From Halalkalicoccus sp. CGA53 (GTDB lineage Archaea > Halobacteriota > Halobacteria > Halobacteriales > Halalkalicoccaceae), in contig NZ_CP144125.1 of assembly GCF_036429475.1 (NCBI RefSeq), positions 868,001 through 932,000 on the forward strand: DNA of 64,000 bases, in the 5' to 3' direction. A model generated the notes under the pieces. The model ran no database searches. It was not told the DNA's origin and saw only the letters and a list, made by a program, of their open reading frames with translations. Within the stretch, counting starts at the first letter, position 1, and every line of letters begins with the position of its first letter. Positions 1 through 64,000 of the stretch are shown piece after piece. The position numbers were made by a program, and so were the translations under genes.

Positions 1-1
1 C

Positions 2-118
2 GAGGAGGAGTTCGAACACCGCCTCTCGGTGCTGCTGGACGCCGACGACCGCGCGGGTCGCGAGCGCGACTGGGATCGGGAGCGGAGCGGGGAGCGCGAA
101 CTCGAGTTCGAGCGGTAG
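2..118 (+). CDS. C-terminal end of a truncated upstream gene
   Basis: An open frame enters from the left edge and ends at TAG 116-118. The 38 visible residues are extremely charged (Glu, Arg, Asp) and end in LEFER, like a hydrophilic haloarchaeal C-terminal tail. In related genomes a HtpX-like protease often precedes pspAB and radA, but nothing in this tail identifies the family. It ends 39 bp before the next start. Confidence 0.5.
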   Translation, partial: EEEFEHRLSVLLDADDRAGRERDWDRERSGERELEFER

Positions 119-157
119 GTCGGCGGGATTTTGTATTTCGATACCTACCCCCGAACT

Positions 158-763
158 ATGGGTATCCTCGATACGATCCGCTCGTTGCTGGGCACGAGCG
201 CCGAGTACGACGCGACGCGCGACGCCGACCCGGAGGACCTCTTCGGGATGTCGACGGCGTACATGACGATGGAGGCCGATCTCGGCTTCGAGAACGGGGA
301 CGCCGCCGCGCTCTGTTTCTCGAACGTCGACAGCCGGAGTTTCGAAGAGACAGTAACTGAAGTCGAGGCGATCCTCGAGGCAGGCGAGGTCGAGACCGGG
401 ACCAGCGCGCGCTTCACGACGGACTCGCAGGGCTACCGGTGGGTCGTCCTCGAGGACAGCCACCCCGAGGACCTCGTCACGAGCATCCACTTCGCCGCGG
501 ACACGTTCATCGAGGAGGGGTTCGGATCGCGCCTGCTCGCGGCGGTATTCGCGTTCCGGAAGGACGGCCAGCGCGCGTACTGGATCTACTCGTTTCGGCG
601 GGGCTCGTACTACCCGTTCGCACCGCAGTCGGGACGCGAGCGCAACAGCCAGGTCGAGTTCAAACTCCAGAGCGTGCTCGACGGTGAGCTAGATGTAGAG
701 AGCGACACGGAGTACTGGTATCCCCTCTGGCCGGATCGTGGAAAGACCCATCCGTGGGACTGA
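158..763 (+). CDS. pspAB: PspA-associated protein PspAB-like
   Basis: A 201-residue soluble protein starting MGILDTIRSLLG. I chose the ATG at 158 over an in-frame TTG at 131 because the family begins at this motif. There is no signal peptide or membrane segment. Features include an acidic middle, the segment SIHFAADTFIEEGFGSRLLAAVFAF near residues 115-140, and a C-terminus rich in Tyr and Trp (YWYPLWPD). From knowledge of haloarchaeal gene neighbourhoods, PspAB lies next to radA and is thought to work with the membrane-stress protein PspA; its biochemistry is not known. Same strand as radA but with a 138-bp gap and a separate radA promoter, so probably its own transcript. Confidence 0.7.
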   Translation: MGILDTIRSLLGTSAEYDATRDADPEDLFGMSTAYMTMEADLGFENGDAAALCFSNVDSRSFEETVTEVEAILEAGEVETGTSARFTTDSQGYRWVVLEDSHPEDLVTSIHFAADTFIEEGFGSRLLAAVFAFRKDGQRAYWIYSFRRGSYYPFAPQSGRERNSQVEFKLQSVLDGELDVESDTEYWYPLWPDRGKTHPWD

Positions 764-872
764 CCTGACGGAGAATCGGAATCGAGCTCCGGACTGCAGC
801 ATCCGTGTTACCACGCATCGTATCGGAATCTGTACCTCTCTGCCTTCACTTACACTTCGCTGTTAACGTGGG

Positions 873-880
873 TTTATAAC
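873..880 (+). promoter_or_regulatory. TATA box of radA
   Basis: TTTATAAC lies 22-29 bp upstream of the radA ATG, so transcription should begin at or next to the start codon (leaderless mRNA). A GGAGGT directly abuts the ATG (896-901), too close to act as a normal Shine-Dalgarno. Confidence 0.65.
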
Positions 881-901
881 CGATCGGGCACAAGCGGAGG
901 T

Positions 902-1936
902 ATGGCAGCGACCGAAGACTTAGAGGAGCTTCCGGGCGTCGGCCCGGCGACCGCCGACAAGCTGAAGGACAACGGCTTCGACACGTATCAGAGCCTCGCC
1001 GTCGCGAGCCCGGGCGAGCTCTCGAACACGGCCGACGTCGGCGAGTCCACCGCCGCGGACATCATCAACGCCGCGCGGGACGCCGCCGACATCGGCGGGT
1101 TCGAGACCGGGACGAGCGTGCTCGAGCGCAGAGAGCAGATCGGCAAGCTCAGCTGGCAGGTCGACGCCGTCGACGACCTCCTCGGCGGCGGCGTCGAGAC
1201 CCAGTCGATCACCGAGGTCTACGGCGAGTTCGGCGCAGGCAAGTCCCAGGTCACCCACCAGCTCTCGGTGAACGTCCAGCTCCCGCGCGAACACGGCGGT
1301 CTCGAGGGCTCCGCGATCTTCATCGACACGGAGGACACCTTCCGTCCGGAACGGATCGACGACATGGTCCGCGGGCTCGACGACGAGATCATCGAAGCCG
1401 CGATGGCCCACCGCGAGATTGAGGGTACCGCGGACGACGAGGAGGCGGTCGAGGCGCTCGTCGCCGACGTCCTCGACAAGATCCACGTCGCGAAGGCGTT
1501 CAACTCGAACCACCAGATGCTCTTAGCGGAGAAGGCGAAGGAGCTCGCCGGCGAGCACGAGGAGAGCGAGTGGCCCGTTCGGCTGGTCAGCGTCGACTCG
1601 CTCACCGCCCACTTCCGCGCGGAGTACGTCGGTCGTGGTCAGCTCGCCCCGCGCCAGCAAAAATTGAACAAGCACCTCCACGACCTGATGCGGATCGGCG
1701 ACCTGTTCAACACCGCCATCGTCGTCACCAACCAGGTCTCGTCAAACCCCGACTCCTTCTTCGGCGACCCGACCCAGCCGATCGGGGGGAACATCCTCGG
1801 GCACACCTCGACGTTCAGGATGTACCTGCGGAAGTCGAAGGGCGACAAGCGGATCGTCCGGCTGGTCGACGCGCCGAACCTCCCCGACGGCGAGGCGGTC
1901 ATGCGGGTCGAGGGCGGCGGGCTGAAGCCGGAGTAA
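902..1936 (+). CDS. radA: DNA repair and recombination protein RadA
   Basis: Archaeal RecA/Rad51 recombinase, 344 residues, normal length for the family. It forms filaments on single-stranded DNA and catalyses strand exchange in homologous recombination. Visible: an N-terminal helix-hairpin-helix domain ([12 protein letters not shown] near residues 10-21), Walker A GEFGAGKS at 108-115, Walker B LVSVD at 228-232, and DNA-binding loop sequence around [14 protein letters not shown] and [12 protein letters not shown]. No intein interrupts the Walker A or loop regions. The ATG at 902 fits the TATA box. The neighbour is pspAB. Confidence 0.98.
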
Positions 1937-1987
1937 GCCGTCGTTCTCTCACGGTAGACAGTCGAGTAAGCCGATCGCGAGGCCTGA

Positions 1988-2068
1988 TACGGACTGCTGT
2001 ACGTCCACACCGGTCAAGACCGGTACCCGCCGTTCGGTCCGCACGGTACACAGGTACAGCAGTCTGAT
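1988..2068. repeat. dispersed hairpin repeat, copy 1
   Basis: Left arm CGGACTGCTGTA (1990-2001) pairs with right arm TACAGCAGTCTG (2055-2066), 11 of 12 positions. Between them is a GC-rich inner segment that includes the string CGGTACACAGGTACAGCAG, shared with copy 3. It lies between radA and the DUF502 gene. It is one of four related elements in the window (others at 28197, 29626 and 32800). Confidence 0.8.
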
Positions 2069-2214
2069 TGCTAGGGGGGTGATTGGCGAGCGCGGCGACC
2101 GTGTCGGCGTCGATCCTGCGATGATCGGGTTAGTCCCCTCGAATCGAGAGGGGCGCCGATCGCGGGCGTCGAACGGCGCAACGGCTTTGACCCTCACACG
2201 ACCTGATTCGAGCA

Positions 2215-3066
2215 ATGGCACGTTCGACCTCCTCGGGACCGATCTCGCGGCTCAGCGCCGACGCGTTTCTCGCCGGCGTCGCCGTGATCGTCCCGCTGAT
2301 CGTCACGCTGTACATCCTCTGGATCGGCCTCCAGTTCCTCGGCCGGGCGCTGACGCCTCTCGCCAGCCTGCTCGTCTGGGCGGGCTTCGAGGGGCTGATC
2401 GACAGTCTCCCGATCGTCGGCCTGCTCGTCGAACTGGGGATCTACGGATCAGCGATCGCGGCGATCACCGAGTTCGTCGCGTTCGTCGTGCTGATCGGGG
2501 TGATCCTGCTGGTCGGGTCGATGGCGAAACACAGAGCCGGCGAGCGAGCGATCCAGGTCTTCGACTACGCCATCGCCCGTATCCCCGGCGTCGGGACGCT
2601 CTACACGAGCTTTCGCCGCGTCGGCGACATGATGGCGAGTGATACGATCGAGGAGTTCGAGGGAGTGAAACTCGTCGAGTTCTCCCCGACGGTCCACGTC
2701 CTCGGCTTCGAGACGAACGCTGCCCCGCCGGCGGTCACCGATGCGATGGCGACCGACGACGTGATCGCGATCTTCATCCCGTTCGCGCCGAACCCGGTCA
2801 CCGGTGGCTTTCTCACGTACATGCCCCGCGATCGAGTCACCGATCTCGACATGACCGTCGAGGACGCGGTCAGGAACGTGATCACGAGCGGGATCGCGGG
2901 CGAGGAGGCCTCGGAGAAGTCGCTCGGGGTCGGGCCGGCGTCGTCGGCCGTCCACGGCTCGCCCTCCTCGGGCGCTCACGCGCCCGGCCCGTTCGGCCCG
3001 CTCGGGGGCCAGCCGTTCGTCGCCTCCGGCGAGTCGGGATCGGAGGCGAACCGGCGGCGGATTTAA
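2215..3066 (+). CDS. DUF502 family membrane protein
   Basis: 283 residues. After a short hydrophilic N-terminus there is a membrane segment at about 17-45 and another at about 75-102 ([20 protein letters not shown]), followed by the conserved cytosolic DUF502 block: [14 protein letters not shown], then VKLVEFSP and [22 protein letters not shown]. This arrangement is typical of DUF502, whose function is unknown. The last 45 residues or so form a low-complexity Gly/Ser/Pro tail that is probably disordered. It is followed 25 bp later by eif1A on the same strand. Confidence 0.85.
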
Positions 3067-3091
3067 ACCGACGCCGGACGAACCCTCGTGT

Positions 3092-3376
3092 ATGAGCGAG
3101 AACGAGGGGCGTCGGTCCCTTCGCATGCCCGAGGAGGGCGAGGTGTTCGCGGAGGTGACGGACATGCTCGGGGCGAACCGGGTGGCGGTGCGGTGTGCCG
3201 ACGGCACCGAGCGGACAGCGCGCATTCCGGGTCGGATGCGAAAACGCGTCTGGATCAGGGAGGGCGACGTCGTGCTCGTCGAGCCGTGGGACTGGCAGGA
3301 CGAGAAGGCCGACGTCACCTGGCGCTACGAGAAGGCCGACGCCGACCAGCTCCGCCGCGAGGGCCACATCCAGTGA
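3092..3376 (+). CDS. eif1A: translation initiation factor aIF-1A
   Basis: 94 residues, an OB-fold S1-type protein ([54 protein letters not shown]). It binds the ribosomal A site of the small subunit and helps place initiator tRNA. Length and motifs match archaeal eIF1A. It is followed 10 bp later by rio1, and the eif1A-rio1 pair is conserved in haloarchaea, so the two are probably co-transcribed. Confidence 0.96.
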
Positions 3377-3386
3377 GCAGTCCCCG

Positions 3387-4244
3387 ATGACCGACGAGGA
3401 GTACGGGCTGCTCGAACCCGACGCGGTCTCCGGTGTCGGCGACGAGTGGGAGGAGATCGACGTCTCGGACACCGAGGCCGACCGGATCGCCCGGAGACGC
3501 GACCGGGAGTTCGACGAGTTCAGGAAACGGATCAAAGACGCCGACCAGTTCAAGGTCGAGGCGTCGGTCTTCGATGACGCGACCTACGGGGCGATCTACC
3601 GGCTCGTCCAGCACGGCCACATCGAGGCGTTCGGCGGTCCGATCTCGACGGGCAAGGAGGCGAACGTCTTCACCGCCCTCAGCGCCGACGGCGAGGTCGC
3701 GGTGAAGATCTACCGCATCTCCGCGAGCGACTTTCGAGATATGAGCGAGTACCTCCAGGGCGACCCGCGGTTCAGGAACCTGAAACAGTCGAACAAGAAG
3801 TCGATCGTCCTCGCGTGGACGAAAAAGGAGTTCGCGAACCTGGAACGAGCGCAACGGGCCGGCGTCCGGGTGCCGGAGCCGATCGCCGTCGAGCGGAACG
3901 TGCTCGTGATGGAGTACATCGGGGCCGAGGGCGGGCGTGCGAAACGGCTGAACGAGGTCCACGTCGAGAACCCCGAAGTCGCCTACGAGGTGCTTCGCGA
4001 GTACATGCGCCGGCTCCACGGCGCCGGCATCGTCCACGGCGACCTCTCGGAGTACAACGTCGTCGTCCACGAGGGTCAGCTGGTCGTCCTCGACATGGGC
4101 CAGGCGGTGACGGTCCACCACCCCCGATCCGACGAGTTCCTCGCGCGGGACTGCGAGAACGTCGCCGCCTTCTTCGCCCGTCAGGGCGTCGAGGTGACCG
4201 GCGAGGAGCTCGAGGCGTTCGTCCGCGAGGAGAGCGAGACGTAG
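3387..4244 (+). CDS. rio1: RIO1-type serine protein kinase
   Basis: 285 residues from the ATG at 3387, 10 bp after eif1A; longer upstream reading overlaps eif1A and is not credible. Kinase motifs: the RIO-specific nucleotide loop STGKEANVF (from residue 87), the catalytic loop HGDLSEYNVVV (Asp219), and the metal-binding LDMGQAV (Asp236). Rio1 acts in late maturation of the small ribosomal subunit. In most haloarchaea a KH-domain RNA-binding protein and a thermosome gene lie next to it; here those are about 18.6 kb away, beyond a metabolic island. Confidence 0.95.
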   Translation: MTDEEYGLLEPDAVSGVGDEWEEIDVSDTEADRIARRRDREFDEFRKRIKDADQFKVEASVFDDATYGAIYRLVQHGHIEAFGGPISTGKEANVFTALSADGEVAVKIYRISASDFRDMSEYLQGDPRFRNLKQSNKKSIVLAWTKKEFANLERAQRAGVRVPEPIAVERNVLVMEYIGAEGGRAKRLNEVHVENPEVAYEVLREYMRRLHGAGIVHGDLSEYNVVVHEGQLVVLDMGQAVTVHHPRSDEFLARDCENVAAFFARQGVEVTGEELEAFVREESET

Positions 4245-4397
4245 CATCTCGGTCCGCCTCTCGTCCGTCCTCTCACCGAATCCCTGCTCGTCCTCGATCG
4301 AACGTCTTCGAGCCGTATCCGTTCCTGAAATCTGAACGATCGCTCTCGACTGATCGCCCGGTGGTTACTTGTCGTCGGTGATTCTCGATTCCCCTAG

Positions 4398-4925
4398 ATG
4401 ACCGAGAGCAAGCCGATTCCCGACTGGGAGTTCAAAGAGCGTGACGTGATCATCTTGAAAGAGCTGACCAGAGATCCACAGCTCTCCTCGCGCGACCTCC
4501 GGGAGATACTCGCCGAGGAACACGGGATCGAGGTCTCACACGTCACGATCAGCGAGTCGATACGAAAGATGCGCCGTGACGGCGTCTTCCGCGAGGCGAT
4601 CATCCCGAACGAGGAGTACCTGCTCTTCTCGCTGTTCGAGTTCCAGTTCGACCCCGAACACTTCGCCGAGTCCTGGCGTGTCGCGATGGAGGAGATCCGG
4701 GCGGACGAACACACGTTCATGTACTTCCTCTCGGACGGCGAGTACCAGTGGAAGACGATCATGATGTTCGAGAACCGAGAGCAGGAGTCGCGGTGGATTC
4801 ACGAGTTCTACAAGGAACACGGCCGGCTCGTGAACAACCTCCGGAACTCCGTCGTCACGAACGTGCTCAAGTTCGGCACCGACCCGGAACTGTTCGACAG
4901 CCTCAACCTCGTTCGAGATCGGTGA
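4398..4925 (+). CDS. winged-helix transcriptional regulator (Lrp-like N-terminus)
   Basis: 175 residues. Residues about 10-60 form a winged helix-turn-helix (ERDVIILKELTRDPQLSSRDLREILAEEHGIEVSHVTISESIRKMRRDGVF) of the Lrp/AsnC type. The remainder (FSLFEFQFDPEHFAESWRVAMEEI, then YQWKTIMMFENREQESRWIHEFYKEHG) does not look like the usual RAM ligand domain. It lies at the left edge of the metabolic island, convergent with the acyl-CoA dehydrogenase gene. It could regulate that gene or the APH-type kinase, but no operator evidence ties it to them. Confidence 0.7.
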   Translation: MTESKPIPDWEFKERDVIILKELTRDPQLSSRDLREILAEEHGIEVSHVTISESIRKMRRDGVFREAIIPNEEYLLFSLFEFQFDPEHFAESWRVAMEEIRADEHTFMYFLSDGEYQWKTIMMFENREQESRWIHEFYKEHGRLVNNLRNSVVTNVLKFGTDPELFDSLNLVRDR

Positions 4926-4931
4926 TCCTCG

Positions 4932-4978
4932 CCGACTCGGCTCGCCGTCGCAACCGATTCACCGACTCGGCTCGCCGT
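4932..4978. repeat. short direct repeat at the 3' end of the acyl-CoA dehydrogenase gene
   Basis: CCGACTCGGCTCGCCGT occurs twice, 30 bp apart (4932-4948 and 4962-4978). The second copy encodes the last codons of the dehydrogenase. This looks like a small local duplication that may have replaced the original C-terminus. Confidence 0.7.
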
Positions 4979-6182
4979 ACCGAACGAGTCCGTCGAGCTC
5001 GCTCGTCTCCACCTCGGAGAACGCCTCGCGGGCGATCGAGCGCTTGTGGACCTCGTCGGCACCGTCGATGATCCGGAACTGCCTGACCGACTCGTAGAAG
5101 TCTCCCAGCGGTAGATCCCGCGAGATCCCCGCACCGCCACAGAGCTGGACGGCGGTGTCGATCGCATCCTGTACGGCCTCGGCCGCGTAGGACTTGCACA
5201 TCGCCACCTCGATCCGTGCCTCGCTCCCGTCCTCTATCTCTCGGGCGGCGTGGCGCACCATCGTCCGGACCGCGTGCAATCGTGTCTCGGCCTCGGCGAC
5301 CGCGAACCGCGCGGACTGCTTCTCCGAGAGCGGCTCGCCGAACGCCTCGCGCTCGCTCGCATACGCCTTCGCCACCTCGAGGGCGCGTTCGGCCATCCCC
5401 GAGTAGCGCATGCAGTGGGTGAGCCGAGCGGGCCCGAGTCTGCGCTGGACCTGCCCGAAGCCGTCGTGGAGCTCGCCCAGAACGTTCTCCTCGGGCACCC
5501 TCACCTCACTGTACTGTATCTCTGCGTGACTCGTCCCGAGTAGCGTCTCCCCGACGTGGGGGATGTCGCGAACGATCTCCACCCCGTCGGCGTCTGCCGG
5601 GACGAGGAACGTCGAGCAGCCCTCGTAGGGGTGGGCCTCGTGGTCCGTTCGCGCGAAGACGATCAGCACGTCGGCCTCGCTGCCCTGCGTCGTCCACCAC
5701 TTGTGGCCGTCGATGACCCACTCGTCGCCCTCCACTCTGGCCTCGGTCCGCAACATCTTCGGGTCGGACCCGCCGCCTTGCATCGGTTCGGTCATCGAGA
5801 ACGCCGACCTGATCTCGGCCTTCGCGAGCGGACGGAGCCACCGCTCTCTCTGCTCCTCGGTTCCGACGAGTTCGAGGAGGTGCATGTTCCCCTCGTCGGG
5901 AGCGTCGACCCGGAGGGCGGCCTGTGCGAGGAGACTCCGGCCCGCCTGTTCGAACGTCGGCAACAGATCGCGAAACCCGAAGCCGAGCCCACCGTACTCC
6001 TCGGGGAGCTGTGGCCCGTAGATCCCACGCTCGCGTGCCTCCTCCCTGAGGTCGGCGATCACGCTCTCCTCGACCGGCCCGTTCCCGAGCCACTCGCGCT
6101 CGACCGGGAGGACGACCTCGTCGACGAACGTCCGGATCTCCGCCGCGAGCTCGCCCGCCCGCTCGGAATCGTGGTACTCCAT
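4959..6182 (-). CDS. acyl-CoA dehydrogenase family protein
   Basis: 407 residues, usual length for the flavoprotein family. It shows LPEEYGGLGFGFRDL near residue 60, the substrate/FAD region FSMTEPMQGGGSDPKMLRTEA and WVIDGHKWWTTQGSEADVLIVFART, and a C-terminal helical domain ending GGAGISRDLPLGDFYESVRQFRIIDGADEVHKR. It would oxidise an acyl-CoA at the alpha-beta bond in the cytoplasm. The overall style, with an APH-type kinase gene divergently transcribed 142 bp away, recalls the ACAD10/ACAD11 type, where these two domains cooperate on 4-hydroxyacyl-CoA. That link is inference. Confidence 0.88.
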   Translation of the reverse strand: MEYHDSERAGELAAEIRTFVDEVVLPVEREWLGNGPVEESVIADLREEARERGIYGPQLPEEYGGLGFGFRDLLPTFEQAGRSLLAQAALRVDAPDEGNMHLLELVGTEEQRERWLRPLAKAEIRSAFSMTEPMQGGGSDPKMLRTEARVEGDEWVIDGHKWWTTQGSEADVLIVFARTDHEAHPYEGCSTFLVPADADGVEIVRDIPHVGETLLGTSHAEIQYSEVRVPEENVLGELHDGFGQVQRRLGPARLTHCMRYSGMAERALEVAKAYASEREAFGEPLSEKQSARFAVAEAETRLHAVRTMVRHAAREIEDGSEARIEVAMCKSYAAEAVQDAIDTAVQLCGGAGISRDLPLGDFYESVRQFRIIDGADEVHKRSIAREAFSEVETSELDGLVRYGEPSR

Positions 6183-6278
6183 GTGCTACCCACCGACAAC
6201 GATGGTAAAAGCGTATCCCCGATTCCCGTTCAGCGGGCACCGAACCCGTACGCTTTCGTACCCGCACTCCGATGTGCT

Positions 6279-6289
6279 TAACAATGTTA
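6279..6289. promoter_or_regulatory. palindrome in the acyl-CoA dehydrogenase / kinase divergent promoter
   Basis: TAACAATGTTA is a perfect inverted repeat (TAACA/TGTTA) centred 41 bp upstream of the kinase start, in the region shared with the divergent dehydrogenase gene. It is a candidate operator for an unidentified regulator, possibly the winged-helix protein at 4398. Confidence 0.35.
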
Positions 6290-6324
6290 GGGATCTACCC
6301 GGCGGATCGAAGGGTGACCGCCCC

Positions 6325-7383
6325 GTGAGCGACCGGTCGTACCTCGACCGGCTGGTCGACGGGGAGGCGCTTCGGTCGTATCTGGAGTCCGAACTCGGAG
6401 GTGTCGAACGGTTCGCGTTCGAGCGCCACCCCGAGGGCCACTCGAACGAGACGCTCTTTCTCACCTGGGGTGAGCGAGAGCTCGTGCTCAGACGACCACC
6501 GCCGGGCGAGACCGCCGACACCGCCCACGACGTCCTCCGGGAGTACCGCGTGATGGACGCGCTCCAGGACACCGACGTCCCGCTCCCCGGGACGGTCCTC
6601 GCCTGCGAGGACGAGTCCGTGATCGGCGGCGACTTCTACCTGATGGAGCGACTCGCAGGCGACGTGATCCGCGGCGAGGAGCCCGAGCGGTTCGCCGTTC
6701 CCGCCCACCGCGACCGGATCGGTACGGAACTCGTCGAGACGCTCGCGGCGATTCACTCCGTCGACGTAGAGGCAGTCGGCCTGGCCGAGTTCGGCCGTCC
6801 GGAGGGGTTCACCGAGCGCCAGGTCGAACGCTGGGGGAAACAGATCGACTGGGCCGCGGGAACGACGGCCGAGGAGCGCGAGGTCCCGGAACTCGACCGG
6901 GTCGGCGAGTGGCTCGAGGCGAACGTCCCCGGGGAGTATCCGCACACGCTCGTCCACGGCGACTACAAGCTCGACAACGTGCTCTTCGGTCCCGGAACGC
7001 CGCCGGAGATCGCGGGCGTGATGGACTGGGAGCTCTCGGCGCTCGGCGACCCCTTTACCGACCTCGGCTGGACGCTCTCGTTCTGGCACGATCCGGCGGA
7101 CCCGCCGCCGGCGATCCCGGAGCTCTACCCGACGTTCATGACCCGGGAGGGCTACCCGACGAGGGACGACCTCGTCGAGCGGTACGAGGCGGCCACGGGC
7201 TACTCGTTCGACCACGACCGGTTCTACCGGTCGCTCGCGGTCTACAAGATGGCCGGCCTCGGCGAGATGTTCTTCGCCAGGTACCTGAACGGGGACAGCG
7301 ACGACCCGCTCTACCCGGGGATGGAGACGCAGGTCCCGAAACTCGCCGGACGCGCGATCGAGATCATCGAGGGCGAGGACTGA
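6325..7383 (+). CDS. APH-family phosphotransferase (ACAD10/11 N-domain or LvaA-like)
   Basis: 352 residues from a GTG at 6325; the frame is open further upstream but the extra residues do not resemble the family. Kinase-fold motifs: catalytic loop HGDYKLDN at 211-218 and metal-binding GVMDWELSALGDPFTDLGW (Asp234). Proteins of this subgroup include the kinase half of ACAD10/11 and the bacterial LvaA, which phosphorylate the hydroxyl of 4-hydroxyacyl-CoA esters, so an aminoglycoside or choline substrate is less likely. The divergent acyl-CoA dehydrogenase supports that assignment. Start uncertain; function by analogy. Confidence 0.75.
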   Translation: MSDRSYLDRLVDGEALRSYLESELGGVERFAFERHPEGHSNETLFLTWGERELVLRRPPPGETADTAHDVLREYRVMDALQDTDVPLPGTVLACEDESVIGGDFYLMERLAGDVIRGEEPERFAVPAHRDRIGTELVETLAAIHSVDVEAVGLAEFGRPEGFTERQVERWGKQIDWAAGTTAEEREVPELDRVGEWLEANVPGEYPHTLVHGDYKLDNVLFGPGTPPEIAGVMDWELSALGDPFTDLGWTLSFWHDPADPPPAIPELYPTFMTREGYPTRDDLVERYEAATGYSFDHDRFYRSLAVYKMAGLGEMFFARYLNGDSDDPLYPGMETQVPKLAGRAIEIIEGED

Positions 7384-7568
7384 GCGCGGCTCGACCGCGG
7401 CTCCCGCTTCGACGTCGTCTCTCCGCGCTCTTCGAGATCGGTTCCACTGAACACCCTGTTCGAGCGAGGGTCGCCGAGCCCGTGGCTCGTCTACGAGGTT
7501 GAGCGGTCGTTGATTGCGAAATATTAGTATGATAGAAGGTCAATTCTGCAACGTACTATCGAACTAGA

Positions 7569-7582
7569 TTACCATCTGGTAA
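7569..7582. promoter_or_regulatory. candidate TetR operator 1 (symporter promoter)
   Basis: TTACCATCTGGTAA, a perfect 5-bp inverted repeat with a 4-bp centre (the arms extend to 6 bp), followed by further A residues. It lies about 20 bp upstream of the presumed TATA element GATTAATAC (about 7598-7606) of the symporter gene. The same pattern occurs at 11390 and 16218. Confidence 0.55.
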
Positions 7583-7629
7583 AAAGACTCCCCCAATGAT
7601 TAATACGTCCCCGTCTGAGGATCACCCGC

Positions 7630-9294
7630 ATGGTCGAGGGCACGTTGGATACCGCGAAGGTCGTATCGCTACTGACCGGAGTCGTCCTCTTCTTCGCGCT
7701 CATGCTGTACGTCGGCTACCGGACCGAGAAATGGATTGACTCTACATCGGATTTCATCGTCTCCGGTAGGGAGATCAACTACCTGGTGATCGGAGCGGGT
7801 TTCGCGGCGATCGGGTTGGCTGGATCGCAGGTCTCCTCGTTGCCGGAGTTCGCCATCACTCTCGGGCTCCTTCCAGCCTCGCTCTACATGCTCACGTGGT
7901 GTGTTTTTCTGGTGATTTTCGGGTGGAAGATCGCACCGTACATCAGGAGAAGCGGGGTCTATACCACCTCGGAGTGGATGGAACAACGATTCGATCGGCG
8001 GACGCGGATCGTGGCAGCAATCGGGAGCGCGCTCGGCATCATCGGTGTCGTCGCGGCGCAGTTCGTTGGCCTCGGTCTCGTAGTGGCCGAACTGACCGAT
8101 TTCTCGTACTTATACGCGTCGTTCGGAATTCTCGTGATCACGCTCGTCTACATGTATCTCGGCGGGCTCTGGGCGGTGACGGTCAACGACGTCATCCAGA
8201 TCGTCATCGGGAGCGTCGCGATGATCGTCATCGCGACCTGGCTGTTCGTCTATTTCGGCTCACCGACCTGGCTCGCCCAGAACGCTCCCGAGATGGCCAG
8301 TCTCTCCGGAACCGGGGCGATGGAGCCCGTTGCCCTGACGTTCAATAGCCCGGTGACCTGGTTCATCGGATGGGGCGCGTTGATCATCGGCAACCAGTAC
8401 TACTGGATTCGGCTGGTGAGCGCCCGCAGCGAGGAGGCCGCGAAGAAGGGAACGATGCTCGGTGGAGTCCTGACGGCGATCTTCTTCTCGTTACTCCTCG
8501 CACTCCCAGGGGCGTACGCGGTCGCAGCGTACGGTGCTCCGGCGGACGCCGGCTACCACTCCGGAGGCGTGTTCGGAGTGATGTTGCTCGAAATGCCACC
8601 GCTGATGGACGCCTTCGTCCTCGTAGCGCTCATTTCGGCCCTGATGAGCACGGCCTCGACTGCGATCATCGGCATCGTTTCGATTCTCATTCGTGACGTG
8701 TGGGAGCCACTGGTCGGTCGGGCGACGACCTCGGACGAACTCATGGGTCCGACGCGTCTCTTTACGGTGCTGATCGGTGTCGCCGCGTGGGTCTGGGCGA
8801 TCACGTGGCAGGAGACGGCGGCACTCATGCTCGCACTCGGCTGGTCCTTCATCGCTCCGCTGGTGTCGGTCGTCCTGATCGGCCTCGCATGGCCACGACT
8901 GACCGCTTCTGGGGCCTTCTACGGGATCTCTACCGGAATCGTCGCCGTCCTGCTCTGGCAGTACGGACCGTGGGGACTCGGTGCGTACGCGCACGAGACG
9001 TGGATCGGGATATTCGTCCCCGCGATCGTCGCCCTCGTGGTGTCTCTGGTCACCGAGCCACCGTACTACGGCACAGCTGACTGGCAGGAGAGAGCGACGG
9101 CGGACACGCGAACGCCACGTGACGAACAACCACAGCCCGACCTGCAGGAACTCGCGCTCGAGCTTTCGAAACCGTGGACGCCGAGTGCTCGCTGGAACCG
9201 GTTCGTCGTGGACCGTGGGAGCGAGGGGGGTCTCCTTCCGACACTGCTTCGCTACGACTCCCGGGCCGCTTCGAGGGGTGAGCGCGATGAGTGA
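7630..9294 (+). CDS. sodium:solute symporter family protein
   Basis: 554 residues with about 13 hydrophobic segments from residue 10 to about 480, then a hydrophilic tail of about 75 residues. SSS-family signs: YxxxEWMEQRFDRRTR-type loop after the third segment, the GGLWAVTVNDVIQ stretch, and the signature region SALMSTASTAIIGIVSILIRDVW. It should import an organic solute with sodium. It carries operator 1 upstream and overlaps the next HTH gene by 8 bp, so it belongs to the island's catabolic regulon. The coding sequence is less GC-rich in places than its neighbours. The substrate is unknown; membership in the cluster suggests the compound processed by the amidohydrolase/LigM-like enzymes. 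Confidence 0.88.
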   Translation: MVEGTLDTAKVVSLLTGVVLFFALMLYVGYRTEKWIDSTSDFIVSGREINYLVIGAGFAAIGLAGSQVSSLPEFAITLGLLPASLYMLTWCVFLVIFGWKIAPYIRRSGVYTTSEWMEQRFDRRTRIVAAIGSALGIIGVVAAQFVGLGLVVAELTDFSYLYASFGILVITLVYMYLGGLWAVTVNDVIQIVIGSVAMIVIATWLFVYFGSPTWLAQNAPEMASLSGTGAMEPVALTFNSPVTWFIGWGALIIGNQYYWIRLVSARSEEAAKKGTMLGGVLTAIFFSLLLALPGAYAVAAYGAPADAGYHSGGVFGVMLLEMPPLMDAFVLVALISALMSTASTAIIGIVSILIRDVWEPLVGRATTSDELMGPTRLFTVLIGVAAWVWAITWQETAALMLALGWSFIAPLVSVVLIGLAWPRLTASGAFYGISTGIVAVLLWQYGPWGLGAYAHETWIGIFVPAIVALVVSLVTEPPYYGTADWQERATADTRTPRDEQPQPDLQELALELSKPWTPSARWNRFVVDRGSEGGLLPTLLRYDSRAASRGERDE

Positions 9295-9847
9295 ACCGTC
9301 CATCACACCGGACCTCGACGGAATCAGCGACAGGTTCGAACTCGAAGAGGGTGAGACGCTCGAAGAGAAGTACGAAGAGCTACTCACGTTCGTCCAGAGC
9401 GGTCGCAACCAGATGGACGAGTTAGCCGACGGTCTCGGGCTGAGCGGTGTGGAGACCGAGTACCTGATCCGGGAAGCGGAGAAGACCGGCGACGTGACCC
9501 GGGAGGGCTACACCGGCAAGAAGCTCTACACGATATGGATCACCGATCAGGGTGGGGAGAAGCTCCCGGAGATCTCCGAGACCGGTGCAACGCTAGCCGA
9601 GCACAACTTGACGGAACTGGACTACGAGGTGTTGAAAGTCGTCACTCACGTCGGCCCGTGCACGATCCAACCCGTTCTCGAGGAGCTCTCGACCGATCTC
9701 GCTCCGATCAAATTGATTCCGGTTCTGAACCATCTGGTACGGGAAGGTTACTGCGAGAGCTCGGGCCTGTGGCGACGGTACGTCGAGACCACGAGCGAAG
9801 GGAGGACCCTGGTCGAGACACTCGATCAGGAGATCCTCGTCGAGTGA
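9287..9847 (+). CDS. winged-helix protein co-translated with the symporter
   Basis: 186 residues; ATG at 9287 overlaps the symporter stop (9292-9294), so translation is probably coupled. The sequence has two HTH-like units: residues about 30-75 (LLTFVQSGRNQMDELADGLGLSGVETEYLIREAEKTGDV, then a wing with GKKLYTIWITDQG) and about 115-170 (LDYEVLKVVTHVGPCTIQPVLEELSTDL, ending in a second wing-like part). No ligand domain is evident. It could be a dedicated regulator of the transporter or of the cluster; I do not recognise a named family. Confidence 0.65.
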   Translation: MSEPSITPDLDGISDRFELEEGETLEEKYEELLTFVQSGRNQMDELADGLGLSGVETEYLIREAEKTGDVTREGYTGKKLYTIWITDQGGEKLPEISETGATLAEHNLTELDYEVLKVVTHVGPCTIQPVLEELSTDLAPIKLIPVLNHLVREGYCESSGLWRRYVETTSEGRTLVETLDQEILVE

Positions 9848-9914
9848 GGACGGCCGATCCCTTCGACCCCGGTAGCACCCGTCTTCACGACGCAGATACA
9901 GCGAACTAGAACGG

Positions 9915-10310
9915 CTACTCGGGTCCCTTTCCTGCCTCGCGGAGGAGGACGAGTGCCGCGCCGAGTAACGCGACGTTCTTACAGAAGTTTACCTTGTTCG
10001 CCTGGCGTTCAGTCCCCTCCATCGTCCAGAAGTCGTGGATCGCGGGCGTCGTGCCGATGAAGAAGACTATCACCGCTCCCGCCGACGCGCGAGGAAACCG
10101 CCAGAGGAGGAGCCCCAAGTTGGCAACGAGTAACATCCCCGTCGTGAACGGCACTGCTATCCCGGCGAGCGGAACGCCCTTCTCGCGGGCGATCTCGACC
10201 CGTTTCTCGTTGTTCCGAAAGCCGTCGAGCGCCATGTAGGCGAGCGTCCCGCTGTAGAGCAGCCGTCCGAGTGTCGAGGGCGGGTCGGCCGTGCGGTTCG
10301 AGTCGGCCAC
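9915..10310 (-). CDS. DoxX-family membrane protein
   Basis: 131 residues with four hydrophobic segments (SGTLAYMALDGF; GIAVPFTTGMLLVANLGLLLW; ASAGAVIVFFIGTTPAIHDFW; NVALLGAALVLLREA), the four-helix arrangement of DoxX/DoxD. The family is linked to quinone-dependent or redox processes, but its role here is not known. It starts 4 bp after the BNR-protein stop, so the two form an operon reading leftward from operator 2. Confidence 0.75.
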   Translation of the reverse strand: MADSNRTADPPSTLGRLLYSGTLAYMALDGFRNNEKRVEIAREKGVPLAGIAVPFTTGMLLVANLGLLLWRFPRASAGAVIVFFIGTTPAIHDFWTMEGTERQANKVNFCKNVALLGAALVLLREAGKGPE

Positions 10311-10314
10311 GGGA

Positions 10315-11358
10315 TCAGAGCACCTCGATCCGGCTGACGTTCGCGCCCACGCGGCCGACCGTCCGGTACTCGCCGTCTTCGCGGCGCATGATCCTCCCCT
10401 CGACGTCGTCGCGCTGGTCGGGGACGTCGAAGAGCCCGGAGCCGCAGACCACCGCGCCGTCGTAGACTGCCCAGGTCTCGACGATCTCGTGGGGTTCGCC
10501 GGGGAATGGGACGCGCTCGAAGTCCCGGCCGAAGTTCGTCGACTCGAACAGCGCCGCCTCGTGTTCGTCGTTCACCCAGGCGGGCGGGGCCTCCTGGCCG
10601 CCACAGAAGAAGACCGTGCCGTCGTGGACGAACACGCACCTGATGTACGAGAACTCGTTGCCGGTGTCGATCCGGGTCCACGACTCCCCGGCGTTCGTCG
10701 TCCGCCAGAGCCCGCCTTCGCCGACGGCGTGGCCCAGCCCGAGGTTCTCGAGTTCGTGGTCGAGGTAGCCCGTCGTCGCGAGCCAGACCTCGGCGGAGAT
10801 CGGGAGCACCTGGTGGACGTCGTCGACGATCGTGTCCCGTCGGTCGATCCAGGTCCGGCCGGCGTCCTCGCTGAGGTGGATCCCGCCGGCCTCGACGCCG
10901 GCGATCAGCCGCTCCGGGCGGCCGGGGACCGCCTCGAGAGCGCGGAGTCGGGCGTAGTGTGGGTCGATCGGGGACTCCCAGTGGCCACGCGAGGGGAGGT
11001 CTCGAAAGCCCTTCAGTTCGCTCCAGGTCTCGCCGTCGTCGACCGAGCGATAGATGTAGGGATCGTTCGTCCCAGCGTAGAGCGCGCCGTCGGCGGTCGC
11101 GAGGACCGACCAGACCTCGCTCTCGCCGGCGTGCCAGTACCGGTCCCCGAGCGGCACACCGAGGTCCTCCCACGTCTCCCCGTCGTCACGGGATCGGTAG
11201 GCACCGGTCGTGGAGGCGACGAACACCCCGTCGGCGTGTTCGAAATCTCTGACGGCCGTCACGACGCCGCAGTCGAGTACCCGTTTCGGATCGTCCCGTT
11301 CGAACGGTACCTCCTCCACCCGGTACAGCCCCGCGTCCGTCCCGATCAACAGCGTCAT
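10315..11358 (-). CDS. BNR/YCF48-type beta-propeller protein
   Basis: 347 residues from the ATG at 11358. It contains at least five BNR-type blades with the signature S-x-D-x-G-x-T-W: SRDDGETWEDL, SVDDGETWSEL, SEDAGRTWIDR, TTNAGESWTRI and STNFGRDFERV. No signal peptide, so it is probably cytosolic. Such propellers bind or isomerise small molecules or proteins; this is not a true sialidase, and no catalytic residues can be assigned. It is transcribed away from the TatD gene with operator 2 between them, which places it in the catabolic regulon. It could be a lactonase-like or substrate-sensing protein. Confidence 0.72.
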   Translation of the reverse strand: MTLLIGTDAGLYRVEEVPFERDDPKRVLDCGVVTAVRDFEHADGVFVASTTGAYRSRDDGETWEDLGVPLGDRYWHAGESEVWSVLATADGALYAGTNDPYIYRSVDDGETWSELKGFRDLPSRGHWESPIDPHYARLRALEAVPGRPERLIAGVEAGGIHLSEDAGRTWIDRRDTIVDDVHQVLPISAEVWLATTGYLDHELENLGLGHAVGEGGLWRTTNAGESWTRIDTGNEFSYIRCVFVHDGTVFFCGGQEAPPAWVNDEHEAALFESTNFGRDFERVPFPGEPHEIVETWAVYDGAVVCGSGLFDVPDQRDDVEGRIMRREDGEYRTVGRVGANVSRIEVL

Positions 11359-11389
11359 GTGGTCCGTGAGAGCGCGGCCCACTAAAGTT

Positions 11390-11403
11390 TTACCAAACTG
11401 TAA
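11390..11403. promoter_or_regulatory. candidate TetR operator 2 (BNR / TatD divergent promoter)
   Basis: TTACCAAACTGTAA, extended to TTTTAC-N6-GTAAAA (11388-11405). One arm differs by one base from operators 1 and 3. It is 32-45 bp upstream of the BNR gene start, adjoining its TATA region, and 73-86 bp upstream of the TatD gene start. Confidence 0.55.
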
Positions 11404-11475
11404 AACGCTAAGTGTCGGGCCACACAATCCCGGACATCGACCGGATCCGGCCAGTCCGGCCCGGAGAGATCACTC

Positions 11476-12477
11476 ATGCCAACGGACAACCCGACCAGAC
11501 GGCCGACCGATGCGGCGTACCTCGAGGAGACTCGGAGACCGCCGACCGACCTGCTTACCCTGCCCTGGATCGACGTCCACAACCACGCACACACGCTCTC
11601 GTGGGACGATCGCGAGCGGTACGCACTGGCCGGCTGTGCGGCGATGGTGATGGTCGCCTCCGGCTACCACTGGACGCCGTACAAGCCAGCGAGAGCCGAG
11701 GACGTCCGCTTCCTCTGGGACGACGCGGTGAACCGACGGGCGGCGATCGAGCGCGAGCACTTCTTCGAGGCGAGACTCGGCCTCGGGGTACACACGGGCG
11801 TCCGGATCGAGAACCCGGAGGAGCTGCTGGAGGCGATGGCCGGCTACTGCGAACTGGAGGAGGTCGTGGCGATCGGCGAGACCGGCGTCACCCCGTCCCA
11901 GCACATAAGCGCGTGGGACGTAGCGGAACAGCGGGCGGTCGTCGAGGCACAGATGGAACTCGCCGACACCTACGACCTGCCCGTGATCCTGCACACGCCG
12001 AACCAGTCGAGCGAGTCGAAACGGTCCTACAGGCCGGGGGTGGGAGTCCCCGGATACGAGAAGAACACCGCACTGGGCGCGGAGCCGGTGCTCGACGGGG
12101 AGAACCCGGCGCTCGAAGCGGTGAAGATCGACGTCGAGGCGGCCAACGATGCGGGACTCGCGGAGGAGCGGATCGTCGCCTCCCACGCGGATCGGAACAA
12201 CACCCCCTACCTGATGGAAGAGACCGACTGCTACCTGAGCTACACGATCGGCCACTCGTGGCTGATCGGCGTCGACGCCGGAGACGTCGCCGATGCCATC
12301 GAGGAGTACGGCCCCGAGCGGATCACGGTCGACACGGACTGTGCGAACGTCCTCCGGACCGACCCGTTCGCGCTGAAACGGGCGATCTTCGAACTGTACC
12401 GTCTCGGGATCGACGAGGCGGCGATCCGGCAGGTCGTCTGGGAGAACCCCCGTGACCTCTACGGGTTCGGCGAGTAG
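11476..12477 (+). CDS. TatD-family metal-dependent hydrolase
   Basis: 333 residues, an amidohydrolase-fold TIM barrel. Metal ligands visible: the HNHAH motif near residue 34, Glu in VAIGETGV near residue 135, His in VILHTPN near 174, His in VASHAD near 237, and Asp in TVDTDCAN near 290. TatD proteins are Mg/Zn phosphodiesterases or hydrolases; the long insertion between the second and third ligands and its place in the cluster suggest hydrolysis of a small molecule rather than DNA. It ends 1 bp before the stop of the convergent LigM-like gene. Confidence 0.8.
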   Translation: MPTDNPTRRPTDAAYLEETRRPPTDLLTLPWIDVHNHAHTLSWDDRERYALAGCAAMVMVASGYHWTPYKPARAEDVRFLWDDAVNRRAAIEREHFFEARLGLGVHTGVRIENPEELLEAMAGYCELEEVVAIGETGVTPSQHISAWDVAEQRAVVEAQMELADTYDLPVILHTPNQSSESKRSYRPGVGVPGYEKNTALGAEPVLDGENPALEAVKIDVEAANDAGLAEERIVASHADRNNTPYLMEETDCYLSYTIGHSWLIGVDAGDVADAIEEYGPERITVDTDCANVLRTDPFALKRAIFELYRLGIDEAAIRQVVWENPRDLYGFGE

Positions 12478-12478
12478 G

Positions 12479-13807
12479 CTACTCCGCGAGGTTCGCCCGC
12501 CGCCGGTCCTCCTTGTACGGGGTGCGTGCGACCGTCGCCCGGACCTCCTTCTGGACGTGGTCCTCGACGGTCGGACTCGCGGGGTTCTCACCCTCGCCCC
12601 AGACGACGGTCACCTCGGTGCCGACGTCGCTGTGCTCGACGTCGATGGTGCACAGCGAGAGCATCGTCCGGAAGTAGTAGCTGTAGCCGCGCATCGTCGC
12701 CACGCCGACGTCTTCGCCGTCGACGAGCACCCGGTCGGCGATCATCGACCGCTTCTGCTGGTGGGGCATCTCCATGAACTTGTACGTGTCACCGGGCTGG
12801 AACAGGGAGGCGTACACGTCGATGACGTCCTCGTCGTTCCACTCCAGCGTGGCCAGCACCCGATCCGGGTCCGCCCCCTCGGCTTCGAGCGCCTCACGGC
12901 CGACGAAGTCGTGGTCGAACTTCGTGTACCGATCCCAGCCCAGTTCGACCGGCGTCCGGTAGTAGTCGCTGATGTCGTCGCCCTCGAAGCTCCCCTCCAC
13001 GGCGTGTGTGATGAGGTCACGGCTCTGGTGCTCGCGGAGGAACGCGCGGTAGTCGGCCATGCCGTCCCCGAAGATGGCGGAGACGAAGTCCCGGACCCGC
13101 GACGGGATGCCGGCTTCGAGTTGGTTGATAGACGAGGTGCCCGAACTCAGCCGCTGTATGCCGTACGGCTCGCCCGCCTCGAGGATGGCGTCCCACACCG
13201 TCTCGCCGTGCTCGCCCGGCCCGTGGAGTTCGAACCCGACCTCGCCGGACATCCCGAATCGGACGGCGGTCACGTCGACGCCGGCGATCTCGATGGGGCC
13301 CGAGCGCATGAACCCCACCTCGCGCAGCGAGTGGTTCGCGAGCGCGTCCAGCACGTCGAGCGACGTCGGTCCCTGCACCCCGAAGTTGAACGTGTCCCGG
13401 AACTCGGCGGTGGCGTCGTAGTCGCCCCGTTCGAGGTTGAACGCGGTCCAGTAACACGGCACACCGTGGAGGACGAACTCCTCGTCGCCCTCGCGGACGA
13501 GGACGCCCTCGGCGACGACGTTGGCGTCCTCGTCACACTGGACGAGGTGTTTCCCGCCGCCGACGGGGTAGTCCGCGAACGAGTTGATGCTCAGGTCGGC
13601 CAAGAGGTCGATGGCGTCCGGCCCTTCGAGTTTGAGATTCGCGAACGTCGACCAGCTCCCGACGTAGCAGGTCTCCTTCCACGAGAGCTGTTCGTCGATC
13701 CAGTTCGTGTACTGGCTGGGACGGCGTGCGCTGAAGTCCTCTCGCCGGTTCACCCGACGCATCGTCTCGAGGACGCCCTCCGGTCCGAACTCCGAGTCAG
13801 AGTCCAT
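12479..13807 (-). CDS. GcvT-fold tetrahydrofolate-dependent demethylase (LigM/DesA-like)
   Basis: 442 residues, longer than glycine-cleavage GcvT (about 370) and close to LigM (about 470). The C-terminal half shows the series DISDYYRTPVELGWDR, KFDHDFVGREALE, LEWNDEDVIDVYASLF, GYSYYFRTMLSLCTID and GTEVTVVWGE, which I recognise from bacterial vanillate and syringate O-demethylases. These move a methyl group from an aryl ether to tetrahydrofolate. A Tyr described as the proton donor in LigM (in AIYTG) appears here as Phe (AIFGDG) by my alignment from memory, so the substrate or chemistry may differ. DmdA-like or sarcosine/dimethylglycine-type demethylation is the alternative. It reads in the same direction as the FAH and amidohydrolase genes, 134 bp downstream. 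Confidence 0.8.
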   Translation of the reverse strand: MDSDSEFGPEGVLETMRRVNRREDFSARRPSQYTNWIDEQLSWKETCYVGSWSTFANLKLEGPDAIDLLADLSINSFADYPVGGGKHLVQCDEDANVVAEGVLVREGDEEFVLHGVPCYWTAFNLERGDYDATAEFRDTFNFGVQGPTSLDVLDALANHSLREVGFMRSGPIEIAGVDVTAVRFGMSGEVGFELHGPGEHGETVWDAILEAGEPYGIQRLSSGTSSINQLEAGIPSRVRDFVSAIFGDGMADYRAFLREHQSRDLITHAVEGSFEGDDISDYYRTPVELGWDRYTKFDHDFVGREALEAEGADPDRVLATLEWNDEDVIDVYASLFQPGDTYKFMEMPHQQKRSMIADRVLVDGEDVGVATMRGYSYYFRTMLSLCTIDVEHSDVGTEVTVVWGEGENPASPTVEDHVQKEVRATVARTPYKEDRRRANLAE

Positions 13808-13941
13808 GGGGGGTCGACAGGGGATAGCCGCATCAATCTTTTCCCGAACCCGGACATCTCTGACCCTCTAACTCCCGATTTCGTGACTCAGCGGTCGCCA
13901 GCCCTCCCGGCCGGCGGCCGGGCCAGCCGGGACGACGGGGC

Positions 13942-14826
13942 TCAGTCGAACGCACAGTCGTTCGACAGTTCGCCCAGTCCCTCCACGCCGACGGTGACGG
14001 TGTCTCCCTCGCCCAGTAGGACCGGCGGCTCGCGGTAGACGCCCACCCCCGGCGGCGTTCCCGTGAAAAGCAGGTCCCCCGGGGAGAGGGTGAAGGCCTG
14101 GCTACAGAACGAGACCAGCTCCGCGATCCCGAATATGAGGTTCGCGGTCGTCGACTCCTGGAGCCGCTCGCCGTTCACCTCGGCCCAGATGTCGAGGTCC
14201 TCCGGATCGCCGACCTCGTCCGCCGTCACGATCTCGGGGCCGATCGGCGCGAACGTGTCGAGGCTCTTCCCGCGGACCCATTGGCCGTCGCCGTGCTGGA
14301 GGTCGCGCGCGGAGACGTCGTTACCGACCGTGTAGCCGGCGACGTACCCGAGCGCCTCCTCCTCGCTCACCCGTCGCGCCTCCTTTCCGATCACGGCGAC
14401 GAGTTCCGCCTCGTAGTCGACTCTCTCCGTGAACTCGGGGTCCCACTCGATCGCGGTGTCGGGACCGATCACCGCCGTCGGGAACTTCGAGAACAGCACC
14501 GGGGAATCGGGGATCGGGTTGCCGCCCTCCTCGGCGTGGTCGCGGTAGTTGAGCCCGACACAGACCACCTTCTCCGGGTTCGAGACCGGCGCGAGTCGCT
14601 TCAGATCGTCGAGCGAGTGCAGCCCAGTTCCGGTCTCCTCGGCGTACTCGACGGCCATCTCGGCCTTGCGCCGCCACTCCCAGCCGCCGAACAGCTCGGC
14701 GGTATCGTCCGGAATCGCGAGTCCGGCCGCAGCGCCGGCCTCCGGGAGACGGACAACGGTCTCCCCGATCCGTACCCCACACCAGGGCTCCTCGCTCCCC
14801 CGCTCGGTGTAGCGTCCGATCCGCAT
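13942..14826 (-). CDS. fumarylacetoacetate hydrolase family protein
   Basis: 294 residues with the FAH C-terminal fold: VCVGLNYRDHAEEGG, the metal ligands EWDPEFTERVDYEAELVAVIGKEARRV, GYTVGNDVSARDLQ, and the end LLFTGTPPGVGV. The family includes acylpyruvases, ring-cleavage-product hydrolases and oxaloacetate decarboxylases. It starts 1 bp after the amidohydrolase stop, so the two are one operon. Expected to be a cytosolic Mg-dependent enzyme that cleaves or decarboxylates a keto-acid intermediate of the pathway. Confidence 0.9.
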   Translation of the reverse strand: MRIGRYTERGSEEPWCGVRIGETVVRLPEAGAAAGLAIPDDTAELFGGWEWRRKAEMAVEYAEETGTGLHSLDDLKRLAPVSNPEKVVCVGLNYRDHAEEGGNPIPDSPVLFSKFPTAVIGPDTAIEWDPEFTERVDYEAELVAVIGKEARRVSEEEALGYVAGYTVGNDVSARDLQHGDGQWVRGKSLDTFAPIGPEIVTADEVGDPEDLDIWAEVNGERLQESTTANLIFGIAELVSFCSQAFTLSPGDLLFTGTPPGVGVYREPPVLLGEGDTVTVGVEGLGELSNDCAFD

Positions 14827-14827
14827 G

Positions 14828-16183
14828 CTACAGCTCCAGTCCGGCCTCGTCGACCAGCCTCCGGCCCGAGGCGACGAACCGATCGAACTCCTCGTCGACT
14901 TTCGAGTTCACGAGTTCTCCGTCGCGCTTGACCGGCTCGCCGTCGACCAGCACCCACTCGATGTGCGAGGGATCGGACTGGAAGACGACGGTCTGGATCG
15001 GCGAGTGACTCGGTGCGGTGGTGAAGTCGTCCGCTCGGACCAGGACGATATCCGCTCGCTTGCCGGGCGTGAGCGTGCCGATCTCCTCGTCCATCCCCAG
15101 CGCCCGTGCCCCCTCGATCGTCGCCATCTCGAGGGTGTCCCGGCAGGTGAGCCCCACCTCGGTGACCTCCTCGCCGTCCTCCAGGATCGCCTGGTTCTCG
15201 AACATCCGCTGGACCTGCAGACCGATGCGCATCTGGGTGACCATGTCGCCGTTGACGTCCGAGGGGACGTCGACCCCCCACGTCGGTCGCCCGCCGGCAT
15301 CGAGCACCTTCCCCGTCACCGGGATCCCGTGACCCATCTGCATCTCGACCTCCGGCGTCGCGGAGAAGGAGACGCCCTCGCCGACGGCGTGGTCGATGTC
15401 ATCCTGCGAGAAGTGGTTCGCGTGGGCGACGTTGACGTCCGGGCCGAGCATGTCGGTGATCGCTCCGAAGCCCTGGTAATCGTCGCCGTAGACCGACGAG
15501 GGCCAGCACGCGGCGCCCATGTGGATCGTCGAAACGACGTCGAGGTCGCGGGCCAGTTCCAGATCGCTGCGGGCGGTCTCGTCCGTACAGAAATCCGGCC
15601 CCCGGAGCCCGAGTGCGAGGCTGAGCAGGTCGTCGTCGCGGATCTTCTCGGTGTAGAGCTCGCGGATCTGCCGCTCGGGGAGGCCGACGTCGCTGTCGAA
15701 CCACCACTTCGCCGCGTCGTCCCCCGGCGGCCCGTAGGTGTACACCGCGCGCAGTCCGGTATCCTGAAGCGCGTCGACGGCCCGTTCGCCGTGTTCGAGT
15801 GTGTTGGGGTACGACCAGTCTAGGGCCGTGGTCGTCCCCGTGTAGAGCTTCTCGAGCGCGCCGAAGAGGCCGCCCAGGTACATGTCTTCGGGCTCGTATA
15901 GGCCGGTGATGTTGCCGAGCATGTGATCGAAGTACTCTCCCATGAGCGACCAGTCCCCGGCGATACCCCGTACCTGGGTCTGTGCGAGGTGGATGTGCGA
16001 GTCGACGAACCCCGGCAGGACGATACGGCCCTCGGCGTCGATCACCTCGGCGTTGTCGGTCGAGAGGCCGTGGCCTATCTCGACGATCTCGCCGTCGTCG
16101 ATCAGGACGTCGGCCCCCTCCAGGTCGCCGATCTCCGGGTCGAGCGTGACGACCGTCCCGTTGCGTACGATCCGTCGTGTCAT
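14828..16183 (-). CDS. amidohydrolase, cytosine/guanine deaminase-like or triazine hydrolase-like
   Basis: 451 residues from the ATG at 16183. The metallo-dependent hydrolase motifs are in order: PGFVDSHIHLAQTQ (HxH, near residue 60), TIHMGAACW, VAHANHF and VDVPSDVNGD. The N-terminal (GTVVTLDPEIGDLEGADVLIDDGEIVEIG) and C-terminal (GTLTPGKRADIVLVRADD) beta-sandwich strands are intact. It would hydrolyse a ring amine, amide or halide. The subgroup with GVDVPSD and GLQVQRM is one I cannot assign to a substrate. Operator 3 lies 35-48 bp upstream, and FAH follows in the same operon. Confidence 0.88.
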   Translation of the reverse strand: MTRRIVRNGTVVTLDPEIGDLEGADVLIDDGEIVEIGHGLSTDNAEVIDAEGRIVLPGFVDSHIHLAQTQVRGIAGDWSLMGEYFDHMLGNITGLYEPEDMYLGGLFGALEKLYTGTTTALDWSYPNTLEHGERAVDALQDTGLRAVYTYGPPGDDAAKWWFDSDVGLPERQIRELYTEKIRDDDLLSLALGLRGPDFCTDETARSDLELARDLDVVSTIHMGAACWPSSVYGDDYQGFGAITDMLGPDVNVAHANHFSQDDIDHAVGEGVSFSATPEVEMQMGHGIPVTGKVLDAGGRPTWGVDVPSDVNGDMVTQMRIGLQVQRMFENQAILEDGEEVTEVGLTCRDTLEMATIEGARALGMDEEIGTLTPGKRADIVLVRADDFTTAPSHSPIQTVVFQSDPSHIEWVLVDGEPVKRDGELVNSKVDEEFDRFVASGRRLVDEAGLEL

Positions 16184-16207
16184 GTCCACCCAGACCTTCG
16201 ACCAGTA

Positions 16208-16231
16208 GGTAAAAAGCTTACCGAACGGTAA
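16208..16231. promoter_or_regulatory. candidate TetR operator 3 (amidohydrolase / tetR divergent promoter)
   Basis: TTACCGAACGGTAA at 16218-16231 is a perfect 14-bp inverted repeat (apart from the centre). Another half-site GGTAA stands at 16208-16212, giving three alternating half-sites about 10 bp apart. The tetR TATA element (GCGATATAC, about 16253-16261) is 20 bp to the right; the amidohydrolase TATA region is immediately to the left. This fits autoregulation. Confidence 0.6.
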
Positions 16232-16283
16232 AACAGCCGTGACGACGGACAAGCGATATACGTGACACCCGCCGAGTACGCCC

Positions 16284-16898
16284 ATGAGCGATTCCGGCGG
16301 GAGGGTCTCCGCGAAGGACACCCGCGAGCTGATCATGGAGGCGACGTTCCGTGCGATCGGCGAGCACGGCTACGCCGACCTCCGGATGCGCGATATCGGC
16401 GAGGAGATGGAGCTGACCAGACAGGTGATCCACTACTACTTCGACGGGAAGTACGACCTCATCTCCTCGTTTCTCGAGTACGTGATCGACCAGTACGAGG
16501 GGAGCGTCGAGGTCGACGAGCACGCCGACCCGCGGGCCGAACTCGACGCGCGGATCGACCAGTGTCTGTTCGGGCCGGAGTTCGGCGAGTTCACCCACTG
16601 GGATCGCATGAAGGTCTACCACGAACTGTTCGCGCACGCACAGAACGACGACCGACACCGCGAGATCTTCAACGACCACTACGACCGGATCCGCGGGAGC
16701 ATCGTCGAGGTCGTCGAGAGAGGTATCGAGGAGGGGGTGTTCCGCCCCGTCGACGCGGAGCTCATGGGCCAGCTCGTCACGGACGTGATCCACGCCGCTC
16801 GCGGCCGGCGGATCGCGCTCGGCCACGAGGACGCCCCGGAGGAGGCCCGAAGGGCGATCGACGAGTTCGTCCTCGACTCGCTGGACGTCGACGAGTAG
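16284..16898 (+). CDS. TetR/AcrR family transcriptional regulator
   Basis: 204 residues, standard length. The N-terminal HTH is clear: TRELIMEATFRAIGEHGYADLRMRDIGEEMELTRQVIHYYFDGKYDLISSFLEYVIDQYE (about residues 12-70). The C-terminal helical ligand domain resembles the TetR_C_6 (BetI) type. It lies next to the amidohydrolase, divergent from it, with operator 3 between. It is the most likely reader of all three TTACC-N4-GGTAA sites. It converges on the SDR gene. TetR proteins are usually repressors released by pathway substrate. Confidence 0.93.
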   Translation: MSDSGGRVSAKDTRELIMEATFRAIGEHGYADLRMRDIGEEMELTRQVIHYYFDGKYDLISSFLEYVIDQYEGSVEVDEHADPRAELDARIDQCLFGPEFGEFTHWDRMKVYHELFAHAQNDDRHREIFNDHYDRIRGSIVEVVERGIEEGVFRPVDAELMGQLVTDVIHAARGRRIALGHEDAPEEARRAIDEFVLDSLDVDE

Positions 16899-16973
16899 CG
16901 GTCGGCGTCGGTCGGCGACCGCGATCCGGTAGCAATCCGGCGCTCGCCCAACAGTCGATCGGCGACCACCCTC

Positions 16974-17750
16974 TTACTGCGCCGTCCAGCCGCCGTCGAC
17001 CGCGAGCACGCTCCCGGTGACGAAGCTCGCCGCATCGCTCGCGAGGAAGACCACGGGTCCGGCGATCTCCTCTGGATCGGCGATCCGCTCTAAGGGTGTG
17101 CGAGCGAGGATCGACTCCCTGAGCGCCTCGTTCTCCTCGACACCCTCGGTGAGCGACGTCGAGACGTAGCCCGGTGCGACGGCGTTCACGCGCACCTCGG
17201 GCGCCCAGTCGATCGCCATGCTCTTCGTCAGCCCAACCAGCCCGTGTTTCGAGGCGACGTAGGGGTGCTGTCGGGGAAGGCCAACCAGTCCGCCGACGCT
17301 CGCGACGTTCACGACCGATCCGCCACGCTCGTGGAGGTGGTCCGCGGCCGCCGTCGCACACCGAAAGGCCCCCCGCAGGTTCACGTCGAGCACGAGGTCG
17401 TAGCCCTCCTCCTCGACCCGTTCGGGTCGTCCCAGCGCGGTATCGGGGTTCGCCCCGGCGTTGTTCACGACGCAGTCGACCCCGCCGAACTCCTCGACAG
17501 TGCGCTCGAACAGCGCGTCGATCTCGTCTCGGTCCCGGAGGTCGGTCGTCACCGCGAGCGAGCGGCCGCCGCGATCGCGGACCTCCTCGGCCACCGCCGC
17601 GACCTCCTCTCCGCTCCTCGCTGTCGGGACGACCGTCGCACCCGCGTCGGCCAGCCCCAGCGCGATCGCCCGGCCGATGCCGCGGCCGCCGCCGGTGACG
17701 ACCGCGACGCGCTCCGTGAGGTCGAAGCGCTCCGTCAGGCGCTCGGCCAC
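16974..17750 (-). CDS. short-chain dehydrogenase/reductase
   Basis: 258 residues, classical SDR: NAD(P)-binding TGGGRGIG at 19-26, VVNNAGA near 95, and the active-site Ser (VASVGG) with YVASK (about residue 163). The GTG start at 17750 is 1 bp after the livF stop, making it the last gene of the importer operon. FabG-type oxidoreductases act on hydroxyl/keto groups; co-transcription with an importer suggests it works on the imported compound or its first intermediates. Confidence 0.93.
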   Translation of the reverse strand: MAERLTERFDLTERVAVVTGGGRGIGRAIALGLADAGATVVPTARSGEEVAAVAEEVRDRGGRSLAVTTDLRDRDEIDALFERTVEEFGGVDCVVNNAGANPDTALGRPERVEEEGYDLVLDVNLRGAFRCATAAADHLHERGGSVVNVASVGGLVGLPRQHPYVASKHGLVGLTKSMAIDWAPEVRVNAVAPGYVSTSLTEGVEENEALRESILARTPLERIADPEEIAGPVVFLASDAASFVTGSVLAVDGGWTAQ

Positions 17751-17751
17751 G

Positions 17752-18468
17752 TCAGCGCACCTCTTCCGGGGCGACCGCGAGGTACTGTTCGAGCAGGTCG
17801 TCGCGGTCCTGTAGCTCGTCGATCGTCCCCTCGAAGACGATCGAGCCCGTGTCGATCACGTAGCTCCGGGTGGCGAGTGCGAACGCGAAGGTGACGTTCT
17901 GCTCCGACAGGAGGACGGTCACGTCCTGTGAGACGACGTCGCGGAGCATCTCGCGGAGGTCGTCGACGATCACCGGCGCGAGCCCCTCGGTCGGCTCGTC
18001 GAGCAGCAGTAGCGAGGGACGCTGGACGAGCGCGCGTGCGACAGAGAGCATCTGCTGTTCGCCGCCGCTCAGGTTCCGGCCCCTGTTCCGCCGCAGGTCG
18101 TCGAGGATCGGGAACAGCTCGTACATCTCCTCGACCGGCCGGGGATCGTCGGCGAGCTTGTGCGCGAGCGTGAGGTTCTCCTGGACCGTCAGCGTGGGGA
18201 AGACGCGCCTGTCCTCGGGGACGAGGTCGATCCCGAGGCGGTTGATCTCGTTCGGCGAGCGTCCCACGAGGTCGGTCCCCCGGTAGCTGATTCGACCTCG
18301 GCGGGGCGGGGTCGTCCCCATGATCGAGCGCATCGTCGTCGTCTTGCCAGCCCCGTTGCGACCGAGCAGCGCTACGACCTCTCCCTCCTCCAGTTCGAGC
18401 GAGACGTCGTGGAGCACGTGGCTGTTGCCGTAGTACGTGTCGATCCCGTCGACCTCGAGCACCGTCAT
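17752..18468 (-). CDS. livF: branched-chain-type ABC transporter ATP-binding protein LivF
   Basis: 238 residues. Walker A GRNGAGKTT near residue 36, signature LSGGEQQML near 134, and Walker B LLLDEPTEGLAP near 153. The sequence LGIDLVPEDRRVFPTLTV is characteristic of LivF. It starts within the livG stop (4-bp overlap ATGA-type). It energises the HM permease together with LivG. Confidence 0.94.
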   Translation of the reverse strand: MTVLEVDGIDTYYGNSHVLHDVSLELEEGEVVALLGRNGAGKTTTMRSIMGTTPPRRGRISYRGTDLVGRSPNEINRLGIDLVPEDRRVFPTLTVQENLTLAHKLADDPRPVEEMYELFPILDDLRRNRGRNLSGGEQQMLSVARALVQRPSLLLLDEPTEGLAPVIVDDLREMLRDVVSQDVTVLLSEQNVTFAFALATRSYVIDTGSIVFEGTIDELQDRDDLLEQYLAVAPEEVR

Positions 18469-19232
18469 ACGGCCTCACTCCCCAGGTAGGCCTCGGTGAC
18501 GCGCTCGTCGGTCAGTACCTCCCCTGGCGTCCCGTCGGCGAGCACCGCGCCCTCCGCGAGGACGACGATACGATCCGAGACGTCCCGAACGACGTCCATG
18601 TTGTGCTCGGTGACGACGAACGTCGCCGCGAGGTCGTCGTCGAGCTGCTGGACCAGCGAGACGATCTCGCGGGCCTCCGTCGCGTTCATCCCGGCGGTCG
18701 GCTCGTCGAGGAGGAAGACCGTCGGCTCGATCGCCAGCGCGAGCGCGATCTCGACGCTGCGCTTCTCGCCGTGGCTGAGCGCGTCACAGGGCCGGTCGGC
18801 CATATCGGCCAGCCCGAGCAGGTCGAGCAGGCGGTCGACCTCCTCGTTGATCGCCCCGTCGCTCGCCGCACGCGAGCGCAGGTCCATCGTCCTGCCGTCG
18901 TGGCTGATCCGGGCGACCTGCAGGTTCTCCCGGATCGTGAGCCCCTCGAAGACGTTCGTGATCTGGTAGGACCGGGAGAGCCCGCGTCTGGCGACCTCGT
19001 GCGGCGGCGCGTCGGTGATGTCGACGAGGTCGCCACCCTCCCTGAGGTGGATCGTCCCCGCCGTCGGTTCGAGGACTCCCGTGAGGAGGTTGTAGAACGT
19101 CGTCTTCCCGGCCCCATTCGGTCCGATGATGCTCGTGACGCCCTCGTCCTCGATCGAGAGGGTGACGTCGTCGACGGCGGTCAGTTCGCCGAAACGCTTG
19201 GTGAGGCCGTCGGTTTCGAGGACGGCCGTCAC
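18465..19232 (-). CDS. livG: branched-chain-type ABC transporter ATP-binding protein LivG
   Basis: 255 residues with a GTG start overlapping the livM stop by 4 bp. Walker A GPNGAGKTTFYNLLTG, the LivG-type SRSYQITNVFEGLTIRENL, signature LSHGEKRSVEIALAL, and Walker B VFLLDEPTAGMN are all present. It is the second ATPase of the importer. Confidence 0.94.
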   Translation of the reverse strand: MTAVLETDGLTKRFGELTAVDDVTLSIEDEGVTSIIGPNGAGKTTFYNLLTGVLEPTAGTIHLREGGDLVDITDAPPHEVARRGLSRSYQITNVFEGLTIRENLQVARISHDGRTMDLRSRAASDGAINEEVDRLLDLLGLADMADRPCDALSHGEKRSVEIALALAIEPTVFLLDEPTAGMNATEAREIVSLVQQLDDDLAATFVVTEHNMDVVRDVSDRIVVLAEGAVLADGTPGEVLTDERVTEAYLGSEAV

Positions 19233-20404
19233 TCGCGATCACCCCGCTTTCCGTCCGACGAGCCCCCGATACGACCGAGCCGAGTGCTCGTGGACTCCTT
19301 CGCATAGGTCAGTGCCGCGTCGGTGCCGCCGCGGTCGTAGGCGGCTCTGACCTCGAACAGCCAGCCTCGGAGCATGAGCAGCCCGCCCGCGGCCCCCTGC
19401 TTGAAGTAGAGCACGACGCCGATCAGCATCAGCCCGAAGAACAGCTCCCAGTGGGCCTCGAGCGCGGGGAACCGGCTGATCCCCCAGCGGACGTAGAGGA
19501 AGACGAACGCGCCGACGATCGGCCCCGCGAAGAAGGTCGCCCCGCCGATGACGGTCGCGACGACGGGGATGGCGCTCGTCGTCCAGTGGGCGTGGTAGGG
19601 CGAGGCGACGTTCGCGAGGCCGGCCATCAGCACCCCGGCGACGCCGACGAAGGCGGCGGAGACGACGAACGTCATCCAGCGGTGGTAGGTGACGTCGATA
19701 CCGAGGGCGGCCGCCCGGTCCGGGCTCTCGCGGATCGCCTTACAGACGGTGCCGAACGGCGAGGTGACGACCCGCCAGATCGCGTAGATCGAGGGGAGGA
19801 CGACCGCCGCGGTGAGGAAGTAGTACGTGCGGCGCTCGCCGAGTCTGAACTCGGCGCCGGCGACCTCGGTGATCCCCAGCGTGACGATCACCCCGTCGGT
19901 GCCGTTGGTCAGCCCGCCCGGGTTCTGGATGATGATCGAGTAGACGAGCATCCCGAACGCGAGGGTGATCAGCGCGAAGTAGATCTCCTCTAAGCGAACC
20001 GAGAGCCAGCCGACCGGGACCGCGATGAGGAGCACGAGCACCACGCCGCCGACCGCACCGAGGCCGAACGTCACGAGCGGGGCGATCCCGCTCCCGACGA
20101 CCTCCGCGGCGTAGGGGGTCACGTCCCGGAGAACCATCGCCATCCCGTAGGAGCCACCGGCGAAGAACATCGCGTGGCCGAACGAGAGCAGTCCGGTGTA
20201 GCCGTAGAGCAGGTTGAACGCGAGCGCGAACAGCGCGACGATCATGAACTCGGTGAAGAGGTAGACCTGGAAGCTCGGCCCGAACGCGAGCAGGACGAGC
20301 CCGATCAGTCCGAGTACGGCGAACCGTTCGGTCGTCCAGCCGTTCCTGACCGCCTCGTGGCCGAACGTGCCGATCCGGTCGGCGATCCCGTCTCGTGTGC
20401 TCAT
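19229..20404 (-). CDS. livM: branched-chain-type ABC transporter permease LivM
   Basis: 391 residues with about ten membrane segments and the LivM motif AFNLLYGYTGLLSFGHAMFFAGGSYGMA near residue 60 (the conserved GxLSFGHA). The C-terminal 40 residues are hydrophilic. Overlaps livH by 4 bp. In aromatic-degrading bacteria permeases of this class also carry aromatic acids. Confidence 0.93.
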   Translation of the reverse strand: MSTRDGIADRIGTFGHEAVRNGWTTERFAVLGLIGLVLLAFGPSFQVYLFTEFMIVALFALAFNLLYGYTGLLSFGHAMFFAGGSYGMAMVLRDVTPYAAEVVGSGIAPLVTFGLGAVGGVVLVLLIAVPVGWLSVRLEEIYFALITLAFGMLVYSIIIQNPGGLTNGTDGVIVTLGITEVAGAEFRLGERRTYYFLTAAVVLPSIYAIWRVVTSPFGTVCKAIRESPDRAAALGIDVTYHRWMTFVVSAAFVGVAGVLMAGLANVASPYHAHWTTSAIPVVATVIGGATFFAGPIVGAFVFLYVRWGISRFPALEAHWELFFGLMLIGVVLYFKQGAAGGLLMLRGWLFEVRAAYDRGGTDAALTYAKESTSTRLGRIGGSSDGKRGDRE

Positions 20405-21294
20405 TCGCCGATCCCCCCGAAGAGGCCTTCGGGCCTGAGCAGGAGGACGATCACCATCGCGACGAACGGGATCGCGATGTGGCCGGCGGCGATGAACTGC
20501 GGGCCGATCGCCTGCATCAGCCCGACCAGCATCGCGCCGACGAACGCGCCGAACATCGAGCCGAGGCCGCCGATCACGACGATGATGAACGCGTCGATGA
20601 TCACCTGGTCGCCGAGCGCCGGACTGGTCGACTGCAACGGCGCCGAGAGCGCCCCACCGAGGCCGGCGAGGAAGCTCCCGAGGAAGAAGACGGCGGTGTA
20701 GAGCCTCGGCACGTCGACGCCGAGCATCGACGCCATCTCCCGGTCGGAGGAGGTCCCGCGGACGAGCGAGCCGAAGTAGGTCTTCGTGACGAAGAGCCAG
20801 AGCCCGGCCATGACGACGAACGCGGCGCCGATCACGAACAGCCGGTAGGCGCTGAACGTGCTGCCGGCGATCGAGACCGAGAAGGCCAGCGACGCCGGGG
20901 CGTCCATCGAGTACGGCTGTGAGCCCCAGACGAACCTGACCGCCTCGTGGATGACGAGGACGAACCCGAAGGTGACGATCAGCTGATCGAGTTCGCCCTC
21001 CGCGCGTTCGTACAGCGGCCGGATCGTCCCCACCTCGATCAGCACGCCGATCAGGCCGACGGCGAGCGCGCCCGCGACCACGGCGATCCAGAAGTTATCG
21101 ATCAGCTGGTTCGTGACGGTGAGGGCGACGTACGCCCCGATCATGTAGAACGCCCCGTGGGCGAAGTTGAGCACGCCGAGCACGCCGAAGATGAGGCTCA
21201 GGCCGACCGCGATCAGGAACAGCCGGCTCCCGAGGCTCAGCCCGATCACCACATCGGCGAGTCCGACGAACGCGAGCGTCGTACTCGGCTCCAT
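20401..21294 (-). CDS. livH: branched-chain-type ABC transporter permease LivH
   Basis: 297 residues with about eight membrane segments. The N-terminal LSLIFGVLGVLNFAHGAFYMIGAYVALTV and C-terminal GGLGSMFGAFVGAMLVGLMQ are LivH hallmarks. Starts 10 bp after the substrate-binding protein gene on the same strand. Confidence 0.93.
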   Translation of the reverse strand: MEPSTTLAFVGLADVVIGLSLGSRLFLIAVGLSLIFGVLGVLNFAHGAFYMIGAYVALTVTNQLIDNFWIAVVAGALAVGLIGVLIEVGTIRPLYERAEGELDQLIVTFGFVLVIHEAVRFVWGSQPYSMDAPASLAFSVSIAGSTFSAYRLFVIGAAFVVMAGLWLFVTKTYFGSLVRGTSSDREMASMLGVDVPRLYTAVFFLGSFLAGLGGALSAPLQSTSPALGDQVIIDAFIIVVIGGLGSMFGAFVGAMLVGLMQAIGPQFIAAGHIAIPFVAMVIVLLLRPEGLFGGIGE

Positions 21295-21304
21295 GGGGGC
21301 GTTC

Positions 21305-22618
21305 TCAGACCCCCGACGGCAGCTCGGAGTCGGCGAGTAGCTCGTCCAGCTCGTCGGCGTCGACGTCGTACACCTCGACCGGATCGAGCACGTTGCTCTC
21401 CCACTCCTCGTCCTGGCTGACCGTGCCCCAGATCGCGGGGACGACCGCCTGGTTCGTCTCCTCGTCGAAGTGGTACTCGCCGACGGGGCCGCTGTGTTCC
21501 ATCCCGGTGAACGCCTCGCGGACCTCGTCGTGGTCCGTGCTCCCGGCCTCCTCGACCGCTTCCCTGTAGAGGTAGAGCGCCCGGTAGGCGCCCTCCGCGT
21601 TGTACGTCGGGAGCGTGTCGTACTCCTCGTAGTACGTCTCGCGGAACGTCTCGTTCTCCTCGGTCTCCGGGACGAACGGGTCGTACCGCGTCGAGGCGTG
21701 CTGGCCCTCCGGTAGCGGCGAGCCGTCGGCCGGGAGGTCCGTCCCCATGCCGACGCTGAACAGGGTGTACTCGATCGCGTCGAACCAGCCGGCCTCGTCG
21801 GCCTGCCCGAGGAACGTCGTCAGGTCGGCGCCCCACAGCGGCGTGATCACGCCGTCGGGCTCCGCGTCGATGATGGCGCTGATGTACGGCGTGTAGTCGC
21901 TCGTCTCCAGTCCGGGGTACTGCTCGTCGGTGAACTCCACGTCGGCACCCAGGCCTTCGAGGTACGCCTGGAAGTAGTCCCAGGTCTCGTAGCCGAACGC
22001 GTAGTCCGGCCCGATCGTCGCCCACTCCTCGGCGTCGAGCTCGGCGGCAACCTGCGCCGCGCCGTACATGTCGATCGAGAGGCTGTTACAGTTGCGAAAC
22101 ACCCACTCGTTGCCGACCGAGTTGTCGTGTTCGCCCTCGGGCGAGGTGAGAAACGGCGTCGCCGCGTGGGTCACCATCAGCGGCACCTGCTGTTCGGCCA
22201 CCTGCGGCGCCATCGCCTGTGCGACGCCGCTGCTGTCGAGGCCGAACAGCCCGTCGACGCCCTCCTCCTCGATCAGGCTCGTCATCTGACGGATCGCGGT
22301 GTCGGCGTCGCCCTCGGTGTCCCGGGCGATCACCTCGACGTCCTCCCCGTCGATCCCGCCGTCCTCGTTGATCTCCTCGACGGCGAGTTCGTAGCCGCGT
22401 TCGGCCTCGTCGCCGTAGAGCGAGGCGAACCCGGAGAAGATGTACACCGCGCCCAGCGTGAGGCCGCCGCCGTCGTCGTCACCCAGACAGCCGGCGAGCC
22501 CCGTCGCGGCGAGTCCGGCGCCGGTCGCCTTCAGGAACGACCGCCTGTCGACCCCCGATCCGGCCGATCCACACGCGGCGTTTTCGTTGTTCTGGATTGT
22601 CCCTGGTTCTTCTATCAT
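21305..22618 (-). CDS. livK: branched-chain-type ABC transporter substrate-binding lipoprotein
   Basis: 437 residues from the ATG at 22618. A twin-arginine lipoprotein signal is clear: RRSFLKATGAG at 25-35 and lipobox LAGC with Cys44, typical of haloarchaeal Tat-exported lipoproteins. The mature part is a Leu/Ile/Val-type periplasmic-binding fold (LGAVYIFSGFASLYGDEAERGYELAVEEINEDGGI, VDGLFGLDSSGVAQAMAPQ, TYNAEGAYRALYLYREAVE). It delivers solute to LivHM outside the membrane. First gene of the operon livK-livH-livM-livG-livF-SDR. Confidence 0.93.
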   Translation of the reverse strand: MIEEPGTIQNNENAACGSAGSGVDRRSFLKATGAGLAATGLAGCLGDDDGGGLTLGAVYIFSGFASLYGDEAERGYELAVEEINEDGGIDGEDVEVIARDTEGDADTAIRQMTSLIEEEGVDGLFGLDSSGVAQAMAPQVAEQQVPLMVTHAATPFLTSPEGEHDNSVGNEWVFRNCNSLSIDMYGAAQVAAELDAEEWATIGPDYAFGYETWDYFQAYLEGLGADVEFTDEQYPGLETSDYTPYISAIIDAEPDGVITPLWGADLTTFLGQADEAGWFDAIEYTLFSVGMGTDLPADGSPLPEGQHASTRYDPFVPETEENETFRETYYEEYDTLPTYNAEGAYRALYLYREAVEEAGSTDHDEVREAFTGMEHSGPVGEYHFDEETNQAVVPAIWGTVSQDEEWESNVLDPVEVYDVDADELDELLADSELPSGV

Positions 22619-22639
22619 TGTTAACCCTACTCCCGTGTA

Positions 22640-22664
22640 GTGTGACACGTACCATAAATATGGT
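22640..22664. promoter_or_regulatory. two adjacent palindromes upstream of livK
   Basis: GTGTGACAC (22640-22648, 4-bp arms) and ACCATAAATATGGT (22651-22664, perfect 6-bp arms). The second overlaps the likely TATA element of livK on the minus strand (about 35-45 bp upstream of its ATG). Neither matches TTACC-N4-GGTAA, so the importer may answer to a different regulator. Confidence 0.4.
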
Positions 22665-22882
22665 TGATGATGACAGTCAACACCGCTCCCCTCCCCCAGC
22701 GACTCGGCGACGGCCCGATCGTGACCCGGTTCGTTCACGGTTCGGATGAGCACCGGCCGTCGAACAGGGTCACTCCGTACGATCGGTACCGTCCGTACCG
22801 GCCCGACCCCGGCGCGTGGACCACCGTGCCTGCCGGCGGGCGCGGCCGAACCGCTTAACCGGGCGGAGCCGGTAGCTGACCC

Positions 22883-23431
22883 ATGCAGCACGTGACGATT
22901 CCGCAGGACCGCATCGGCGTGCTCATCGGTGCGGGCGGCGAGACGCTCCGAGAGATCGAGCGACGGGCGGAGGTGCGTCTCGACGTCGATTCCGAGAGTG
23001 GCTCCGTTCGGGTGGAGAGCGTCGGCGATCCGGTGCTGGGGCTCAACGGCCCCGAGATCGTGAAGGCGATCGGGCGGGGCTTTCCCCCGGAGGACGCACT
23101 CACGTTGCTGGACGACGAGCTACGGATGTTCGACCTGGTCGACATCGACGCGTACTCGCGCAACGCCAATGACCGGAAACGAAAGAAAGGACGGCTCATC
23201 GGCAAGGGCGGCCGGACACGGGAGCTGATGGAACAGCTCTCGGGCGCGACGGTCGTCGTCTATGGGTCTACGCTGGGGGTGATCGGCCTCCCGGAGGAGG
23301 TCCAGATCGTCCGCGAGGCGACGGAGATGCTGCTTGACGGCGCGCCACACGGCACCGTCTACTCCTTTCTCGAACGCAAGCACAACGAGCGAAAGCGCGA
23401 GCAGTTCTCGACACACCGGTTCACCGGCTGA
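22883..23431 (+). CDS. KH-domain RNA-binding protein (Krr1/Pno1-like)
   Basis: 182 residues with two KH repeats: IPQDRIGVLIGAGGETLREIERRAEVRLDVD (residues 4-35) and KKGRLIGKGGRTRELMEQLSGATVVVYG (about 97-125). Both carry the GXXG loop (GAGG, GKGG). It is related to the ribosome-biogenesis factor Pno1/Dim2, which binds the 3' end of small-subunit rRNA. In other haloarchaea it adjoins rio1; here it follows the metabolic island. Confidence 0.9.
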   Translation: MQHVTIPQDRIGVLIGAGGETLREIERRAEVRLDVDSESGSVRVESVGDPVLGLNGPEIVKAIGRGFPPEDALTLLDDELRMFDLVDIDAYSRNANDRKRKKGRLIGKGGRTRELMEQLSGATVVVYGSTLGVIGLPEEVQIVREATEMLLDGAPHGTVYSFLERKHNERKREQFSTHRFTG

Positions 23432-23485
23432 TCGGTACTTAAGCACGGCTGTGAAACACTGTCATGGTCGGCTCGGAGGGTGACG

Positions 23486-23523
23486 AGTGGCTTCCTCGGC
23501 CACTTTCCGAGCCTTTTATATAG
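23486..23523 (+). promoter_or_regulatory. thermosome promoter
   Basis: TTTTATATAG (23514-23523) is a strong TATA box 26-35 bp upstream of the thermosome ATG. Just upstream, AGTGGC (486-491) and GCCACT (499-504) form an inverted repeat around an AT-poor centre, a possible heat-shock regulator site. Confidence 0.6.
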
Positions 23524-23548
23524 AACGACAATCAATCAGTAACCGATT

Positions 23549-25225
23549 ATGGCACAGCGAATGCAGGGACAACCGATGATCATTCTCGGCGAGGACAGCC
23601 AGCGAGCGACCGGGCGTGACGCCCAGTCGATGAACATCACGGCGGGGAAGGCGGTCGCGGAGGCCGTACGCACCACGCTCGGCCCGAAAGGGATGGACAA
23701 GATGCTCGTCGACTCCGGGGGATCGGTCGTCGTCACGAACGACGGCGTGACGATCCTCTCGAAGATGGACATCGAGCACCCGGCGGCGAACATGATCGTC
23801 GAGGTCTCGGAGACCCAGGAGGACGAGGTCGCCGACGGCACGACGAGCGCGGTCGTCGTCGCGGGCGAACTGCTGAAGCAGGCCGAGGACCTGCTCGAAC
23901 AGGAGATCCACCCGACGACGCTCGCGCAGGGCTACCGGCAGGCCGCGGCCCACGCGAAGGAGGTCCTGCAGGAGGAGTCGATCGAGGTCGACGTCGAGGA
24001 CACCGAGCTGCTCCGACAGCTCGCCGCGACGGCGATGACGGGTAAGGGCGCCGAGAGCGCGAAGGAACTGCTCGCCGAACTCGTCGTCGACGCCGTGCGC
24101 GCGGTCGCCGACGAGGACGACATCGACACCGAGAACGTCAAGATCGAGAAGGTCGTCGGCGGCTCGATCGACGAGTCGGAGCTGATCGAGGGCGTCATCG
24201 TCGACAAGGAGCGCGTCGACGAGAACATGCCGTACTTCGTCGAGGAGGCGAACGTCGCGCTGCTCGACTCGGCGCTCGAGGTCAAAGAGACCGAGATCGA
24301 CGCCGAGGTGAACGTCACCGACCCGAGCCAGCTCCAGGAGTTCCTCGACCAGGAGGAGAACCAGCTCCGGGAGATGGTCGACCAGATCAAGGCGGCCGGC
24401 GCGAACGTCGTCTTCGTCCAGAAGGGCATCGACGACATGGCCCAGCACTTCCTCGCGAAGGAGGGGATCATCGCGGTCCGACGCGCGAAGAAGTCCGACC
24501 TGAAGCGTCTGGCGCGTGCGACCGGCGCCCGCGTCGTGAGCGACGTCTCGGACCTCACCGAGGACGACCTCGGCTACGCCGGCAGCGTCGCCCAGAAGGA
24601 CATCGGCGGCGACCAGCGCATCTTCGTCGAGGACGTCGAGGACGCGAAGTCGGTCACTGTCGTGCTGCGCGGCGGCACCGACCACGTCGTCGACGAGGTC
24701 GAGCGCGCCGTCGAGGACTCCCTCGGCGTCGTTCGCGTCACCCTCGAGGACGGTCAGGTGCTGCCCGGTGGCGGCGCACCCGAGGTCGGACTCGCGCTCT
24801 CGCTGCGCGAGTTCGCCGACTCCGTCGGCGGCCGCGAGCAGCTCGCCGTCGAGGCGTTCGCCGACGCGCTCGAAGTGATCCCGCGCACGCTCGCGGAGAA
24901 CGCCGGTCTCGATCCCATCGACTCGCTGGTCGAACTCAGAAGCCAGCACTCCGGCGGCGACGCCGCCGACGGCCTCGACGCCTACACCGGCGACGTGGTC
25001 GACATGGGCGAGGAGGGCGTCTACGAGCCGCTTCGCGTGAAGACCCAGGCACTCGAGTCGGCCACCGAGGCCGCCGTCATGATCCTCCGTATCGACGACG
25101 TGATCGCCGCGGGCGACCTCGCCGTCTCCGACGACGGCGGCGACGACGAGGACATGGACATGGGCGGAATGGGCGGCGGCATGGGCGGCATGGGTGGCAT
25201 GGGTGGCATGGGCGGCGCGATGTGA
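23549..25225 (+). CDS. ths: thermosome subunit (group II chaperonin)
   Basis: 558 residues. Motifs: [30 protein letters not shown] near residue 42, the ATP-hydrolysis region [17 protein letters not shown] near 95, and [17 protein letters not shown] near 410. The C-terminal tail of repeated GGM units ([12 protein letters not shown]) is typical of haloarchaeal thermosomes. It folds cytosolic proteins in an ATP-driven double ring. TATA box upstream is clear. The usual second subunit gene is not in this window. Confidence 0.97.
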
Positions 25226-25356
25226 GAGGCCACCAGAGCCACACCACTGCCGATCCGATCCGTTCCGACCGCTGATCACGGTTCGACGTTTCTTCGACCG
25301 GTACCGACGACCGACAGCGCCGCCGCTCGCGGACGAGGAGGTCTACGAGGAGTGGG

Positions 25357-25821
25357 TCAGTCCTCGTCGGAAACGTCGAGTTCGAACTGGCGGTTCTCGA
25401 CGGGTGCGTTGAGGACGACGCTCGTGTTGCTCGCCAAAATGTTCGGATCCGAGAGCAGCGACTTGATCTGATCGTTCATCCCGTCTGTGTCGGCGAACTT
25501 CCCGATGGCGACGACGTCGTAGTCACCGGTGACCTCGTAGACGCTGATCATCTGTCGTTCCTCTCTGAGCCGCTCGGTCACGTCCTCTAAGGCGCTGCCC
25601 TCGACTTTCAGGTGGAGGATCGCGGTGACGTCGTAGCCGAGCGTGTCGTAGTTCACCTTCGGGGTGTAGCCCTCGATGGCGCCCTCCTCCTCCAAGTCCG
25701 AGAGGTGGTTCGAGACGGTCGTCACCGAGACGTCGAGCTCCTCGGCGAGGCTCCGCAGGCTCGCTCTGCCGTCGTCCAGAAGCGCATTCACTAGCTTCGA
25801 GTCCAGATTTTCGTACGTCAT
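25357..25821 (-). CDS. lrp: Lrp/AsnC family regulator linked to glnA
   Basis: 154 residues from the ATG at 25821; a GTG one codon upstream is the alternative. GGAGGTG abuts this ATG. The HTH ([52 protein letters not shown]) and RAM ligand domain ([37 protein letters not shown]) are both intact. It is divergent from glnA and probably controls it and itself in response to nitrogen or glutamine; this pair is conserved in haloarchaea. Confidence 0.93.
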
Positions 25822-25945
25822 CACCTCCCGAGACTCACTCCACCCATTAGAACTTTACGAATATCCAGTTCTACCTCCGAAAGGGAATAATTGCATAGAT
25901 GGGTGGGGTTTTAGTGGGTGCCTCTCCCAGTAGGTGGTGAGACAG
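25822..25945. promoter_or_regulatory. lrp-glnA divergent promoter region
   Basis: AT-richer than the surroundings, with AATAATTGCATAG (about 25887-25899) and GGTTTTAGTGG (about 25908-25918) upstream of glnA, and TTAGAACTTTACGAATATCC toward lrp. It should hold both promoters and any Lrp site. I could not define a single palindrome. Confidence 0.5.
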
Positions 25946-27301
25946 ATGGCAGACGGAAACCTGACAGCGGAGGAAGAGAGCGTACTACAGCAGATCGACG
26001 AGCGGGACGTGAACTTCCTGCGCCTGCAGTTCACGGACATCCTGGGGGTCGTGAAGAACGTCTCGATCCCGGCCAGCCAGGCGGAGAAGGCGCTCACCGA
26101 GGGGATCTACTTCGACGGCTCCTCGATCGAGGGGTTCGTCCGGATCCAGGAGTCGGACATGCGGCTCACGCCGGACCCGGCGACGTTCGCGGTCCTGCCG
26201 TGGCGGCGCAGCGAGAGCGGATCGGCCGCGCGGCTCATCTGTGACGTGATAGATACCTCGACGGGCGAGCCGTTCGCCGGCGACCCCCGATACGTCCTGA
26301 AACAGGCGCTCGACCGCGCCGCGGAGATGGGCTACACGGTCAACTGCGCACCCGAACCGGAGTTCTTCATGTTTCAGGAGGACGAGGAGGGACGAGCGAC
26401 CACCAAGACCGCGGACGTCGGCGGCTACTTCGACCTCGCGCCGAAGGACCTCGCGAGCGACGTCCGCCGGGACATCGTCTACGGGCTCGAGTCGATGGGC
26501 TTCGAGATCGAAGCCAGCCACCACGAGGTCGCGGAGGGCCAGTACGAGATCAACTTCACGTACGACGACGCTCTCGCGACGGCGGACAACGTGGCGACGT
26601 TCCGGACGGTCGTCCGCGCGATCGCCGCCGAACACGACCTCCACGCGACGTTCATGCCGAAGCCGATCGCGCGGATCAACGGCTCGGGGATGCACACCCA
26701 CATCTCGCTGATGACCGAGGACGGAGAGAACGCGTTCCACGACGACGACGACGAGTTCAACCTGAGCGGGGAGGCGAAGTCGTTCCTCGCGGGGATCCTC
26801 GAACACGCACCCGCGATCACGGCGGTCGCCAACCCGACGGTCAACAGCTACAAGCGACTCGTCCCCGGCTACGAGGCACCCGTCTACGTCGCCTGGTCCG
26901 ACCGCAACCGCTCGGCGCTGATCCGCAAGCCCGCCGCCCGCATCCCCGCGGCCTCCCGGATCGAGCTGCGCTCGCCGGACCCATCGTGTAACCCCTACCT
27001 CGCGCTCGCGGCCATGATTCACGCCGGGCTCGAGGGGATGGAAAACGACCTCGCGTGTCCCGATCCGATCCGAGAGAACATCTACGAGTTCGACGAGGCC
27101 AAGCGCGAGGAGTACGGCATCGAGACGCTGCCGGGCAACCTCGGCGAGGCGATCGACGCTCTGGAGGCCGACGAGACCGTCCTCGACGCGCTCGGCGAAC
27201 ACGTCGGGCCGAAGTTCATCGAGGCGAAACGCGAGGAGTTCGGCGAGTACATCGTCGAGGTCTCCCAGTGGGAGCTCGACCGGTACCTCGAGACGTTCTG
27301 A
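25946..27301 (+). CDS. glnA: glutamine synthetase type I
   Basis: 451 residues from the ATG at 25946 (an in-frame GTG lies 12 bp upstream). GSI motifs: [18 protein letters not shown] (residues 54-72), [22 protein letters not shown], the ATP loop [17 protein letters not shown], and [13 protein letters not shown] with RSALIRKPA. No adenylylation Tyr motif is expected in archaeal forms. It condenses glutamate, ATP and ammonia to glutamine. Divergent from lrp. Confidence 0.97.
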
Positions 27302-27344
27302 TCCGACCACAGGACACGACCGGATTCTTTCGGGCTCACGTTCT

Positions 27345-28180
27345 CCGGGGGTGCCTCCCCGAGCGATGCCATCGATCGGCTGCGAGGACGACTCCAGCGG
27401 TTCCGATCGCGGCCGCGATCCCCCTGAGAACGACGGGGATGTCGGCGACGAACCCGACTGTGCCTACACCGAGTACGGCACCGAGGGCGACTGGTCCGCT
27501 CCGAACGTCGGGCTGCCGCCGACCGACCGTCCATCGTGCCGCGAGCGCTCCGACGGTCGCGCCGAGGACCGTCGTCGCGTCGCGGTCGGTAGCGATCTCG
27601 AGTACGTAGTCGGCGTACGGCGAGCGACCGACGAACGTCCCCCCGAGGAACCCGACGACCGCGAGTGTCGTCGCCAGTCGAAGCGCCGATGACGGTTCTC
27701 GGTGACTGATCCTGGCGAAGACGACGGGTAGCCGACACCGAGGCCGAGGCCGGCGATCACGTCGACCGGGTAGCGGACCCCGAGTGCGACCCGCGGATCG
27801 AGATCACGAGAACGACGCTCCCGACGAGAGCCCCGACGAGGGTGCGCCTTCGGGGATCGTTCCGGCCGATCGCTATCGAAAACGCGCCGTAAACGACGGT
27901 CGTAGCCCAGCACGTGTCCGCTCGGGAATCCGTGCTCGCAGTCTCGATCAGGTGGAGCAACGGGTCGGGGCGGGAACGCGAGCGTCGGCTCGAGTCCGAA
28001 AGCAGCGCGAACCCACCGAGAACCGTCGCGAAGGCGTAGGCACCACGTCGAGGGCCGAGAGAGTTATGCGAGACAGGAGACGCCGACGAGCACCGGCAGA
28101 TCGCCGAGCGTTGTGAGCGCCGCGGGCAGCGTGATCGCCGGCTCGGGGAGGGCGAACTGGACGGCCTCGACCCGTTCTCG
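27345..28180 (-). pseudogene. frameshifted PAP2-family phosphatase
   Basis: No intact gene covers this stretch, but on the minus strand coherent pieces of a PAP2 (phosphatidic acid phosphatase-like) protein appear in successive frames, from right to left: AVQFALPEPAITLPAALTTL and GDLPVLVG (about 28165-28070), AYAFATVLGGFALL (about 28000-28045), GFPSGHVLG (about 27905-27935), ATTVVYGAFSIAIG (27865-27910), VALGVRYPVDVIAGLGLG (about 27735-27790) and a hydrophobic C-terminal half ending near 27350. The frame changes at least three times. FPSGH is the PAP2 catalytic motif. The third motif reads RYPVD where the family has HYxxD. Confidence 0.75.
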
Positions 28181-28196
28181 CTACGCATACGGGTTC

Positions 28197-28283
28197 GTAT
28201 GGACTGCTGTAACAGTGTACCGCTCAGACCAAGAGTCGGGTACCGATCCGAGTGGTACGGACTTCCAGCAGAGTCCATATCAG
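28197..28283. repeat. dispersed hairpin repeat, copy 2
   Basis: Left arm GTATGGACTGCTGTA (28197-28211) pairs with TTCCAGCAGAGTCCATAT (right arm), with a 2-bp bulge. The inner part has GTACCGCTCAGACC and GGTACCGATCCGAGTGGTAC, equivalent to the inner stem of copy 3. It lies at the 5' end of the PAP2 pseudogene and 35 bp from the YihY gene stop. Confidence 0.78.
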
Positions 28284-28317
28284 TAACCGTGTCCAGAATT
28301 TCCCGACTACGCGCGGC

Positions 28318-29574
28318 TCACTCCCCGCGCCACATCCGCACGGCCTCGCGCAGGCGGCCGGGGTAGCCGACGGCGTTGAGGCCGGTCCCGACGATCACCA
28401 TCAGGACGTAGAGCCCGAGCGTCGAGAGCCAGATGACGAGCATCGCGGCGATCGCCCAGCCGCCGGCGAGGAAGTAGAATGCGCCGAGCGTCATCGCGGT
28501 GCCGTAGAGCAGCACCAGATAGGGCCCCCAGCCGGTGGCGTGGCCCCGGCGCATCCGGCGTCTGACGTAGCGCCGGAGGTCGCTCTCGACCTCCTCGCGG
28601 GTGACGGTGCGCTGCTCGACGCGCCCCTCGAACGAGGCGAGCTCCGAGCGCAGGTCCTCCACGTCGCGGCCGAGCCGTGCCACGTCCGGGGCCGGCCCGC
28701 CCGTCTCCGCCGTGCTCGTCGCCCGCTCGTCCTCCGTTCCGTCGTCCGACAGCGTGGTGTCCTCTCCCTGATCAGGCATTGTGAACTCCTCGTGCGTCGT
28801 CTCCCCGACGACCGCGTTGATGATCGCTCCAACGAGTATGACGATCCCGCCGATATAAAGCCACGTGAACAGCAACAGCACCGCACCGATCGCGCCGTAA
28901 GCGTCGTACTGGCCCGCGTTCGCCGCGTAGAGCCCGAACAGCGACTGGAGGGCGGCCCAGCCGGCCGCCGCGAACACCGCGCCCGGTACCGCCCCTTTGA
29001 GCGTCATCTCGACGCTCGGGAGGAAGTAGTAGAGCGGTAAGAAGACGACAGTGAGCGCGACGACCAGGATCAGCGGGCTCGCGAGCGCGAACAGCGGTGG
29101 TTCGGGGAGGAAAGCGAGGACGGTACCGAGAACGACCAGTCCGACGACCGCGAGGATGATCGCGAGAAACGAGATCGCCGCCCGGCTCACCTCCTGGAGA
29201 AAGCCCTCGTCGCCGTCGGCGCCGTAGACCATCGAGAAGGCGGTGTCGATGCCGCGAAAGAGCTTCAGTGCGCTCCAGAACAGTACCCCGATCCCGACGA
29301 CGGTCGCCCCTCCTCTCCCCGCACCGCCGACGATCGCCTCCTCTAGCATGTCCTGACCGGTCGGAGTGAGGACGTCCTGCGTGAGGTCGACCATCGTCTC
29401 CGCGAGCGCCTCCCCGCCGACGACCGCGGCGAGGACGAACGTCAGGAGCAGGAGCGGGATGAGCGAGACGAACGCGTAGTAGGCGATGCTCGCGGCCAGG
29501 AACGTGACGTCGTTGTCCTGGGCGGTTTCCACGACGTTCTTCCCGATGGCTGTCGTCCGGGAGACCGTACTCAC
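28318..29574 (-). CDS. YihY/BrkB family membrane protein
   Basis: 418 residues from GTG at 29574. Six hydrophobic segments of the YihY fold occupy residues about 20-280: VTFLAASIAYYAFVSLIPLLLLTFVLA near 25, then FWSALKLFRGIDTAFSMVYG, the long segment AAISFLAIILAVVGLVVLG, and the last ones around WLYIGGIVILVGAIINAVV. After them come an acidic linker (about 295-345), a basic stretch with RRYVRRRMRRG and two more C-terminal membrane segments, an extension not found in BrkB. Function unknown; the family is sometimes called ribonuclease BN wrongly. Copy 3 of the repeat lies upstream. Confidence 0.85.
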   Translation of the reverse strand: MSTVSRTTAIGKNVVETAQDNDVTFLAASIAYYAFVSLIPLLLLTFVLAAVVGGEALAETMVDLTQDVLTPTGQDMLEEAIVGGAGRGGATVVGIGVLFWSALKLFRGIDTAFSMVYGADGDEGFLQEVSRAAISFLAIILAVVGLVVLGTVLAFLPEPPLFALASPLILVVALTVVFLPLYYFLPSVEMTLKGAVPGAVFAAAGWAALQSLFGLYAANAGQYDAYGAIGAVLLLFTWLYIGGIVILVGAIINAVVGETTHEEFTMPDQGEDTTLSDDGTEDERATSTAETGGPAPDVARLGRDVEDLRSELASFEGRVEQRTVTREEVESDLRRYVRRRMRRGHATGWGPYLVLLYGTAMTLGAFYFLAGGWAIAAMLVIWLSTLGLYVLMVIVGTGLNAVGYPGRLREAVRMWRGE

Positions 29575-29625
29575 GCCCCGAGATGTGACGAGCAGCACCA
29601 AAAAGTAGCGGGATGCAGACGCGTC

Positions 29626-29703
29626 ATACGGACTGCTGGAAGTCCGTACCGCTCGGACCGGTCTCCGCGGTCCGAGCGGTACACAGGTACAGCAGCCCGT
29701 ATC
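29626..29703. repeat. dispersed hairpin repeat, copy 3
   Basis: Outer arms CATACGGACTGCTG (from 29626) and CAGCAGCCCGTAT (ending 29702). Inside is a perfect 15-bp stem: GTACCGCTCGGACCG (29646-29660) with CGGTCCGAGCGGTAC (29668-29682) and a 7-base loop. The right arm overlaps the trm1 stop codon (29702-29704). This is the best-preserved copy of the inner stem and is predicted to form a strong hairpin in RNA or DNA. Confidence 0.85.
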
Positions 29704-30820
29704 AGGGCGCTCGAAGGTTCCTCGTCGCCTCGCGTACCTCGCGCGCCGTCGCGTCGGTCTTGAACGTCGTCCCACCGTAGTGCGCTCGCGTCGCCTCGAA
29801 GCCGGCCTCTCGGAGCGCCTCCAGGAACCGATCCATCCCGGTGGCTGGCTCGCCCCAGAGCTTGTAGAGCCGGTGCTGGTCGAAGTACGTGGGGACCGCG
29901 AGCTCCTGCTTCGCCGTCTCGAGCAGGCGCAACGCGCGCTTCTGCGAACCCATGTCGTCGCTCACGGACGTCGCGACCTCGGCGACGAACGCCGGGTCCG
30001 CGATCGACTCGAGCCAGAGCGGCCCCGCCGAGAGCACGCGCTCGCCCCCGCACGCCCCACACGCCTCGGGCGGACAGGCCAGTAACCCTTCCTCGGACTC
30101 GCGGTGGAGACAGTCCTCGCAGTGGTGGACGTAGCCGAGACGCTCGATCCGCCGGTCGGCGTCGGTCGCCCGACCAGAGAGCTCCAGATACGTCCGGACG
30201 TAGTGACGCGTCGCGTGCGAGAAAAGCGGCGTCACCCCGACGTCGTAGCGGGCGGCGGTCCGACAGAGCGCCGAGAGCAACACCCTCAGTCCCATCTCCC
30301 GGTGATACTCGGTGTTCTGCGGGATAGCACCGTACTTCCTGATCCCGCTCCGTCGGTGCGCGCCACAGAGCGGTGCGGTGTCGGTCGCGGTGACACAGAC
30401 GAGGTCGTTCGCGTTCGCGAACGCAGCGTCGGCGAACGGGATCGGCGTGCCGTAGGGGTCGAGGTCGATCACGTCGAACCGGCGCTCGTGCACGAGCGCG
30501 TTCGCGTTCCGCTTTAGGACCTCGCCCTCCAGCCCGTTCAGCGCGAGGTTCCGCTCGCAGAGCTCGACCGCGCGGGGGTCGTGGTCGTTGAGCGTCACGT
30601 TCCAGCCGTTCGCCGCGGCGCGCACTCCCCGAACCCCGCTCGCGGCCATCGCGTCGAGGTAGCTCTCGGCGTGGCCGTTCCGCTCGCGGTACGCCCGGAG
30701 GACGGCGACGGTGAGGTCACGGTTCAGCTCCTGGTTCGGGTTGTAGAAGACCGCCTCACCGACCGACTCTTTGCTCTCCTCGGGGACCTCGATTTCGACC
30801 CGGCCCTCGCGCACTCGCAT
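29702..30820 (-). CDS. trm1: tRNA (guanine(26)-N(2))-dimethyltransferase
   Basis: 372 residues from the ATG at 30820; seven more upstream residues are possible. Class I SAM-dependent fold: [18 protein letters not shown] (motif I), [22 protein letters not shown], and the [11 protein letters not shown] catalytic segment. A zinc site is suggested by CEDC and [11 protein letters not shown] (about residues 240-265). It dimethylates G26 of tRNA. The stop codon lies in repeat copy 3. Confidence 0.95.
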
Positions 30821-30903
30821 AGACGTACAGTCGCCCGTCACGGGGGAAAACTCGTTCGAGACCGGATCGAACCAGTTACTTCCACGCCACGCGAAGCCCG
30901 CGT

Positions 30904-31254
30904 GTGAGCGATCCGGTCGAGGAGTGGGAGGCGGCGCTCGCCAGCGCGGGGAGTCTCACCGCCCCGATCACCGACCGGATCATCAGACGCCACGGCGACC
31001 GCGGGGTGCGAGCGATGGAGGCTGTCTCCGAAGAGCGAGTGAAACGGTACCGGGACTTCACCGTCGTCGTCGGCTACGCCGAGGAGTACGTCGTCGAGGG
31101 CGGGCGCTGTACTTGCATGGACCGCCGGCACAACCTCGATCCGGACGACCCGACCCAACGCTGCTGGCACGAACTCGCCGTCGCCATCGCCGAGGCGACC
31201 GACCGGGTCGAGACACACGACATGTGGTACTCGGAGGTCCGCGAGTTCCTCTGA
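30904..31254 (+). CDS. SWIM zinc-finger-like small protein
   Basis: 116 residues from GTG at 30904. A C-x-C (CTC) followed about 19 residues later by C-x-H (RCWH) fits the SWIM zinc-binding pattern CxCx(n)CxH near residues 70-95. Such domains bind DNA or proteins. The start is 83 bp from the divergent trm1 start, so a shared promoter region is likely. Partner not known. Confidence 0.75.
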
Positions 31255-31431
31255 TCGCGTTTTTGCTCGGGTGCACGAACCGTCATTTCGCACTCCGACG
31301 GCGAGCGGACCGGCCCAGCCCTCCCCCGTTCGGATCGCGGGCGATCTACGCCCGCGATCCGAGGCCACCGACTGACCTCCGGCGGGACGCCTACGGAAAC
31401 GCCGACTACCACCCGCTCCGAGGAGTGGGTC

Positions 31432-32223
31432 ATGGACCCACACCTCGCGCGGATCGCCGTCTACCCGATCAAGTCGCTCGATCCCAGGGATAGAAAGCGA
31501 ACCGAGGTGATCGAGAACGGCGCGCTCGCCGGCGATCGGGAGTACGCGATTCGGGGCGACGAGGGGGACTACGTCAACGGCAAGCGCGAGCGGCAGACTC
31601 ACCGGCTCCGGACAGCCTTCGACGGGGATACTATCGAACTCCGCAAACACGGAGACGACGAGGGCGTCCGATTCGACCCCGAAACCGATCGCGAGGCCCT
31701 CTCGGCCTGGCTCTCCGACTTTTTCGGCTACCCCGTCACGCTGGACCGCGAACCGGCCGGTGGCTTCCCGGACGACGCGGTCCTCTCCGGGCCGACGGTC
31801 GTCTCGACCGCGACCCTCGAGACCGTCGCCGGCTGGTTCGGCGGGATAAGCACGAGCGAGATGCGACGTAGACTCCGGGCGAACCTCGAGATCGGCGGCG
31901 TACCGGCGTTCTGGGAGGATCGCTTCTACGCCGAGCCGGGTTCCGTCGTCGCGTTCGCGGTCGGGGAAGTCGAGTTCGAAGGCGTCACCCCCTGCCAGCG
32001 CTGTGTCGTACCCTCGCGCGACCCGGACACCGGCGAGGAGTACGACGGCTTTCGACACCTGTTCGTCGAGAAGCGCCGTGAGACGCTCCCGGCGTGGGCG
32101 GCGGAAGGCCGCTTCGACCACCACTTCCGGCTGATGGTGAACACGCGTGTTCCCGAAGCGTCGTGGGGGCGGGAACTCCACGTCGGAGACGAGGTACGGG
32201 TCCTCGGTGAGCGACCCGAGTGA
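31432..32223 (+). CDS. MOSC domain-containing protein
   Basis: 263 residues with an N-terminal MOSC beta-barrel strand (LARIAVYPIKSLDP) and a C-terminal MOSC domain with the conserved cysteine region VTPCQRCVVPSRDPDTGEE (about residues 183-203), where the Cys could bind molybdopterin-type cofactor sulfur. The family includes YcbX/YiiM and mARC-like proteins that handle molybdenum-cofactor sulfur or reduce N-hydroxylated compounds. Substrate unknown. Confidence 0.88.
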   Translation: MDPHLARIAVYPIKSLDPRDRKRTEVIENGALAGDREYAIRGDEGDYVNGKRERQTHRLRTAFDGDTIELRKHGDDEGVRFDPETDREALSAWLSDFFGYPVTLDREPAGGFPDDAVLSGPTVVSTATLETVAGWFGGISTSEMRRRLRANLEIGGVPAFWEDRFYAEPGSVVAFAVGEVEFEGVTPCQRCVVPSRDPDTGEEYDGFRHLFVEKRRETLPAWAAEGRFDHHFRLMVNTRVPEASWGRELHVGDEVRVLGERPE

Positions 32224-32257
32224 GAACCGGTTTGCTCTCCCGGCCCCTACCACGCCC

Positions 32258-32800
32258 ATGAGCGACGGGAGTGCACTCGTACTGATCGACGTGCAGGAGG
32301 GCTTCGACGACCCGGTTTGGGGCGAACGGAACAACCCGGACGCGGAGGATAACGTCGGGCGACTGCTCGACGCCTGGCGCGAGTCGGGGAAGCCGGTGAT
32401 CCACCTCAAGCACGACTCCGTGGAGGAGGACTCGCCGCTTCGACCCGACCGACCGGGAAACGCGATCAGGGCGTTCGCGGAGCCACGCGAGGGCGAACCG
32501 GTGTTCGCGAAGTCGGTCAACAGCGGGTTCATCGGCACCGATCTCGAGAGCCACCTCCTCGAGGAGGGGATCGAGGACCTCGTCCTCGTCGGGTTCACGA
32601 CGGACCACTGCGTCTCGACGACGACCCGGATGGCGGAGAACCTCGGTTTCTCTCCCACCGTCGTCGCGGACGCCACGGCCGCCTTCGACCGCGACGGCTA
32701 CGACGGAACCCGGTACTCTGCGGATGAGAGTCACTGCCTCGCGCTCGCGCACCTCTCGGGGGAGTTCGCCGAGATCCGGGAGACCGAGGAGCTGATCTGA
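32258..32800 (+). CDS. isochorismatase-like cysteine hydrolase
   Basis: 180 residues. Catalytic triad pattern of the family: Asp in LVLIDVQEGFDD (residue 10), Lys in FAKSVNSGF (about 88), and the nucleophile Cys in VGFTTDHCVSTT (about 121). Non-specific family including nicotinamidase-like enzymes; substrate not readable. The stop codon overlaps the left arm of repeat copy 4. Confidence 0.9.
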   Translation: MSDGSALVLIDVQEGFDDPVWGERNNPDAEDNVGRLLDAWRESGKPVIHLKHDSVEEDSPLRPDRPGNAIRAFAEPREGEPVFAKSVNSGFIGTDLESHLLEEGIEDLVLVGFTTDHCVSTTTRMAENLGFSPTVVADATAAFDRDGYDGTRYSADESHCLALAHLSGEFAEIRETEELI

Positions 32801-32880
32801 TTCGGACTGCTTTACCCGTGTACCGCTCGGACCGAGCGGCGGGGACCGGTCTGAGTAGTACAGACTACAGCAGTCCGAAT
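32800..32880. repeat. dispersed hairpin repeat, copy 4
   Basis: Perfect 12-bp arms ATTCGGACTGCT (starting 32800, inside the preceding stop codon) and AGCAGTCCGAAT (32869-32880). Inner part contains GTGTACCGCTCGGACC and GGTCTGAGTAGTAC, matching the inner stem of copies 2 and 3 with mismatches. Lies between the isochorismatase-like gene and the MFS gene. Confidence 0.85.
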
Positions 32881-32937
32881 GAGGAACGGGCGAAACGGGT
32901 GGCCTATCACAACGCTTAGGCGTGGTCTTCTGGATCT

Positions 32938-34215
32938 GTGGACGTGAGCTTCCTGACCGATCCCAGACGACGCCGCTGGCTCGGCTGGGGGGCGCTCGCC
33001 GTCGTCTTCCTGCTCGTCAACGTCCACCGGCTCTCGACCGCGGTGCTCTCCGAGCGGCTGACGACCGACTTCGCCATCTCGGCCGCCCAGCTGGGAACGC
33101 TTCACGCCTCCTTCTTCGTCGTCTACGCCTTCGTCCAGATCCCGACCGGCGTGCTGGCGGACCGATACGGCCCGCGCTACGTCGGCGCGGCGGGTGCATT
33201 CGTGCTCAGCGCCGGTGCGATCGCGTTCACCGCGAGCGACGGCTATCCGGTAGCGTTCCTCTCGCGGGCGCTCGTCGGCCTCGGCAGCGGGGTCGTCTTC
33301 ATCACGATGCTTCGGTTCTGTGCGAACTGGTTCGAGACCGACGAGTTCGGGACGATGGCCGGCCTGACCGCCGGGATCGCCGGTCTGGGGGCTATCGTCG
33401 CGACGACGCCGCTTGCGGTCGCCGTCGACCGGTTCGGGTGGCAGCCGACCGTGTTCGGCCTCGCGCTCATCGGGTTCGTCGCGGGGGCAGCGGTATTCGC
33501 CTTCGCGAGGGCGTCGCCCGCCGACGCCGGTCTCGACCCGATCGAGAACGTCCCCGAACAGCCGTCCGTCTCGCTCGCCGAGACCGCCGGCTACCTGCGA
33601 GACCTCCTCACCGACGGGGAACAGTGGCTGCTCGCGGTTATCTTCTTCTCCGGAATGGGGACGATCCTGACGATCATCGGCCTCTGGGGGGTTCCCTACC
33701 TCGTCGTCGTCCACGGTCTGTCGGTCACTGCGGCCTCGTACTACACGCTGCTGGGCTCGGTCGGGATACTCGTCGGCGCGCCGGCGGTCGGCTGGATCTC
33801 CGATAGGCTCGGACGGCGGTTCCTCCCGATGGTCGTCGGTCTCGGCGTGTTCGCGCTCACCCTGTCGGTCATCCCGATCGTGGGAACCCCACCGCTTCCC
33901 GTGGTCGCGCTCACGTACTTCCTCGTGGGGTTCTCGCTCGGGAGTGTCATGCTCTCGCTCCCGATCATCAAGGAGCGGTATCCGGCGGAGGCAAGCGGCG
34001 TCGCCACCGCCACGGTCAACGGGGCCGGCTTCTTCGGTGCGGCCGTCCTCCCCGCGGTGATGGGCCTCGCGCTCGATCGCTACCGGACCGGCGATGTGGT
34101 CGCGGGCGCGGTCGTCTACACCGAGTTCGGCTACCGGATCGCGTTCTCGATCACCACCCTGGCGGTCGCCGTGGCGTTTCTCTGTTCGCTCTGGATCTAC
34201 GTTCGAGAGGAGTGA
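32938..34215 (+). CDS. MFS transporter
   Basis: 425 residues, 12 hydrophobic segments, GTG start at 32938 (another GTG at 32944 is possible). The MFS motif A GVLADRYGPRYVGA follows segment 2 (residues about 68-81), and a variant WISDRLGRRFL follows segment 8. It is similar to the nitrate/nitrite or oxalate-type MFS branch in overall layout, but the substrate cannot be inferred. Confidence 0.9.
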   Translation: MDVSFLTDPRRRRWLGWGALAVVFLLVNVHRLSTAVLSERLTTDFAISAAQLGTLHASFFVVYAFVQIPTGVLADRYGPRYVGAAGAFVLSAGAIAFTASDGYPVAFLSRALVGLGSGVVFITMLRFCANWFETDEFGTMAGLTAGIAGLGAIVATTPLAVAVDRFGWQPTVFGLALIGFVAGAAVFAFARASPADAGLDPIENVPEQPSVSLAETAGYLRDLLTDGEQWLLAVIFFSGMGTILTIIGLWGVPYLVVVHGLSVTAASYYTLLGSVGILVGAPAVGWISDRLGRRFLPMVVGLGVFALTLSVIPIVGTPPLPVVALTYFLVGFSLGSVMLSLPIIKERYPAEASGVATATVNGAGFFGAAVLPAVMGLALDRYRTGDVVAGAVVYTEFGYRIAFSITTLAVAVAFLCSLWIYVREE

Positions 34216-34232
34216 TCGGACCGCGACTCCCG

Positions 34233-34895
34233 CTACGACTCCGCACAGATCGAGACGAAGTTGCGGAGGATCCTGAGACCGGTCTCGCCGCTCTTCTCCG
34301 GGTGGAACTGCGTCCCGAAGACGTTCCCCTCCCCGTTCGCGACGATCGACGGGAACTCGACGCCGTACTCCGTCGTCGCGACCGTCGCGTCCTCGTCCTC
34401 GGGTTCGGCGTAGTACGAGTGGACGAAGTAGGCGTACTCCCCGTCGACGCCGTCTACCAGCGGGTGTTCGCGCTCGACGGAGAGTTCGTTCCAGCCCATG
34501 TGGGGGACCTTCTGCCCACCGGTGAACCGGACGTTCCGGCCGGGGACGAGGTCGAGGCCGGTGACGTCGCCCTGGCCGGCGCGGTCGGCCTCCTCGCTCG
34601 TCGTCAGAAGCATCTGCATCCCGAGACAGATGCCGAACAGCGGTCTCCCCGCTTCTGCGAGTTCGACGAGCGTCTCCCTGTACGGTCCGGCGTTCTCGAC
34701 GCCCTCCCGGAACGCGCCGACGCCGGGGAGGACGATCCCGTCGGCCGCGGCGATCGTGTCCGGATCGTCGCTCACCTCGACGGCCGCCCCGGCGCGTTCG
34801 AGTCCCCGGGTGACGCTCCTGAGGTTCCCCAGTCCGTAGTCGACGACGACGACGGAGGCGGTCGTTGCGTCCTGTGTGACGATTTCGGCGTTCAT
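34233..34895 (-). CDS. hisH: imidazole glycerol phosphate synthase subunit HisH
   Basis: 220 residues. Class I glutamine amidotransferase: the oxyanion strand LPGVGAFREGV, nucleophile Cys in FGICLGMQML (about residue 92), His/Glu at FGTQFHPEKSG (about 200). With HisF (not in this window) it makes imidazole glycerol phosphate for histidine synthesis. Ending convergently with the MFS gene. Confidence 0.96.
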   Translation of the reverse strand: MNAEIVTQDATTASVVVVDYGLGNLRSVTRGLERAGAAVEVSDDPDTIAAADGIVLPGVGAFREGVENAGPYRETLVELAEAGRPLFGICLGMQMLLTTSEEADRAGQGDVTGLDLVPGRNVRFTGGQKVPHMGWNELSVEREHPLVDGVDGEYAYFVHSYYAEPEDEDATVATTEYGVEFPSIVANGEGNVFGTQFHPEKSGETGLRILRNFVSICAES

Positions 34896-35003
34896 AGCCC
34901 CTTCTTGGTGCCGAGCCTGCTTTCCGTTTCGGATTCGGCGAAACCGCCCCCGTTACGTCCGGCTCAGCGAACCGTTATAGTGGACCACCCGCGAGTCCGT
35001 GCG

Positions 35004-35162
35004 ATGATCGACGCCGATCACCCGCCGTCGGCGCTCGACCCGCCGTTCGCGGACGGTGCCAGCCTCGCGGGCTGCCTGCTCGGTGAGACGGTGCTGGTTT
35101 ACGGTGAACGGAGCCACGGCGCGTGGATCAGGAGCGACACCCCGGTTCGGCCCGAGCGCTAG
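35004..35162 (+). CDS. small protein resembling haloarchaeal DUF7331-type
   Basis: 52 residues from ATG at 35004 with a TATA-like CGTTATAG at 34972-34979, which fits a leaderless start. An alternative GTG start at 34980 adds eight residues. The end VLVYGERSHGAWIRSDTPVRPER resembles a small conserved haloarchaeal family. Its TAG stop overlaps the stop of the convergent UDG gene (shared CTAG). Confidence 0.55.
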   Translation: MIDADHPPSALDPPFADGASLAGCLLGETVLVYGERSHGAWIRSDTPVRPER

Positions 35163-35758
35163 AACTCGCCCAGTCGCGACTGGCCGTCCCCACCCGACCT
35201 ATCGCGGCCGAGCAACGCCGCTGCCTCCGAGAGCGTCCCATCGAGCGTCCCCTCCTGCGATCGGTCGTAGAGCATCGCCGCCGGGTGGACACAGATCAGC
35301 ACCGGGTACGAGCGGTCGCCGATCCGGACCTCGTCGACGCCTCCCGCCTCCGTCGTGACCGCCACTTCCCTGCCGAGTACGTGACTCGAGGGTACCTTCC
35401 CCACGGTCAAGAGTAGCTCCGGATCGACCAGTTCGATCTCCCGTTCCAGGTAGCCCCGACAGTTCGAGAGCTCTTCGGACCTCGGATCGCGGTTCTCCGG
35501 CGGGCGACACCGGACGCAGTTGGTGATCCGCACCGTCTCGCGGTCGATACCGTTCTCCCGGAGTTTCTCGGTCAGCAGGTCGCCGCTGCGGCCGACGAAC
35601 GGCTCTCCCTCCTTGTCTTCCTGCTCGCCCGGTGCCTCCCCGATCACGAGGAGGTCCGCGTCCTCGGGGCCGACGCCGTTGACGATCGTCGACCGGCTCT
35701 CGACCAGCGCCGGACACCGCTCGCAGGCGACGACCGAACAGCCCTCCATCTCTCCCAT
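35159..35758 (-). CDS. type-4 uracil-DNA glycosylase
   Basis: 199 residues from ATG at 35758. Family 4 UDG signature: GEAPGEQEDKEGEPFVGRSGDLL (uracil pocket), Cys pairs CERC and CVRCRPPENRDP that coordinate a 4Fe-4S cluster, and HPAAMLYD. It removes uracil from DNA made by cytosine deamination. Overlaps by 3 bp the stop of the small convergent gene and is followed downstream (leftward) by nothing else on the strand; upstream lies the DUF99 gene. Confidence 0.93.
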   Translation of the reverse strand: MGEMEGCSVVACERCPALVESRSTIVNGVGPEDADLLVIGEAPGEQEDKEGEPFVGRSGDLLTEKLRENGIDRETVRITNCVRCRPPENRDPRSEELSNCRGYLEREIELVDPELLLTVGKVPSSHVLGREVAVTTEAGGVDEVRIGDRSYPVLICVHPAAMLYDRSQEGTLDGTLSEAAALLGRDRSGGDGQSRLGEF

Positions 35759-35795
35759 ACCCGGCGCTCGGCCCGCACTCACAAAGCCGCCCCGG

Positions 35796-36350
35796 TCACT
35801 CCTCGCGCCACTCGTCGACCGCCCGCGCGGCGAGCCTGGCGACCCTGATCGGCTCGGGACGTCCGCCCTCCGGCGTGAACGCCCGGACCAGCGCCGCCGC
35901 CCCCTCGTCGTCCAGCCCGACGGATCTGACGAAGACCCGGTCGTCGTTCACCCAGAGTTCGTTCCGGGGTGGCTGGCGCTCGTAGATGGTGAGCCGTCGC
36001 TCGTACTCCTCGCCGGAGAACGCCTCCCGCAGCCCCGCTTCGAGGCCGTCGCTCCCCTCGAAGCTCACCGAACAGACCATCATCCCCGTCCGCGCGTGGA
36101 TCTCGTGGAGGTCGTAGAGGTTGAACCAGGCGGGTGCGACCCCCGAGAGCAGGATGTAGGGGACGTCCTCCCTGTCGAGTCGATCGACGAGCGCACAGAC
36201 CTCGCCGGTCGCGTCGAGGCCGCCGACGGCGATACGGGAGAAGGCGAAGCCGTCGACGACCCGATCGGTGCGGACGACGGCGCCGGCGAGCGTGCTCTCC
36301 TCGCCGCGGGCGGACTCCGCGACGCCGAGTGCACGCACCCCGGGCTTCAC
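35796..36350 (-). CDS. DUF99 family (endonuclease dU-like)
   Basis: 184 residues, matching the UPF0215/DUF99 family, now named endonuclease dU by distant homology to endonuclease V (ALGVAESARGEE start, VDGFAFSRIAVGGLDAT, PYILLSGVAPAWFNLYDLHEI, GDERVFVRSVGL-type end). Proposed role: cutting DNA at deaminated bases. It overlaps the DUF5786 gene by 4 bp and lies 37 bp upstream of UDG, which suggests a shared repair role. Confidence 0.85.
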   Translation of the reverse strand: MKPGVRALGVAESARGEESTLAGAVVRTDRVVDGFAFSRIAVGGLDATGEVCALVDRLDREDVPYILLSGVAPAWFNLYDLHEIHARTGMMVCSVSFEGSDGLEAGLREAFSGEEYERRLTIYERQPPRNELWVNDDRVFVRSVGLDDEGAAALVRAFTPEGGRPEPIRVARLAARAVDEWREE

Positions 36351-36520
36351 TCGCCCTCTTTGATCTCCTCGAGGCGCTCGATCAGTTCGGCGTTCGACGC
36401 GCCGTTGTCGAACGCGAACTCGCCACGGTGGGCTGCGCCCGTCGTCACGGCTTCGTCGTCCAGATCGGTCTCGATCTCGTGGTTGCCCTGTTCGGATTCG
36501 TCGTAGCTACCGAATCCCAT
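36347..36520 (-). CDS. DUF5786 family small protein
   Basis: 57 residues starting MGFGSYDESEQGN, the recognisable start of the haloarchaeal DUF5786 family. Soluble and acidic, no known function. ATG at 36520 with a 4-bp overlap into the DUF99 gene, so it is the first gene of a DUF5786-DUF99-UDG operon. Confidence 0.85.
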   Translation of the reverse strand: MGFGSYDESEQGNHEIETDLDDEAVTTGAAHRGEFAFDNGASNAELIERLEEIKEGE

Positions 36521-36598
36521 GTGTGAGCCTAGCAGGCTTGAACCACTAAAACGCACCGGCGTCGACACGCTGATGGGCCCCACTCCCCTCGTGTGACT

Positions 36599-37216
36599 AT
36601 GGATGTCATCGACGTGACGGCGGACGCCGACGTGTTCACCTGCAACGTGTTCCTCGTCACCGGAGAGCAGAGGGTTCTCGTCGACGCCGGCGCGATGGAG
36701 GGGATCGTCGAACGGGTCGCAGAGCACGTCGACGACCTCGACGCGGTCGTACTCACCCACCAGCACGGCGACCACGTAGACCAGCTCGACGCGATCCTCG
36801 ACCGGTTCGACCCCGACTGTTACGCCTACGACGACCACCCCCGACGGACCCACCCGATCGAGGACGGCGATCTCGTGATGATCGGCGACGATCGGTTCGA
36901 AGCGGTCTACACGCCCGGCCACGCCGCGGACCACCTCTCGTTCGTCGGCGACCGTGCGGTCTTCTCGGGCGACGTCGTCGTCTACAACGACGAGGCGTTC
37001 GACGACGGGAGCTTCGGGCGGACCGACATGCCGGGTCAGTCCCGCGAGCGGCTGATCGAGAGCATCCACGAGCTCCTAGAGCGGCTCCCGGCGGGCGTCG
37101 AGTCGATGTACCCCGGCCACGGCGACTCCTTCCACGGCGACGTCCGTGAGGTGGTCGAGCGAGCGCTCGAACGCGCAGAGCGCCGCGAACCGAAGTACCC
37201 GGAGGAGAGGGCGTAG
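36599..37216 (+). CDS. MBL-fold metallo-hydrolase
   Basis: 205 residues. The metal site is intact: LTHQHGDHVDQL (HxHxDH, near residue 53), His in TPGHAADHLSF (about 107), Asp in FSGDVVVYND (about 126) and His in YPGHGDSFH (about 176). Glyoxalase II-like hydrolase; substrate unknown. It is transcribed divergently from DUF5786, with 78 bp between them. Confidence 0.88.
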   Translation: MDVIDVTADADVFTCNVFLVTGEQRVLVDAGAMEGIVERVAEHVDDLDAVVLTHQHGDHVDQLDAILDRFDPDCYAYDDHPRRTHPIEDGDLVMIGDDRFEAVYTPGHAADHLSFVGDRAVFSGDVVVYNDEAFDDGSFGRTDMPGQSRERLIESIHELLERLPAGVESMYPGHGDSFHGDVREVVERALERAERREPKYPEERA

Positions 37217-37264
37217 CCGACCGCCGGGTCGGCGTTTATCCGCCTCGCGTCCGTACGTGGACGC

Positions 37265-38023
37265 ATGGAGTTTCACGACGCGACGCTCGACGACCGGGAG
37301 GAGATCTGCGAGGTCGCTCGAAAATCGATCGAGGCCTCGTACGCGCTCAGCCCGCAGACGATGGAGACGCTACTCGAGACCGAGTTCGGCGAGGACCGGT
37401 TGGAAACGCTGATCGAAACGGAGTCCGCGATCGTCGCCCGGGGCGAGGAGGGGACCGTCGGGTTCTTCCTCGGGACGGCCGACGACGAGGAAGGAACGAT
37501 CGAGTGGATCCACGTCGCCACCGAGGCACGCGGGCAGGGTGTCGGCCGCGAACTGTACGAACGCGGGACCGACCGGCTCCACGACCGCGGCGCGGAGACG
37601 ATCCGCGCGGAGGTGCTCGCGGACAACGCAGAGGGCCGGACCTTCCTCGAGAGCTTCGGCCTGGAGGCCGACGAGCAGCGCGACGTGGAGATCGGTGAGG
37701 AGACGTTCAGCGCCCACGTCTACACGGAGGGTGGATCGAGCGACGACGTCTCGCCGCACACGGAGTCGGAGCCGGTGCTCGAAGCGGGCGGGACCGTGGA
37801 GGACGCCGAGGGTCGGACGATCTACCTGGGCGAGGAGGAGCTACCCGGGGAACAGGGACCGTTCTACGTCGCCTACGAAGGAGAGGAACGAGAGGAGCCG
37901 TACAGTTTCGCCTGCGCGAACTGCGGGACGCTCGTCGAGGCGGTCGATTCGCTCGACCGGGTCGAGTGCGGGGAGTGTGGGAACCTGAACGCGCCCGACG
38001 AGTGGGACGGGAGCTACCTCTAG
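37265..38023 (+). CDS. GNAT acetyltransferase with C-terminal zinc ribbon (DUF5816)
   Basis: 252 residues. Residues about 1-155 are a GNAT domain with acetyl-CoA motif ATEARGQGVGRELYERG. The C-terminal about 80 residues form a separate DUF5816 unit ending with a CxxC ... CxxC zinc ribbon (CANCGTL and CGECGNL). The fused domain could bind a nucleic acid or protein partner. The stop lies within the palindrome shared with the L40e gene. Confidence 0.88.
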   Translation: MEFHDATLDDREEICEVARKSIEASYALSPQTMETLLETEFGEDRLETLIETESAIVARGEEGTVGFFLGTADDEEGTIEWIHVATEARGQGVGRELYERGTDRLHDRGAETIRAEVLADNAEGRTFLESFGLEADEQRDVEIGEETFSAHVYTEGGSSDDVSPHTESEPVLEAGGTVEDAEGRTIYLGEEELPGEQGPFYVAYEGEEREEPYSFACANCGTLVEAVDSLDRVECGECGNLNAPDEWDGSYL

Positions 38024-38032
38024 GTACCTAGA
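38019..38032. terminator. 14-bp palindrome spanning two convergent stop codons
   Basis: TCTAGGTACCTAGA is a perfect palindrome that includes the TAG of the GNAT gene (38021-38023) and the reverse-strand TAG of the L40e gene (38028-38030). It could form a short hairpin in either transcript. A role in termination is inferred only from its position. Confidence 0.35.
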
Positions 38033-38177
38033 CGGTTCGGCGCTCTTTGGCCTTCGGGCGGAGGTTCTGGTAGCCACACTTGCGACAGCTGGTCGCCCGC
38101 CGTGGGTTTCGGGCGTTACACCGCATACAGATCTGTTTGTCGAGCAGCCGGTCTTCCGCGACGTCGAACGATGCCAT
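38028..38177 (-). CDS. rpl40e: 50S ribosomal protein L40e
   Basis: 49 residues, below usual automatic length cut-offs. It begins [24 protein letters not shown] and carries two CxxC pairs (CMRC and CRKC) with basic residues, the complete zinc-ribbon L40e of archaea. It binds the large ribosomal subunit. Confidence 0.9.
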
Positions 38178-38211
38178 GGACGCCGTTGCCGGCCGCCGGA
38201 CAAAAGACTTC

Positions 38212-39681
38212 TCAGTCGGTTCCGAGCCCGAAGTGGACCGAGACGTCCTCGGTCGCGGCCCGCGAGGTGAGAAGCGAGACCCCGACGGTGAGCACGAGTC
38301 CCAGGAGCATTCCGACGACCGAGGCTCCCCAGCCGCCGTAGGTTCCCGGAACCATCGGGAGGAAGGCCGCGGCCACGTAGAAGAGCTGGCTGCCGCAGAC
38401 CCCGGCGTACATCCCGGTTCTGGTCGTTCCCGTCCAGTAGAGCGCGACGATCACCGGGAGGGCGAGCTGGGCGAACCCGGAGAACGCGAGGTCGCCGACC
38501 TCGATCAGCGTCCCCGGCTGACTGAGGCTCGCGAGGAACGTCGCGAGCGCGAAGACGACCACCACGACCCTCCCGAGCAGGTCCTCACGGCGCTCGCCGA
38601 GACCGGGATCGACGAACGGTCTGTAGAGGTCCCGGGTGAAGTACGACGAACCCGAGAGCAGCATGGAGTCGGAGGAGGACATCATCGCGGCCATCGCCCC
38701 GGCGATGACGAGCGCGCCGAACCAGACCGGGGTGTACTCGGTCAGCAGGAGAGGGAGGACGTTCTGACCGGGTTCGGCGTCGATGCCGAGGCCACGCGCC
38801 CAGGTACCCAGGAGGAAGGCGGGGACGAAGAGCAAGAGGACGAGCACCGGCCAGAGCGGGAGCGTCCGCTTGAGCACCCGTTCCGAGCGGGCGACGAAGA
38901 AGCGCTGGTTCACCTGTGGGAACATCGCGACGCCGAAGGCGATGCTCACCGCGAGCGTGAGCATCCGCTGGGGGGTGTAGTACTCGCTGCCGAGCGCGAG
39001 CAGTTCGGGGGCCTCCCTCGCGACGCCCGCGCTCGCGACGCTCGGGCCGCCCGCGGCGACGAGCACCCAGATCGCGGCCACCCAGACGACGACGAGCATG
39101 AACAGCCCCTGCAGGGTGTCCGTCCAGGCGATGCCACGCATCCCCGCGAGCACGACGTAGACGATCATGAACAGCGTGATGAGCGCCGCCCCACCCCAGT
39201 ACGGGAGCGCCCCGTGGGTGAGCGCTTCGAGTGCCGTCCCCGCGCCCATCTGCTGGAGCATCACGTACGGGAAGAGCCAGAAGAGGCTGATCCCAGCGAC
39301 GAGTCCCCGGAGTCGGCGCGAGCCGAAGCGGTCGCCGAGCATCTCGCCGAGGGTGACGTAGCCGCCGCGCTGGCCGATCAGCCACTGCTTGTAGCCGATC
39401 ACGTACCAGAGGATCCCGAAGATGACGCCGTCCATCAGCCCCATCACGAGGATCCACTCCGGCCCCTGGAAGTACGACACGTTCGGGCCGCCGAAGAAGG
39501 TGAACGCCGAGAGCAGCGTCGCGAAGACGGTAAAGAGCAGGACTACGGTCCCGAACGACCGGCTCGCGAGGTAGTAGTCCTCGGCGGTGCGGTCGGTCAG
39601 CCGGTAGGCGACGAGGCCGACGACGAGCGCCAGTACGAGATAGCCGACGACGATCCCCAACTGGACGGCGACGACGTTCAC
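38212..39681 (-). CDS. sodium:solute symporter family protein
   Basis: 489 residues from GTG at 39681, overlapping the DUF3311 gene by 4 bp. About 13 hydrophobic segments. Family motifs: [35 protein letters not shown] near residue 30 and [25 protein letters not shown] near 355. In haloarchaea a DUF3311-SSS pair usually transports small carboxylates. Substrate unknown. Confidence 0.9.
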
Positions 39682-39893
39682 GACCCCGCCTCCGTGATCC
39701 AGAGCCCCCACGAGCGCTGGACGAAGATCCAGAACGCCCCCGCCGTGACGACCATCCAGCCGGCGTGCCACCAGATCCAGACCGGTACGCCGAGGTAGAG
39801 CCGCCCGTCACCCCAGAGGAACCAGGGGATCGAGAACGCGACCAGCGTCAGGAAGACGAGCGCCCACCCGACCCGTTCGACGGTCGAAGCCAT
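39678..39893 (-). CDS. DUF3311 small membrane protein
   Basis: 71 residues with two hydrophobic helices (VGWALVFLTLVAFSIPWFLW and IWWHAGWMVVTAGAFWIFVQ). It starts the two-gene operon with the symporter, with a 4-bp overlap, and is probably a small subunit or assembly factor of that transporter. Confidence 0.88.
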   Translation of the reverse strand: MASTVERVGWALVFLTLVAFSIPWFLWGDGRLYLGVPVWIWWHAGWMVVTAGAFWIFVQRSWGLWITEAGS

Positions 39894-40053
39894 CTGTACG
39901 CTCCCTATCGACCACTACCGCTTACCTATTACTATTCAGTATCAGAATCGGATACCGATGAACTTCGTTCTTCGAAACGCCCGATAGAAACGACACGGCT
40001 CCTGTGTCCGGTGGCGTGTGTACTCAAGGGGAGTCGACCCGTAGGGTGCGAGC

Positions 40054-40554
40054 GTGATCGGCTGGATCGCTGAGCTCGCGACCGGGTTCATCGAGAGCTA
40101 CGGGCTCCTCGCGCTGTTCGTCGTCTTCGTCCTCGAGGGCGCGCTCGTGGGGAAGCTGATCCCGACGCGGACGCTCCTGATCGCGACGGTCGTCGTCCTG
40201 GAGGAGCCACTCGCCTACCTCTCGGTGCTCCTGGTGGCCGTCGTCGGCGCGACGATCGGCCAGTGTGCGGTCTTCCTCGTCGTTCGCTCACGCGGCTCGA
40301 TGGACGTGCTCGACCACCGGTACGTCAGCCTCGACGACCGCTGGCTTTCGCGCTCGCGGGAGTGGTTCGATCGGTGGGGGTTGCCCGCGCTGCTGGTCAC
40401 CAACACGCTCCCGGTCGTCCGGGGCTACCTCGTCGTCGTCGTCGCGCTCTCGCGAACCCCCGCCTACCGCTTTCCAGTCTTCTCGGTCGCCGGTACGTTG
40501 ATCTACGTCTCCGCGCTCGTCGCGATCGGTGCCGGCGTCGACACGGTGGTATAA
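40054..40554 (+). CDS. DedA-family membrane protein
   Basis: 166 residues with GTG start at 40054 and about four membrane segments; FIESYGLLALFVVFVLEGALVGKLIPTR at the N-terminus and FDRWGLPALLVTNTLPVVRGYLVVVVALSR near 105-135 fit the DedA fold (re-entrant proline-rich loop and Gly motif). Shorter than typical DedA (about 200). Possible lipid scramblase or transporter role. Confidence 0.82.
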   Translation: MIGWIAELATGFIESYGLLALFVVFVLEGALVGKLIPTRTLLIATVVVLEEPLAYLSVLLVAVVGATIGQCAVFLVVRSRGSMDVLDHRYVSLDDRWLSRSREWFDRWGLPALLVTNTLPVVRGYLVVVVALSRTPAYRFPVFSVAGTLIYVSALVAIGAGVDTVV

Positions 40555-40753
40555 CCCCCTGTCAGTTCTCTCACTCGTCGCCTCCCCGAGCCATGCGAAG
40601 CCCGCTAGACCGCCGACGAGTCCCGGCCAGCCGACGCCGAGAAACGATCCTCGACTCGTGGCCGAACTGTTCGCTCGTGATACGAGAACCTGACGGGGGA
40701 GCCGACCCGGTCCGGATGACAGGGGCTATACACCCGCGTTCCCAACCCCTGGT

Positions 40754-41383
40754 ATGGCAACCGTCGGCGTCAGAGGACGCGCACGCGAACGTCCGCTCGC
40801 GATCACGGTCGTTCTGACGCTCGTCGGCTACGGCGCGGTGATCGGGACGTTCACGGGCCTGATCCCCTACCCGACGATCGGCGAGACCGGCGTCGACGTC
40901 CTCACGCATCTGATCGCGCTGACGAACGCGCTCGCGACGGTCGCGCTCGTCCTCGGCTGGTACTGGATCAGGAAGGGGGAGGTCGCGAAACACCGGACCG
41001 CGATGCTCTCGGCGTTCGCGCTCATCCTCCTCTTCCTCCTCTTCTACCTCCCCCGGGTGGGCGGCGGTGGCGAGAAGTACTTCGTCCTCGAGTCGGCCTA
41101 CGCGTGGGTGCCGCTCTGGGCGGGGATGCGCTACGCCTACCTCGGGATGCTCGCGATCCACATCGTCCTCTCGGTGCTCGCCGTTCCGCTGGTGGTCTAC
41201 GCCGTGACCCTCGGGCTGACGCACTCCCCGAGCGAGTTGCGAACCACGCTCCACCCGACCGTCGGCCGGATCGCCGCCGCGACGTGGATCCTCTCACTCC
41301 TCCTCGGCATCGTCACCTACGTCCTGCTGAACCACCTCTACGCAGCCGAGTTCGAGCCCGCGCTGATCCTCCCGATCCTCTAG
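40754..41383 (+). CDS. DUF420 domain-containing membrane protein
   Basis: 209 residues with about five membrane segments. The family signature is the conserved region of HLIALTNALATVALVLGWYWIRKGEVAKHRTAMLSAFALILLFLLFYL. DUF420 is related to CtaM-type proteins of cytochrome oxidase assembly, but no oxidase gene is adjacent. 199-bp gap from DedA. Confidence 0.88.
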   Translation: MATVGVRGRARERPLAITVVLTLVGYGAVIGTFTGLIPYPTIGETGVDVLTHLIALTNALATVALVLGWYWIRKGEVAKHRTAMLSAFALILLFLLFYLPRVGGGGEKYFVLESAYAWVPLWAGMRYAYLGMLAIHIVLSVLAVPLVVYAVTLGLTHSPSELRTTLHPTVGRIAAATWILSLLLGIVTYVLLNHLYAAEFEPALILPIL

Positions 41384-41457
41384 TTACCCGCCGCTCAGCC
41401 GACGGGGTGAGCAGCGGGTTCGCGAGGCTTCATGTGTCGGACGTGAGCAGGGAGGGT

Positions 41458-41733
41458 ATGATCGCAGGCGCAAGCGGCTGTGTCCACCACGCGGCGACCG
41501 AACCGAACGACGACAGGGAGCTGGGGACGAAGATCATCGAGGCGATCGCGGAGGCGAAGGGGGTCTCCCCGATCTCGCTCGACATCAGCCTCGCGGAGAC
41601 GATCGATCCCGAGGCGCTCGACGCGCTCTTTCCCCGGAGCGGCGACGACGAGGCGTTCGTTTCGTTTCACGTGGACGAGTTCATGGTGATGGTGTTCGCG
41701 AGCGGCGACCTGATGCTCTACGGCCGAGACTGA
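41458..41733 (+). CDS. HalOD1 output domain protein
   Basis: 91 residues, the whole length being the HalOD1 fold (LGTKIIEAIAEAKGVSPISLD ... VSFHVDEFMVMVFASGDLMLY). In haloarchaea this is an output module of signalling proteins, often occurring alone. Its target is unknown. Separate promoter from the DUF420 gene. Confidence 0.8.
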   Translation: MIAGASGCVHHAATEPNDDRELGTKIIEAIAEAKGVSPISLDISLAETIDPEALDALFPRSGDDEAFVSFHVDEFMVMVFASGDLMLYGRD

Positions 41734-41762
41734 CCACGAGCTCCCATCTCCGAAGGAATCGA

Positions 41763-42233
41763 TCAGAGCGGTATCTCCGCCGTCGCCGACTCGCAGTCGG
41801 TACACCGGATCCGGAGCACTCTGCCGTCCTCCTCTAGACCGGGGACCTGTACGGTCTCTCGGTCACGCTCCGGACACGCTCTGTAGTACTCGATTCGCTT
41901 CGTCTCGCGTGGCGCGCCGAGCGCGAGAACGACCGCCGCTCGTCATCCAGGTTCCGCCCCAGCTGGAAACTCCCCGGGCGCGAACCGAATCACCTCTCTC
42001 GTGGCTCCCTCAACCGCACCCGTCTCGAACGTCACTGTTCCTCGCTGTACGTCGAACACCTCCTCCTGCTCGAGGTGTCTGTGGTTCTCGTAGCCGATGC
42101 TGTCCCCCGGTGCGAGGTCGAAGTGGTCGATCGCGAGGTCGGTCGTTCCGAGCGCATCGGAGAGCGGCCGGACCACGTCGGCGGGGCTGTTCGTCGCCGG
42201 CTGCTCGACCGCCTCGATCCGGACTCTCTCCAT
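41763..42233 (-). pseudogene. cupin-zinc finger protein split by an in-frame TGA
   Basis: The N-terminal 96 codons (42233 to 41943) encode a cupin (LAPGDSIGYENHRHLEQEEVF, FETGAVEG, EVIRFAPGEFPAG). They end at TGA 41943-41945. The same frame continues without any start codon for another 59 codons: RAAVVLALGAPRETKRIEYY, then ACPERDRETVQVPGLEEDG, and RCTDCESATAEIPL, stopping at 41763-41765. The continuation is what I expect for the C-terminal part of this cupin family, so one nonsense change (CGA to TGA) seems to split an approximately 156-residue gene. The zinc finger has also lost a Cys (CPER instead of CPEC). Translational readthrough cannot be excluded. Confidence 0.7.
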
Positions 42234-42264
42234 ACACTGCCAACCGGTATCGAGATAACTGTAC

Positions 42265-42924
42265 GTGCGGAGGGGCCGGCCACACCGAAAACTGTTACGC
42301 GGCTCCTCTCGTTCCCGACATACGTTCCCGCACTCGCTCGAAACCGACCGACTCGACTTCGAGCGTCTCTCCCCCGAGACCGTCGATGTCCTCGCGCTCT
42401 ACGAGGTGTTCGGCCGGAGCCCCGACGCGGAGGCGGTGTTCGAGTACGTCGACTCCGATCCGCACCGGACGCCGAAGGAGACGTTCGAGTTCGTGAGGCG
42501 TGCGGAAACGCAGTGGGCGCAGGGCGAGGGTGCGAAGTACGTGATCCGACCGTCGTCGGGTGAGGGACACGGGGGCGAGATCGCGGGAGTGACCGGAATC
42601 TACCCCGACTGGGACCGACGGCTCGCGACGCTCGGGATCGTCCTCGACAAGCGGTTCTGGGGGAACGCCTACTCGAGCGAGCGTGCAGCGCTGTTCGTCG
42701 AACTCGCCTTCGAGCGCTTCGACCTCGACGTGGTCGCGGTGAAGTACGTCGACGGGAACGACCGGTCGCGGCGGGCGATCGAGCGGTACGTCGACCGGTT
42801 CGGCGGTCGGTACGAGGGACTGCTCCGGAACCGACTCGCGGTCGAGGGCGAGGTGTACGCCTGTCACCGCTACACGATCGCCCGAGAGGAGTACGAACGT
42901 TCGACCAGAGAGGAGCCGGGGTAA
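42265..42924 (+). CDS. GNAT acetyltransferase (RimJ/RimL-like) with a doubtful start
   Basis: The family part starts TFPHSLETDRLDFERL and continues with TGIYPDWDRRLATLGIVLDKRFWGNAYSSERAALFVELAFERFDLDVVAVKYVDGNDRSRRAIERYV. Relatives start with a Met directly before the FP, but here the position reads ATACG (42320-42324) rather than ATG. An in-frame GTG at 42265 gives 219 residues with an unrelated 18-residue leader; this is the start used. A promoter-like CGAAAACTGTTACG (about 42285-42298) lies too close to that GTG but is well spaced for a start at the altered codon. The enzyme would acetylate an amino group on a protein or small molecule. Confidence 0.75.
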   Translation: MRRGRPHRKLLRGSSRSRHTFPHSLETDRLDFERLSPETVDVLALYEVFGRSPDAEAVFEYVDSDPHRTPKETFEFVRRAETQWAQGEGAKYVIRPSSGEGHGGEIAGVTGIYPDWDRRLATLGIVLDKRFWGNAYSSERAALFVELAFERFDLDVVAVKYVDGNDRSRRAIERYVDRFGGRYEGLLRNRLAVEGEVYACHRYTIAREEYERSTREEPG

Positions 42925-42946
42925 TTCCCGATCGCGACCCGACCGT

Positions 42947-44260
42947 TCAGTAGTTCTCGTCGAGGATGTCGCTGACGGTGACGACCTCGACGTCGGCGTC
43001 CTCGATGTAGTCGAGCAGGTCCTCGAACTCGTCTTCGGTGAGGTCGTCGAAGTCTTCGTCGTCGCCGACGCCGTGAACGTAGCCGACGGCGAGCTGGTTG
43101 GTCGCGGCCGCCATGTCGATCAGCTGTGTGAAGCCGTCGAGGTCGTACATCCCCGCGCGGGAGGTCGAGTGGGGATCGGTCGGTGGCATCGCGTTGTTAC
43201 AGCCGCCGAAGTACGAGCTGAACTCGTAGAACTCCCGGATGATGTCGACGACTTCCTGGTTGGCGTAGTGGTACGGAACGAATTGCGCGCGTGACCCGTC
43301 CTCGAATCCGCGGCCCGCGAGGTACTCGTGGTCGGCCTCGAGCTCTGCCTGGGCCTCTTCGGGGTCCATCTCGGTGAGGGGATCGCTCCGCTCGGTGTGC
43401 GCGGAGACGTCCCAGCCCGCGTCGCGCATCTCCCTGAGCTGGTCGATCGTGAGCCGGCCACTGACGTTGATCGACGGCGGGACGACGGCGAGCACGCCGC
43501 GCATCTCGCGCTCCTGCATGATCGGGAAGGCGTTCTCGTACTGGCTCTCGACGGTGTCGTCGAACGTGAGCATCACGTAGCCCTGGTCCGCGCCCTCGGT
43601 GAGCCGGAGGTCGTCGATCCAGAACCGGGTCGGTTCCTCCTCCTCGCCCTCGACGTAGATCCGGATCTCCTCGACGTCGCTCAGGTCGGGCTCGCCGCGG
43701 ATGCCCGTGAACCCGACGTCGACGCGCTGCCAGCCCTCGAACTGCTCGACGACGCGTCGCCGGCAGGTGAGCATGTCGCTCTCGAACGGGGCGAGCACCT
43801 GAACGACGACGTGCGTCGGCCGTGGCGTCTCGATCTTCAGTGCGAACGAGAGGTCCTGGCCCTCCATGTCGAGGTCGCCGAACGCCTGGAGGACGCCAGC
43901 TCGGCCCTCCTCGCTCTGGACCCGCAGCGACTGGCTCCCGGTGAGCGCCTCGTCCGAGTCGCCCTCGAACTCGCCGGCGAGCATCGCCCAGCCGTCCGGG
44001 TCCTCGAAGTCGTCGAGGAGCTCTCCGTGTCCGATCGCGGGCGGGGTGACGTCCTCCTCTTCCTCCTCGGGCGTCTCCTCCTCGTCGTCCGTATCGGTGT
44101 CATCGTCCGCATCGTCGGCCTCCGCGCCGTTCGACGCGACGTCGTCGTCCGCGTCGTCGGTATCCTCGTCGTCCCCGCCGAGGTCCGCACAGCCGGCGAG
44201 CAGGGCCGTCCCGGCACCGACGGTCGCGAGAAAGCGTCGTCTGTTCGAGCGTTGTCGCAT
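42947..44260 (-). CDS. polysaccharide deacetylase lipoprotein with an acidic linker
   Basis: 437 residues. Tat lipoprotein signal: RRRFLATVGAGTALLAGC with lipid-linked Cys24. Then an Asp/Glu-rich linker (about 25-75), a beta-sandwich carbohydrate-binding-like domain (about 80-225: GHGELLDDFEDPDGWAMLAGE...RFWIDDLRL), and a NodB-like catalytic domain (about 230-437: VMLTFDDTVESQYENAFPIMQ, WDVSAHTERSDPLT). The catalytic Asp pair FDDT is clear. It is exported and probably removes acetyl groups from a surface or external glycan. Confidence 0.88.
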   Translation of the reverse strand: MRQRSNRRRFLATVGAGTALLAGCADLGGDDEDTDDADDDVASNGAEADDADDDTDTDDEEETPEEEEEDVTPPAIGHGELLDDFEDPDGWAMLAGEFEGDSDEALTGSQSLRVQSEEGRAGVLQAFGDLDMEGQDLSFALKIETPRPTHVVVQVLAPFESDMLTCRRRVVEQFEGWQRVDVGFTGIRGEPDLSDVEEIRIYVEGEEEEPTRFWIDDLRLTEGADQGYVMLTFDDTVESQYENAFPIMQEREMRGVLAVVPPSINVSGRLTIDQLREMRDAGWDVSAHTERSDPLTEMDPEEAQAELEADHEYLAGRGFEDGSRAQFVPYHYANQEVVDIIREFYEFSSYFGGCNNAMPPTDPHSTSRAGMYDLDGFTQLIDMAAATNQLAVGYVHGVGDDEDFDDLTEDEFEDLLDYIEDADVEVVTVSDILDENY

Positions 44261-44509
44261 GTATCTGGTTCGTGGATCGAAGCGTGGCGGCTTGGTAATA
44301 GGGTTGATAAGCGAGGTTACGTGCTCGCTAACCTACACGAACGTGCACGACCCGTGGTACCGGTTTTCAGTCGGGGGGCTTCGTCCGAGCCCGTCCACGG
44401 GACGACTCGCAGAGGGCTCGCCGATTAGCGACGAGCTAACGCCGTGAACGGACGTCGGTGGCGGGTTCGAGACGGCATAGTAATGTGTCCGGCGACTCCA
44501 TCCGGGGCC

Positions 44510-45844
44510 ATGAGCCTGTTCGGAACCAGCGGGATCCGTGGTCCCGTCGGCGAGTCGGTGACGGCCGACCTCGCACTCTCGGTCGGTCGCGCGGTCGCGA
44601 CCGAGGGGCCGGGTCGGGTCGTCCTCGGACGCGACCCGAGGGCGACCGGCGAGTGGCTGGGGGGTGCCGTCGCGGCCGGCCTCCGCGAGTGTGGAGCCGA
44701 CGTGATCGACCTCGGAATGGTCTCGACGCCGACACTCGCCCGAAGCGTCGCCTGGAACGACGCGGACACAGGTGTGATGATCACGGCCTCGCACAACCCC
44801 GCCCCCGACAACGGTATCAAGCTCTGGAACCCCTCGGGGCAGGCGTACACGCCCGATCAGTGTCACGCGGTCGAGAGGCGGATGGACGACGCGGAGTACA
44901 CGTTGCGACGGTGGGACGCGACTGGACGTGGCGAGCGCGACCCACGGGCGGCCGACCAGCACGTCGCGGCGCTTGTCGACCGGACCGCCTCGCTCCCGGG
45001 GCTCTCGGTCGTCGTGGACGTCGGCAACGGCGCGGCCGGGCTCACCGCCCGTGCCCTTTCGGAGCTGGGTGCGGAGGTTCGAGTACTCAACGCAACCCCG
45101 GACGGGAGCTTCCCTGGACGACCGAGCGAGCCGACCGCAGAGAACTGCGAGGCGCTCTCGCGGGTGGTCGCCGACTCCGACGCCGATCTCGGGATCGCAC
45201 ACGACGGCGACGGTGATCGGATGCGCGCTGCGACCGAGTCCGGCCGGTTCGTCCCCGGCGACGTCCTGCTCGCGCTGTTCGGACGGATGGCCGCCGGAAC
45301 GGGCGAGCGGATCGCCGCACCGATCGACACGAGCCTCGCGGTCGACGAGGTGCTTGAGAGCGTCGGAGCGTCGGTCACGCGCACGCGCGTAGGCGACGTC
45401 TTCGTCGCCGAGCGCGCCACCGAGGCGGACGTCGTCTTCGGCGGCGAGCCGAGCGGTGCGTGGATCTGGCCGGAGGAGACGCTCTGTCCCGACGGCCCGC
45501 TCGCGGCCTGTCGGCTCGCGGAGCTGATCGCGGCGGAGGGCTCGTTCGACGCGCTGGCCGACGAGGTACCGTTGCCCGAACTGCGACGCGGGGCGGCCAC
45601 GGTCGAGGAGTCCGAGAAGGCCGACCTGATGGCGCGCGTCGAACGGACTGTCGAGGGCGAGTACGGCGACGAGGAGCTGACGACGATCGACGGCGTCCAC
45701 GTCGCGTTCGACGACGGCTGGATCCTCGTCCGCCCGAGCGGCACCGAGCCGAAGGTGCGGGTGACCGCCGAGGCGCACGACAGCGACCGGGCGGAGGAGC
45801 TCTTCTCGACCGCGGAGTCGCTCGTCGGGCGACCCGTCTCGTAG
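44510..45844 (+). CDS. glmM: phosphoglucosamine mutase
   Basis: 444 residues from ATG at 44510. Hexose-phosphate mutase features: phosphoserine loop TASHNPAPDNGIKLW (Ser94), metal loop AHDGDGDRM (Asp232, 234 and 236), sugar-binding GGEPSGAWI and phosphate-binding RPSGTEPKVRV. It would turn glucosamine-6-phosphate into glucosamine-1-phosphate. It stands at the head of the amino-sugar block with GlmU-like and GlmS. Confidence 0.92.
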   Translation: MSLFGTSGIRGPVGESVTADLALSVGRAVATEGPGRVVLGRDPRATGEWLGGAVAAGLRECGADVIDLGMVSTPTLARSVAWNDADTGVMITASHNPAPDNGIKLWNPSGQAYTPDQCHAVERRMDDAEYTLRRWDATGRGERDPRAADQHVAALVDRTASLPGLSVVVDVGNGAAGLTARALSELGAEVRVLNATPDGSFPGRPSEPTAENCEALSRVVADSDADLGIAHDGDGDRMRAATESGRFVPGDVLLALFGRMAAGTGERIAAPIDTSLAVDEVLESVGASVTRTRVGDVFVAERATEADVVFGGEPSGAWIWPEETLCPDGPLAACRLAELIAAEGSFDALADEVPLPELRRGAATVEESEKADLMARVERTVEGEYGDEELTTIDGVHVAFDDGWILVRPSGTEPKVRVTAEAHDSDRAEELFSTAESLVGRPVS

Positions 45845-45934
45845 GGGTCGCTTTCCGAGGTATTCGGTCGCTTTCGTCGGGCGAGCGGTTTAGTACCTCC
45901 ATAGCAAACCGTCACTCGTTCGTCCACCAGGCAG

Positions 45935-47710
45935 ATGGTGGCGTACGTGCTCGCTCTGAAGCCAGCGATCGGCCTCTACGGTCAGCACGACCCGAGCGCC
46001 GTGCTGTTCCGCGACGGCGAGGCCGTCTTCGGCATCGAGGAGGAGCGTCTCTCGCGGAACAAACACGCGGTCGGTGAGTTCCCCGAGCGCGCGATCGAGG
46101 CGTGTCTCGACTACGAGGGGATCGACCTCGCCGACGTCGAGGAGATCAGGCTCCCGTACCGCCCCGAGCTCCGCTCCCGGATCCTCGGCCACTACCTCCG
46201 TGACGCCGTCTCCGTCGGTGGGCTGGCCGCGAAGGCGAACGCGATCGAGAGCGTCGTGCGCTCGCAGATCGTCTCGCAGTTCTTCTCCACGCGCGACGTC
46301 GAACGCCGCCTCGCGGCGATCGGCGAGCCGGTCCCGCCGATCCGGACGATGGAACACCACGCCTGCCACGCCGCGAGCGCCTTTCACCCATCCGGGTTCG
46401 ACGACGCGCTCGTACTCACGATCGACGCGAAGGGCGAGTACGACTCGACGGTCGTCTGGGACGGGACGAGTGAGGGGGTAGAACGGGTCAGGACCTACGA
46501 GCACCCGAACAGCCTCGGCCTGTTCTACGCGATCGTCACCGAGTACCTCGGCTACCGGATGTTCAACGGCGAGGGGAAGGTGATGGGACTGGCTCCCTAC
46601 GGCGAGCGCGACCCGGAGATCGAGTCCGCGCTCAGGGAGGTCGTCGAGACCGGCGTCGAGTACGACGTGACGCCGCTGACCAAGCGCTGGGGCACGGACC
46701 ACGGCGTCTCGTTGCTCGAGGAGCTCTTCGACCGTCCACGCACCGAGACCGCCGGCGAGTTCGACCAGTGGGAGCGGAACCTCGCACACACCACCCAGGC
46801 GCTGTTGGAGGAGACTGTGCTTTCGATTGTCGAGACCTACTGTCGCCGGCTCGATCGCTCGGCGGTCGCGCTCGCCGGCGGCGTCGCGCTCAACTGCAAG
46901 ATGAACCAGCGGATCCGCGACTCCGCGGCCGTCGACGGGATCTTCGTCCAGCCGGCCGCTCACGACGCGGGCCTCGCACTCGGCGCGGGCTACCTCGACC
47001 AGCGACCGGCGGACGTCCCGGAGATGACGACCGCCTACCTCGGGCCGTCGTACGACACCGACGAGGTCGTCGACCTCTTCTCGATGAACAAGATCGCCTA
47101 CGACGCCCCGGAGGACGTCGAGGGATACGTCGCCGAGCGCCTCGCCGAGGGCGCGCTCGTCGGCTGGTTCCAGGGCCGGATGGAGATCGGCCCACGCGCG
47201 CTCGGCAACCGTTCGATCCTCGCCGATCCCAGAACGGTGGAGTCTCGGGACCGGGTGAACGAGTTCGTCAAACACAGAGAGGGCTGGCGCCCGTTCGCCC
47301 CCTCGATACTCGAGGAGGCCGCATCTGAGTACCTCGTCGGGGGCGAGCCGGCACCGTTCATGGTCCAGACGTTCGAGGTCAAACCGGCGAAGAAGCACGA
47401 GATCGAAGCGGTGTTACATCCCGCGGACGACACCACGCGACCACAGACCGTCCGCCCGGAGCAGAACCCCCGCTACCACCGGCTCATCTCCGAGTTCGAG
47501 GCGGTCACGGGGGTCCCGGCCCTGCTCAACACCTCGTTCAACGACCACGCCGAACCGATCGTCACGCGACCGACGGAGGCGATCAAGGACTTCTTCGGGA
47601 TGGGTCTCGACGTCCTCGTTCTGGGGGAGATCGTCGTCGAGAAGGCGACACAGCGGTCGGACCGGCAGGGCGTGGGCGAGCGCGTCGCCGGCCGGTCCCT
47701 CGAACGGTGA
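45935..47710 (+). CDS. carbamoyltransferase (NodU/CmcH family)
   Basis: 591 residues, usual family length. N-terminal ASKHA-like ATP domain (LYGQHDPSAVLFRDGEAVFGIEEERLSRNKHAVGEFP), the carbamoyl-phosphate site HHACHAASAFHPSGF (about residue 139), nucleotide motif FNGEGKVMGLAPYG (about 212), VALAGGVALNCKMNQRI (about 310), and the C-terminal YrdC-like region with GWFQGRMEIGPRALGNRSIL. It moves a carbamoyl group onto a hydroxyl, usually of a sugar. Between glmM and glmU-like genes, so a carbamoylated amino sugar is plausible. Confidence 0.9.
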   Translation: MVAYVLALKPAIGLYGQHDPSAVLFRDGEAVFGIEEERLSRNKHAVGEFPERAIEACLDYEGIDLADVEEIRLPYRPELRSRILGHYLRDAVSVGGLAAKANAIESVVRSQIVSQFFSTRDVERRLAAIGEPVPPIRTMEHHACHAASAFHPSGFDDALVLTIDAKGEYDSTVVWDGTSEGVERVRTYEHPNSLGLFYAIVTEYLGYRMFNGEGKVMGLAPYGERDPEIESALREVVETGVEYDVTPLTKRWGTDHGVSLLEELFDRPRTETAGEFDQWERNLAHTTQALLEETVLSIVETYCRRLDRSAVALAGGVALNCKMNQRIRDSAAVDGIFVQPAAHDAGLALGAGYLDQRPADVPEMTTAYLGPSYDTDEVVDLFSMNKIAYDAPEDVEGYVAERLAEGALVGWFQGRMEIGPRALGNRSILADPRTVESRDRVNEFVKHREGWRPFAPSILEEAASEYLVGGEPAPFMVQTFEVKPAKKHEIEAVLHPADDTTRPQTVRPEQNPRYHRLISEFEAVTGVPALLNTSFNDHAEPIVTRPTEAIKDFFGMGLDVLVLGEIVVEKATQRSDRQGVGERVAGRSLER

Positions 47711-47792
47711 GTGTGACACTCTCGCTCGTTCTCCGTTCCAGGGGGCGTTAGCCGCCAGATAACAAAGGGGCGACTGCGTAAATAGGGGGTCA

Positions 47793-48977
47793 ATGCAGGC
47801 TGTCATCTTGGCTGCGGGACAGGGAACCCGTCTCCGCCCTCTCACTGACTCGGTTCCCAAACCGATGTTACCGGTCGTCGAGAAGCCGATCGCCGCCCAC
47901 GTCGCGGACGCCGCCGTCGCCGCCGACGCCGACCGGCTCGTCTTCGTCACCGGCTACATGGGCGAACAGGTCGAGGAGTACTTCGGCGAGGAGTTCCGGG
48001 GCGTGCCGGTGAGCTATGCCCGCCAGGAGGAACAGCTCGGGACCGCCCACGCGGTCCGGACGGCCCGTGAGGCGCTCGAGGACGGGCCGTTCTCGGTGCT
48101 CAACGGCGACAACCTCTACGACCCCGAGTGCGTGATGGAGCTCTTCTCGAACGGCCCCTCACTGGGGGTCACACACGTCGCGGAGCCGCAGAACTACGGC
48201 GTCTGTTCGGTCGAGGACGACCGGGTGGTCGACATCATCGAGAAGCCGGTGAACCCGCCCTCGGACCTCGCGAACGCCGGCGCGTACGTCTTCCCGAGCG
48301 AGGCACAGGCCTACCTCGACGTCCCGATGAGCGAGCGGGGCGAACACGAACTCACGGACGTCCTCTCGCGGGTGATCGACGAGCACTCCGTTACACCCGT
48401 CGAACTCACCCGGTGGATGGACGTCGGCCGCGCCTGGGAGCTGCTCGAGGCGAACGCGCTCTACGTCGGGAACCAGGAGCCGGTCGTCGAGGGGACCGTC
48501 CACCCGAGCGCGGATCTCAGGGGAAACGTCGTCGTCGAGCGAGGGGCGACGATCGACGCCGGCGTCGTCATCGAGGGCCCGGTCAGGGTCCGCTCCGGTG
48601 CCGAGGTGGGACCGAACGCGTACGTCCGTGGGGCGACGGTGCTCGAACCCAACGTCCACGTCGGGCACGGCGTCGAGATCAAGAACAGCCTTATAATGCG
48701 TGGGACGAACGTCCCCCACCTCTCGTACGTCGGCGACAGCGTCCTCGGCCGGTCGGTCAACTTCGGTGCGGGGACGACCGTGGCGAACCTCCGTCACGAC
48801 GGCGAACCGATCGACCTCACCGTGAAGGGCGAGCGGGTCTCGACCGGTCGCCGGAAGTTCGGCGTCGTCGCCGCCGACGGCGCGAAGACCGGCATCAACA
48901 CCTCTCTCGGCCCGGGCGTGACGCTCTCTCCCGGCGCGACGACGCTCCCCGGCGAGACGGTGACGCGCGACCGCTGA
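47793..48977 (+). CDS. glmU: sugar-1-phosphate nucleotidyltransferase / acetyltransferase (GlmU-like)
   Basis: 394 residues. N-terminal nucleotidyltransferase with AAGQGTRLRPLTDSVPKPMLPVVEKPI (residues 7-33) and LNGDNLYDPE (about 105), and a C-terminal left-handed beta-helix of hexapeptide repeats (VEGTVHPSADLRGNVVVERGATIDAGVVIEGPVRV..., ending SYVGDSVLGRSVNFGAGTTVANLRHDG). The layout is that of archaeal bifunctional GlmU that makes UDP-GlcNAc from GlcN-1-P. Substrate sugar not certain. Confidence 0.88.
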   Translation: MQAVILAAGQGTRLRPLTDSVPKPMLPVVEKPIAAHVADAAVAADADRLVFVTGYMGEQVEEYFGEEFRGVPVSYARQEEQLGTAHAVRTAREALEDGPFSVLNGDNLYDPECVMELFSNGPSLGVTHVAEPQNYGVCSVEDDRVVDIIEKPVNPPSDLANAGAYVFPSEAQAYLDVPMSERGEHELTDVLSRVIDEHSVTPVELTRWMDVGRAWELLEANALYVGNQEPVVEGTVHPSADLRGNVVVERGATIDAGVVIEGPVRVRSGAEVGPNAYVRGATVLEPNVHVGHGVEIKNSLIMRGTNVPHLSYVGDSVLGRSVNFGAGTTVANLRHDGEPIDLTVKGERVSTGRRKFGVVAADGAKTGINTSLGPGVTLSPGATTLPGETVTRDR

Positions 48978-49053
48978 TCGGCCGGCAGCCCGCCGACGCC
49001 GACCGAGCGTTATTCGGAGGATAATAATACGAGCTACGCGTCTACCCGTGACG

Positions 49054-49911
49054 ATGAGCGACGATCCGTCGTCCGGCCGGCGCTCGCGCCGCCGGATCAA
49101 CCCGGACGGTTCGCCGCAGTCCGAGTCCGGCTCCGGAGGCGACGCGAGCCGGGACCGGGGCACACGCGACAGAGAGCGCCCGTCCGAGCCTCCCGAGCGG
49201 TCGGGTCTCTCTCCCGCACCGGGTGGCGAGCCCGACCGGGAGCCGTCGCCGGCTGCGGGTTCGCCCCCACCCGACGAGGACGACGGCTACGGAACCGCGT
49301 TTCAGCGGCTGATGCTCGTTCTCGGGGCGGCGATGGTGATCGCCGCGATGCTGATCACGGTCGGCGGACTGCCTGGGTTTCCCGGCTCGGACGCCCCCGG
49401 GGACGAGGTGCCCGGCGCCGACGAGCCCGAAGACGAGGTGCCCGGCGCCGACGAGGAGGAGACCGACGCCGACGGCGACGACACCGAGGGCGACACCGAC
49501 GAGGAGGAGACCACGCCGATCGTCGACGACGGCGACGATCCACCGCCGGACGACTCCGGTCCGGACGACGACGCCGGTCCCGATGACGATGCTGGTGCCG
49601 CGGACGACGCGGGCGAGCCGGACGACGCTGACGACGATACGGAACCAGACGACGCGGACGCCGACGATGAAGACGATGCGGACGAGACGGATGCCGACGA
49701 CGACACGGAGACCGACGACGCTGGCGACGTGGAAGACGACACTGAGGATGCTGACGATGCCGATGACGAGGCGGACACGGACGACGACGTCGACGAGGAG
49801 GACGATGCTGCGGACGACGAGGACGACGACGAGACCGACGACGGTGAGGAGGACGACGACGGACCGATCGACGTGACGATCGGCGACGACGAGGACGAAG
49901 ACGACGACTAA
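49054..49911 (+). CDS. membrane-anchored Asp/Glu-rich low-complexity protein
   Basis: 285 residues from ATG at 49054 (a GTG two codons earlier is possible). Residues 1-85 are basic-Pro/Ser-rich; a single membrane segment covers about 90-112 (RLMLVLGAAMVIAAMLITVGGLPG); the rest, about 165 residues, is nearly all Asp, Glu, Ala and Thr repeats such as DDTETDDAGDVED. The acidic part is probably outside the cell. The DNA of this stretch is repetitive. No family recognised. Lies between glmU-like and the asparagine-synthase-like gene. Confidence 0.7.
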   Translation: MSDDPSSGRRSRRRINPDGSPQSESGSGGDASRDRGTRDRERPSEPPERSGLSPAPGGEPDREPSPAAGSPPPDEDDGYGTAFQRLMLVLGAAMVIAAMLITVGGLPGFPGSDAPGDEVPGADEPEDEVPGADEEETDADGDDTEGDTDEEETTPIVDDGDDPPPDDSGPDDDAGPDDDAGAADDAGEPDDADDDTEPDDADADDEDDADETDADDDTETDDAGDVEDDTEDADDADDEADTDDDVDEEDDAADDEDDDETDDGEEDDDGPIDVTIGDDEDEDDD

Positions 49912-50005
49912 CGCGGGTGTCTTTCGGCCGTCGGAGTGCTATGGCCACTTCTCGTCACTCGGAACGGACGCGTTATCCCGGAAAAAGCGGTCGCGGTCCC
50001 TCGAA

Positions 50006-51697
50006 TCAGACCGGCCGGATGAGCTCGCTCGTCTCGTCGATCGTCCTGTCGGTGGCGTACTCGGTCCACCCGAGCGTGTCGTAGAGACGGAGCTTGATCC
50101 GGGGTGGGAGGGCGTGGAGGTCCGTCCGTCCGGGAAAGAGTCGGTCGTCCATCTCGAGTTCGACGTACCGCCGCTGCCAGTCCGGCCACGGAGTGTCGAA
50201 CGGGGTCAGTCCTGGCACCACCCGCCGGAGGAACTTCTCGATCTGGTTGAGCTGATACGAGCGGTGCGGGCGATCCGGGGGGCGGTGTCTGAAGATGTCG
50301 CCGTCGAGGCGTTCGAGCGCTCGCTGGTAGATATCGTCGTTTCGGTGCTCGGGCGGTGTCCTGAGGTGCCAGTCGACGAGCTCCGCGTCGACCGCGACGA
50401 AGCTCTCGGTGAACCGGTCGGCGAGCTGGACGCGGAACGGGAGCGGCACCTTCAGCATGAGCCCGAGCATCGACATGGCGTTGTAGACCGAGCCGTCGGC
50501 CCGCTCCAGACACCGCTCGTACTGCGGTGCCACCGATTCGAAGAAGAACTCCCGTGGCGTCTCCGCGTCCGTTGCGTCGCACTCGACGATGAGCTTATCA
50601 CCCTCGTGGAACGTCCCGAACCGGTCCCAGAAGAACTCCGCCGGGTTCGGGTCGGGATCGAGCCGCGAGCGTGGAAACCGCTTCCCGAACAGCGAGATAC
50701 CGTCGGTCGGGAGGTAAAACCCCCTGAGTAGCGTGTCGAACATCAGCCCGTGGTAGATGACGTCGGCCTCGATGTCGTCCGTGTTCCCCCGGTGGTGGAT
50801 GTGGAGCGACTCGCGGATCCCCTGGGTGTACTGGAGCGTCCGCTCGGAGACGTCGTAGTAGCGGTCGTCGACGCGCAGTGTCCGGTGGTCCGCACCGTAC
50901 TGCTCACAGAGCGCGCGGGCGACGCGTACCTCGCCCGAATCGGGCGATCCGAGCGTGTACCCGCACTCGACGTTTGGGAGAAACGAGAGCATGATCCGGG
51001 AGTCGTAGCCGGCGCTCATCAGGAATCCCTGCTGGCCGGGATACGTCGCCCGTCGCTCGATCGCGCGCCGGAGCCGTCCAGCCAGTTCCTCGACGTGGTC
51101 GGCCTGTCGGGGCGCGTAGACGAACCGATCGAGTTCGACGGTCCCGCGCTCGGTGAGACAGCTGTCGAACGGCGTGCGGCTGACCTCCTCGATCGCCGTC
51201 CGCTCCCCGAAGGTGACGCTGAAGTGGACGAACTCACAGAGCGTCCGTCGGTCGACCGTCGGGTCGCGAACCGTTCTCGTCACCGACGCCGCGTCGGTCC
51301 CGAACGCGCGGACTCCGGGGTCGTCGGTGTAGAAACACTCCCAGGTCGAGAGCTGATCCGGAACGACGACGGCCCGATCGTCGTGCTCGACGACCGCGAG
51401 GTAGGACCCGTTCAGCCGATCGAACGCCGAGAGCCCCTCCCGCACGTACTGCTCGAAGAGCCACTCGGCGATCGAGACGGACTCGCTCATCGTTCCCATC
51501 GGGAACGCCTCACCGAACACCGCACAGAGCCCCGCAGAACTGCGAAAGACGTCCGACCGACCCCGGATACCGATGGCGTCGTCGGCGATACCGACCGTGA
51601 CTCCTTCCCCGGCGAGTACCTCGTCGAACTCTCCGGGAGGGCGGTGGGCGGCGAACGCCTCCTCGTCCCCGAAGACGCCGAACAGCTCGGTGTTCAT
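50006..51697 (-). CDS. asparagine synthase-related protein lacking the glutaminase Cys
   Basis: 563 residues, length of AsnB-type. The glutaminase half is recognisable but starts MNTELFGVF, with no Cys2 nucleophile, so glutamine hydrolysis is unlikely. The synthetase half has the ATP loop SAGYDSRIML (about residue 231; the family usually has SGGxDS) and a long C-terminus ending near RTIDETSELI. Members in polysaccharide loci amidate or otherwise modify uronic-acid or amino-sugar residues. Divergent orientation relative to the GlmU side; 49 bp from glmS on the same strand. Confidence 0.8.
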   Translation of the reverse strand: MNTELFGVFGDEEAFAAHRPPGEFDEVLAGEGVTVGIADDAIGIRGRSDVFRSSAGLCAVFGEAFPMGTMSESVSIAEWLFEQYVREGLSAFDRLNGSYLAVVEHDDRAVVVPDQLSTWECFYTDDPGVRAFGTDAASVTRTVRDPTVDRRTLCEFVHFSVTFGERTAIEEVSRTPFDSCLTERGTVELDRFVYAPRQADHVEELAGRLRRAIERRATYPGQQGFLMSAGYDSRIMLSFLPNVECGYTLGSPDSGEVRVARALCEQYGADHRTLRVDDRYYDVSERTLQYTQGIRESLHIHHRGNTDDIEADVIYHGLMFDTLLRGFYLPTDGISLFGKRFPRSRLDPDPNPAEFFWDRFGTFHEGDKLIVECDATDAETPREFFFESVAPQYERCLERADGSVYNAMSMLGLMLKVPLPFRVQLADRFTESFVAVDAELVDWHLRTPPEHRNDDIYQRALERLDGDIFRHRPPDRPHRSYQLNQIEKFLRRVVPGLTPFDTPWPDWQRRYVELEMDDRLFPGRTDLHALPPRIKLRLYDTLGWTEYATDRTIDETSELIRPV

Positions 51698-51746
51698 CTT
51701 CCTATACGAGTACTGTTTTGGCTGATAAGTATATATCGGGTACCGA

Positions 51747-53570
51747 TCACTCGACGGTGACGCTCTTCGCGAGGTTTCTGGGTTTGTCGATCGGCCGTCC
51801 GAGCTTCCGGGCGGTGTGGTAGGAGACGAGCTGGAGCTGGACGTTCGCGAGCAGCCCGACCAGGTCGGGGTGGCTCTGGGGGATCGTCAGCCGCTCGTCG
51901 AACTGGCCGACCGAACACTCCTCGCTCGCGACCGCGACGATCTCGGCGCCGCGTGCCTGGGCCTCCATCGCGTTCGTGTGGGTCTTCTCGTCGTGTTCGC
52001 CGTCGAAGATCGCGAAGATCGGGATCCCCGGCGTGACGAGCGCGAGCGGGCCGTGTTTCAGCTCGCCCGAGGCGAACCCTTCGGCGTGTTCGTACGTGAT
52101 CTCCTTGAACTTCAACGCGCCCTCGAGCGCGACCGGGTACTGCAGCCCGTGGCCGATGAAGAAGTAGGCGTCGCGGTCGCCGTAGCGCTCGCTGAGCGCC
52201 TCCGCTTCGTCGTTCTCGAGCACCTCGCGGATCTGCTCGGGGAGGACCGCCAGCGCCGAGAGGAACGCCTTCCGGTCGGCCTCGTCGCGCGTCCGTGCGT
52301 GTTCCAGGTCCTCGCCGATCCGTTCGGCGAGCAGCGCCAGGGTGACGACCTGCGAGGAGAACGTCTTCGTCGCGGCGACGCCGATCTCCGGACCCGCCCG
52401 GATGTAGAGCGCGTCGTCCGCCTCGCGGGCGGCGCTGCTCCCGACGACGTTCGTCACCGCGACGGTTCGCGCGCCGGCGCGCTGTGCGTCTCGCATCGCG
52501 ATCAGCGTGTCGGCGGTCTCGCCGGACTGGCTGACGGCGATCACGAGCGTCTCCTCCGGGTCCGGGACGGTCCCGGTGTACTCGCTCGCGCGGATCGTCT
52601 TCGCCCTGATCCCCGCCTCCTCGAGGAGGCGCTCGCCGTAGAGCGCGGCGTGGTACGACGTCCCACACGCGATCAGCTGGACGTCCGTGATCCCCGTGAA
52701 CGTCCCCGGCGGGAACTCCTCGAGCGAGACCGTTCCCTCCTCCAAGTCGATTCGTCCCTCGACCGTCGCCGCGAGCGACTCCGGCTGGCTGTCGATCTCC
52801 TTCAGCATGTAGTGATCGTAGCCGCCTTTCGTCGTCTCCTCGGGGTTCCAGTCGACCTGTTCGACCTCGCGGGTGACCTCGTTGCCCTCGATGTCGGTGA
52901 TCGCGACGTCGTCGAGCGTGATGGCGACGACGTCGCCGTCCTCCAGATAGATCACCTCGTCGGTGAACTCGAGGAAGGCGGGGACGTCGCTCGCGAGGTA
53001 GTGGATCCCGTTCTCGCCGTCGAGGCCGAGGACGAGCGGCGAGCCCTGCCTGGCGGCGTAGATCGCGTTCTCACCGCGGGCCATCAGCGCGACGGCGTAG
53101 CTCCCCTCGAGCTGGCGAACGGTCGTCCGGAAGGCCTTCTCGATGTCGTAGCCGTGGTCGAGGTAGTACTCGACGAGGTGGGGGATGACCTCGGTGTCGG
53201 TGTCGCTCTTGAACTCGTAGCCGTGCTCTTCGAGGTCCGCGCGCAGGGATTCGTAGTTCGAGATGATCCCGTTGTGGACGACAGCCACCCGACCCGAGTG
53301 GCTGGTGTGGGGGTGGGCGTTCTCGTCGGTCGGCGGTCCGTGTGTGCTCCATCGAGTGTGGCCGATCCCGGTGAGCCCTCGGGGGAGGTCCTTCACGAGC
53401 GCGCCGGTGAGCTCCGAGATCTTCCCCGCACGCTTTCGTACGACGAGATCGGAGTCGTCCTGAATCGCGATCCCGGCCGAGTCGTAGCCGCGGTACTCCA
53501 GGTTCTCGAGCCCGGTCAACACTCGATTCGCCGCGTCGTCCGACCCGATGCAGGCGATGATCCCGCACAT
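51747..53570 (-). CDS. glmS: glutamine-fructose-6-phosphate aminotransferase (isomerizing)
   Basis: 607 residues. Cys2 nucleophile in MCGIIACIGSDDAANRV, glutaminase motif RWSTHGPPTDENAHPH, two SIS domains with QLIACGTSYHAALYGERLLEE and SQSGETADTLIAMRDAQ, and a C-terminal DKPRNLAKSVTVE. It makes glucosamine-6-phosphate, feeding GlmM and GlmU-like. Convergent placement of the rest of the amino-sugar block makes it a separate transcript; 49 bp from the asparagine-synthase-like gene downstream. Confidence 0.96.
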   Translation of the reverse strand: MCGIIACIGSDDAANRVLTGLENLEYRGYDSAGIAIQDDSDLVVRKRAGKISELTGALVKDLPRGLTGIGHTRWSTHGPPTDENAHPHTSHSGRVAVVHNGIISNYESLRADLEEHGYEFKSDTDTEVIPHLVEYYLDHGYDIEKAFRTTVRQLEGSYAVALMARGENAIYAARQGSPLVLGLDGENGIHYLASDVPAFLEFTDEVIYLEDGDVVAITLDDVAITDIEGNEVTREVEQVDWNPEETTKGGYDHYMLKEIDSQPESLAATVEGRIDLEEGTVSLEEFPPGTFTGITDVQLIACGTSYHAALYGERLLEEAGIRAKTIRASEYTGTVPDPEETLVIAVSQSGETADTLIAMRDAQRAGARTVAVTNVVGSSAAREADDALYIRAGPEIGVAATKTFSSQVVTLALLAERIGEDLEHARTRDEADRKAFLSALAVLPEQIREVLENDEAEALSERYGDRDAYFFIGHGLQYPVALEGALKFKEITYEHAEGFASGELKHGPLALVTPGIPIFAIFDGEHDEKTHTNAMEAQARGAEIVAVASEECSVGQFDERLTIPQSHPDLVGLLANVQLQLVSYHTARKLGRPIDKPRNLAKSVTVE

Positions 53571-53819
53571 ATCAGACCCTCCGCACCGTCGCTACTGGAG
53601 GTTCGTCTGCGGGCGTCAGCGGGCTGTACTCCTCTATTTGTAGTCGATTGAACGTCATGGTTGGAGAGAGTGTCGCGATGTGGCGACGAGCGTTCGCGGC
53701 CTTCTGTCTCCGAGAACTACTGTTATGGGCATTACTATACGCAGGCTAATCGGTGCTTCGAACGGCGACGGCGGAGAACGAAACCGAGAGAAGGGACGGC
53801 CGATCGCCACCGGAAAGCG

Positions 53820-53987
53820 TCAGCCCCTGCACAGCTCTCGTGATGTCGTACAGTTGATACACCGGGTGACCCGGTCCTGGTTGTCCCCGAAGACGCGTGC
53901 GAACTGCGGTGTGACGAAGCTCCCACAGTTCACACAGCGCGTCCGACCGATCCACTCGTCGTCGGTGTGCGGTATCGTACTGTCCAT
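53820..53987 (-). CDS. DUF7563 small zinc-finger protein
   Basis: 55 residues from ATG at 53987, with two CxxC pairs (RCVNCGSFVTP and RCINCTT), a small haloarchaeal zinc ribbon of unknown function. A TATA-like ATAATAAAGTAT (about 54013-54027, minus strand) fits a leaderless start at this ATG; an in-frame ATG 42 bp upstream lies within that element and is not used. Confidence 0.72.
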   Translation of the reverse strand: MDSTIPHTDDEWIGRTRCVNCGSFVTPQFARVFGDNQDRVTRCINCTTSRELCRG

Positions 53988-54098
53988 GAGCGTCGCCAGA
54001 GGGTGGCGTCCTCCATACTTTATTATCATGGTGTTAACGAATCCACATATACCGCTCCGCCGGAGAGAAGAGGCGGCCTAAATTCCTCCGATAGCGGG

Positions 54099-54512
54099 TC
54101 ACTCCGCGGGTACGACGGCCGTCCCGAGCGAGACGACGTTCTCACGTCCGACCGAGAGCTTCGCGACCTCGCCCCGGGCTTCCATCGTCGAGAGCAGGCG
54201 ACTCACCTTCGCCTTCGACCACTCCGTTTCGCGCACGATTTCGGACTGTTTCATCCGCCCGTCGTTCGTGACGAGCAGTTCGACGACCCGGCGCTCGTCG
54301 GTCGTCGCCCGCTGGTAGGCGAGTCCGATCCCCTCCTCGGACGCCGTCGACTGTCGTTCCGGTTCCGGCTCGGGCGGTGCGAACGAGGGACCGGCGTACC
54401 GCGCGATGGCGACGGTCGCGAGGACACCGATACAGATCCCGACGAGGAGTGCCCCGAGCGTCTCCGCGGTGACGACCGAAAGCGCCTCGGTGAACGTCGA
54501 GCCTGGACGCAT
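54099..54512 (-). CDS. membrane-anchored winged-helix regulator
   Basis: 137 residues: a membrane segment at about 18-40 (TAETLGALLVGICIGVLATVAIA), a linker, then a MarR/IclR-like HTH (TTDERRVVELLVTNDGRMKQSEIVRETEWSKAKVSRLLSTMEARGEVAKLSVGRENVVSLG). Such one-TM regulators occur next to surface-glycan and S-layer genes in haloarchaea. It starts 3 bp after the DUF7344 gene stop: one operon. Confidence 0.78.
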   Translation of the reverse strand: MRPGSTFTEALSVVTAETLGALLVGICIGVLATVAIARYAGPSFAPPEPEPERQSTASEEGIGLAYQRATTDERRVVELLVTNDGRMKQSEIVRETEWSKAKVSRLLSTMEARGEVAKLSVGRENVVSLGTAVVPAE

Positions 54513-54515
54513 CGA

Positions 54516-55082
54516 TCAGAGCACGTCGAGGGCGAGAGCCAGCGTCAGCACGCCGTAGGCGACGGTGACGGCGACCGCCACACCGACCCCGGAGATCAGC
54601 GGAACGAGACCGGCCCAGACCGCGACGACCGCGACCGCGCTCAGCCCCGTGACGGCCGTGTAGTAACGCAGCCACTCCTCGCGCGCGGGGGCGTCATCGT
54701 CCGCGTCGGCGGCCGTGTCGTTGAGGAGGTACGCGGTGACCTCGTCGGCCAGCGGGGTTCGTTCGACGATCCCGCGGCTTCGGTTGTAGTGGATCAGGCC
54801 GAAGTCGGCCAGTTTGGGAAGGTGTGACTGATACAGCGCGATGTAGACGCGCTGGCGCTGATCGGAGCTGAGCTGCTGGACCGTCGTGTCGTGCTCCCAG
54901 GCGGCGACCTGCTCAGCGATATCGCGCATGTCTACCGGCCCGTCCGTGTCGGCGAGGTAGGCCAGCACCCGCCGCCGTCGCTCGTTTTGCAGGATGTGAA
55001 ACGTATCGTCTTTCGAGAGCGAGGCCGCCGGTTCTGACGCCTCCTCGTCTTCGACCGCCTCCCCCGTATCCAGTGTCGACAT
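54516..55082 (-). CDS. DUF7344 domain protein with membrane segments
   Basis: 188 residues. N-terminal winged-helix unit of the DUF7344 type (SKDDTFHILQNERRRRVLAYLADTDGPVDMRDIAEQVAAWEHDTTVQQLSSDQRQRVYIALYQSHLPKLADFGLIHYNRSRGIVERT) and two C-terminal membrane helices (about 145-185). A TATA element ATTATTATATCC (about 55109-55120, minus strand) sits 25-40 bp upstream. It is the first gene of the two-regulator operon and may regulate the glycan cluster. Confidence 0.78.
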   Translation of the reverse strand: MSTLDTGEAVEDEEASEPAASLSKDDTFHILQNERRRRVLAYLADTDGPVDMRDIAEQVAAWEHDTTVQQLSSDQRQRVYIALYQSHLPKLADFGLIHYNRSRGIVERTPLADEVTAYLLNDTAADADDDAPAREEWLRYYTAVTGLSAVAVVAVWAGLVPLISGVGVAVAVTVAYGVLTLALALDVL

Positions 55083-55365
55083 CGTCTATCCCTACCCTCT
55101 CACCGGGGATATAATAATGTGGCAGTCTTTCCGCGTAGTTTCATACCGTTACCACTCCGATTTTCTAGCTGTTTCCCTCGTGTGAAGCGTACCGTTCGGA
55201 CCTCGTACCCTACTCGCTGGATCTCCGACTCGAACACGGCCGAAAACCGCGATATGCACCGATTAACAGTCACTAAATAGACAGGTAATCACCGGATATC
55301 ACGGGTTAACCGAACTGTTCTCGTTTATACGCGAACAGATGAGGTCCGTACCGAAGCCGAACGTA

Positions 55366-56328
55366 TCACCGATCGCTAACGACGCGGTCGTAGACCGAGA
55401 GGAGCTCCTCGGCCATCCGGCTGAGCTCGAAATCCCCGACGACTGCCCGCCCGGTCGAACGCCGATCCCCGTCCAGAGCGGCCTCCACGCCGGCCACGAG
55501 TCCGTCCTCCCCGTCGACGACGTAGCTGTTCTCGACGTCCCTGAGCACCTCGCGGGCGAAGCCGACGTCGGTGGAGACGACCGGGACGTTACAGGCGGCG
55601 GCCTCCTTCACGACCACGGGGCCGCTCTCGTAGCGGGAGGTGATCAGCACGACGTCGCTGGCGTTCATGACGAGCGGCATCTCCTCGTACGGCCGCCCAC
55701 AGACCGTCTTCAGCTCCGGCACCGGGTCGAGGTCGAGCCGACTCACGACTCGACGCGCCCGGTCGTGGTCCTTCACGGGTCGCTTCGGGTCGTAGGGAAA
55801 GAGGACGATCCTGGCATCGGGGTCCCAGCCGAGTTGTTCGCGGGCGTCTCGTCTCGGGATCGGTCGGAACAGCTCGGTGTCGATCCCGAACGGGACTACG
55901 TCGTGGCGCCGCGAGAGCTCCCTACCGACGGTGACGGAGGGGACGATCACGGCGTCGCTGTAGCGTATTCCGGCCGCGGTCGCGCGGTCGAGCCACGGCG
56001 ACCGACCGGCGAACTCGGTGCCCCACAGCGTGAGGACGACCGGTCGCGTCGGCTGGGCGAGGCCGAACGGCGCGAGCGGGCCGTAGCTCACGTGGACGAG
56101 GTCGTATCGGTCCACGCCGGCGTCGAGTACCCGGCGGTAGAACCCCGCGTGCGAGCGGAGGCCACCCTCCCCGCGAGGCGTCAGCACCGTACACTCGACG
56201 CCGTGCTCCTCGAGGACCCGGATCTGCTGGTCGAAGAACGACCGTCGCGCCGGCGCGACGTGGAGCACCCGGAGCCCCGCTCCGACAGACGGGTCGACCC
56301 AACCGTCCGCCGCGATCTCTGTGTTCAC
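55366..56328 (-). CDS. GT4-family glycosyltransferase (paralogue A)
   Basis: 320 residues. GT-B fold: N-terminal RVLHVAPARRSFFDQQIRVLEEHGVECTVLTPRGE; C-terminal VLFPYDPKRPVKDHDRARRVVSRL, RPYEEMPLVMNASDVVLITSRYESGPVVVKEAAACNVPVVSTDVGFAREVL with the GT4 E-x7-E signature region (SGPVVVKEA). It adds a sugar to a glycan precursor. 3 bp downstream of the nucleotide-sugar dehydrogenase on the same strand. Shares a near-identical DNA block with the GT4 gene at 60574. Confidence 0.88.
   Translation of the reverse strand: MNTEIAADGWVDPSVGAGLRVLHVAPARRSFFDQQIRVLEEHGVECTVLTPRGEGGLRSHAGFYRRVLDAGVDRYDLVHVSYGPLAPFGLAQPTRPVVLTLWGTEFAGRSPWLDRATAAGIRYSDAVIVPSVTVGRELSRRHDVVPFGIDTELFRPIPRRDAREQLGWDPDARIVLFPYDPKRPVKDHDRARRVVSRLDLDPVPELKTVCGRPYEEMPLVMNASDVVLITSRYESGPVVVKEAAACNVPVVSTDVGFAREVLRDVENSYVVDGEDGLVAGVEAALDGDRRSTGRAVVGDFELSRMAEELLSVYDRVVSDR
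55789..55894. repeat. 106-bp block near-identical (inverted) to 60969-61074
   Basis: Within GT4 paralogue A. The reverse complement matches the block in paralogue B at 105 of 106 positions (one A/G difference), encoding PFGIDTELFRPIPRRDAREQLGWDPDARIVLFPYD. Flanking parts of the two genes are more different, although a second region near 55640-55690 is also very close. Confidence 0.85.
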
Positions 56329-56331
56329 CGG

Positions 56332-57624
56332 TCAGAGCCGTCGGTACTCGTAGCCCGCGTCGGTCATCTCCTCGCGGTCGAGGACACCCTTCACGTCGAT
56401 CAACACCGGGTCGCTTCCGAGCTCGTCGACGACGTCGGTGAAATCGATCTCCCGGAGCTCGTCGTGGGGGGTGGCGAGGACGATCCCGTCGACGTCATCG
56501 TACTCCGGTTCGGCGAGGGGCTCGATCCCGAAGGCCGACCGGACCGCGTCCGGGTTCGCGACCGGGTCGTGACCGGCGATCTCGACGCCGTACTCCTCGA
56601 GCGCGGCGATGACGCCGCCGATCTCGGAGGTACGGAGGTCGCCGACGTTCGGCTTGTACGAGAGGCCGAGGACGAGCAGCCGGCTCCCCTTCAGTACCTT
56701 TCCGGACTGGTTCAGCGCCTTCAGCGTCACCTCGGCGACGTGTTTCGGCATGTACTCGTTGATCTCACGGGCCTGGAGGATGAGTTTCGGCGAGAAACCG
56801 GCGCGCTCGGAGCCGTGGACGAGGTAGAGCGGGTCGACCGGGATGCAGTGGCCGCCGACGAGGCCCGGCTCGTACCGGTGGAAGTTCCACTTCGAGGCGG
56901 CGGCGTCGATCACCGCGCGCGTGTCGAGGTCCATGTGCTCGCAGATGATCGCGAGCTCGTTCACGAGCGCGATGTTCATGTCCCGCTGGACGTTCTCGAG
57001 CACCTTCGCGGCCTCCGCAGTCTCGAGGTTCGACGCGCGGTAGACGCCGGCGTCGACGATCCGTTCGTAGAGCTCGGCGAGGTCGGCGAGCGTCTCCTCG
57101 CTGTCGGCGCTCACGATCTTCTTCACCTCGCGCAGGCCGCGTCCGGCGTCGCCGGGGGACATCCGCTCGGGCGAGTAGCCGACGAAGAACTCCTCGCCTG
57201 CGGTCATCGAGGAGCTCTCCTCGATCGCGGGAACGAGCACGTCGCGGGTGACGCCCGGGTAGACGGTCGACTCGAGGACGACGGTCGCGCCCGCGGCCAG
57301 GTGCTCGCCGACGGTTCGCCCGGCGGCCTCGACGAAGTCGAGGTTCGGGTTCTTCAGCCCGTCGACCGGGGTCGGGACGGTGACGATCACGTACTCGGCG
57401 CGTTCGATCGGCGTCGGGTCGGCGGTGAACTCGATCGAGCCCGACTCGACGACCTCGTCGCCGATCTCGCCGGTCGGGTCTCTCCCCGAGGAGAGCACGT
57501 CGATCTTCGACTGATCGACGTCGAAGCCGATGACGGTACAGCCTTCGTCGTCGAACGCCGCGGCGAGCGGCAGTCCGACGTAGCCGAGGCCGACGATACA
57601 GATCGTGGGTGTGTCCTGGGTCAT
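56332..57624 (-). CDS. UDP-sugar 6-dehydrogenase (UDP-GlcNAc/ManNAc type)
   Basis: 430 residues from ATG at 57624. NAD site GLGYVGLPLA (11-20), substrate-binding KVLENVQRDMNIALVNELAIICEHMDLD, catalytic Cys in LVGGHCIPVDPLYLVH (about residue 260) and KPNVGDLRTSEI. It oxidises a UDP-N-acetylhexosamine to the uronic acid. Overlaps the following acyltransferase gene by 4 bp (its upstream neighbour) and the GT4 gene follows 3 bp later: operon acyltransferase-dehydrogenase-GT4. Confidence 0.95.
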   Translation of the reverse strand: MTQDTPTICIVGLGYVGLPLAAAFDDEGCTVIGFDVDQSKIDVLSSGRDPTGEIGDEVVESGSIEFTADPTPIERAEYVIVTVPTPVDGLKNPNLDFVEAAGRTVGEHLAAGATVVLESTVYPGVTRDVLVPAIEESSSMTAGEEFFVGYSPERMSPGDAGRGLREVKKIVSADSEETLADLAELYERIVDAGVYRASNLETAEAAKVLENVQRDMNIALVNELAIICEHMDLDTRAVIDAAASKWNFHRYEPGLVGGHCIPVDPLYLVHGSERAGFSPKLILQAREINEYMPKHVAEVTLKALNQSGKVLKGSRLLVLGLSYKPNVGDLRTSEIGGVIAALEEYGVEIAGHDPVANPDAVRSAFGIEPLAEPEYDDVDGIVLATPHDELREIDFTDVVDELGSDPVLIDVKGVLDREEMTDAGYEYRRL

Positions 57625-58214
57625 GCGAGGGTATTCCTCTCCGAAAGCGTCTCTGGAAGCGGGCGGTGTACTGCGGGGACGCCGAGCGCGAGCGTATCCG
57701 GTGGGACGTCCCGGGTGACGACCGCCCCGGCAGCGACGAAGGCGTCCTCGCCGACGGTCACGCCGGGGAGCAGCGTCGCGTTCGCGCCGATCGAGGCGCC
57801 GTCCTCGATCGTCGGGCCGACCAGCTCGGCGTCGCGACGAACCGGAAACGGGTCGTTCGTGAAGACCGCACGAGGTCCGACGAAGACGTTGTCCCCGATC
57901 GTCGTGTGGGTCGGAACGTAGACGCCGGTCTGGAGGCTCACGTACGAGCCGATCTCGGTCGTCCCGTCGATGACGGTCTTCGTGCCGACGAGCACGTCGT
58001 CGCCGACGACGGTGTTCTCGCGGACGAGCGCGTCGTGACCGGTGGTGAAGTCGTCGCCGATCGCGCAGTCCGCGTAGACGATCGTCCCGCGGCGGATGTA
58101 CGCCCGGTCGCCGATCACCGTCGGCTCCGCGTCCTCCCGGTAGGGGTAGCCGACGAGCTCCGGCTCGTCGATCGTCGCGTCGGCACCGAGTTCGACGCGT
58201 GTCTCGGCCGTCAC
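57621..58214 (-). CDS. hexapeptide-repeat acyltransferase (WbpD-like)
   Basis: 197 residues from GTG at 58214 (a TTG three codons upstream is possible). Left-handed beta-helix of hexapeptides: VIGDRAYIRRGTIVYADCAIGDDFTTGHDALVREN ... FVGPRAVFTNDPFPVRRDAEL ... IEDGASIGANATLLPGVTVGEDAFVAAGAVVTRDV. The FTND(P) loop and tail match N-acetyltransferases for UDP-2-acetamido-3-amino-glucuronate (WbpD). Fits the neighbouring dehydrogenase, though no aminotransferase for that route is visible here. Confidence 0.85.
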   Translation of the reverse strand: MTAETRVELGADATIDEPELVGYPYREDAEPTVIGDRAYIRRGTIVYADCAIGDDFTTGHDALVRENTVVGDDVLVGTKTVIDGTTEIGSYVSLQTGVYVPTHTTIGDNVFVGPRAVFTNDPFPVRRDAELVGPTIEDGASIGANATLLPGVTVGEDAFVAAGAVVTRDVPPDTLALGVPAVHRPLPETLSERNTLA

Positions 58215-58531
58215 GGCTCCCAACTCTCGATCGACGGTGACTCGCGTTCGGTTCGGTCGGGTCCCCTGGGTCCGCGTGACGCCCTGTCGGCTCGCGACGA
58301 CGCCTCGGCACGTGTCATGGTCGTTCGTCGCTCCGTGGTGGTTTTGCTATAGAGTGCGTAAGTCGTGCCCGATCCGGGCGTCTCGGGATACCTCCTGCAT
58401 AATAAAGCTCGTTCCGGGCCGAGCGTGGCCATGTCCCGTGCGTTCGCCCGCGGACCCGTACCGGTCGGGTTCACTCGCCACGATCGACCCGTCGTCTCCT
58501 CTCCGAACGCCTTCCCAGCGGGGAACGTCGA
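58215..58531. promoter_or_regulatory. divergent intergenic region, glycan cluster
   Basis: 317 bp without a credible gene. It contains AT-rich GCATAATAAAG (about 58397-58407) as the probable TATA for the rightward LpxD-like gene, about 130 bp before its ATG, and CTATAGAGTGC (about 58350-58360) for the leftward operon. No further structure was seen. Confidence 0.5.
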
Positions 58532-59353
58532 ATGACCGGCGTCGAGTCGACCGAGATCGCCGCGTTTCTCGGCGTCGAACACGTCGGTCCACCGGTCCGG
58601 GTCGCCGGGGTCGAGTCGCTCGACCGGGCGGGTCCGTCGGAGCTCGCCTTCTGCAAGTACGACGACCCGGCGCTCGTCGAGGCCTCCGACGCGGGCGCCG
58701 TCATCTGTCCCACGTCACTCGACGCCCCTGGGACGACGATCCGCTCTTCCCGACCGCGAAAGGACTTCATCGCCGTCGCGAACGAGTTCTTCGTACCCAG
58801 GGTCGAGGAGACGCGGATACACCCGACCGCGATCGTCGCCGACTCCGCCGAGATCGGCGATCGGACCGTCGTCGGCCCCTTCGTCAGGATCGGCGCGGAC
58901 GTCACGATCGGGGACCGGTGCGAGATCGACGCGGGGACGGTGATCGGCACGCCCGGGTTCGGCTTCCAGCCCGACCGCGAGGGCGAACTCCACAACATGA
59001 TCCACCAGGGTGGGGTCAGGATCGAGGACGACGTCCGAATCGGACCGAACTCCGTGATCGACCGGGCGGCCTTCACCGAGACCGTGATCGGGCGGGGGAC
59101 GAAGCTCCACAACCTCTGTCATATCGGGCACAACGTCGTGATCGGCGAGCGCGCGCGGATCAACCAGTTCTGTAGCCTCTCGGGGAGCGTCGAGATCGGC
59201 GACCGGGCGCGGATCCATCCGCACGTCTCGGTCGCGAACCACACGAGCATCGGCGCCGACGCCGAGATCGGCATGAACGCCGCGGTGCTCTCGGACATCC
59301 CCGAGGGTGCGACGGCGGTGGGGACCCCGGCGAAGGTGCTCGGCGGCGACTGA
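58532..59353 (+). CDS. LpxD-like hexapeptide acyltransferase
   Basis: 273 residues. N-terminal LpxD-type domain (TEIAAFLGVEHVGPPVRVAGVESLDRAGPSELAFCKYDDPALVEASDAGAVICP), then beta-helix hexapeptides, including HPTAIVADSAEIGDRTVVGPFVRIGADVTIGDRCEIDAGTVIG and the distinctive PGFGFQPDREGELHNMIHQGGVRIEDDVRIGPNSVID. In bacteria LpxD acylates UDP-3-O-acyl-glucosamine for lipid A; archaea have no lipid A, so here it should modify a different nucleotide sugar. The chemistry is inferred only. Confidence 0.85.
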   Translation: MTGVESTEIAAFLGVEHVGPPVRVAGVESLDRAGPSELAFCKYDDPALVEASDAGAVICPTSLDAPGTTIRSSRPRKDFIAVANEFFVPRVEETRIHPTAIVADSAEIGDRTVVGPFVRIGADVTIGDRCEIDAGTVIGTPGFGFQPDREGELHNMIHQGGVRIEDDVRIGPNSVIDRAAFTETVIGRGTKLHNLCHIGHNVVIGERARINQFCSLSGSVEIGDRARIHPHVSVANHTSIGADAEIGMNAAVLSDIPEGATAVGTPAKVLGGD

Positions 59354-59431
59354 ACGCTTGCCCGCCGCTCGCGACCGACGGGTTATCTGGCACTTATTTA
59401 TCCCCCGCGGGTGGGTATCCGACGAGAAGAC

Positions 59432-59516
59432 CATGCCGGAGCCCACTCCGACAGCGTCGCCCGCCTCAGCCGGGCGACGACCGCCGCGGACGTATCGGGA
59501 GGTGTGGCGACCGTGA
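59432..59516 (+). CDS. possible 27-codon leader peptide upstream of DUF354 gene
   Basis: ATG at 59432 opens a short frame (MPEPTPTASPASAGRRPPRT..) that ends at TGA 59514-59516, overlapping the downstream GTG start (GTGA). A TATA element CTTATTTATCC at about 59391-59401 lies about 35 bp upstream of the ATG. The Pro/Arg-rich peptide has no recognisable domain. The overlap would permit translational coupling. It may be chance. Confidence 0.35.
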
Positions 59517-60577
59517 GGGTCATCGTTACGATCCAGCACCCCGCGCACGTCCACTTCTACAGACACGCGATCGACGAGTTCGAACGCGAGGGCCACGAGG
59601 TCCGCGTGCTCGTCAGGGAGAACGAGGTCGCGGTCGACCTGCTCGAGACCTACGGGATCGAGTACACCGTTCTGGTCGGTGAGATCACCTCGCTCGCCTC
59701 GCTCGCCCGCACGCAGTTCACGTACGAGCGGCTGATCTACCGCCACGCGAAGCGCTTCGACCCCGACGTACTGACCTGCATCGGCGGGGTCTCGGTCGCC
59801 CACGCCGCGGCTCTCGTCGGCGCGAAGAGCGTCGCGTTCACGGACACAGAGCACGCGACGATCGTCAACACGCTCACCGCGCCGTTCGCGGACGTGATCT
59901 GCACACCCGAGTGTTTCGGCTACGACATCGGGCAGAAACAGCGTCGGTATCCGGGCTACCACGAACTCGCCTACCTCCACCCGGACCGGTTCGAACCGGA
60001 TCCGGGCGTTCTCGCCGACGCCGGTTTCGACCCGGAGGAGCGGTTCGTCGTCCTCCGCGTGAGTTCGTGGGACTCCTCACACGACGTCGGCCAGGGCGGT
60101 TTCTCGAACGTGAGAGAGGTCGTCGAGCGGATCGAGGACACCGGCGCGCGCGTCGTCGTTACCTCGGAGATCCCGCTCCCTGCAGAGCTCTCCGACCGCC
60201 GGATGAGTGTCGCACCCCACCGCGCGCACGATCTGCTCGCGTACGCGGACTGCTTCGTGGGTGAGGGCGCGACGATGGCCGCCGAGAGCGCGGTGCTGGG
60301 AACGCCCGCGGTCTACGTCAACACGCTCTCGATGGGCTACACCGACGAACTCGACTGGAAGTACGGCCTGCTGTCGAACTTCCAGGGGCCGGACCGCCAC
60401 GAGCGCGGGCTCGAACGTGCCGTCTCGATCCTCGACGGCTCGCTGACGGCCGACTGGTCCGCCCGCCGCGACCGACTGCTCGGAGACCGGATCGACGTCA
60501 CGGGGTTCGTCGTCGACACCCTCCTCGAGGTGGGTGAGGAAGAGAGCGTGAAACCGATCTCGATCCCGGTACCATGA
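59513..60577 (+). CDS. DUF354 domain protein
   Basis: 354 residues. I chose the GTG at 59513 because GGGAGGTG (59497-59504) is a well-spaced ribosome binding site; an alternative GTG at 59504 lies in it. DUF354 features: VIVTIQHPAHVHFYRHAIDEFEREGHEVRVL, GGVSVAHAAALVGAKSVAFTDTEHA, VLRVSSWDSSHDVGQGGFSN, and FVGEGATMAAESAVLGTPAVYVNTLSMGYTDEL. The GT-B-like fold suggests UDP-GlcNAc 2-epimerase or glycosyltransferase relatives; role not proven. It overlaps the next GT4 gene by 4 bp (ATGA). Confidence 0.85.
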   Translation: MRVIVTIQHPAHVHFYRHAIDEFEREGHEVRVLVRENEVAVDLLETYGIEYTVLVGEITSLASLARTQFTYERLIYRHAKRFDPDVLTCIGGVSVAHAAALVGAKSVAFTDTEHATIVNTLTAPFADVICTPECFGYDIGQKQRRYPGYHELAYLHPDRFEPDPGVLADAGFDPEERFVVLRVSSWDSSHDVGQGGFSNVREVVERIEDTGARVVVTSEIPLPAELSDRRMSVAPHRAHDLLAYADCFVGEGATMAAESAVLGTPAVYVNTLSMGYTDELDWKYGLLSNFQGPDRHERGLERAVSILDGSLTADWSARRDRLLGDRIDVTGFVVDTLLEVGEEESVKPISIPVP

Positions 60578-61491
60578 GGGTGCTCTACCTCGTCAACGAC
60601 CGGCCCTCCTTCTTCGACCAGCAGGTCGAGGCGCTCTCCGATCTCGGCGTCGAGCCGATGGTGCTCTCGGTCCCTGGCTCGCGTCGGCACGAGGGGCGAC
60701 GCTCGCCGAGGGACTACCTCCGTTTCTACCCATCGGTGCTCCGGGGAGCGCTCGGCCCCGTCGACCTTGTCCACGCCCACTACGGGCTGCTCGGGCCGTT
60801 CGGCCTCGCCCAGCCCCGACCCGTCGTGCTCTCGCTGTGGGGTTCCGAGCTCGTCGGCGGGCTCGACCGGCTCAGACGGATCAGCGAGTTCTCCGCCCGG
60901 TACGCGAGCGCGACGGTAGTTCCCACCCGGGAGATGCAGGAGCGACTGCCGACGCCGTCGGAGCTGATCCCGTTCGGGATCGACACCGGGCTGTTCCGAC
61001 CGATCCCGAGACGAGACGCCCGCGAACAACTCGGCTGGGACCCCGATGCCAGGATCGTCCTCTTTCCCTACGACACCGAACGGGCGGTGAAGGACTACCC
61101 GCTCGCCCGACGTGCGGTCGACCGACTTGGACTCGACGTCGAGCTCCGGACCGTCTCCGGACGACCGTACGAGGAGATGCCGCTCGTCATGAACGCCAGC
61201 GACGCGCTGCTCGTCACCTCCCGCTACGAGAGCGGTCCGATGGTCGTGAAGGAGGCGTTGGCGTGTAACCTACCCGTCGTCTCCACCGACGTCGGCTTCG
61301 TCCGTGAGGTGCTCGACGGCGTCTCGCACTCGTACGTCTGCGAGGGCGAGGACGAGATCGTCGCGCGGCTGGCGGAGGTGTTCGTCTCCGGCGAGCGATC
61401 CGACGGGCGTGAGGTCTACGACCCGGCGAGCGTCGAGGAGACGAGCGAGGCGCTACTCTCGCTCTACGAACGCGTGCTCGCGCGGGGATAA
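60574..61491 (+). CDS. GT4-family glycosyltransferase (paralogue B)
   Basis: 305 residues. N-terminal RVLYLVNDRPSFFDQQVEALSDLGVEPMVLSVPGS; C-terminal PFGIDTGLFRPIPRRDAREQLGWDPDARIVLFPYD and RPYEEMPLVMNASDALLVTSRYESGPMVVKEALACNLPVVSTDVGFVREVL. Same GT4 type as the gene at 55366, but on the other strand. Translationally coupled to DUF354. Adds a sugar in the same glycan pathway. Confidence 0.9.
   Translation: MRVLYLVNDRPSFFDQQVEALSDLGVEPMVLSVPGSRRHEGRRSPRDYLRFYPSVLRGALGPVDLVHAHYGLLGPFGLAQPRPVVLSLWGSELVGGLDRLRRISEFSARYASATVVPTREMQERLPTPSELIPFGIDTGLFRPIPRRDAREQLGWDPDARIVLFPYDTERAVKDYPLARRAVDRLGLDVELRTVSGRPYEEMPLVMNASDALLVTSRYESGPMVVKEALACNLPVVSTDVGFVREVLDGVSHSYVCEGEDEIVARLAEVFVSGERSDGREVYDPASVEETSEALLSLYERVLARG
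60969..61074. repeat. 106-bp block near-identical (inverted) to 55789-55894
   Basis: Within GT4 paralogue B. Differs at one position (989) from the reverse complement of the block in paralogue A. Coding for the loop and start of the second GT-B domain. Confidence 0.85.
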
Positions 61492-61526
61492 GGGGTGAAG
61501 AGGCTCACCGAAGCGGGCCCTTCGGA

Positions 61527-62660
61527 TCAGCCGAACAGCGACCGGAGGAACGCGAGGATCCGCTCGAAGAGGCTCATCGACTCGCCCTCGTCGTCGTTGT
61601 CGTCCCTCGATCCAGCGTCGTCGTCGCTCTCGTTCTCGGTGGAGGTGGGAGTCGGTGTCGGTGTGGGCGTCGGCGGCGTCGGCACCTCCATCACGCCGAA
61701 CTCCGCCAGCGCCTCTTGGAGGGTGACGACGCGAACCCCGTGCTCCTCGGCGAGCGAGAGCGCGAGGTCGACGCGTTCGGTGGGTAAGGTCTCGAACTGA
61801 CTGTGACCGGCGAGGATCCCGAAGTCCGGCTCGTTCGCGATCGAGGCCATGAACGTGTCGATCTCCTCCTCGGCCATGTAGTCGGTCTCGTAGTACTGTC
61901 GCGAGAGCGCGAGCGGGTCGACGTTCGTGTCGGGGAGCAGCCCGTTACCGCTCCCCCGCGCGTTCGGAACCGCGTCGAAGAACTCGCCGACGGCCTCGCC
62001 GACGTAGCCCTGCGAGCGGTCGTACGTGTGGACGTGGCCTGTAACGACGCCCTCCGCACCGATCGCCTCCTCGAGCATCGCCTTCGAGTCGGTGAGGATC
62101 CCGTCGGTGAACTCGTCGGTGTAGCGCACGGTCGCACCCGCCTCGAACGAGGCCCCGATCCCCTCCTCCAGCACGATGTACTGGGCGTCGCCCCCGCCGT
62201 CGCGGTCCGCGACCGTCGCCTCGACCTCGCTCTCGCCGTCGAAGACCACGAGCGGGTCGCCCTCGAACCGTCCCTGGAGGTTCGACGCGACCGGCAGCTC
62301 CATCTCGCCCTCGCTCACCGCCCCCGTCAGCTCCACCTCGCCCAGGTTCCGGTGGTCGATCGTGTGCGCTTGGACCTCCCAGCCGTCCTCGTACATCTCC
62401 GCGAGCTGGTCGTCGGCCATCCACTGCTCCGAGGAGTTCATCAGCCCCGGACAGGCCGCGATACAGCCCGGCGCGTCGTACTCCTGGTGAACCTCGTAGG
62501 TCTCGGTGTAGTCCTCTACCGGGCTGTCGTCGTAGACGAAGACGACCATCCCGTCCCCCTCGGCCGCCGCCGGCACCGTAGACCCGAGTGCGACCGCGCC
62601 CGCGCCGGCCGCCGCGAGGAACCCACGACGTGTCGTCGTCCGCCCTGCTACGCTACGCAT
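61527..62660 (-). CDS. Tat-exported polysaccharide deacetylase-like protein
   Basis: 377 residues. Tat signal without lipobox: RTTTRRGFLAAAGAGAVALGSTVPAAAEG. The NodB-type domain shows VFVYDDSPVEDYTETY (catalytic Asp-Asp), VQAHTIDHRNLGEVEL (His pair) and FGILAGHSQFETLPTERVDL (about 290). A middle insert with PLVVFDGESEVEATVADRDG resembles a beta-sandwich. The C-terminus has a Thr/Pro linker (PTPPTPTPTPTPTSTENES) and an acidic then amphipathic end (MSLFERILAFLRSLFG) that may attach to membrane. Acts on an external glycan; also similar to the gene at 42947. Confidence 0.82.
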   Translation of the reverse strand: MRSVAGRTTTRRGFLAAAGAGAVALGSTVPAAAEGDGMVVFVYDDSPVEDYTETYEVHQEYDAPGCIAACPGLMNSSEQWMADDQLAEMYEDGWEVQAHTIDHRNLGEVELTGAVSEGEMELPVASNLQGRFEGDPLVVFDGESEVEATVADRDGGGDAQYIVLEEGIGASFEAGATVRYTDEFTDGILTDSKAMLEEAIGAEGVVTGHVHTYDRSQGYVGEAVGEFFDAVPNARGSGNGLLPDTNVDPLALSRQYYETDYMAEEEIDTFMASIANEPDFGILAGHSQFETLPTERVDLALSLAEEHGVRVVTLQEALAEFGVMEVPTPPTPTPTPTPTSTENESDDDAGSRDDNDDEGESMSLFERILAFLRSLFG

Positions 62661-62792
62661 TTCCAGACCTTATTCACGGTTCGAGTATACTTATGCGCCG
62701 GATAAGAGTGTGGGCCGGTACCACGGAGCCGGTCCTCGCCTCCCGGGGAGGATCGTCGGTCCACGCCGGTGATCGCCGGCGTCGAGTCCCCA

Positions 62793-63776
62793 TCAGTCGT
62801 CGAACTCGTCGTAGAGCAGCACCTGCAGCTCCTCGTTCTCCTTCAGGTCGAAGACCATCGCGAGCAGCATGAACAGCCAGCCGACCGCGAACAGGAGCGC
62901 CGCGGTCCCGCGGGAGGTGCCCGACTCCGGGGAGACGACGGATTTCAGACCCGCGAGGAGGCCGCCGCCGGCCGTCGCGGCCCCGACGTAGTAGAAGAAC
63001 GTCAACGGGTGGAAGTCCCGGACGAGGTACTTCACGCGGAGCCGCCAGAGGAAGTCACGAAGCAGGAGCACGGAGACCTTCGGGATGAACGTCTCGTACT
63101 TGATGTGGCTCGTCTCGTCCTTGTAGACCGCCCGTCGGGGGACATCCGCGACCGTGAGCCCGCGCGCGTTCAGCCGGACGAGCAGGTCGTTCGCGAAGCC
63201 GAAGTCCTCGTAGAGTTCGTCCAGGTCGAGTCGGTCGAGCGCCTCGTAGGAGATGGCCGTCGAGCCGTTCTGGGGGTCCATCACCTTCCAGTAGCCGCTC
63301 GCGATCTTCGTCAGCAGCGAGAGGGTGAAGTTCCCGATCTGTCGAAAGAGCGGCATGTCGCGGCGCTGTCGCCCGAGCAGGCGGTTGCCCTTCGAGTAGT
63401 CCGCCCGGCCCTCGGCGACCGGCGCGATCATCCGTTCGACGATGTCGGGCTCGGCCTGGCCGTCGCCCGCGATCACCGCTGTCACCTCCATCCCGTCCTC
63501 GTACGCGTGCTGGTATCCCGTCTTGATCGCGCCACCCACGCCGCGGTTCTTCACGTGTTTGATCGGGACGATCTCCGCGGTCTCGTCGCCCTCCTCTCGG
63601 CGTTCGTTCACCCGCGCCGCGTGTGCTTCGATCTCGGCCCAGGTGTCGTCGGTCGAGCCGTCGTCGATGACGTACGCGCGGTCGATACACGCTGGGAGGG
63701 TGTCGATCACCGCTCCGATGTGGGGCTCTTCGTTGTACGCCGGCACGACTGCGGCGATCGTCTTCCCGTTGAACAT
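62793..63776 (-). CDS. GT2-family glycosyltransferase (dolichol-phosphate sugar synthase-like)
   Basis: 327 residues from ATG at 63776. GT-A fold: VVPAYNEEPHIGAVID (residues 10-25), VIDDGSTDDTWAEI (metal/nucleotide region near 37), the catalytic motif IAGDGQAEPDIVERM near 105, and DPQNGSTAISYEALDRLDLDELYEDFGFANDLLVRLNARGL near 168-210. Two C-terminal membrane segments (about 265-315) with a hydrophilic end. Similar to AglD/AglJ and DPM synthases that load a sugar onto dolichol phosphate for surface glycoprotein synthesis. Confidence 0.88.
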   Translation of the reverse strand: MFNGKTIAAVVPAYNEEPHIGAVIDTLPACIDRAYVIDDGSTDDTWAEIEAHAARVNERREEGDETAEIVPIKHVKNRGVGGAIKTGYQHAYEDGMEVTAVIAGDGQAEPDIVERMIAPVAEGRADYSKGNRLLGRQRRDMPLFRQIGNFTLSLLTKIASGYWKVMDPQNGSTAISYEALDRLDLDELYEDFGFANDLLVRLNARGLTVADVPRRAVYKDETSHIKYETFIPKVSVLLLRDFLWRLRVKYLVRDFHPLTFFYYVGAATAGGGLLAGLKSVVSPESGTSRGTAALLFAVGWLFMLLAMVFDLKENEELQVLLYDEFDD

Positions 63777-64000
63777 AGTTGTACTCGAGTAGGCGTCACT
63801 CGCCACCTTCAGGGCTTTGTTATGGAGGGGATAGTTCGGCCGGACGGCCGACTCGTCGGCCGAGCGAGTCGAACGTCCGGGACGACGAGGCGGGCACCCG
63901 GGCGGATTACTTTCGAGATAATAAAATAGCCCTCTCCCCGAGTAAGGATCAACGACGCCGCGCACGCGAGCGTGTGAAACTGAAACGGCGACGACGATTG
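63777..64000. other. upstream region at the right edge
   Basis: No gene is supported. GATAATAAAATAG (about 63917-63929) is an AT-rich promoter-like element, which could serve the GT2 gene (with a leader of over 110 nt) or a gene starting beyond the window. The last 60 bp are basic-rich in any frame and could not be assigned. Confidence 0.4.

Follow-up and report, generated by a model that had tools for sequence, protein, structure and literature searches.

A divergent pair of genes in Halalkalicoccus sp. CGA53, encoding an APH-fold kinase and an acyl-CoA dehydrogenase (ACAD), probably (at roughly 80%) forms a two-step module that would admit 4-hydroxy acids to beta-oxidation, both reactions and the substrate being predictions. 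By family, the kinase is of the ACAD10/11-LvaA kind and its partner is an HCMR-type ACAD (ACAD10/11-LvaC kind) in the wider sense of that family. The evidence consists of the family assignment, the residues, the co-inheritance of the two genes, their neighbourhood and a recurrent DNA element, all obtained by computation.

In the first proposed step, the kinase would transfer phosphate from ATP to the 4-hydroxyl group of its predicted substrate, a 4-hydroxyacyl-CoA and perhaps 4-hydroxyvaleryl-CoA in particular. The FAD-bearing ACAD would then eliminate the phosphate to give a 2-enoyl-CoA with no net oxidation, with Asp373 acting as the base and R248, H256 and R259 holding the phosphate, after which ordinary hydratase, dehydrogenase and thiolase would complete the breakdown.

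Gene structure

Coordinates are given as positions in the window, the whole stretch of 64,000 nt that was analysed. The ACAD gene (4959..6182, minus strand) is an intact frame with an ATG start and encodes 407 aa. The gene of the kinase, the proposed 4-hydroxyacyl-CoA 4-kinase of the ACAD10/11-LvaA kind, occupies 6325..7383 on the plus strand and is likewise intact, with a GTG start and 352 aa. The two are separated by a divergent promoter region of 142 bp (6183..6324), as originally described. A longer kinase frame from 6181, reported by the ORF finder, was rejected as an unlikely start, because the matches to orthologues from other genomes start within kinase residues 1–10.

Pfam assigned the kinase to PF01636 (APH, 168 bits) and the ACAD to PF02771, PF02770 and PF00441. 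Public annotation of both families is generic (phosphotransferase, aminoglycoside phosphotransferase, isovaleryl-CoA dehydrogenase, acyl-CoA dehydrogenase family protein). Such unspecific calls, APH and a generic ACAD, would also suit two unrelated neighbours, namely a small-molecule kinase (aminoglycoside, choline or thiamine) beside an ordinary ACAD. This explanation is very improbable given the residues and tree of the ACAD, the profile scores of the kinase and the distribution of the two genes, as described below.

Family assignment of the dehydrogenase

The codons of R248...R253..H256-C-M-R259 lie at 5406..5441 (minus strand), and these residues are equivalent to R626, R631, H634 and R637 of mouse ACAD11. 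Among them, R248, H256 and R259 match the Arg/His/Arg set of the active-site helix (R626, H634 and R637), whose replacement by Ala or Leu is reported to affect the ACAD step of the mouse enzyme hardest (PMC12440821). In the alignment, position 373 (codon 5064..5066, minus strand), the proposed catalytic base, is Asp, as is D753 of mouse ACAD11, and is Glu in ordinary ACADs. The protein thus lacks the ordinary-ACAD signature of a Glu base and no Arg/His/Arg set. The residue set RRHCMRD was found in 125 of 128 distinct archaeal ACAD orthologues, the remaining three being one position off each, in one case through a gap. The mouse-ACAD11-type set was present in 0/32 ordinary ACADs and in 0/12 other ACAD loci of the CGA53 genome, where a 13th further match was a fragment.

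The best matches in a profile search of the PDB were 4hr3 and ACAD11 (4.7e-114), followed by the next ACAD at 5.8e-81. The predicted model (pLDDT 92.6) had 4hr3 and ACAD11 at ranks 1–4 of the fold search. In the ACAD tree, which was rooted for drawing only, 46 rows including mouse ACAD11 were split from 33 ordinary ACADs with 100/100 support. The original prediction had proposed phylogeny as a check on the dehydrogenase, and the tree upheld it: the protein did not group with ordinary ACADs, fell among the 46 rows with mouse ACAD11 and keeps the ACAD10/11-specific residues. Within this HCMR-ACAD group, the 27 archaeal rows formed one clade (100/100) outside the ACAD11-like subclade, in which mouse ACAD11 is joined by bacterial homologues 54–58% identical to it, and the assignment is therefore limited to the wider HCMR-ACAD family.

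Family assignment of the kinase

Both kinase motifs named in the original prediction were found: HGDYKLDN (residues 211–218, codons 6955..6978, plus strand), with the catalytic Asp213 equivalent to mouse D220, and MDWE (residues 233–236). DWE itself (residues 234–236, codons 7024..7032, plus strand) we take to be the metal-binding motif of the APH fold. The protein has this fold with HGDxxLDN and DWE, and keeps D213, N218 and R165. R165 aligns with mouse R176, which holds CoA in the mouse model; for R86, also CoA-holding in that model, the nearest kinase arginine would be R84 with an offset of one, at a place where the alignment is uncertain.

The nearest PDB chains by profile were 9o56, the ACAD11 kinase domain (7.2e-71) and 3dxp. 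9o56 and 3dxp carry generic names (aminoglycoside phosphotransferase, putative acyl-CoA dehydrogenase), and we know of no proven substrate for either. Known drug kinases reached 8e-7 at best. Against the small-molecule kinase expected of unrelated neighbours, the protein stayed below the cut-offs of both models, with 37.3 bits for NCBIfam APH(3') (cut-off 205) and 23.5 bits for thiamine kinase (curated cut-off 299). The separation from drug phosphotransferases, on which the original prediction depended, therefore stands by profile; in the kinase tree, the outgroup was a single distant one, a 25-hydroxysteroid kinase, and choline kinases were left out. Deep support in that tree was weak (82/92 for 19 of the 20 archaeal rows), with the remaining row outside at an unresolved fork.

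For the predicted kinase model (pLDDT 92.2) the top fold match was 3dxp. The best 50 matches contained 25-hydroxysteroid kinase at ranks 2, 4 and 5 (9fsg, 9ft5) as well as 3ats, and the ACAD11 kinase domain was not among them. Since a 25-hydroxysteroid kinase is among the top folds, kinases of this superfamily also prepare other hydroxyls, and the pair could perform the same chemistry on another CoA-ester hydroxyl, for example of a branched, cyclic or terpenoid side chain, rather than on simple 4-hydroxy fatty acids. We consider this unlikely: in sequence the kinase is much nearer to ACAD11 (7.2e-71) than to 9fsg (2.8e-28), and the partner ACAD retains the 4-phosphate pocket residues of ACAD11. 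The wide variation of neighbouring genes among genomes, described below, speaks for this alternative.

Distribution across genomes

Kinase orthologues were defined by at least 57% identity and ACAD orthologues by matches at E 1e-100 or better. Among 195 genomes of the order, 108 had both genes, one had the kinase only, none had the ACAD only and 86 had neither. Five partial or weak kinase hits, from G073, G104 (two hits), G193 and G098, are excluded from the kinase count; all four genomes are counted with both genes. As the ACAD accompanied the kinase in 108 of 109 genomes and was found in 0/86 of the others, the pairing is more than chance. Seven genera varied internally for the pair, always with both genes jointly (142/195 genomes had a genus code); this within-genus comparison is safer evidence than the 195-genome count, because Fisher's test on the latter ignores relatedness. 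Both results contradict the explanation by unrelated neighbours. The overall ACAD10/11-LvaA/LvaC-type reading of the original prediction was thus borne out by residues, kinase profile, ACAD tree and co-occurrence.

The ACAD was divergent to the kinase and within 1.1 kb for 66 of the 119 kinase copies. Another 38 were without an ACAD closer than 10 kb on their contig, and their genomes, except G126, still carry one.

Matches below 57% identity (37–45%) formed a second archaeal kinase family in at least 25 genomes. An ACAD orthologue was present in 0/13 genomes having only a second-family kinase, and the kinase was the only gene family shared by three or more of 10 second-family neighbourhoods. 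For these reasons the family was set aside as having a different function and not being part of the system. The 45% identical second-family kinase of G166 fell outside the clade of ten second-family kinases in the tree.

Genomic context

Neighbouring genes were searched for up to 4 kb away at 120 anchored loci, which include some genomes twice. An SDR was found in 55, an acyl-CoA ligase (29–70% identical to the query) in 23, a fused 3-hydroxyacyl-CoA dehydrogenase/hydratase (HCDH) in 22 and a HAD hydrolase in 20. The same queries in the 10 second-family kinase neighbourhoods, a small control run with a different program and no distance limit, gave no HCDH, HAD, ligase or winged-helix (wHTH) protein and two SDRs (35–37%). 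The SDR family is large, with 16 matches in the genome of CGA53. The neighbouring genes differ widely from genome to genome. In the window, the pair has neither an acyl-CoA ligase nor an SDR next to it, and no HAD protein was found among the neighbours scanned; elsewhere in this genome, a 75%-identical SDR lies 0.77 Mb from the pair, and the best HCDH match (48% identical) is unlinked to it. An SSS-type transporter (7630..9294) was considered as an uptake component and rejected, as no relative occurred within 4 kb in the 120 anchored loci.

In relatives, the acyl-CoA ligase and SDR could yield 4-hydroxyacyl-CoA from the free acid or from a 4-keto acid. Plasmid pHME132 of Haloferax mediterranei carries kinase (E6P09_RS18925), ACAD (E6P09_RS18920), acyl-CoA ligase, SDR and HCDH, and growth of this species on levulinic acid is reported (PMC12455835). 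The link of the pair to levulinate is a correlation in this one species.

H. mediterranei is also described as storing a 3HV copolymer (PMC6631277), and LvaC may form 3-hydroxyvaleryl-CoA (Rand et al., as cited in PMC6692424). A biosynthetic role could be drawn from this, in which the pair isomerises 4-hydroxy- to 3-hydroxyacyl-CoA, chiefly for polyhydroxyalkanoate (PHA) monomers. It is extremely improbable, since the HCDH, thiolase and acyl-CoA ligase neighbours indicate oxidation rather than PHA supply; nor was a PHA gene recognised among the recurring neighbours, which were named by eye and by Pfam scans without a PHA model.

A wHTH gene (4398..4925, plus strand, 175 aa) encodes a candidate regulator of the pair that perhaps binds DNA; its HTH match in Pfam was weak and fell short of the cut-off. 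At 13 of the 120 anchored loci, pHME132 of H. mediterranei included, a relative (62–98% identical) was found no more than 4 kb from the kinase or ACAD.

Promoter region

The palindrome originally reported in the promoter region is present at 6279..6289 (plus strand, TAACAATGTTA) and is imperfect, with 4-base arms and a 3-base spacer (TAAC-AAT-GTTA). This site represents, on the kinase side, an element recurrent in relatives. For the pattern TAACN3GTTA the window has a single occurrence, where 0.08 would be expected (at least one in 7/100 shuffles), and 7 of the 63 distinct intergenic sequences contain this exact form.

The recurrent element, TTACAATGTTA, precedes both genes, though clearly so in only some of the sequences. 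With at most one mismatch and counting the gene's own strand only, it was found in 16/96 distinct kinase upstream sequences, compared with 0.02 in shuffles, and in 16/128 ACAD upstream sequences (range -50 to -11). The shuffles were crude (two-base blocks), and the upstream sequences are related to one another. Its commonest position in relatives is -28 of the ACAD start. In the window, a degenerate ACAD-side copy reading TTTTACCATCGTT (6198..6210, minus strand) spans -28 to -16 relative to the ACAD start codon and is weak alone.

The kinase-side copy is the only exact match to TTAACAATGTTA in the 4.04-Mb genome. Allowing one mismatch gave five matches, two of them being both strands of one site (control 1), and TTTACAATGTTG gave one match (control 3); a genome-wide regulon is not readable from these matches. 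Across five genomes whose pairs are unlinked, it occurred at 23 places against 18 in the control, which is not clearly enriched overall, and 6 of the 23 were within 160 bp of the kinase or ACAD gene. The element in the common promoter region may be a binding site for the product of the adjacent wHTH gene.

Discussion

At somewhat under even odds, and hence tentatively, these parts may belong to a regulated haloarchaeal pathway for 4-hydroxy and 4-keto acids. It would comprise ligase, SDR, kinase, HCMR-ACAD and HCDH, a wHTH switch acting through TTACAATGTTA upstream of both genes, and a HAD protein that removes phospho-intermediates when they stall. Such a pathway would be the levulinate route of H. 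mediterranei and an archaeal lineage of this chemistry separate from the ACAD10/11-LvaC one.

Mammalian ACAD10 and ACAD11 were explained only in 2024–2025. By term count, the word 'archaea' is not in the main text of either of the two papers on the mammalian enzymes, and among the matches listed in searches of open-licence literature no archaeal work on a 4-hydroxyacyl-CoA kinase-ACAD pathway was found. An archaeal version, whose two genes occur together in 108 of the 195 sampled genomes, would extend this chemistry to another domain. It would offer a testable function for two generically annotated gene families, and a genetic explanation of the reported growth on levulinic acid of H. mediterranei, an organism of bioplastic production.

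In mammals, as in the archaeal pair, a kinase and an HCMR-type ACAD form a functional unit with the same phosphate-pocket residues and Asp base. The archaeal proteins differ in being encoded by two separate, divergent genes and not by one polypeptide as in the ACAD10/ACAD11 fusion, and in an ACAD outside the ACAD11-like subclade. The HAD domain of ACAD10 (PMC11342911) may be set beside the HAD hydrolase gene near the archaeal pair in 20/120 loci.

Pseudomonas LvaA and LvaC, compared here through ACAD11 and bacterial plasmid homologues, are likewise a separate kinase and HCMR-type ACAD, and the SDR and acyl-CoA ligase of relatives resemble the roles described for LvaD and LvaE (PMC6692424). Unlike the Lva operon, the archaeal genes are divergent with a common promoter region. 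DUF6285, a candidate LvaB family by analogy with Thermus gene order, was found in 0/40 related genomes and in 2/14 control genomes.

The pTT27 cluster of Thermus thermophilus contains ACAD, kinase, DUF6285 and histidine phosphatase. Its HCMR-ACAD is 46% identical to that of the window, has the RRHCMRD residues and adjoins a phosphotransferase; in contrast, its genes are co-directional and its kinase is distant (28% identity). Kinase and HCMR-ACAD are separate genes in ten bacterial plasmid loci. A phosphotransferase is directly beside the HCMR-ACAD in four (Thermus, Cupriavidus oxalaticus, Georgenia and Sphingopyxis) and, in Deinococcus, belongs to its gene row but is set apart from it by two genes; in the other five none is annotated within 4 kb, the annotation being incomplete. 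The 'split ACAD10/11-type system' of the original prediction therefore holds as an ACAD10/11-type pair in separate genes and not as a broken animal fusion, because the bacterial plasmid genes are also separate and the archaeal clade lies outside the ACAD11-like subclade. The archaeal pair looks like a further member of the known family of kinase and HCMR-ACAD chemistry.

Organisation of the locus

In the haloarchaeal genome of 4.04 Mb that holds the window, an acyl-CoA dehydrogenase (ACAD) gene (4959-6182, minus strand) and an APH-fold kinase gene (6325-7383, plus strand) diverge from a 142-bp region, as in the original prediction, and both reading frames are intact. Two intact divergent genes rule out a fusion protein. 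A small winged-helix (wHTH) gene (4398-4925) precedes the pair and a sodium:solute symporter (7630-9294) lies directly downstream of the kinase; symporter relatives were found within 4 kb of kinase or ACAD in 0/120 anchored loci. The stretch 10315-21294 has the look of a catabolic island, with TatD/amidohydrolases, a GcvT-like folate enzyme, a fumarylacetoacetate hydrolase, a TetR regulator, an SDR and, by eye, a branched-chain ABC transporter.

Dehydrogenase

By sequence, the nearest solved structures were ACAD11 and the Mycobacterium abscessus protein 4hr3. A 29-sequence profile matched ACAD11 at 4.7e-114 and the next ACAD at 5.8e-81. According to PMC12440821, the ACAD step of mouse ACAD11 requires R626, H634 and R637, with Asp753 as base (numbering in the structure chain runs one lower). 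The key places are occupied in the window protein by R248, H256, C257, M258, R259 and Asp373, which with R253 make up the RRHCMRD set of the HCMR-ACADs. Where identity to the window ACAD was 56% or more, 125/128 distinct sequences had the full set, the other three having one position changed each (one by a gap); so did 11/14 bacterial homologues at 38–56% identity (HVMR in 3/14). Below 38%, 32/35 sequences lacked it and the three bearing it were bacterial ACAD11-like proteins by tree position; none of the 12 other ACAD loci of the window's genome carried it.

A maximum-likelihood tree built from 79 rows gathered the HCMR proteins of archaea, bacteria and mouse into one group of 46 (support 100/100); the 27 archaeal rows made up one clade (100/100), and mouse ACAD11 fell in a separate subclade with bacterial homologues. 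The predicted structure (pLDDT 92.6) had 4hr3 and ACAD11 as first fold matches. An ordinary dehydrogenase is ruled out by the residue set and by this grouping with mouse ACAD11 rather than general ACADs, which bears out the relationship first proposed.

Kinase

The kinase profile matched 9o56 (6e-85), the ACAD11 kinase (7e-71) and 3dxp (4e-68), followed by the 25-hydroxysteroid kinase 9fsg (3e-28) and 3ats (7e-23). The deposited name of 9o56 is aminoglycoside phosphotransferase; an aminoglycoside kinase was ruled out by profile, known drug kinases matching at 8e-7 at best and the NCBIfam APH(3') score of 37 bits falling below that model's cut-off (205), so that the suggested check placed the protein near the ACAD11 kinase and far from drug kinases. 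R72, E73, R165, Q166 and Asp213 were kept in all 90 orthologues inspected (of 92 distinct). Fold matches of the predicted structure (pLDDT 92.2) ran from 3dxp through the 25-hydroxysteroid kinase and 3ats to drug and sugar kinases, the ACAD11 kinase being absent among the best 50. Together, the profile and predicted-fold matches place the kinase in a superfamily whose members phosphorylate hydroxyl groups on CoA esters and on steroids; in sequence, ACAD11 is a close relative.

A second archaeal kinase family (L212-L221, in genomes G112, G095, G056, G027, G094, G082, G035, G031, G099 and G101), 35–39% identical to the window kinase over the compared length, formed a separate clade (100/100). 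It occurs in genomes with and without HCMR-ACAD, and no conserved neighbours were seen in its 10 neighbourhoods. Genome G104 holds a second kinase copy in fragments with an internal TAG (C28, 80564-81319) and an intact pair on another contig.

Distribution and co-inheritance

Across 195 genomes of the order, 108 had both genes, 86 neither, one the kinase only (G126, 78% complete) and none the ACAD only. Seven genera held both states, kinase and ACAD always varying jointly (142 genomes with a genus code). Sixty-six of 119 kinase copies were divergent to an ACAD within 1.1 kb and 15 were otherwise arranged within 10 kb; 38 had no ACAD within 10 kb on their contig. Since the genes are co-inherited even without linkage, their distribution argues for a shared function.

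The phylum-level ACAD search matched 22/294 genomes (E 1e-100 or better), all of the same order. The best 80 named loci in the genome collection, tallied by eye from their titles, comprised 73 from haloarchaea and 7 from bacteria, the latter 42–50% identical to the window ACAD. Among the matches listed, the closest named relative came from a Halococcaceae metagenome-assembled genome (95%); the Halalkalicoccus paucihalophilus orthologue was 70% identical. The nearest bacterial relative listed, from Anaerolineae bacterium Prado087 (L202; 50%, full RRHCMRD), is a possible pointer to a donor lineage.

Gene neighbours

Neighbours were searched at 121 loci, 120 of them holding kinase or ACAD (some genomes counted twice). 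Within 4 kb, an SDR occurred in 55/120 (at least 28 of them with an SDR ≥60% identical to that of Haloferax mediterranei), an acyl-CoA ligase in 23 (29–70% identical), a fused 3-hydroxyacyl-CoA dehydrogenase/hydratase (HCDH) in 22, a HAD hydrolase in 20 and a wHTH gene in 13. The same queries on the 10 control neighbourhoods of the second kinase family gave two weak SDRs and none of the other genes. One stretch of H. mediterranei pHME132 unites ligase, another ACAD, wHTH, HCDH, kinase, HCMR-ACAD, HAD and SDR, and bears RLGPARLTHCMR and HGDYKLDN. The window's genome has an SDR orthologue (75%) unlinked to the pair; a close HCDH orthologue was not found there (best match 48%).

At ten bacterial plasmid loci a phosphotransferase directly adjoined the HCMR-ACAD in four, stood two genes away in one and was not annotated within 4 kb in five. 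Thermus thermophilus pTT27 (L080, 7956-11083) has a row of HCMR-ACAD, distant kinase, DUF6285 protein and histidine phosphatase; the DUF6285 protein may be an LvaB-like partner. L108 (G055) and L110 (G188) carry tandem duplicated HCMR-ACAD genes (57–58% identical to the window's) beside a thiolase, with an SDR or acyl-CoA ligase alongside and no linked kinase; an exact TTTACAATGTTG precedes the first copy in G188.

Promoter element

The palindrome TAACAATGTTA noted originally proved to be the kinase-side copy of TTACAATGTTA, an element that recurs upstream of both genes and is clear in part of the set only. Counted on the strand of the gene concerned and allowing one mismatch, TTACAATGTTA preceded the ACAD at -50 to -11 in 16/128 distinct upstream sequences (0.10 in shuffles) and the kinase in 16/96 (0.02 in shuffles); its commonest position before the ACAD is -28. 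Most upstream sequences of either gene lack a clear copy. Five genomes with unlinked genes had 23 matches, near the control (18), six of them no more than 160 bp from a kinase or ACAD gene. An overlap of the element with the place of the TATA box in leaderless haloarchaeal transcripts would suit a repressor. The wHTH protein is a candidate binder.

Proposed function and comparison with known systems

According to PMC11342911 and PMC12440821, the mammalian and bacterial enzymes phosphorylate a 4-hydroxyacyl-CoA, which then undergoes FAD-dependent conversion to 2-enoyl-CoA. The archaeal pair possesses what both steps require. H. mediterranei DSM 1411 is reported to have grown on levulinic acid with rates reaching 0.097 per hour (PMC12455835), and feeding gamma-butyrolactone yields 4-hydroxybutyrate in the H. 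mediterranei polymer (PMC6631277). This growth and incorporation suggest an entry of 4-keto or 4-hydroxy acids into its metabolism, whether through the kinase/ACAD pair or by another route. DSM 1411 and ATCC 33500 are treated here as one strain.

The pair is well supported as an archaeal branch of a two-enzyme chemistry already known elsewhere; its substrate range and regulation are predicted. It differs from the ACAD10/11 fusion in that kinase and ACAD are two separate genes. It has its own gene order, and a promoter element is common to part of the set.
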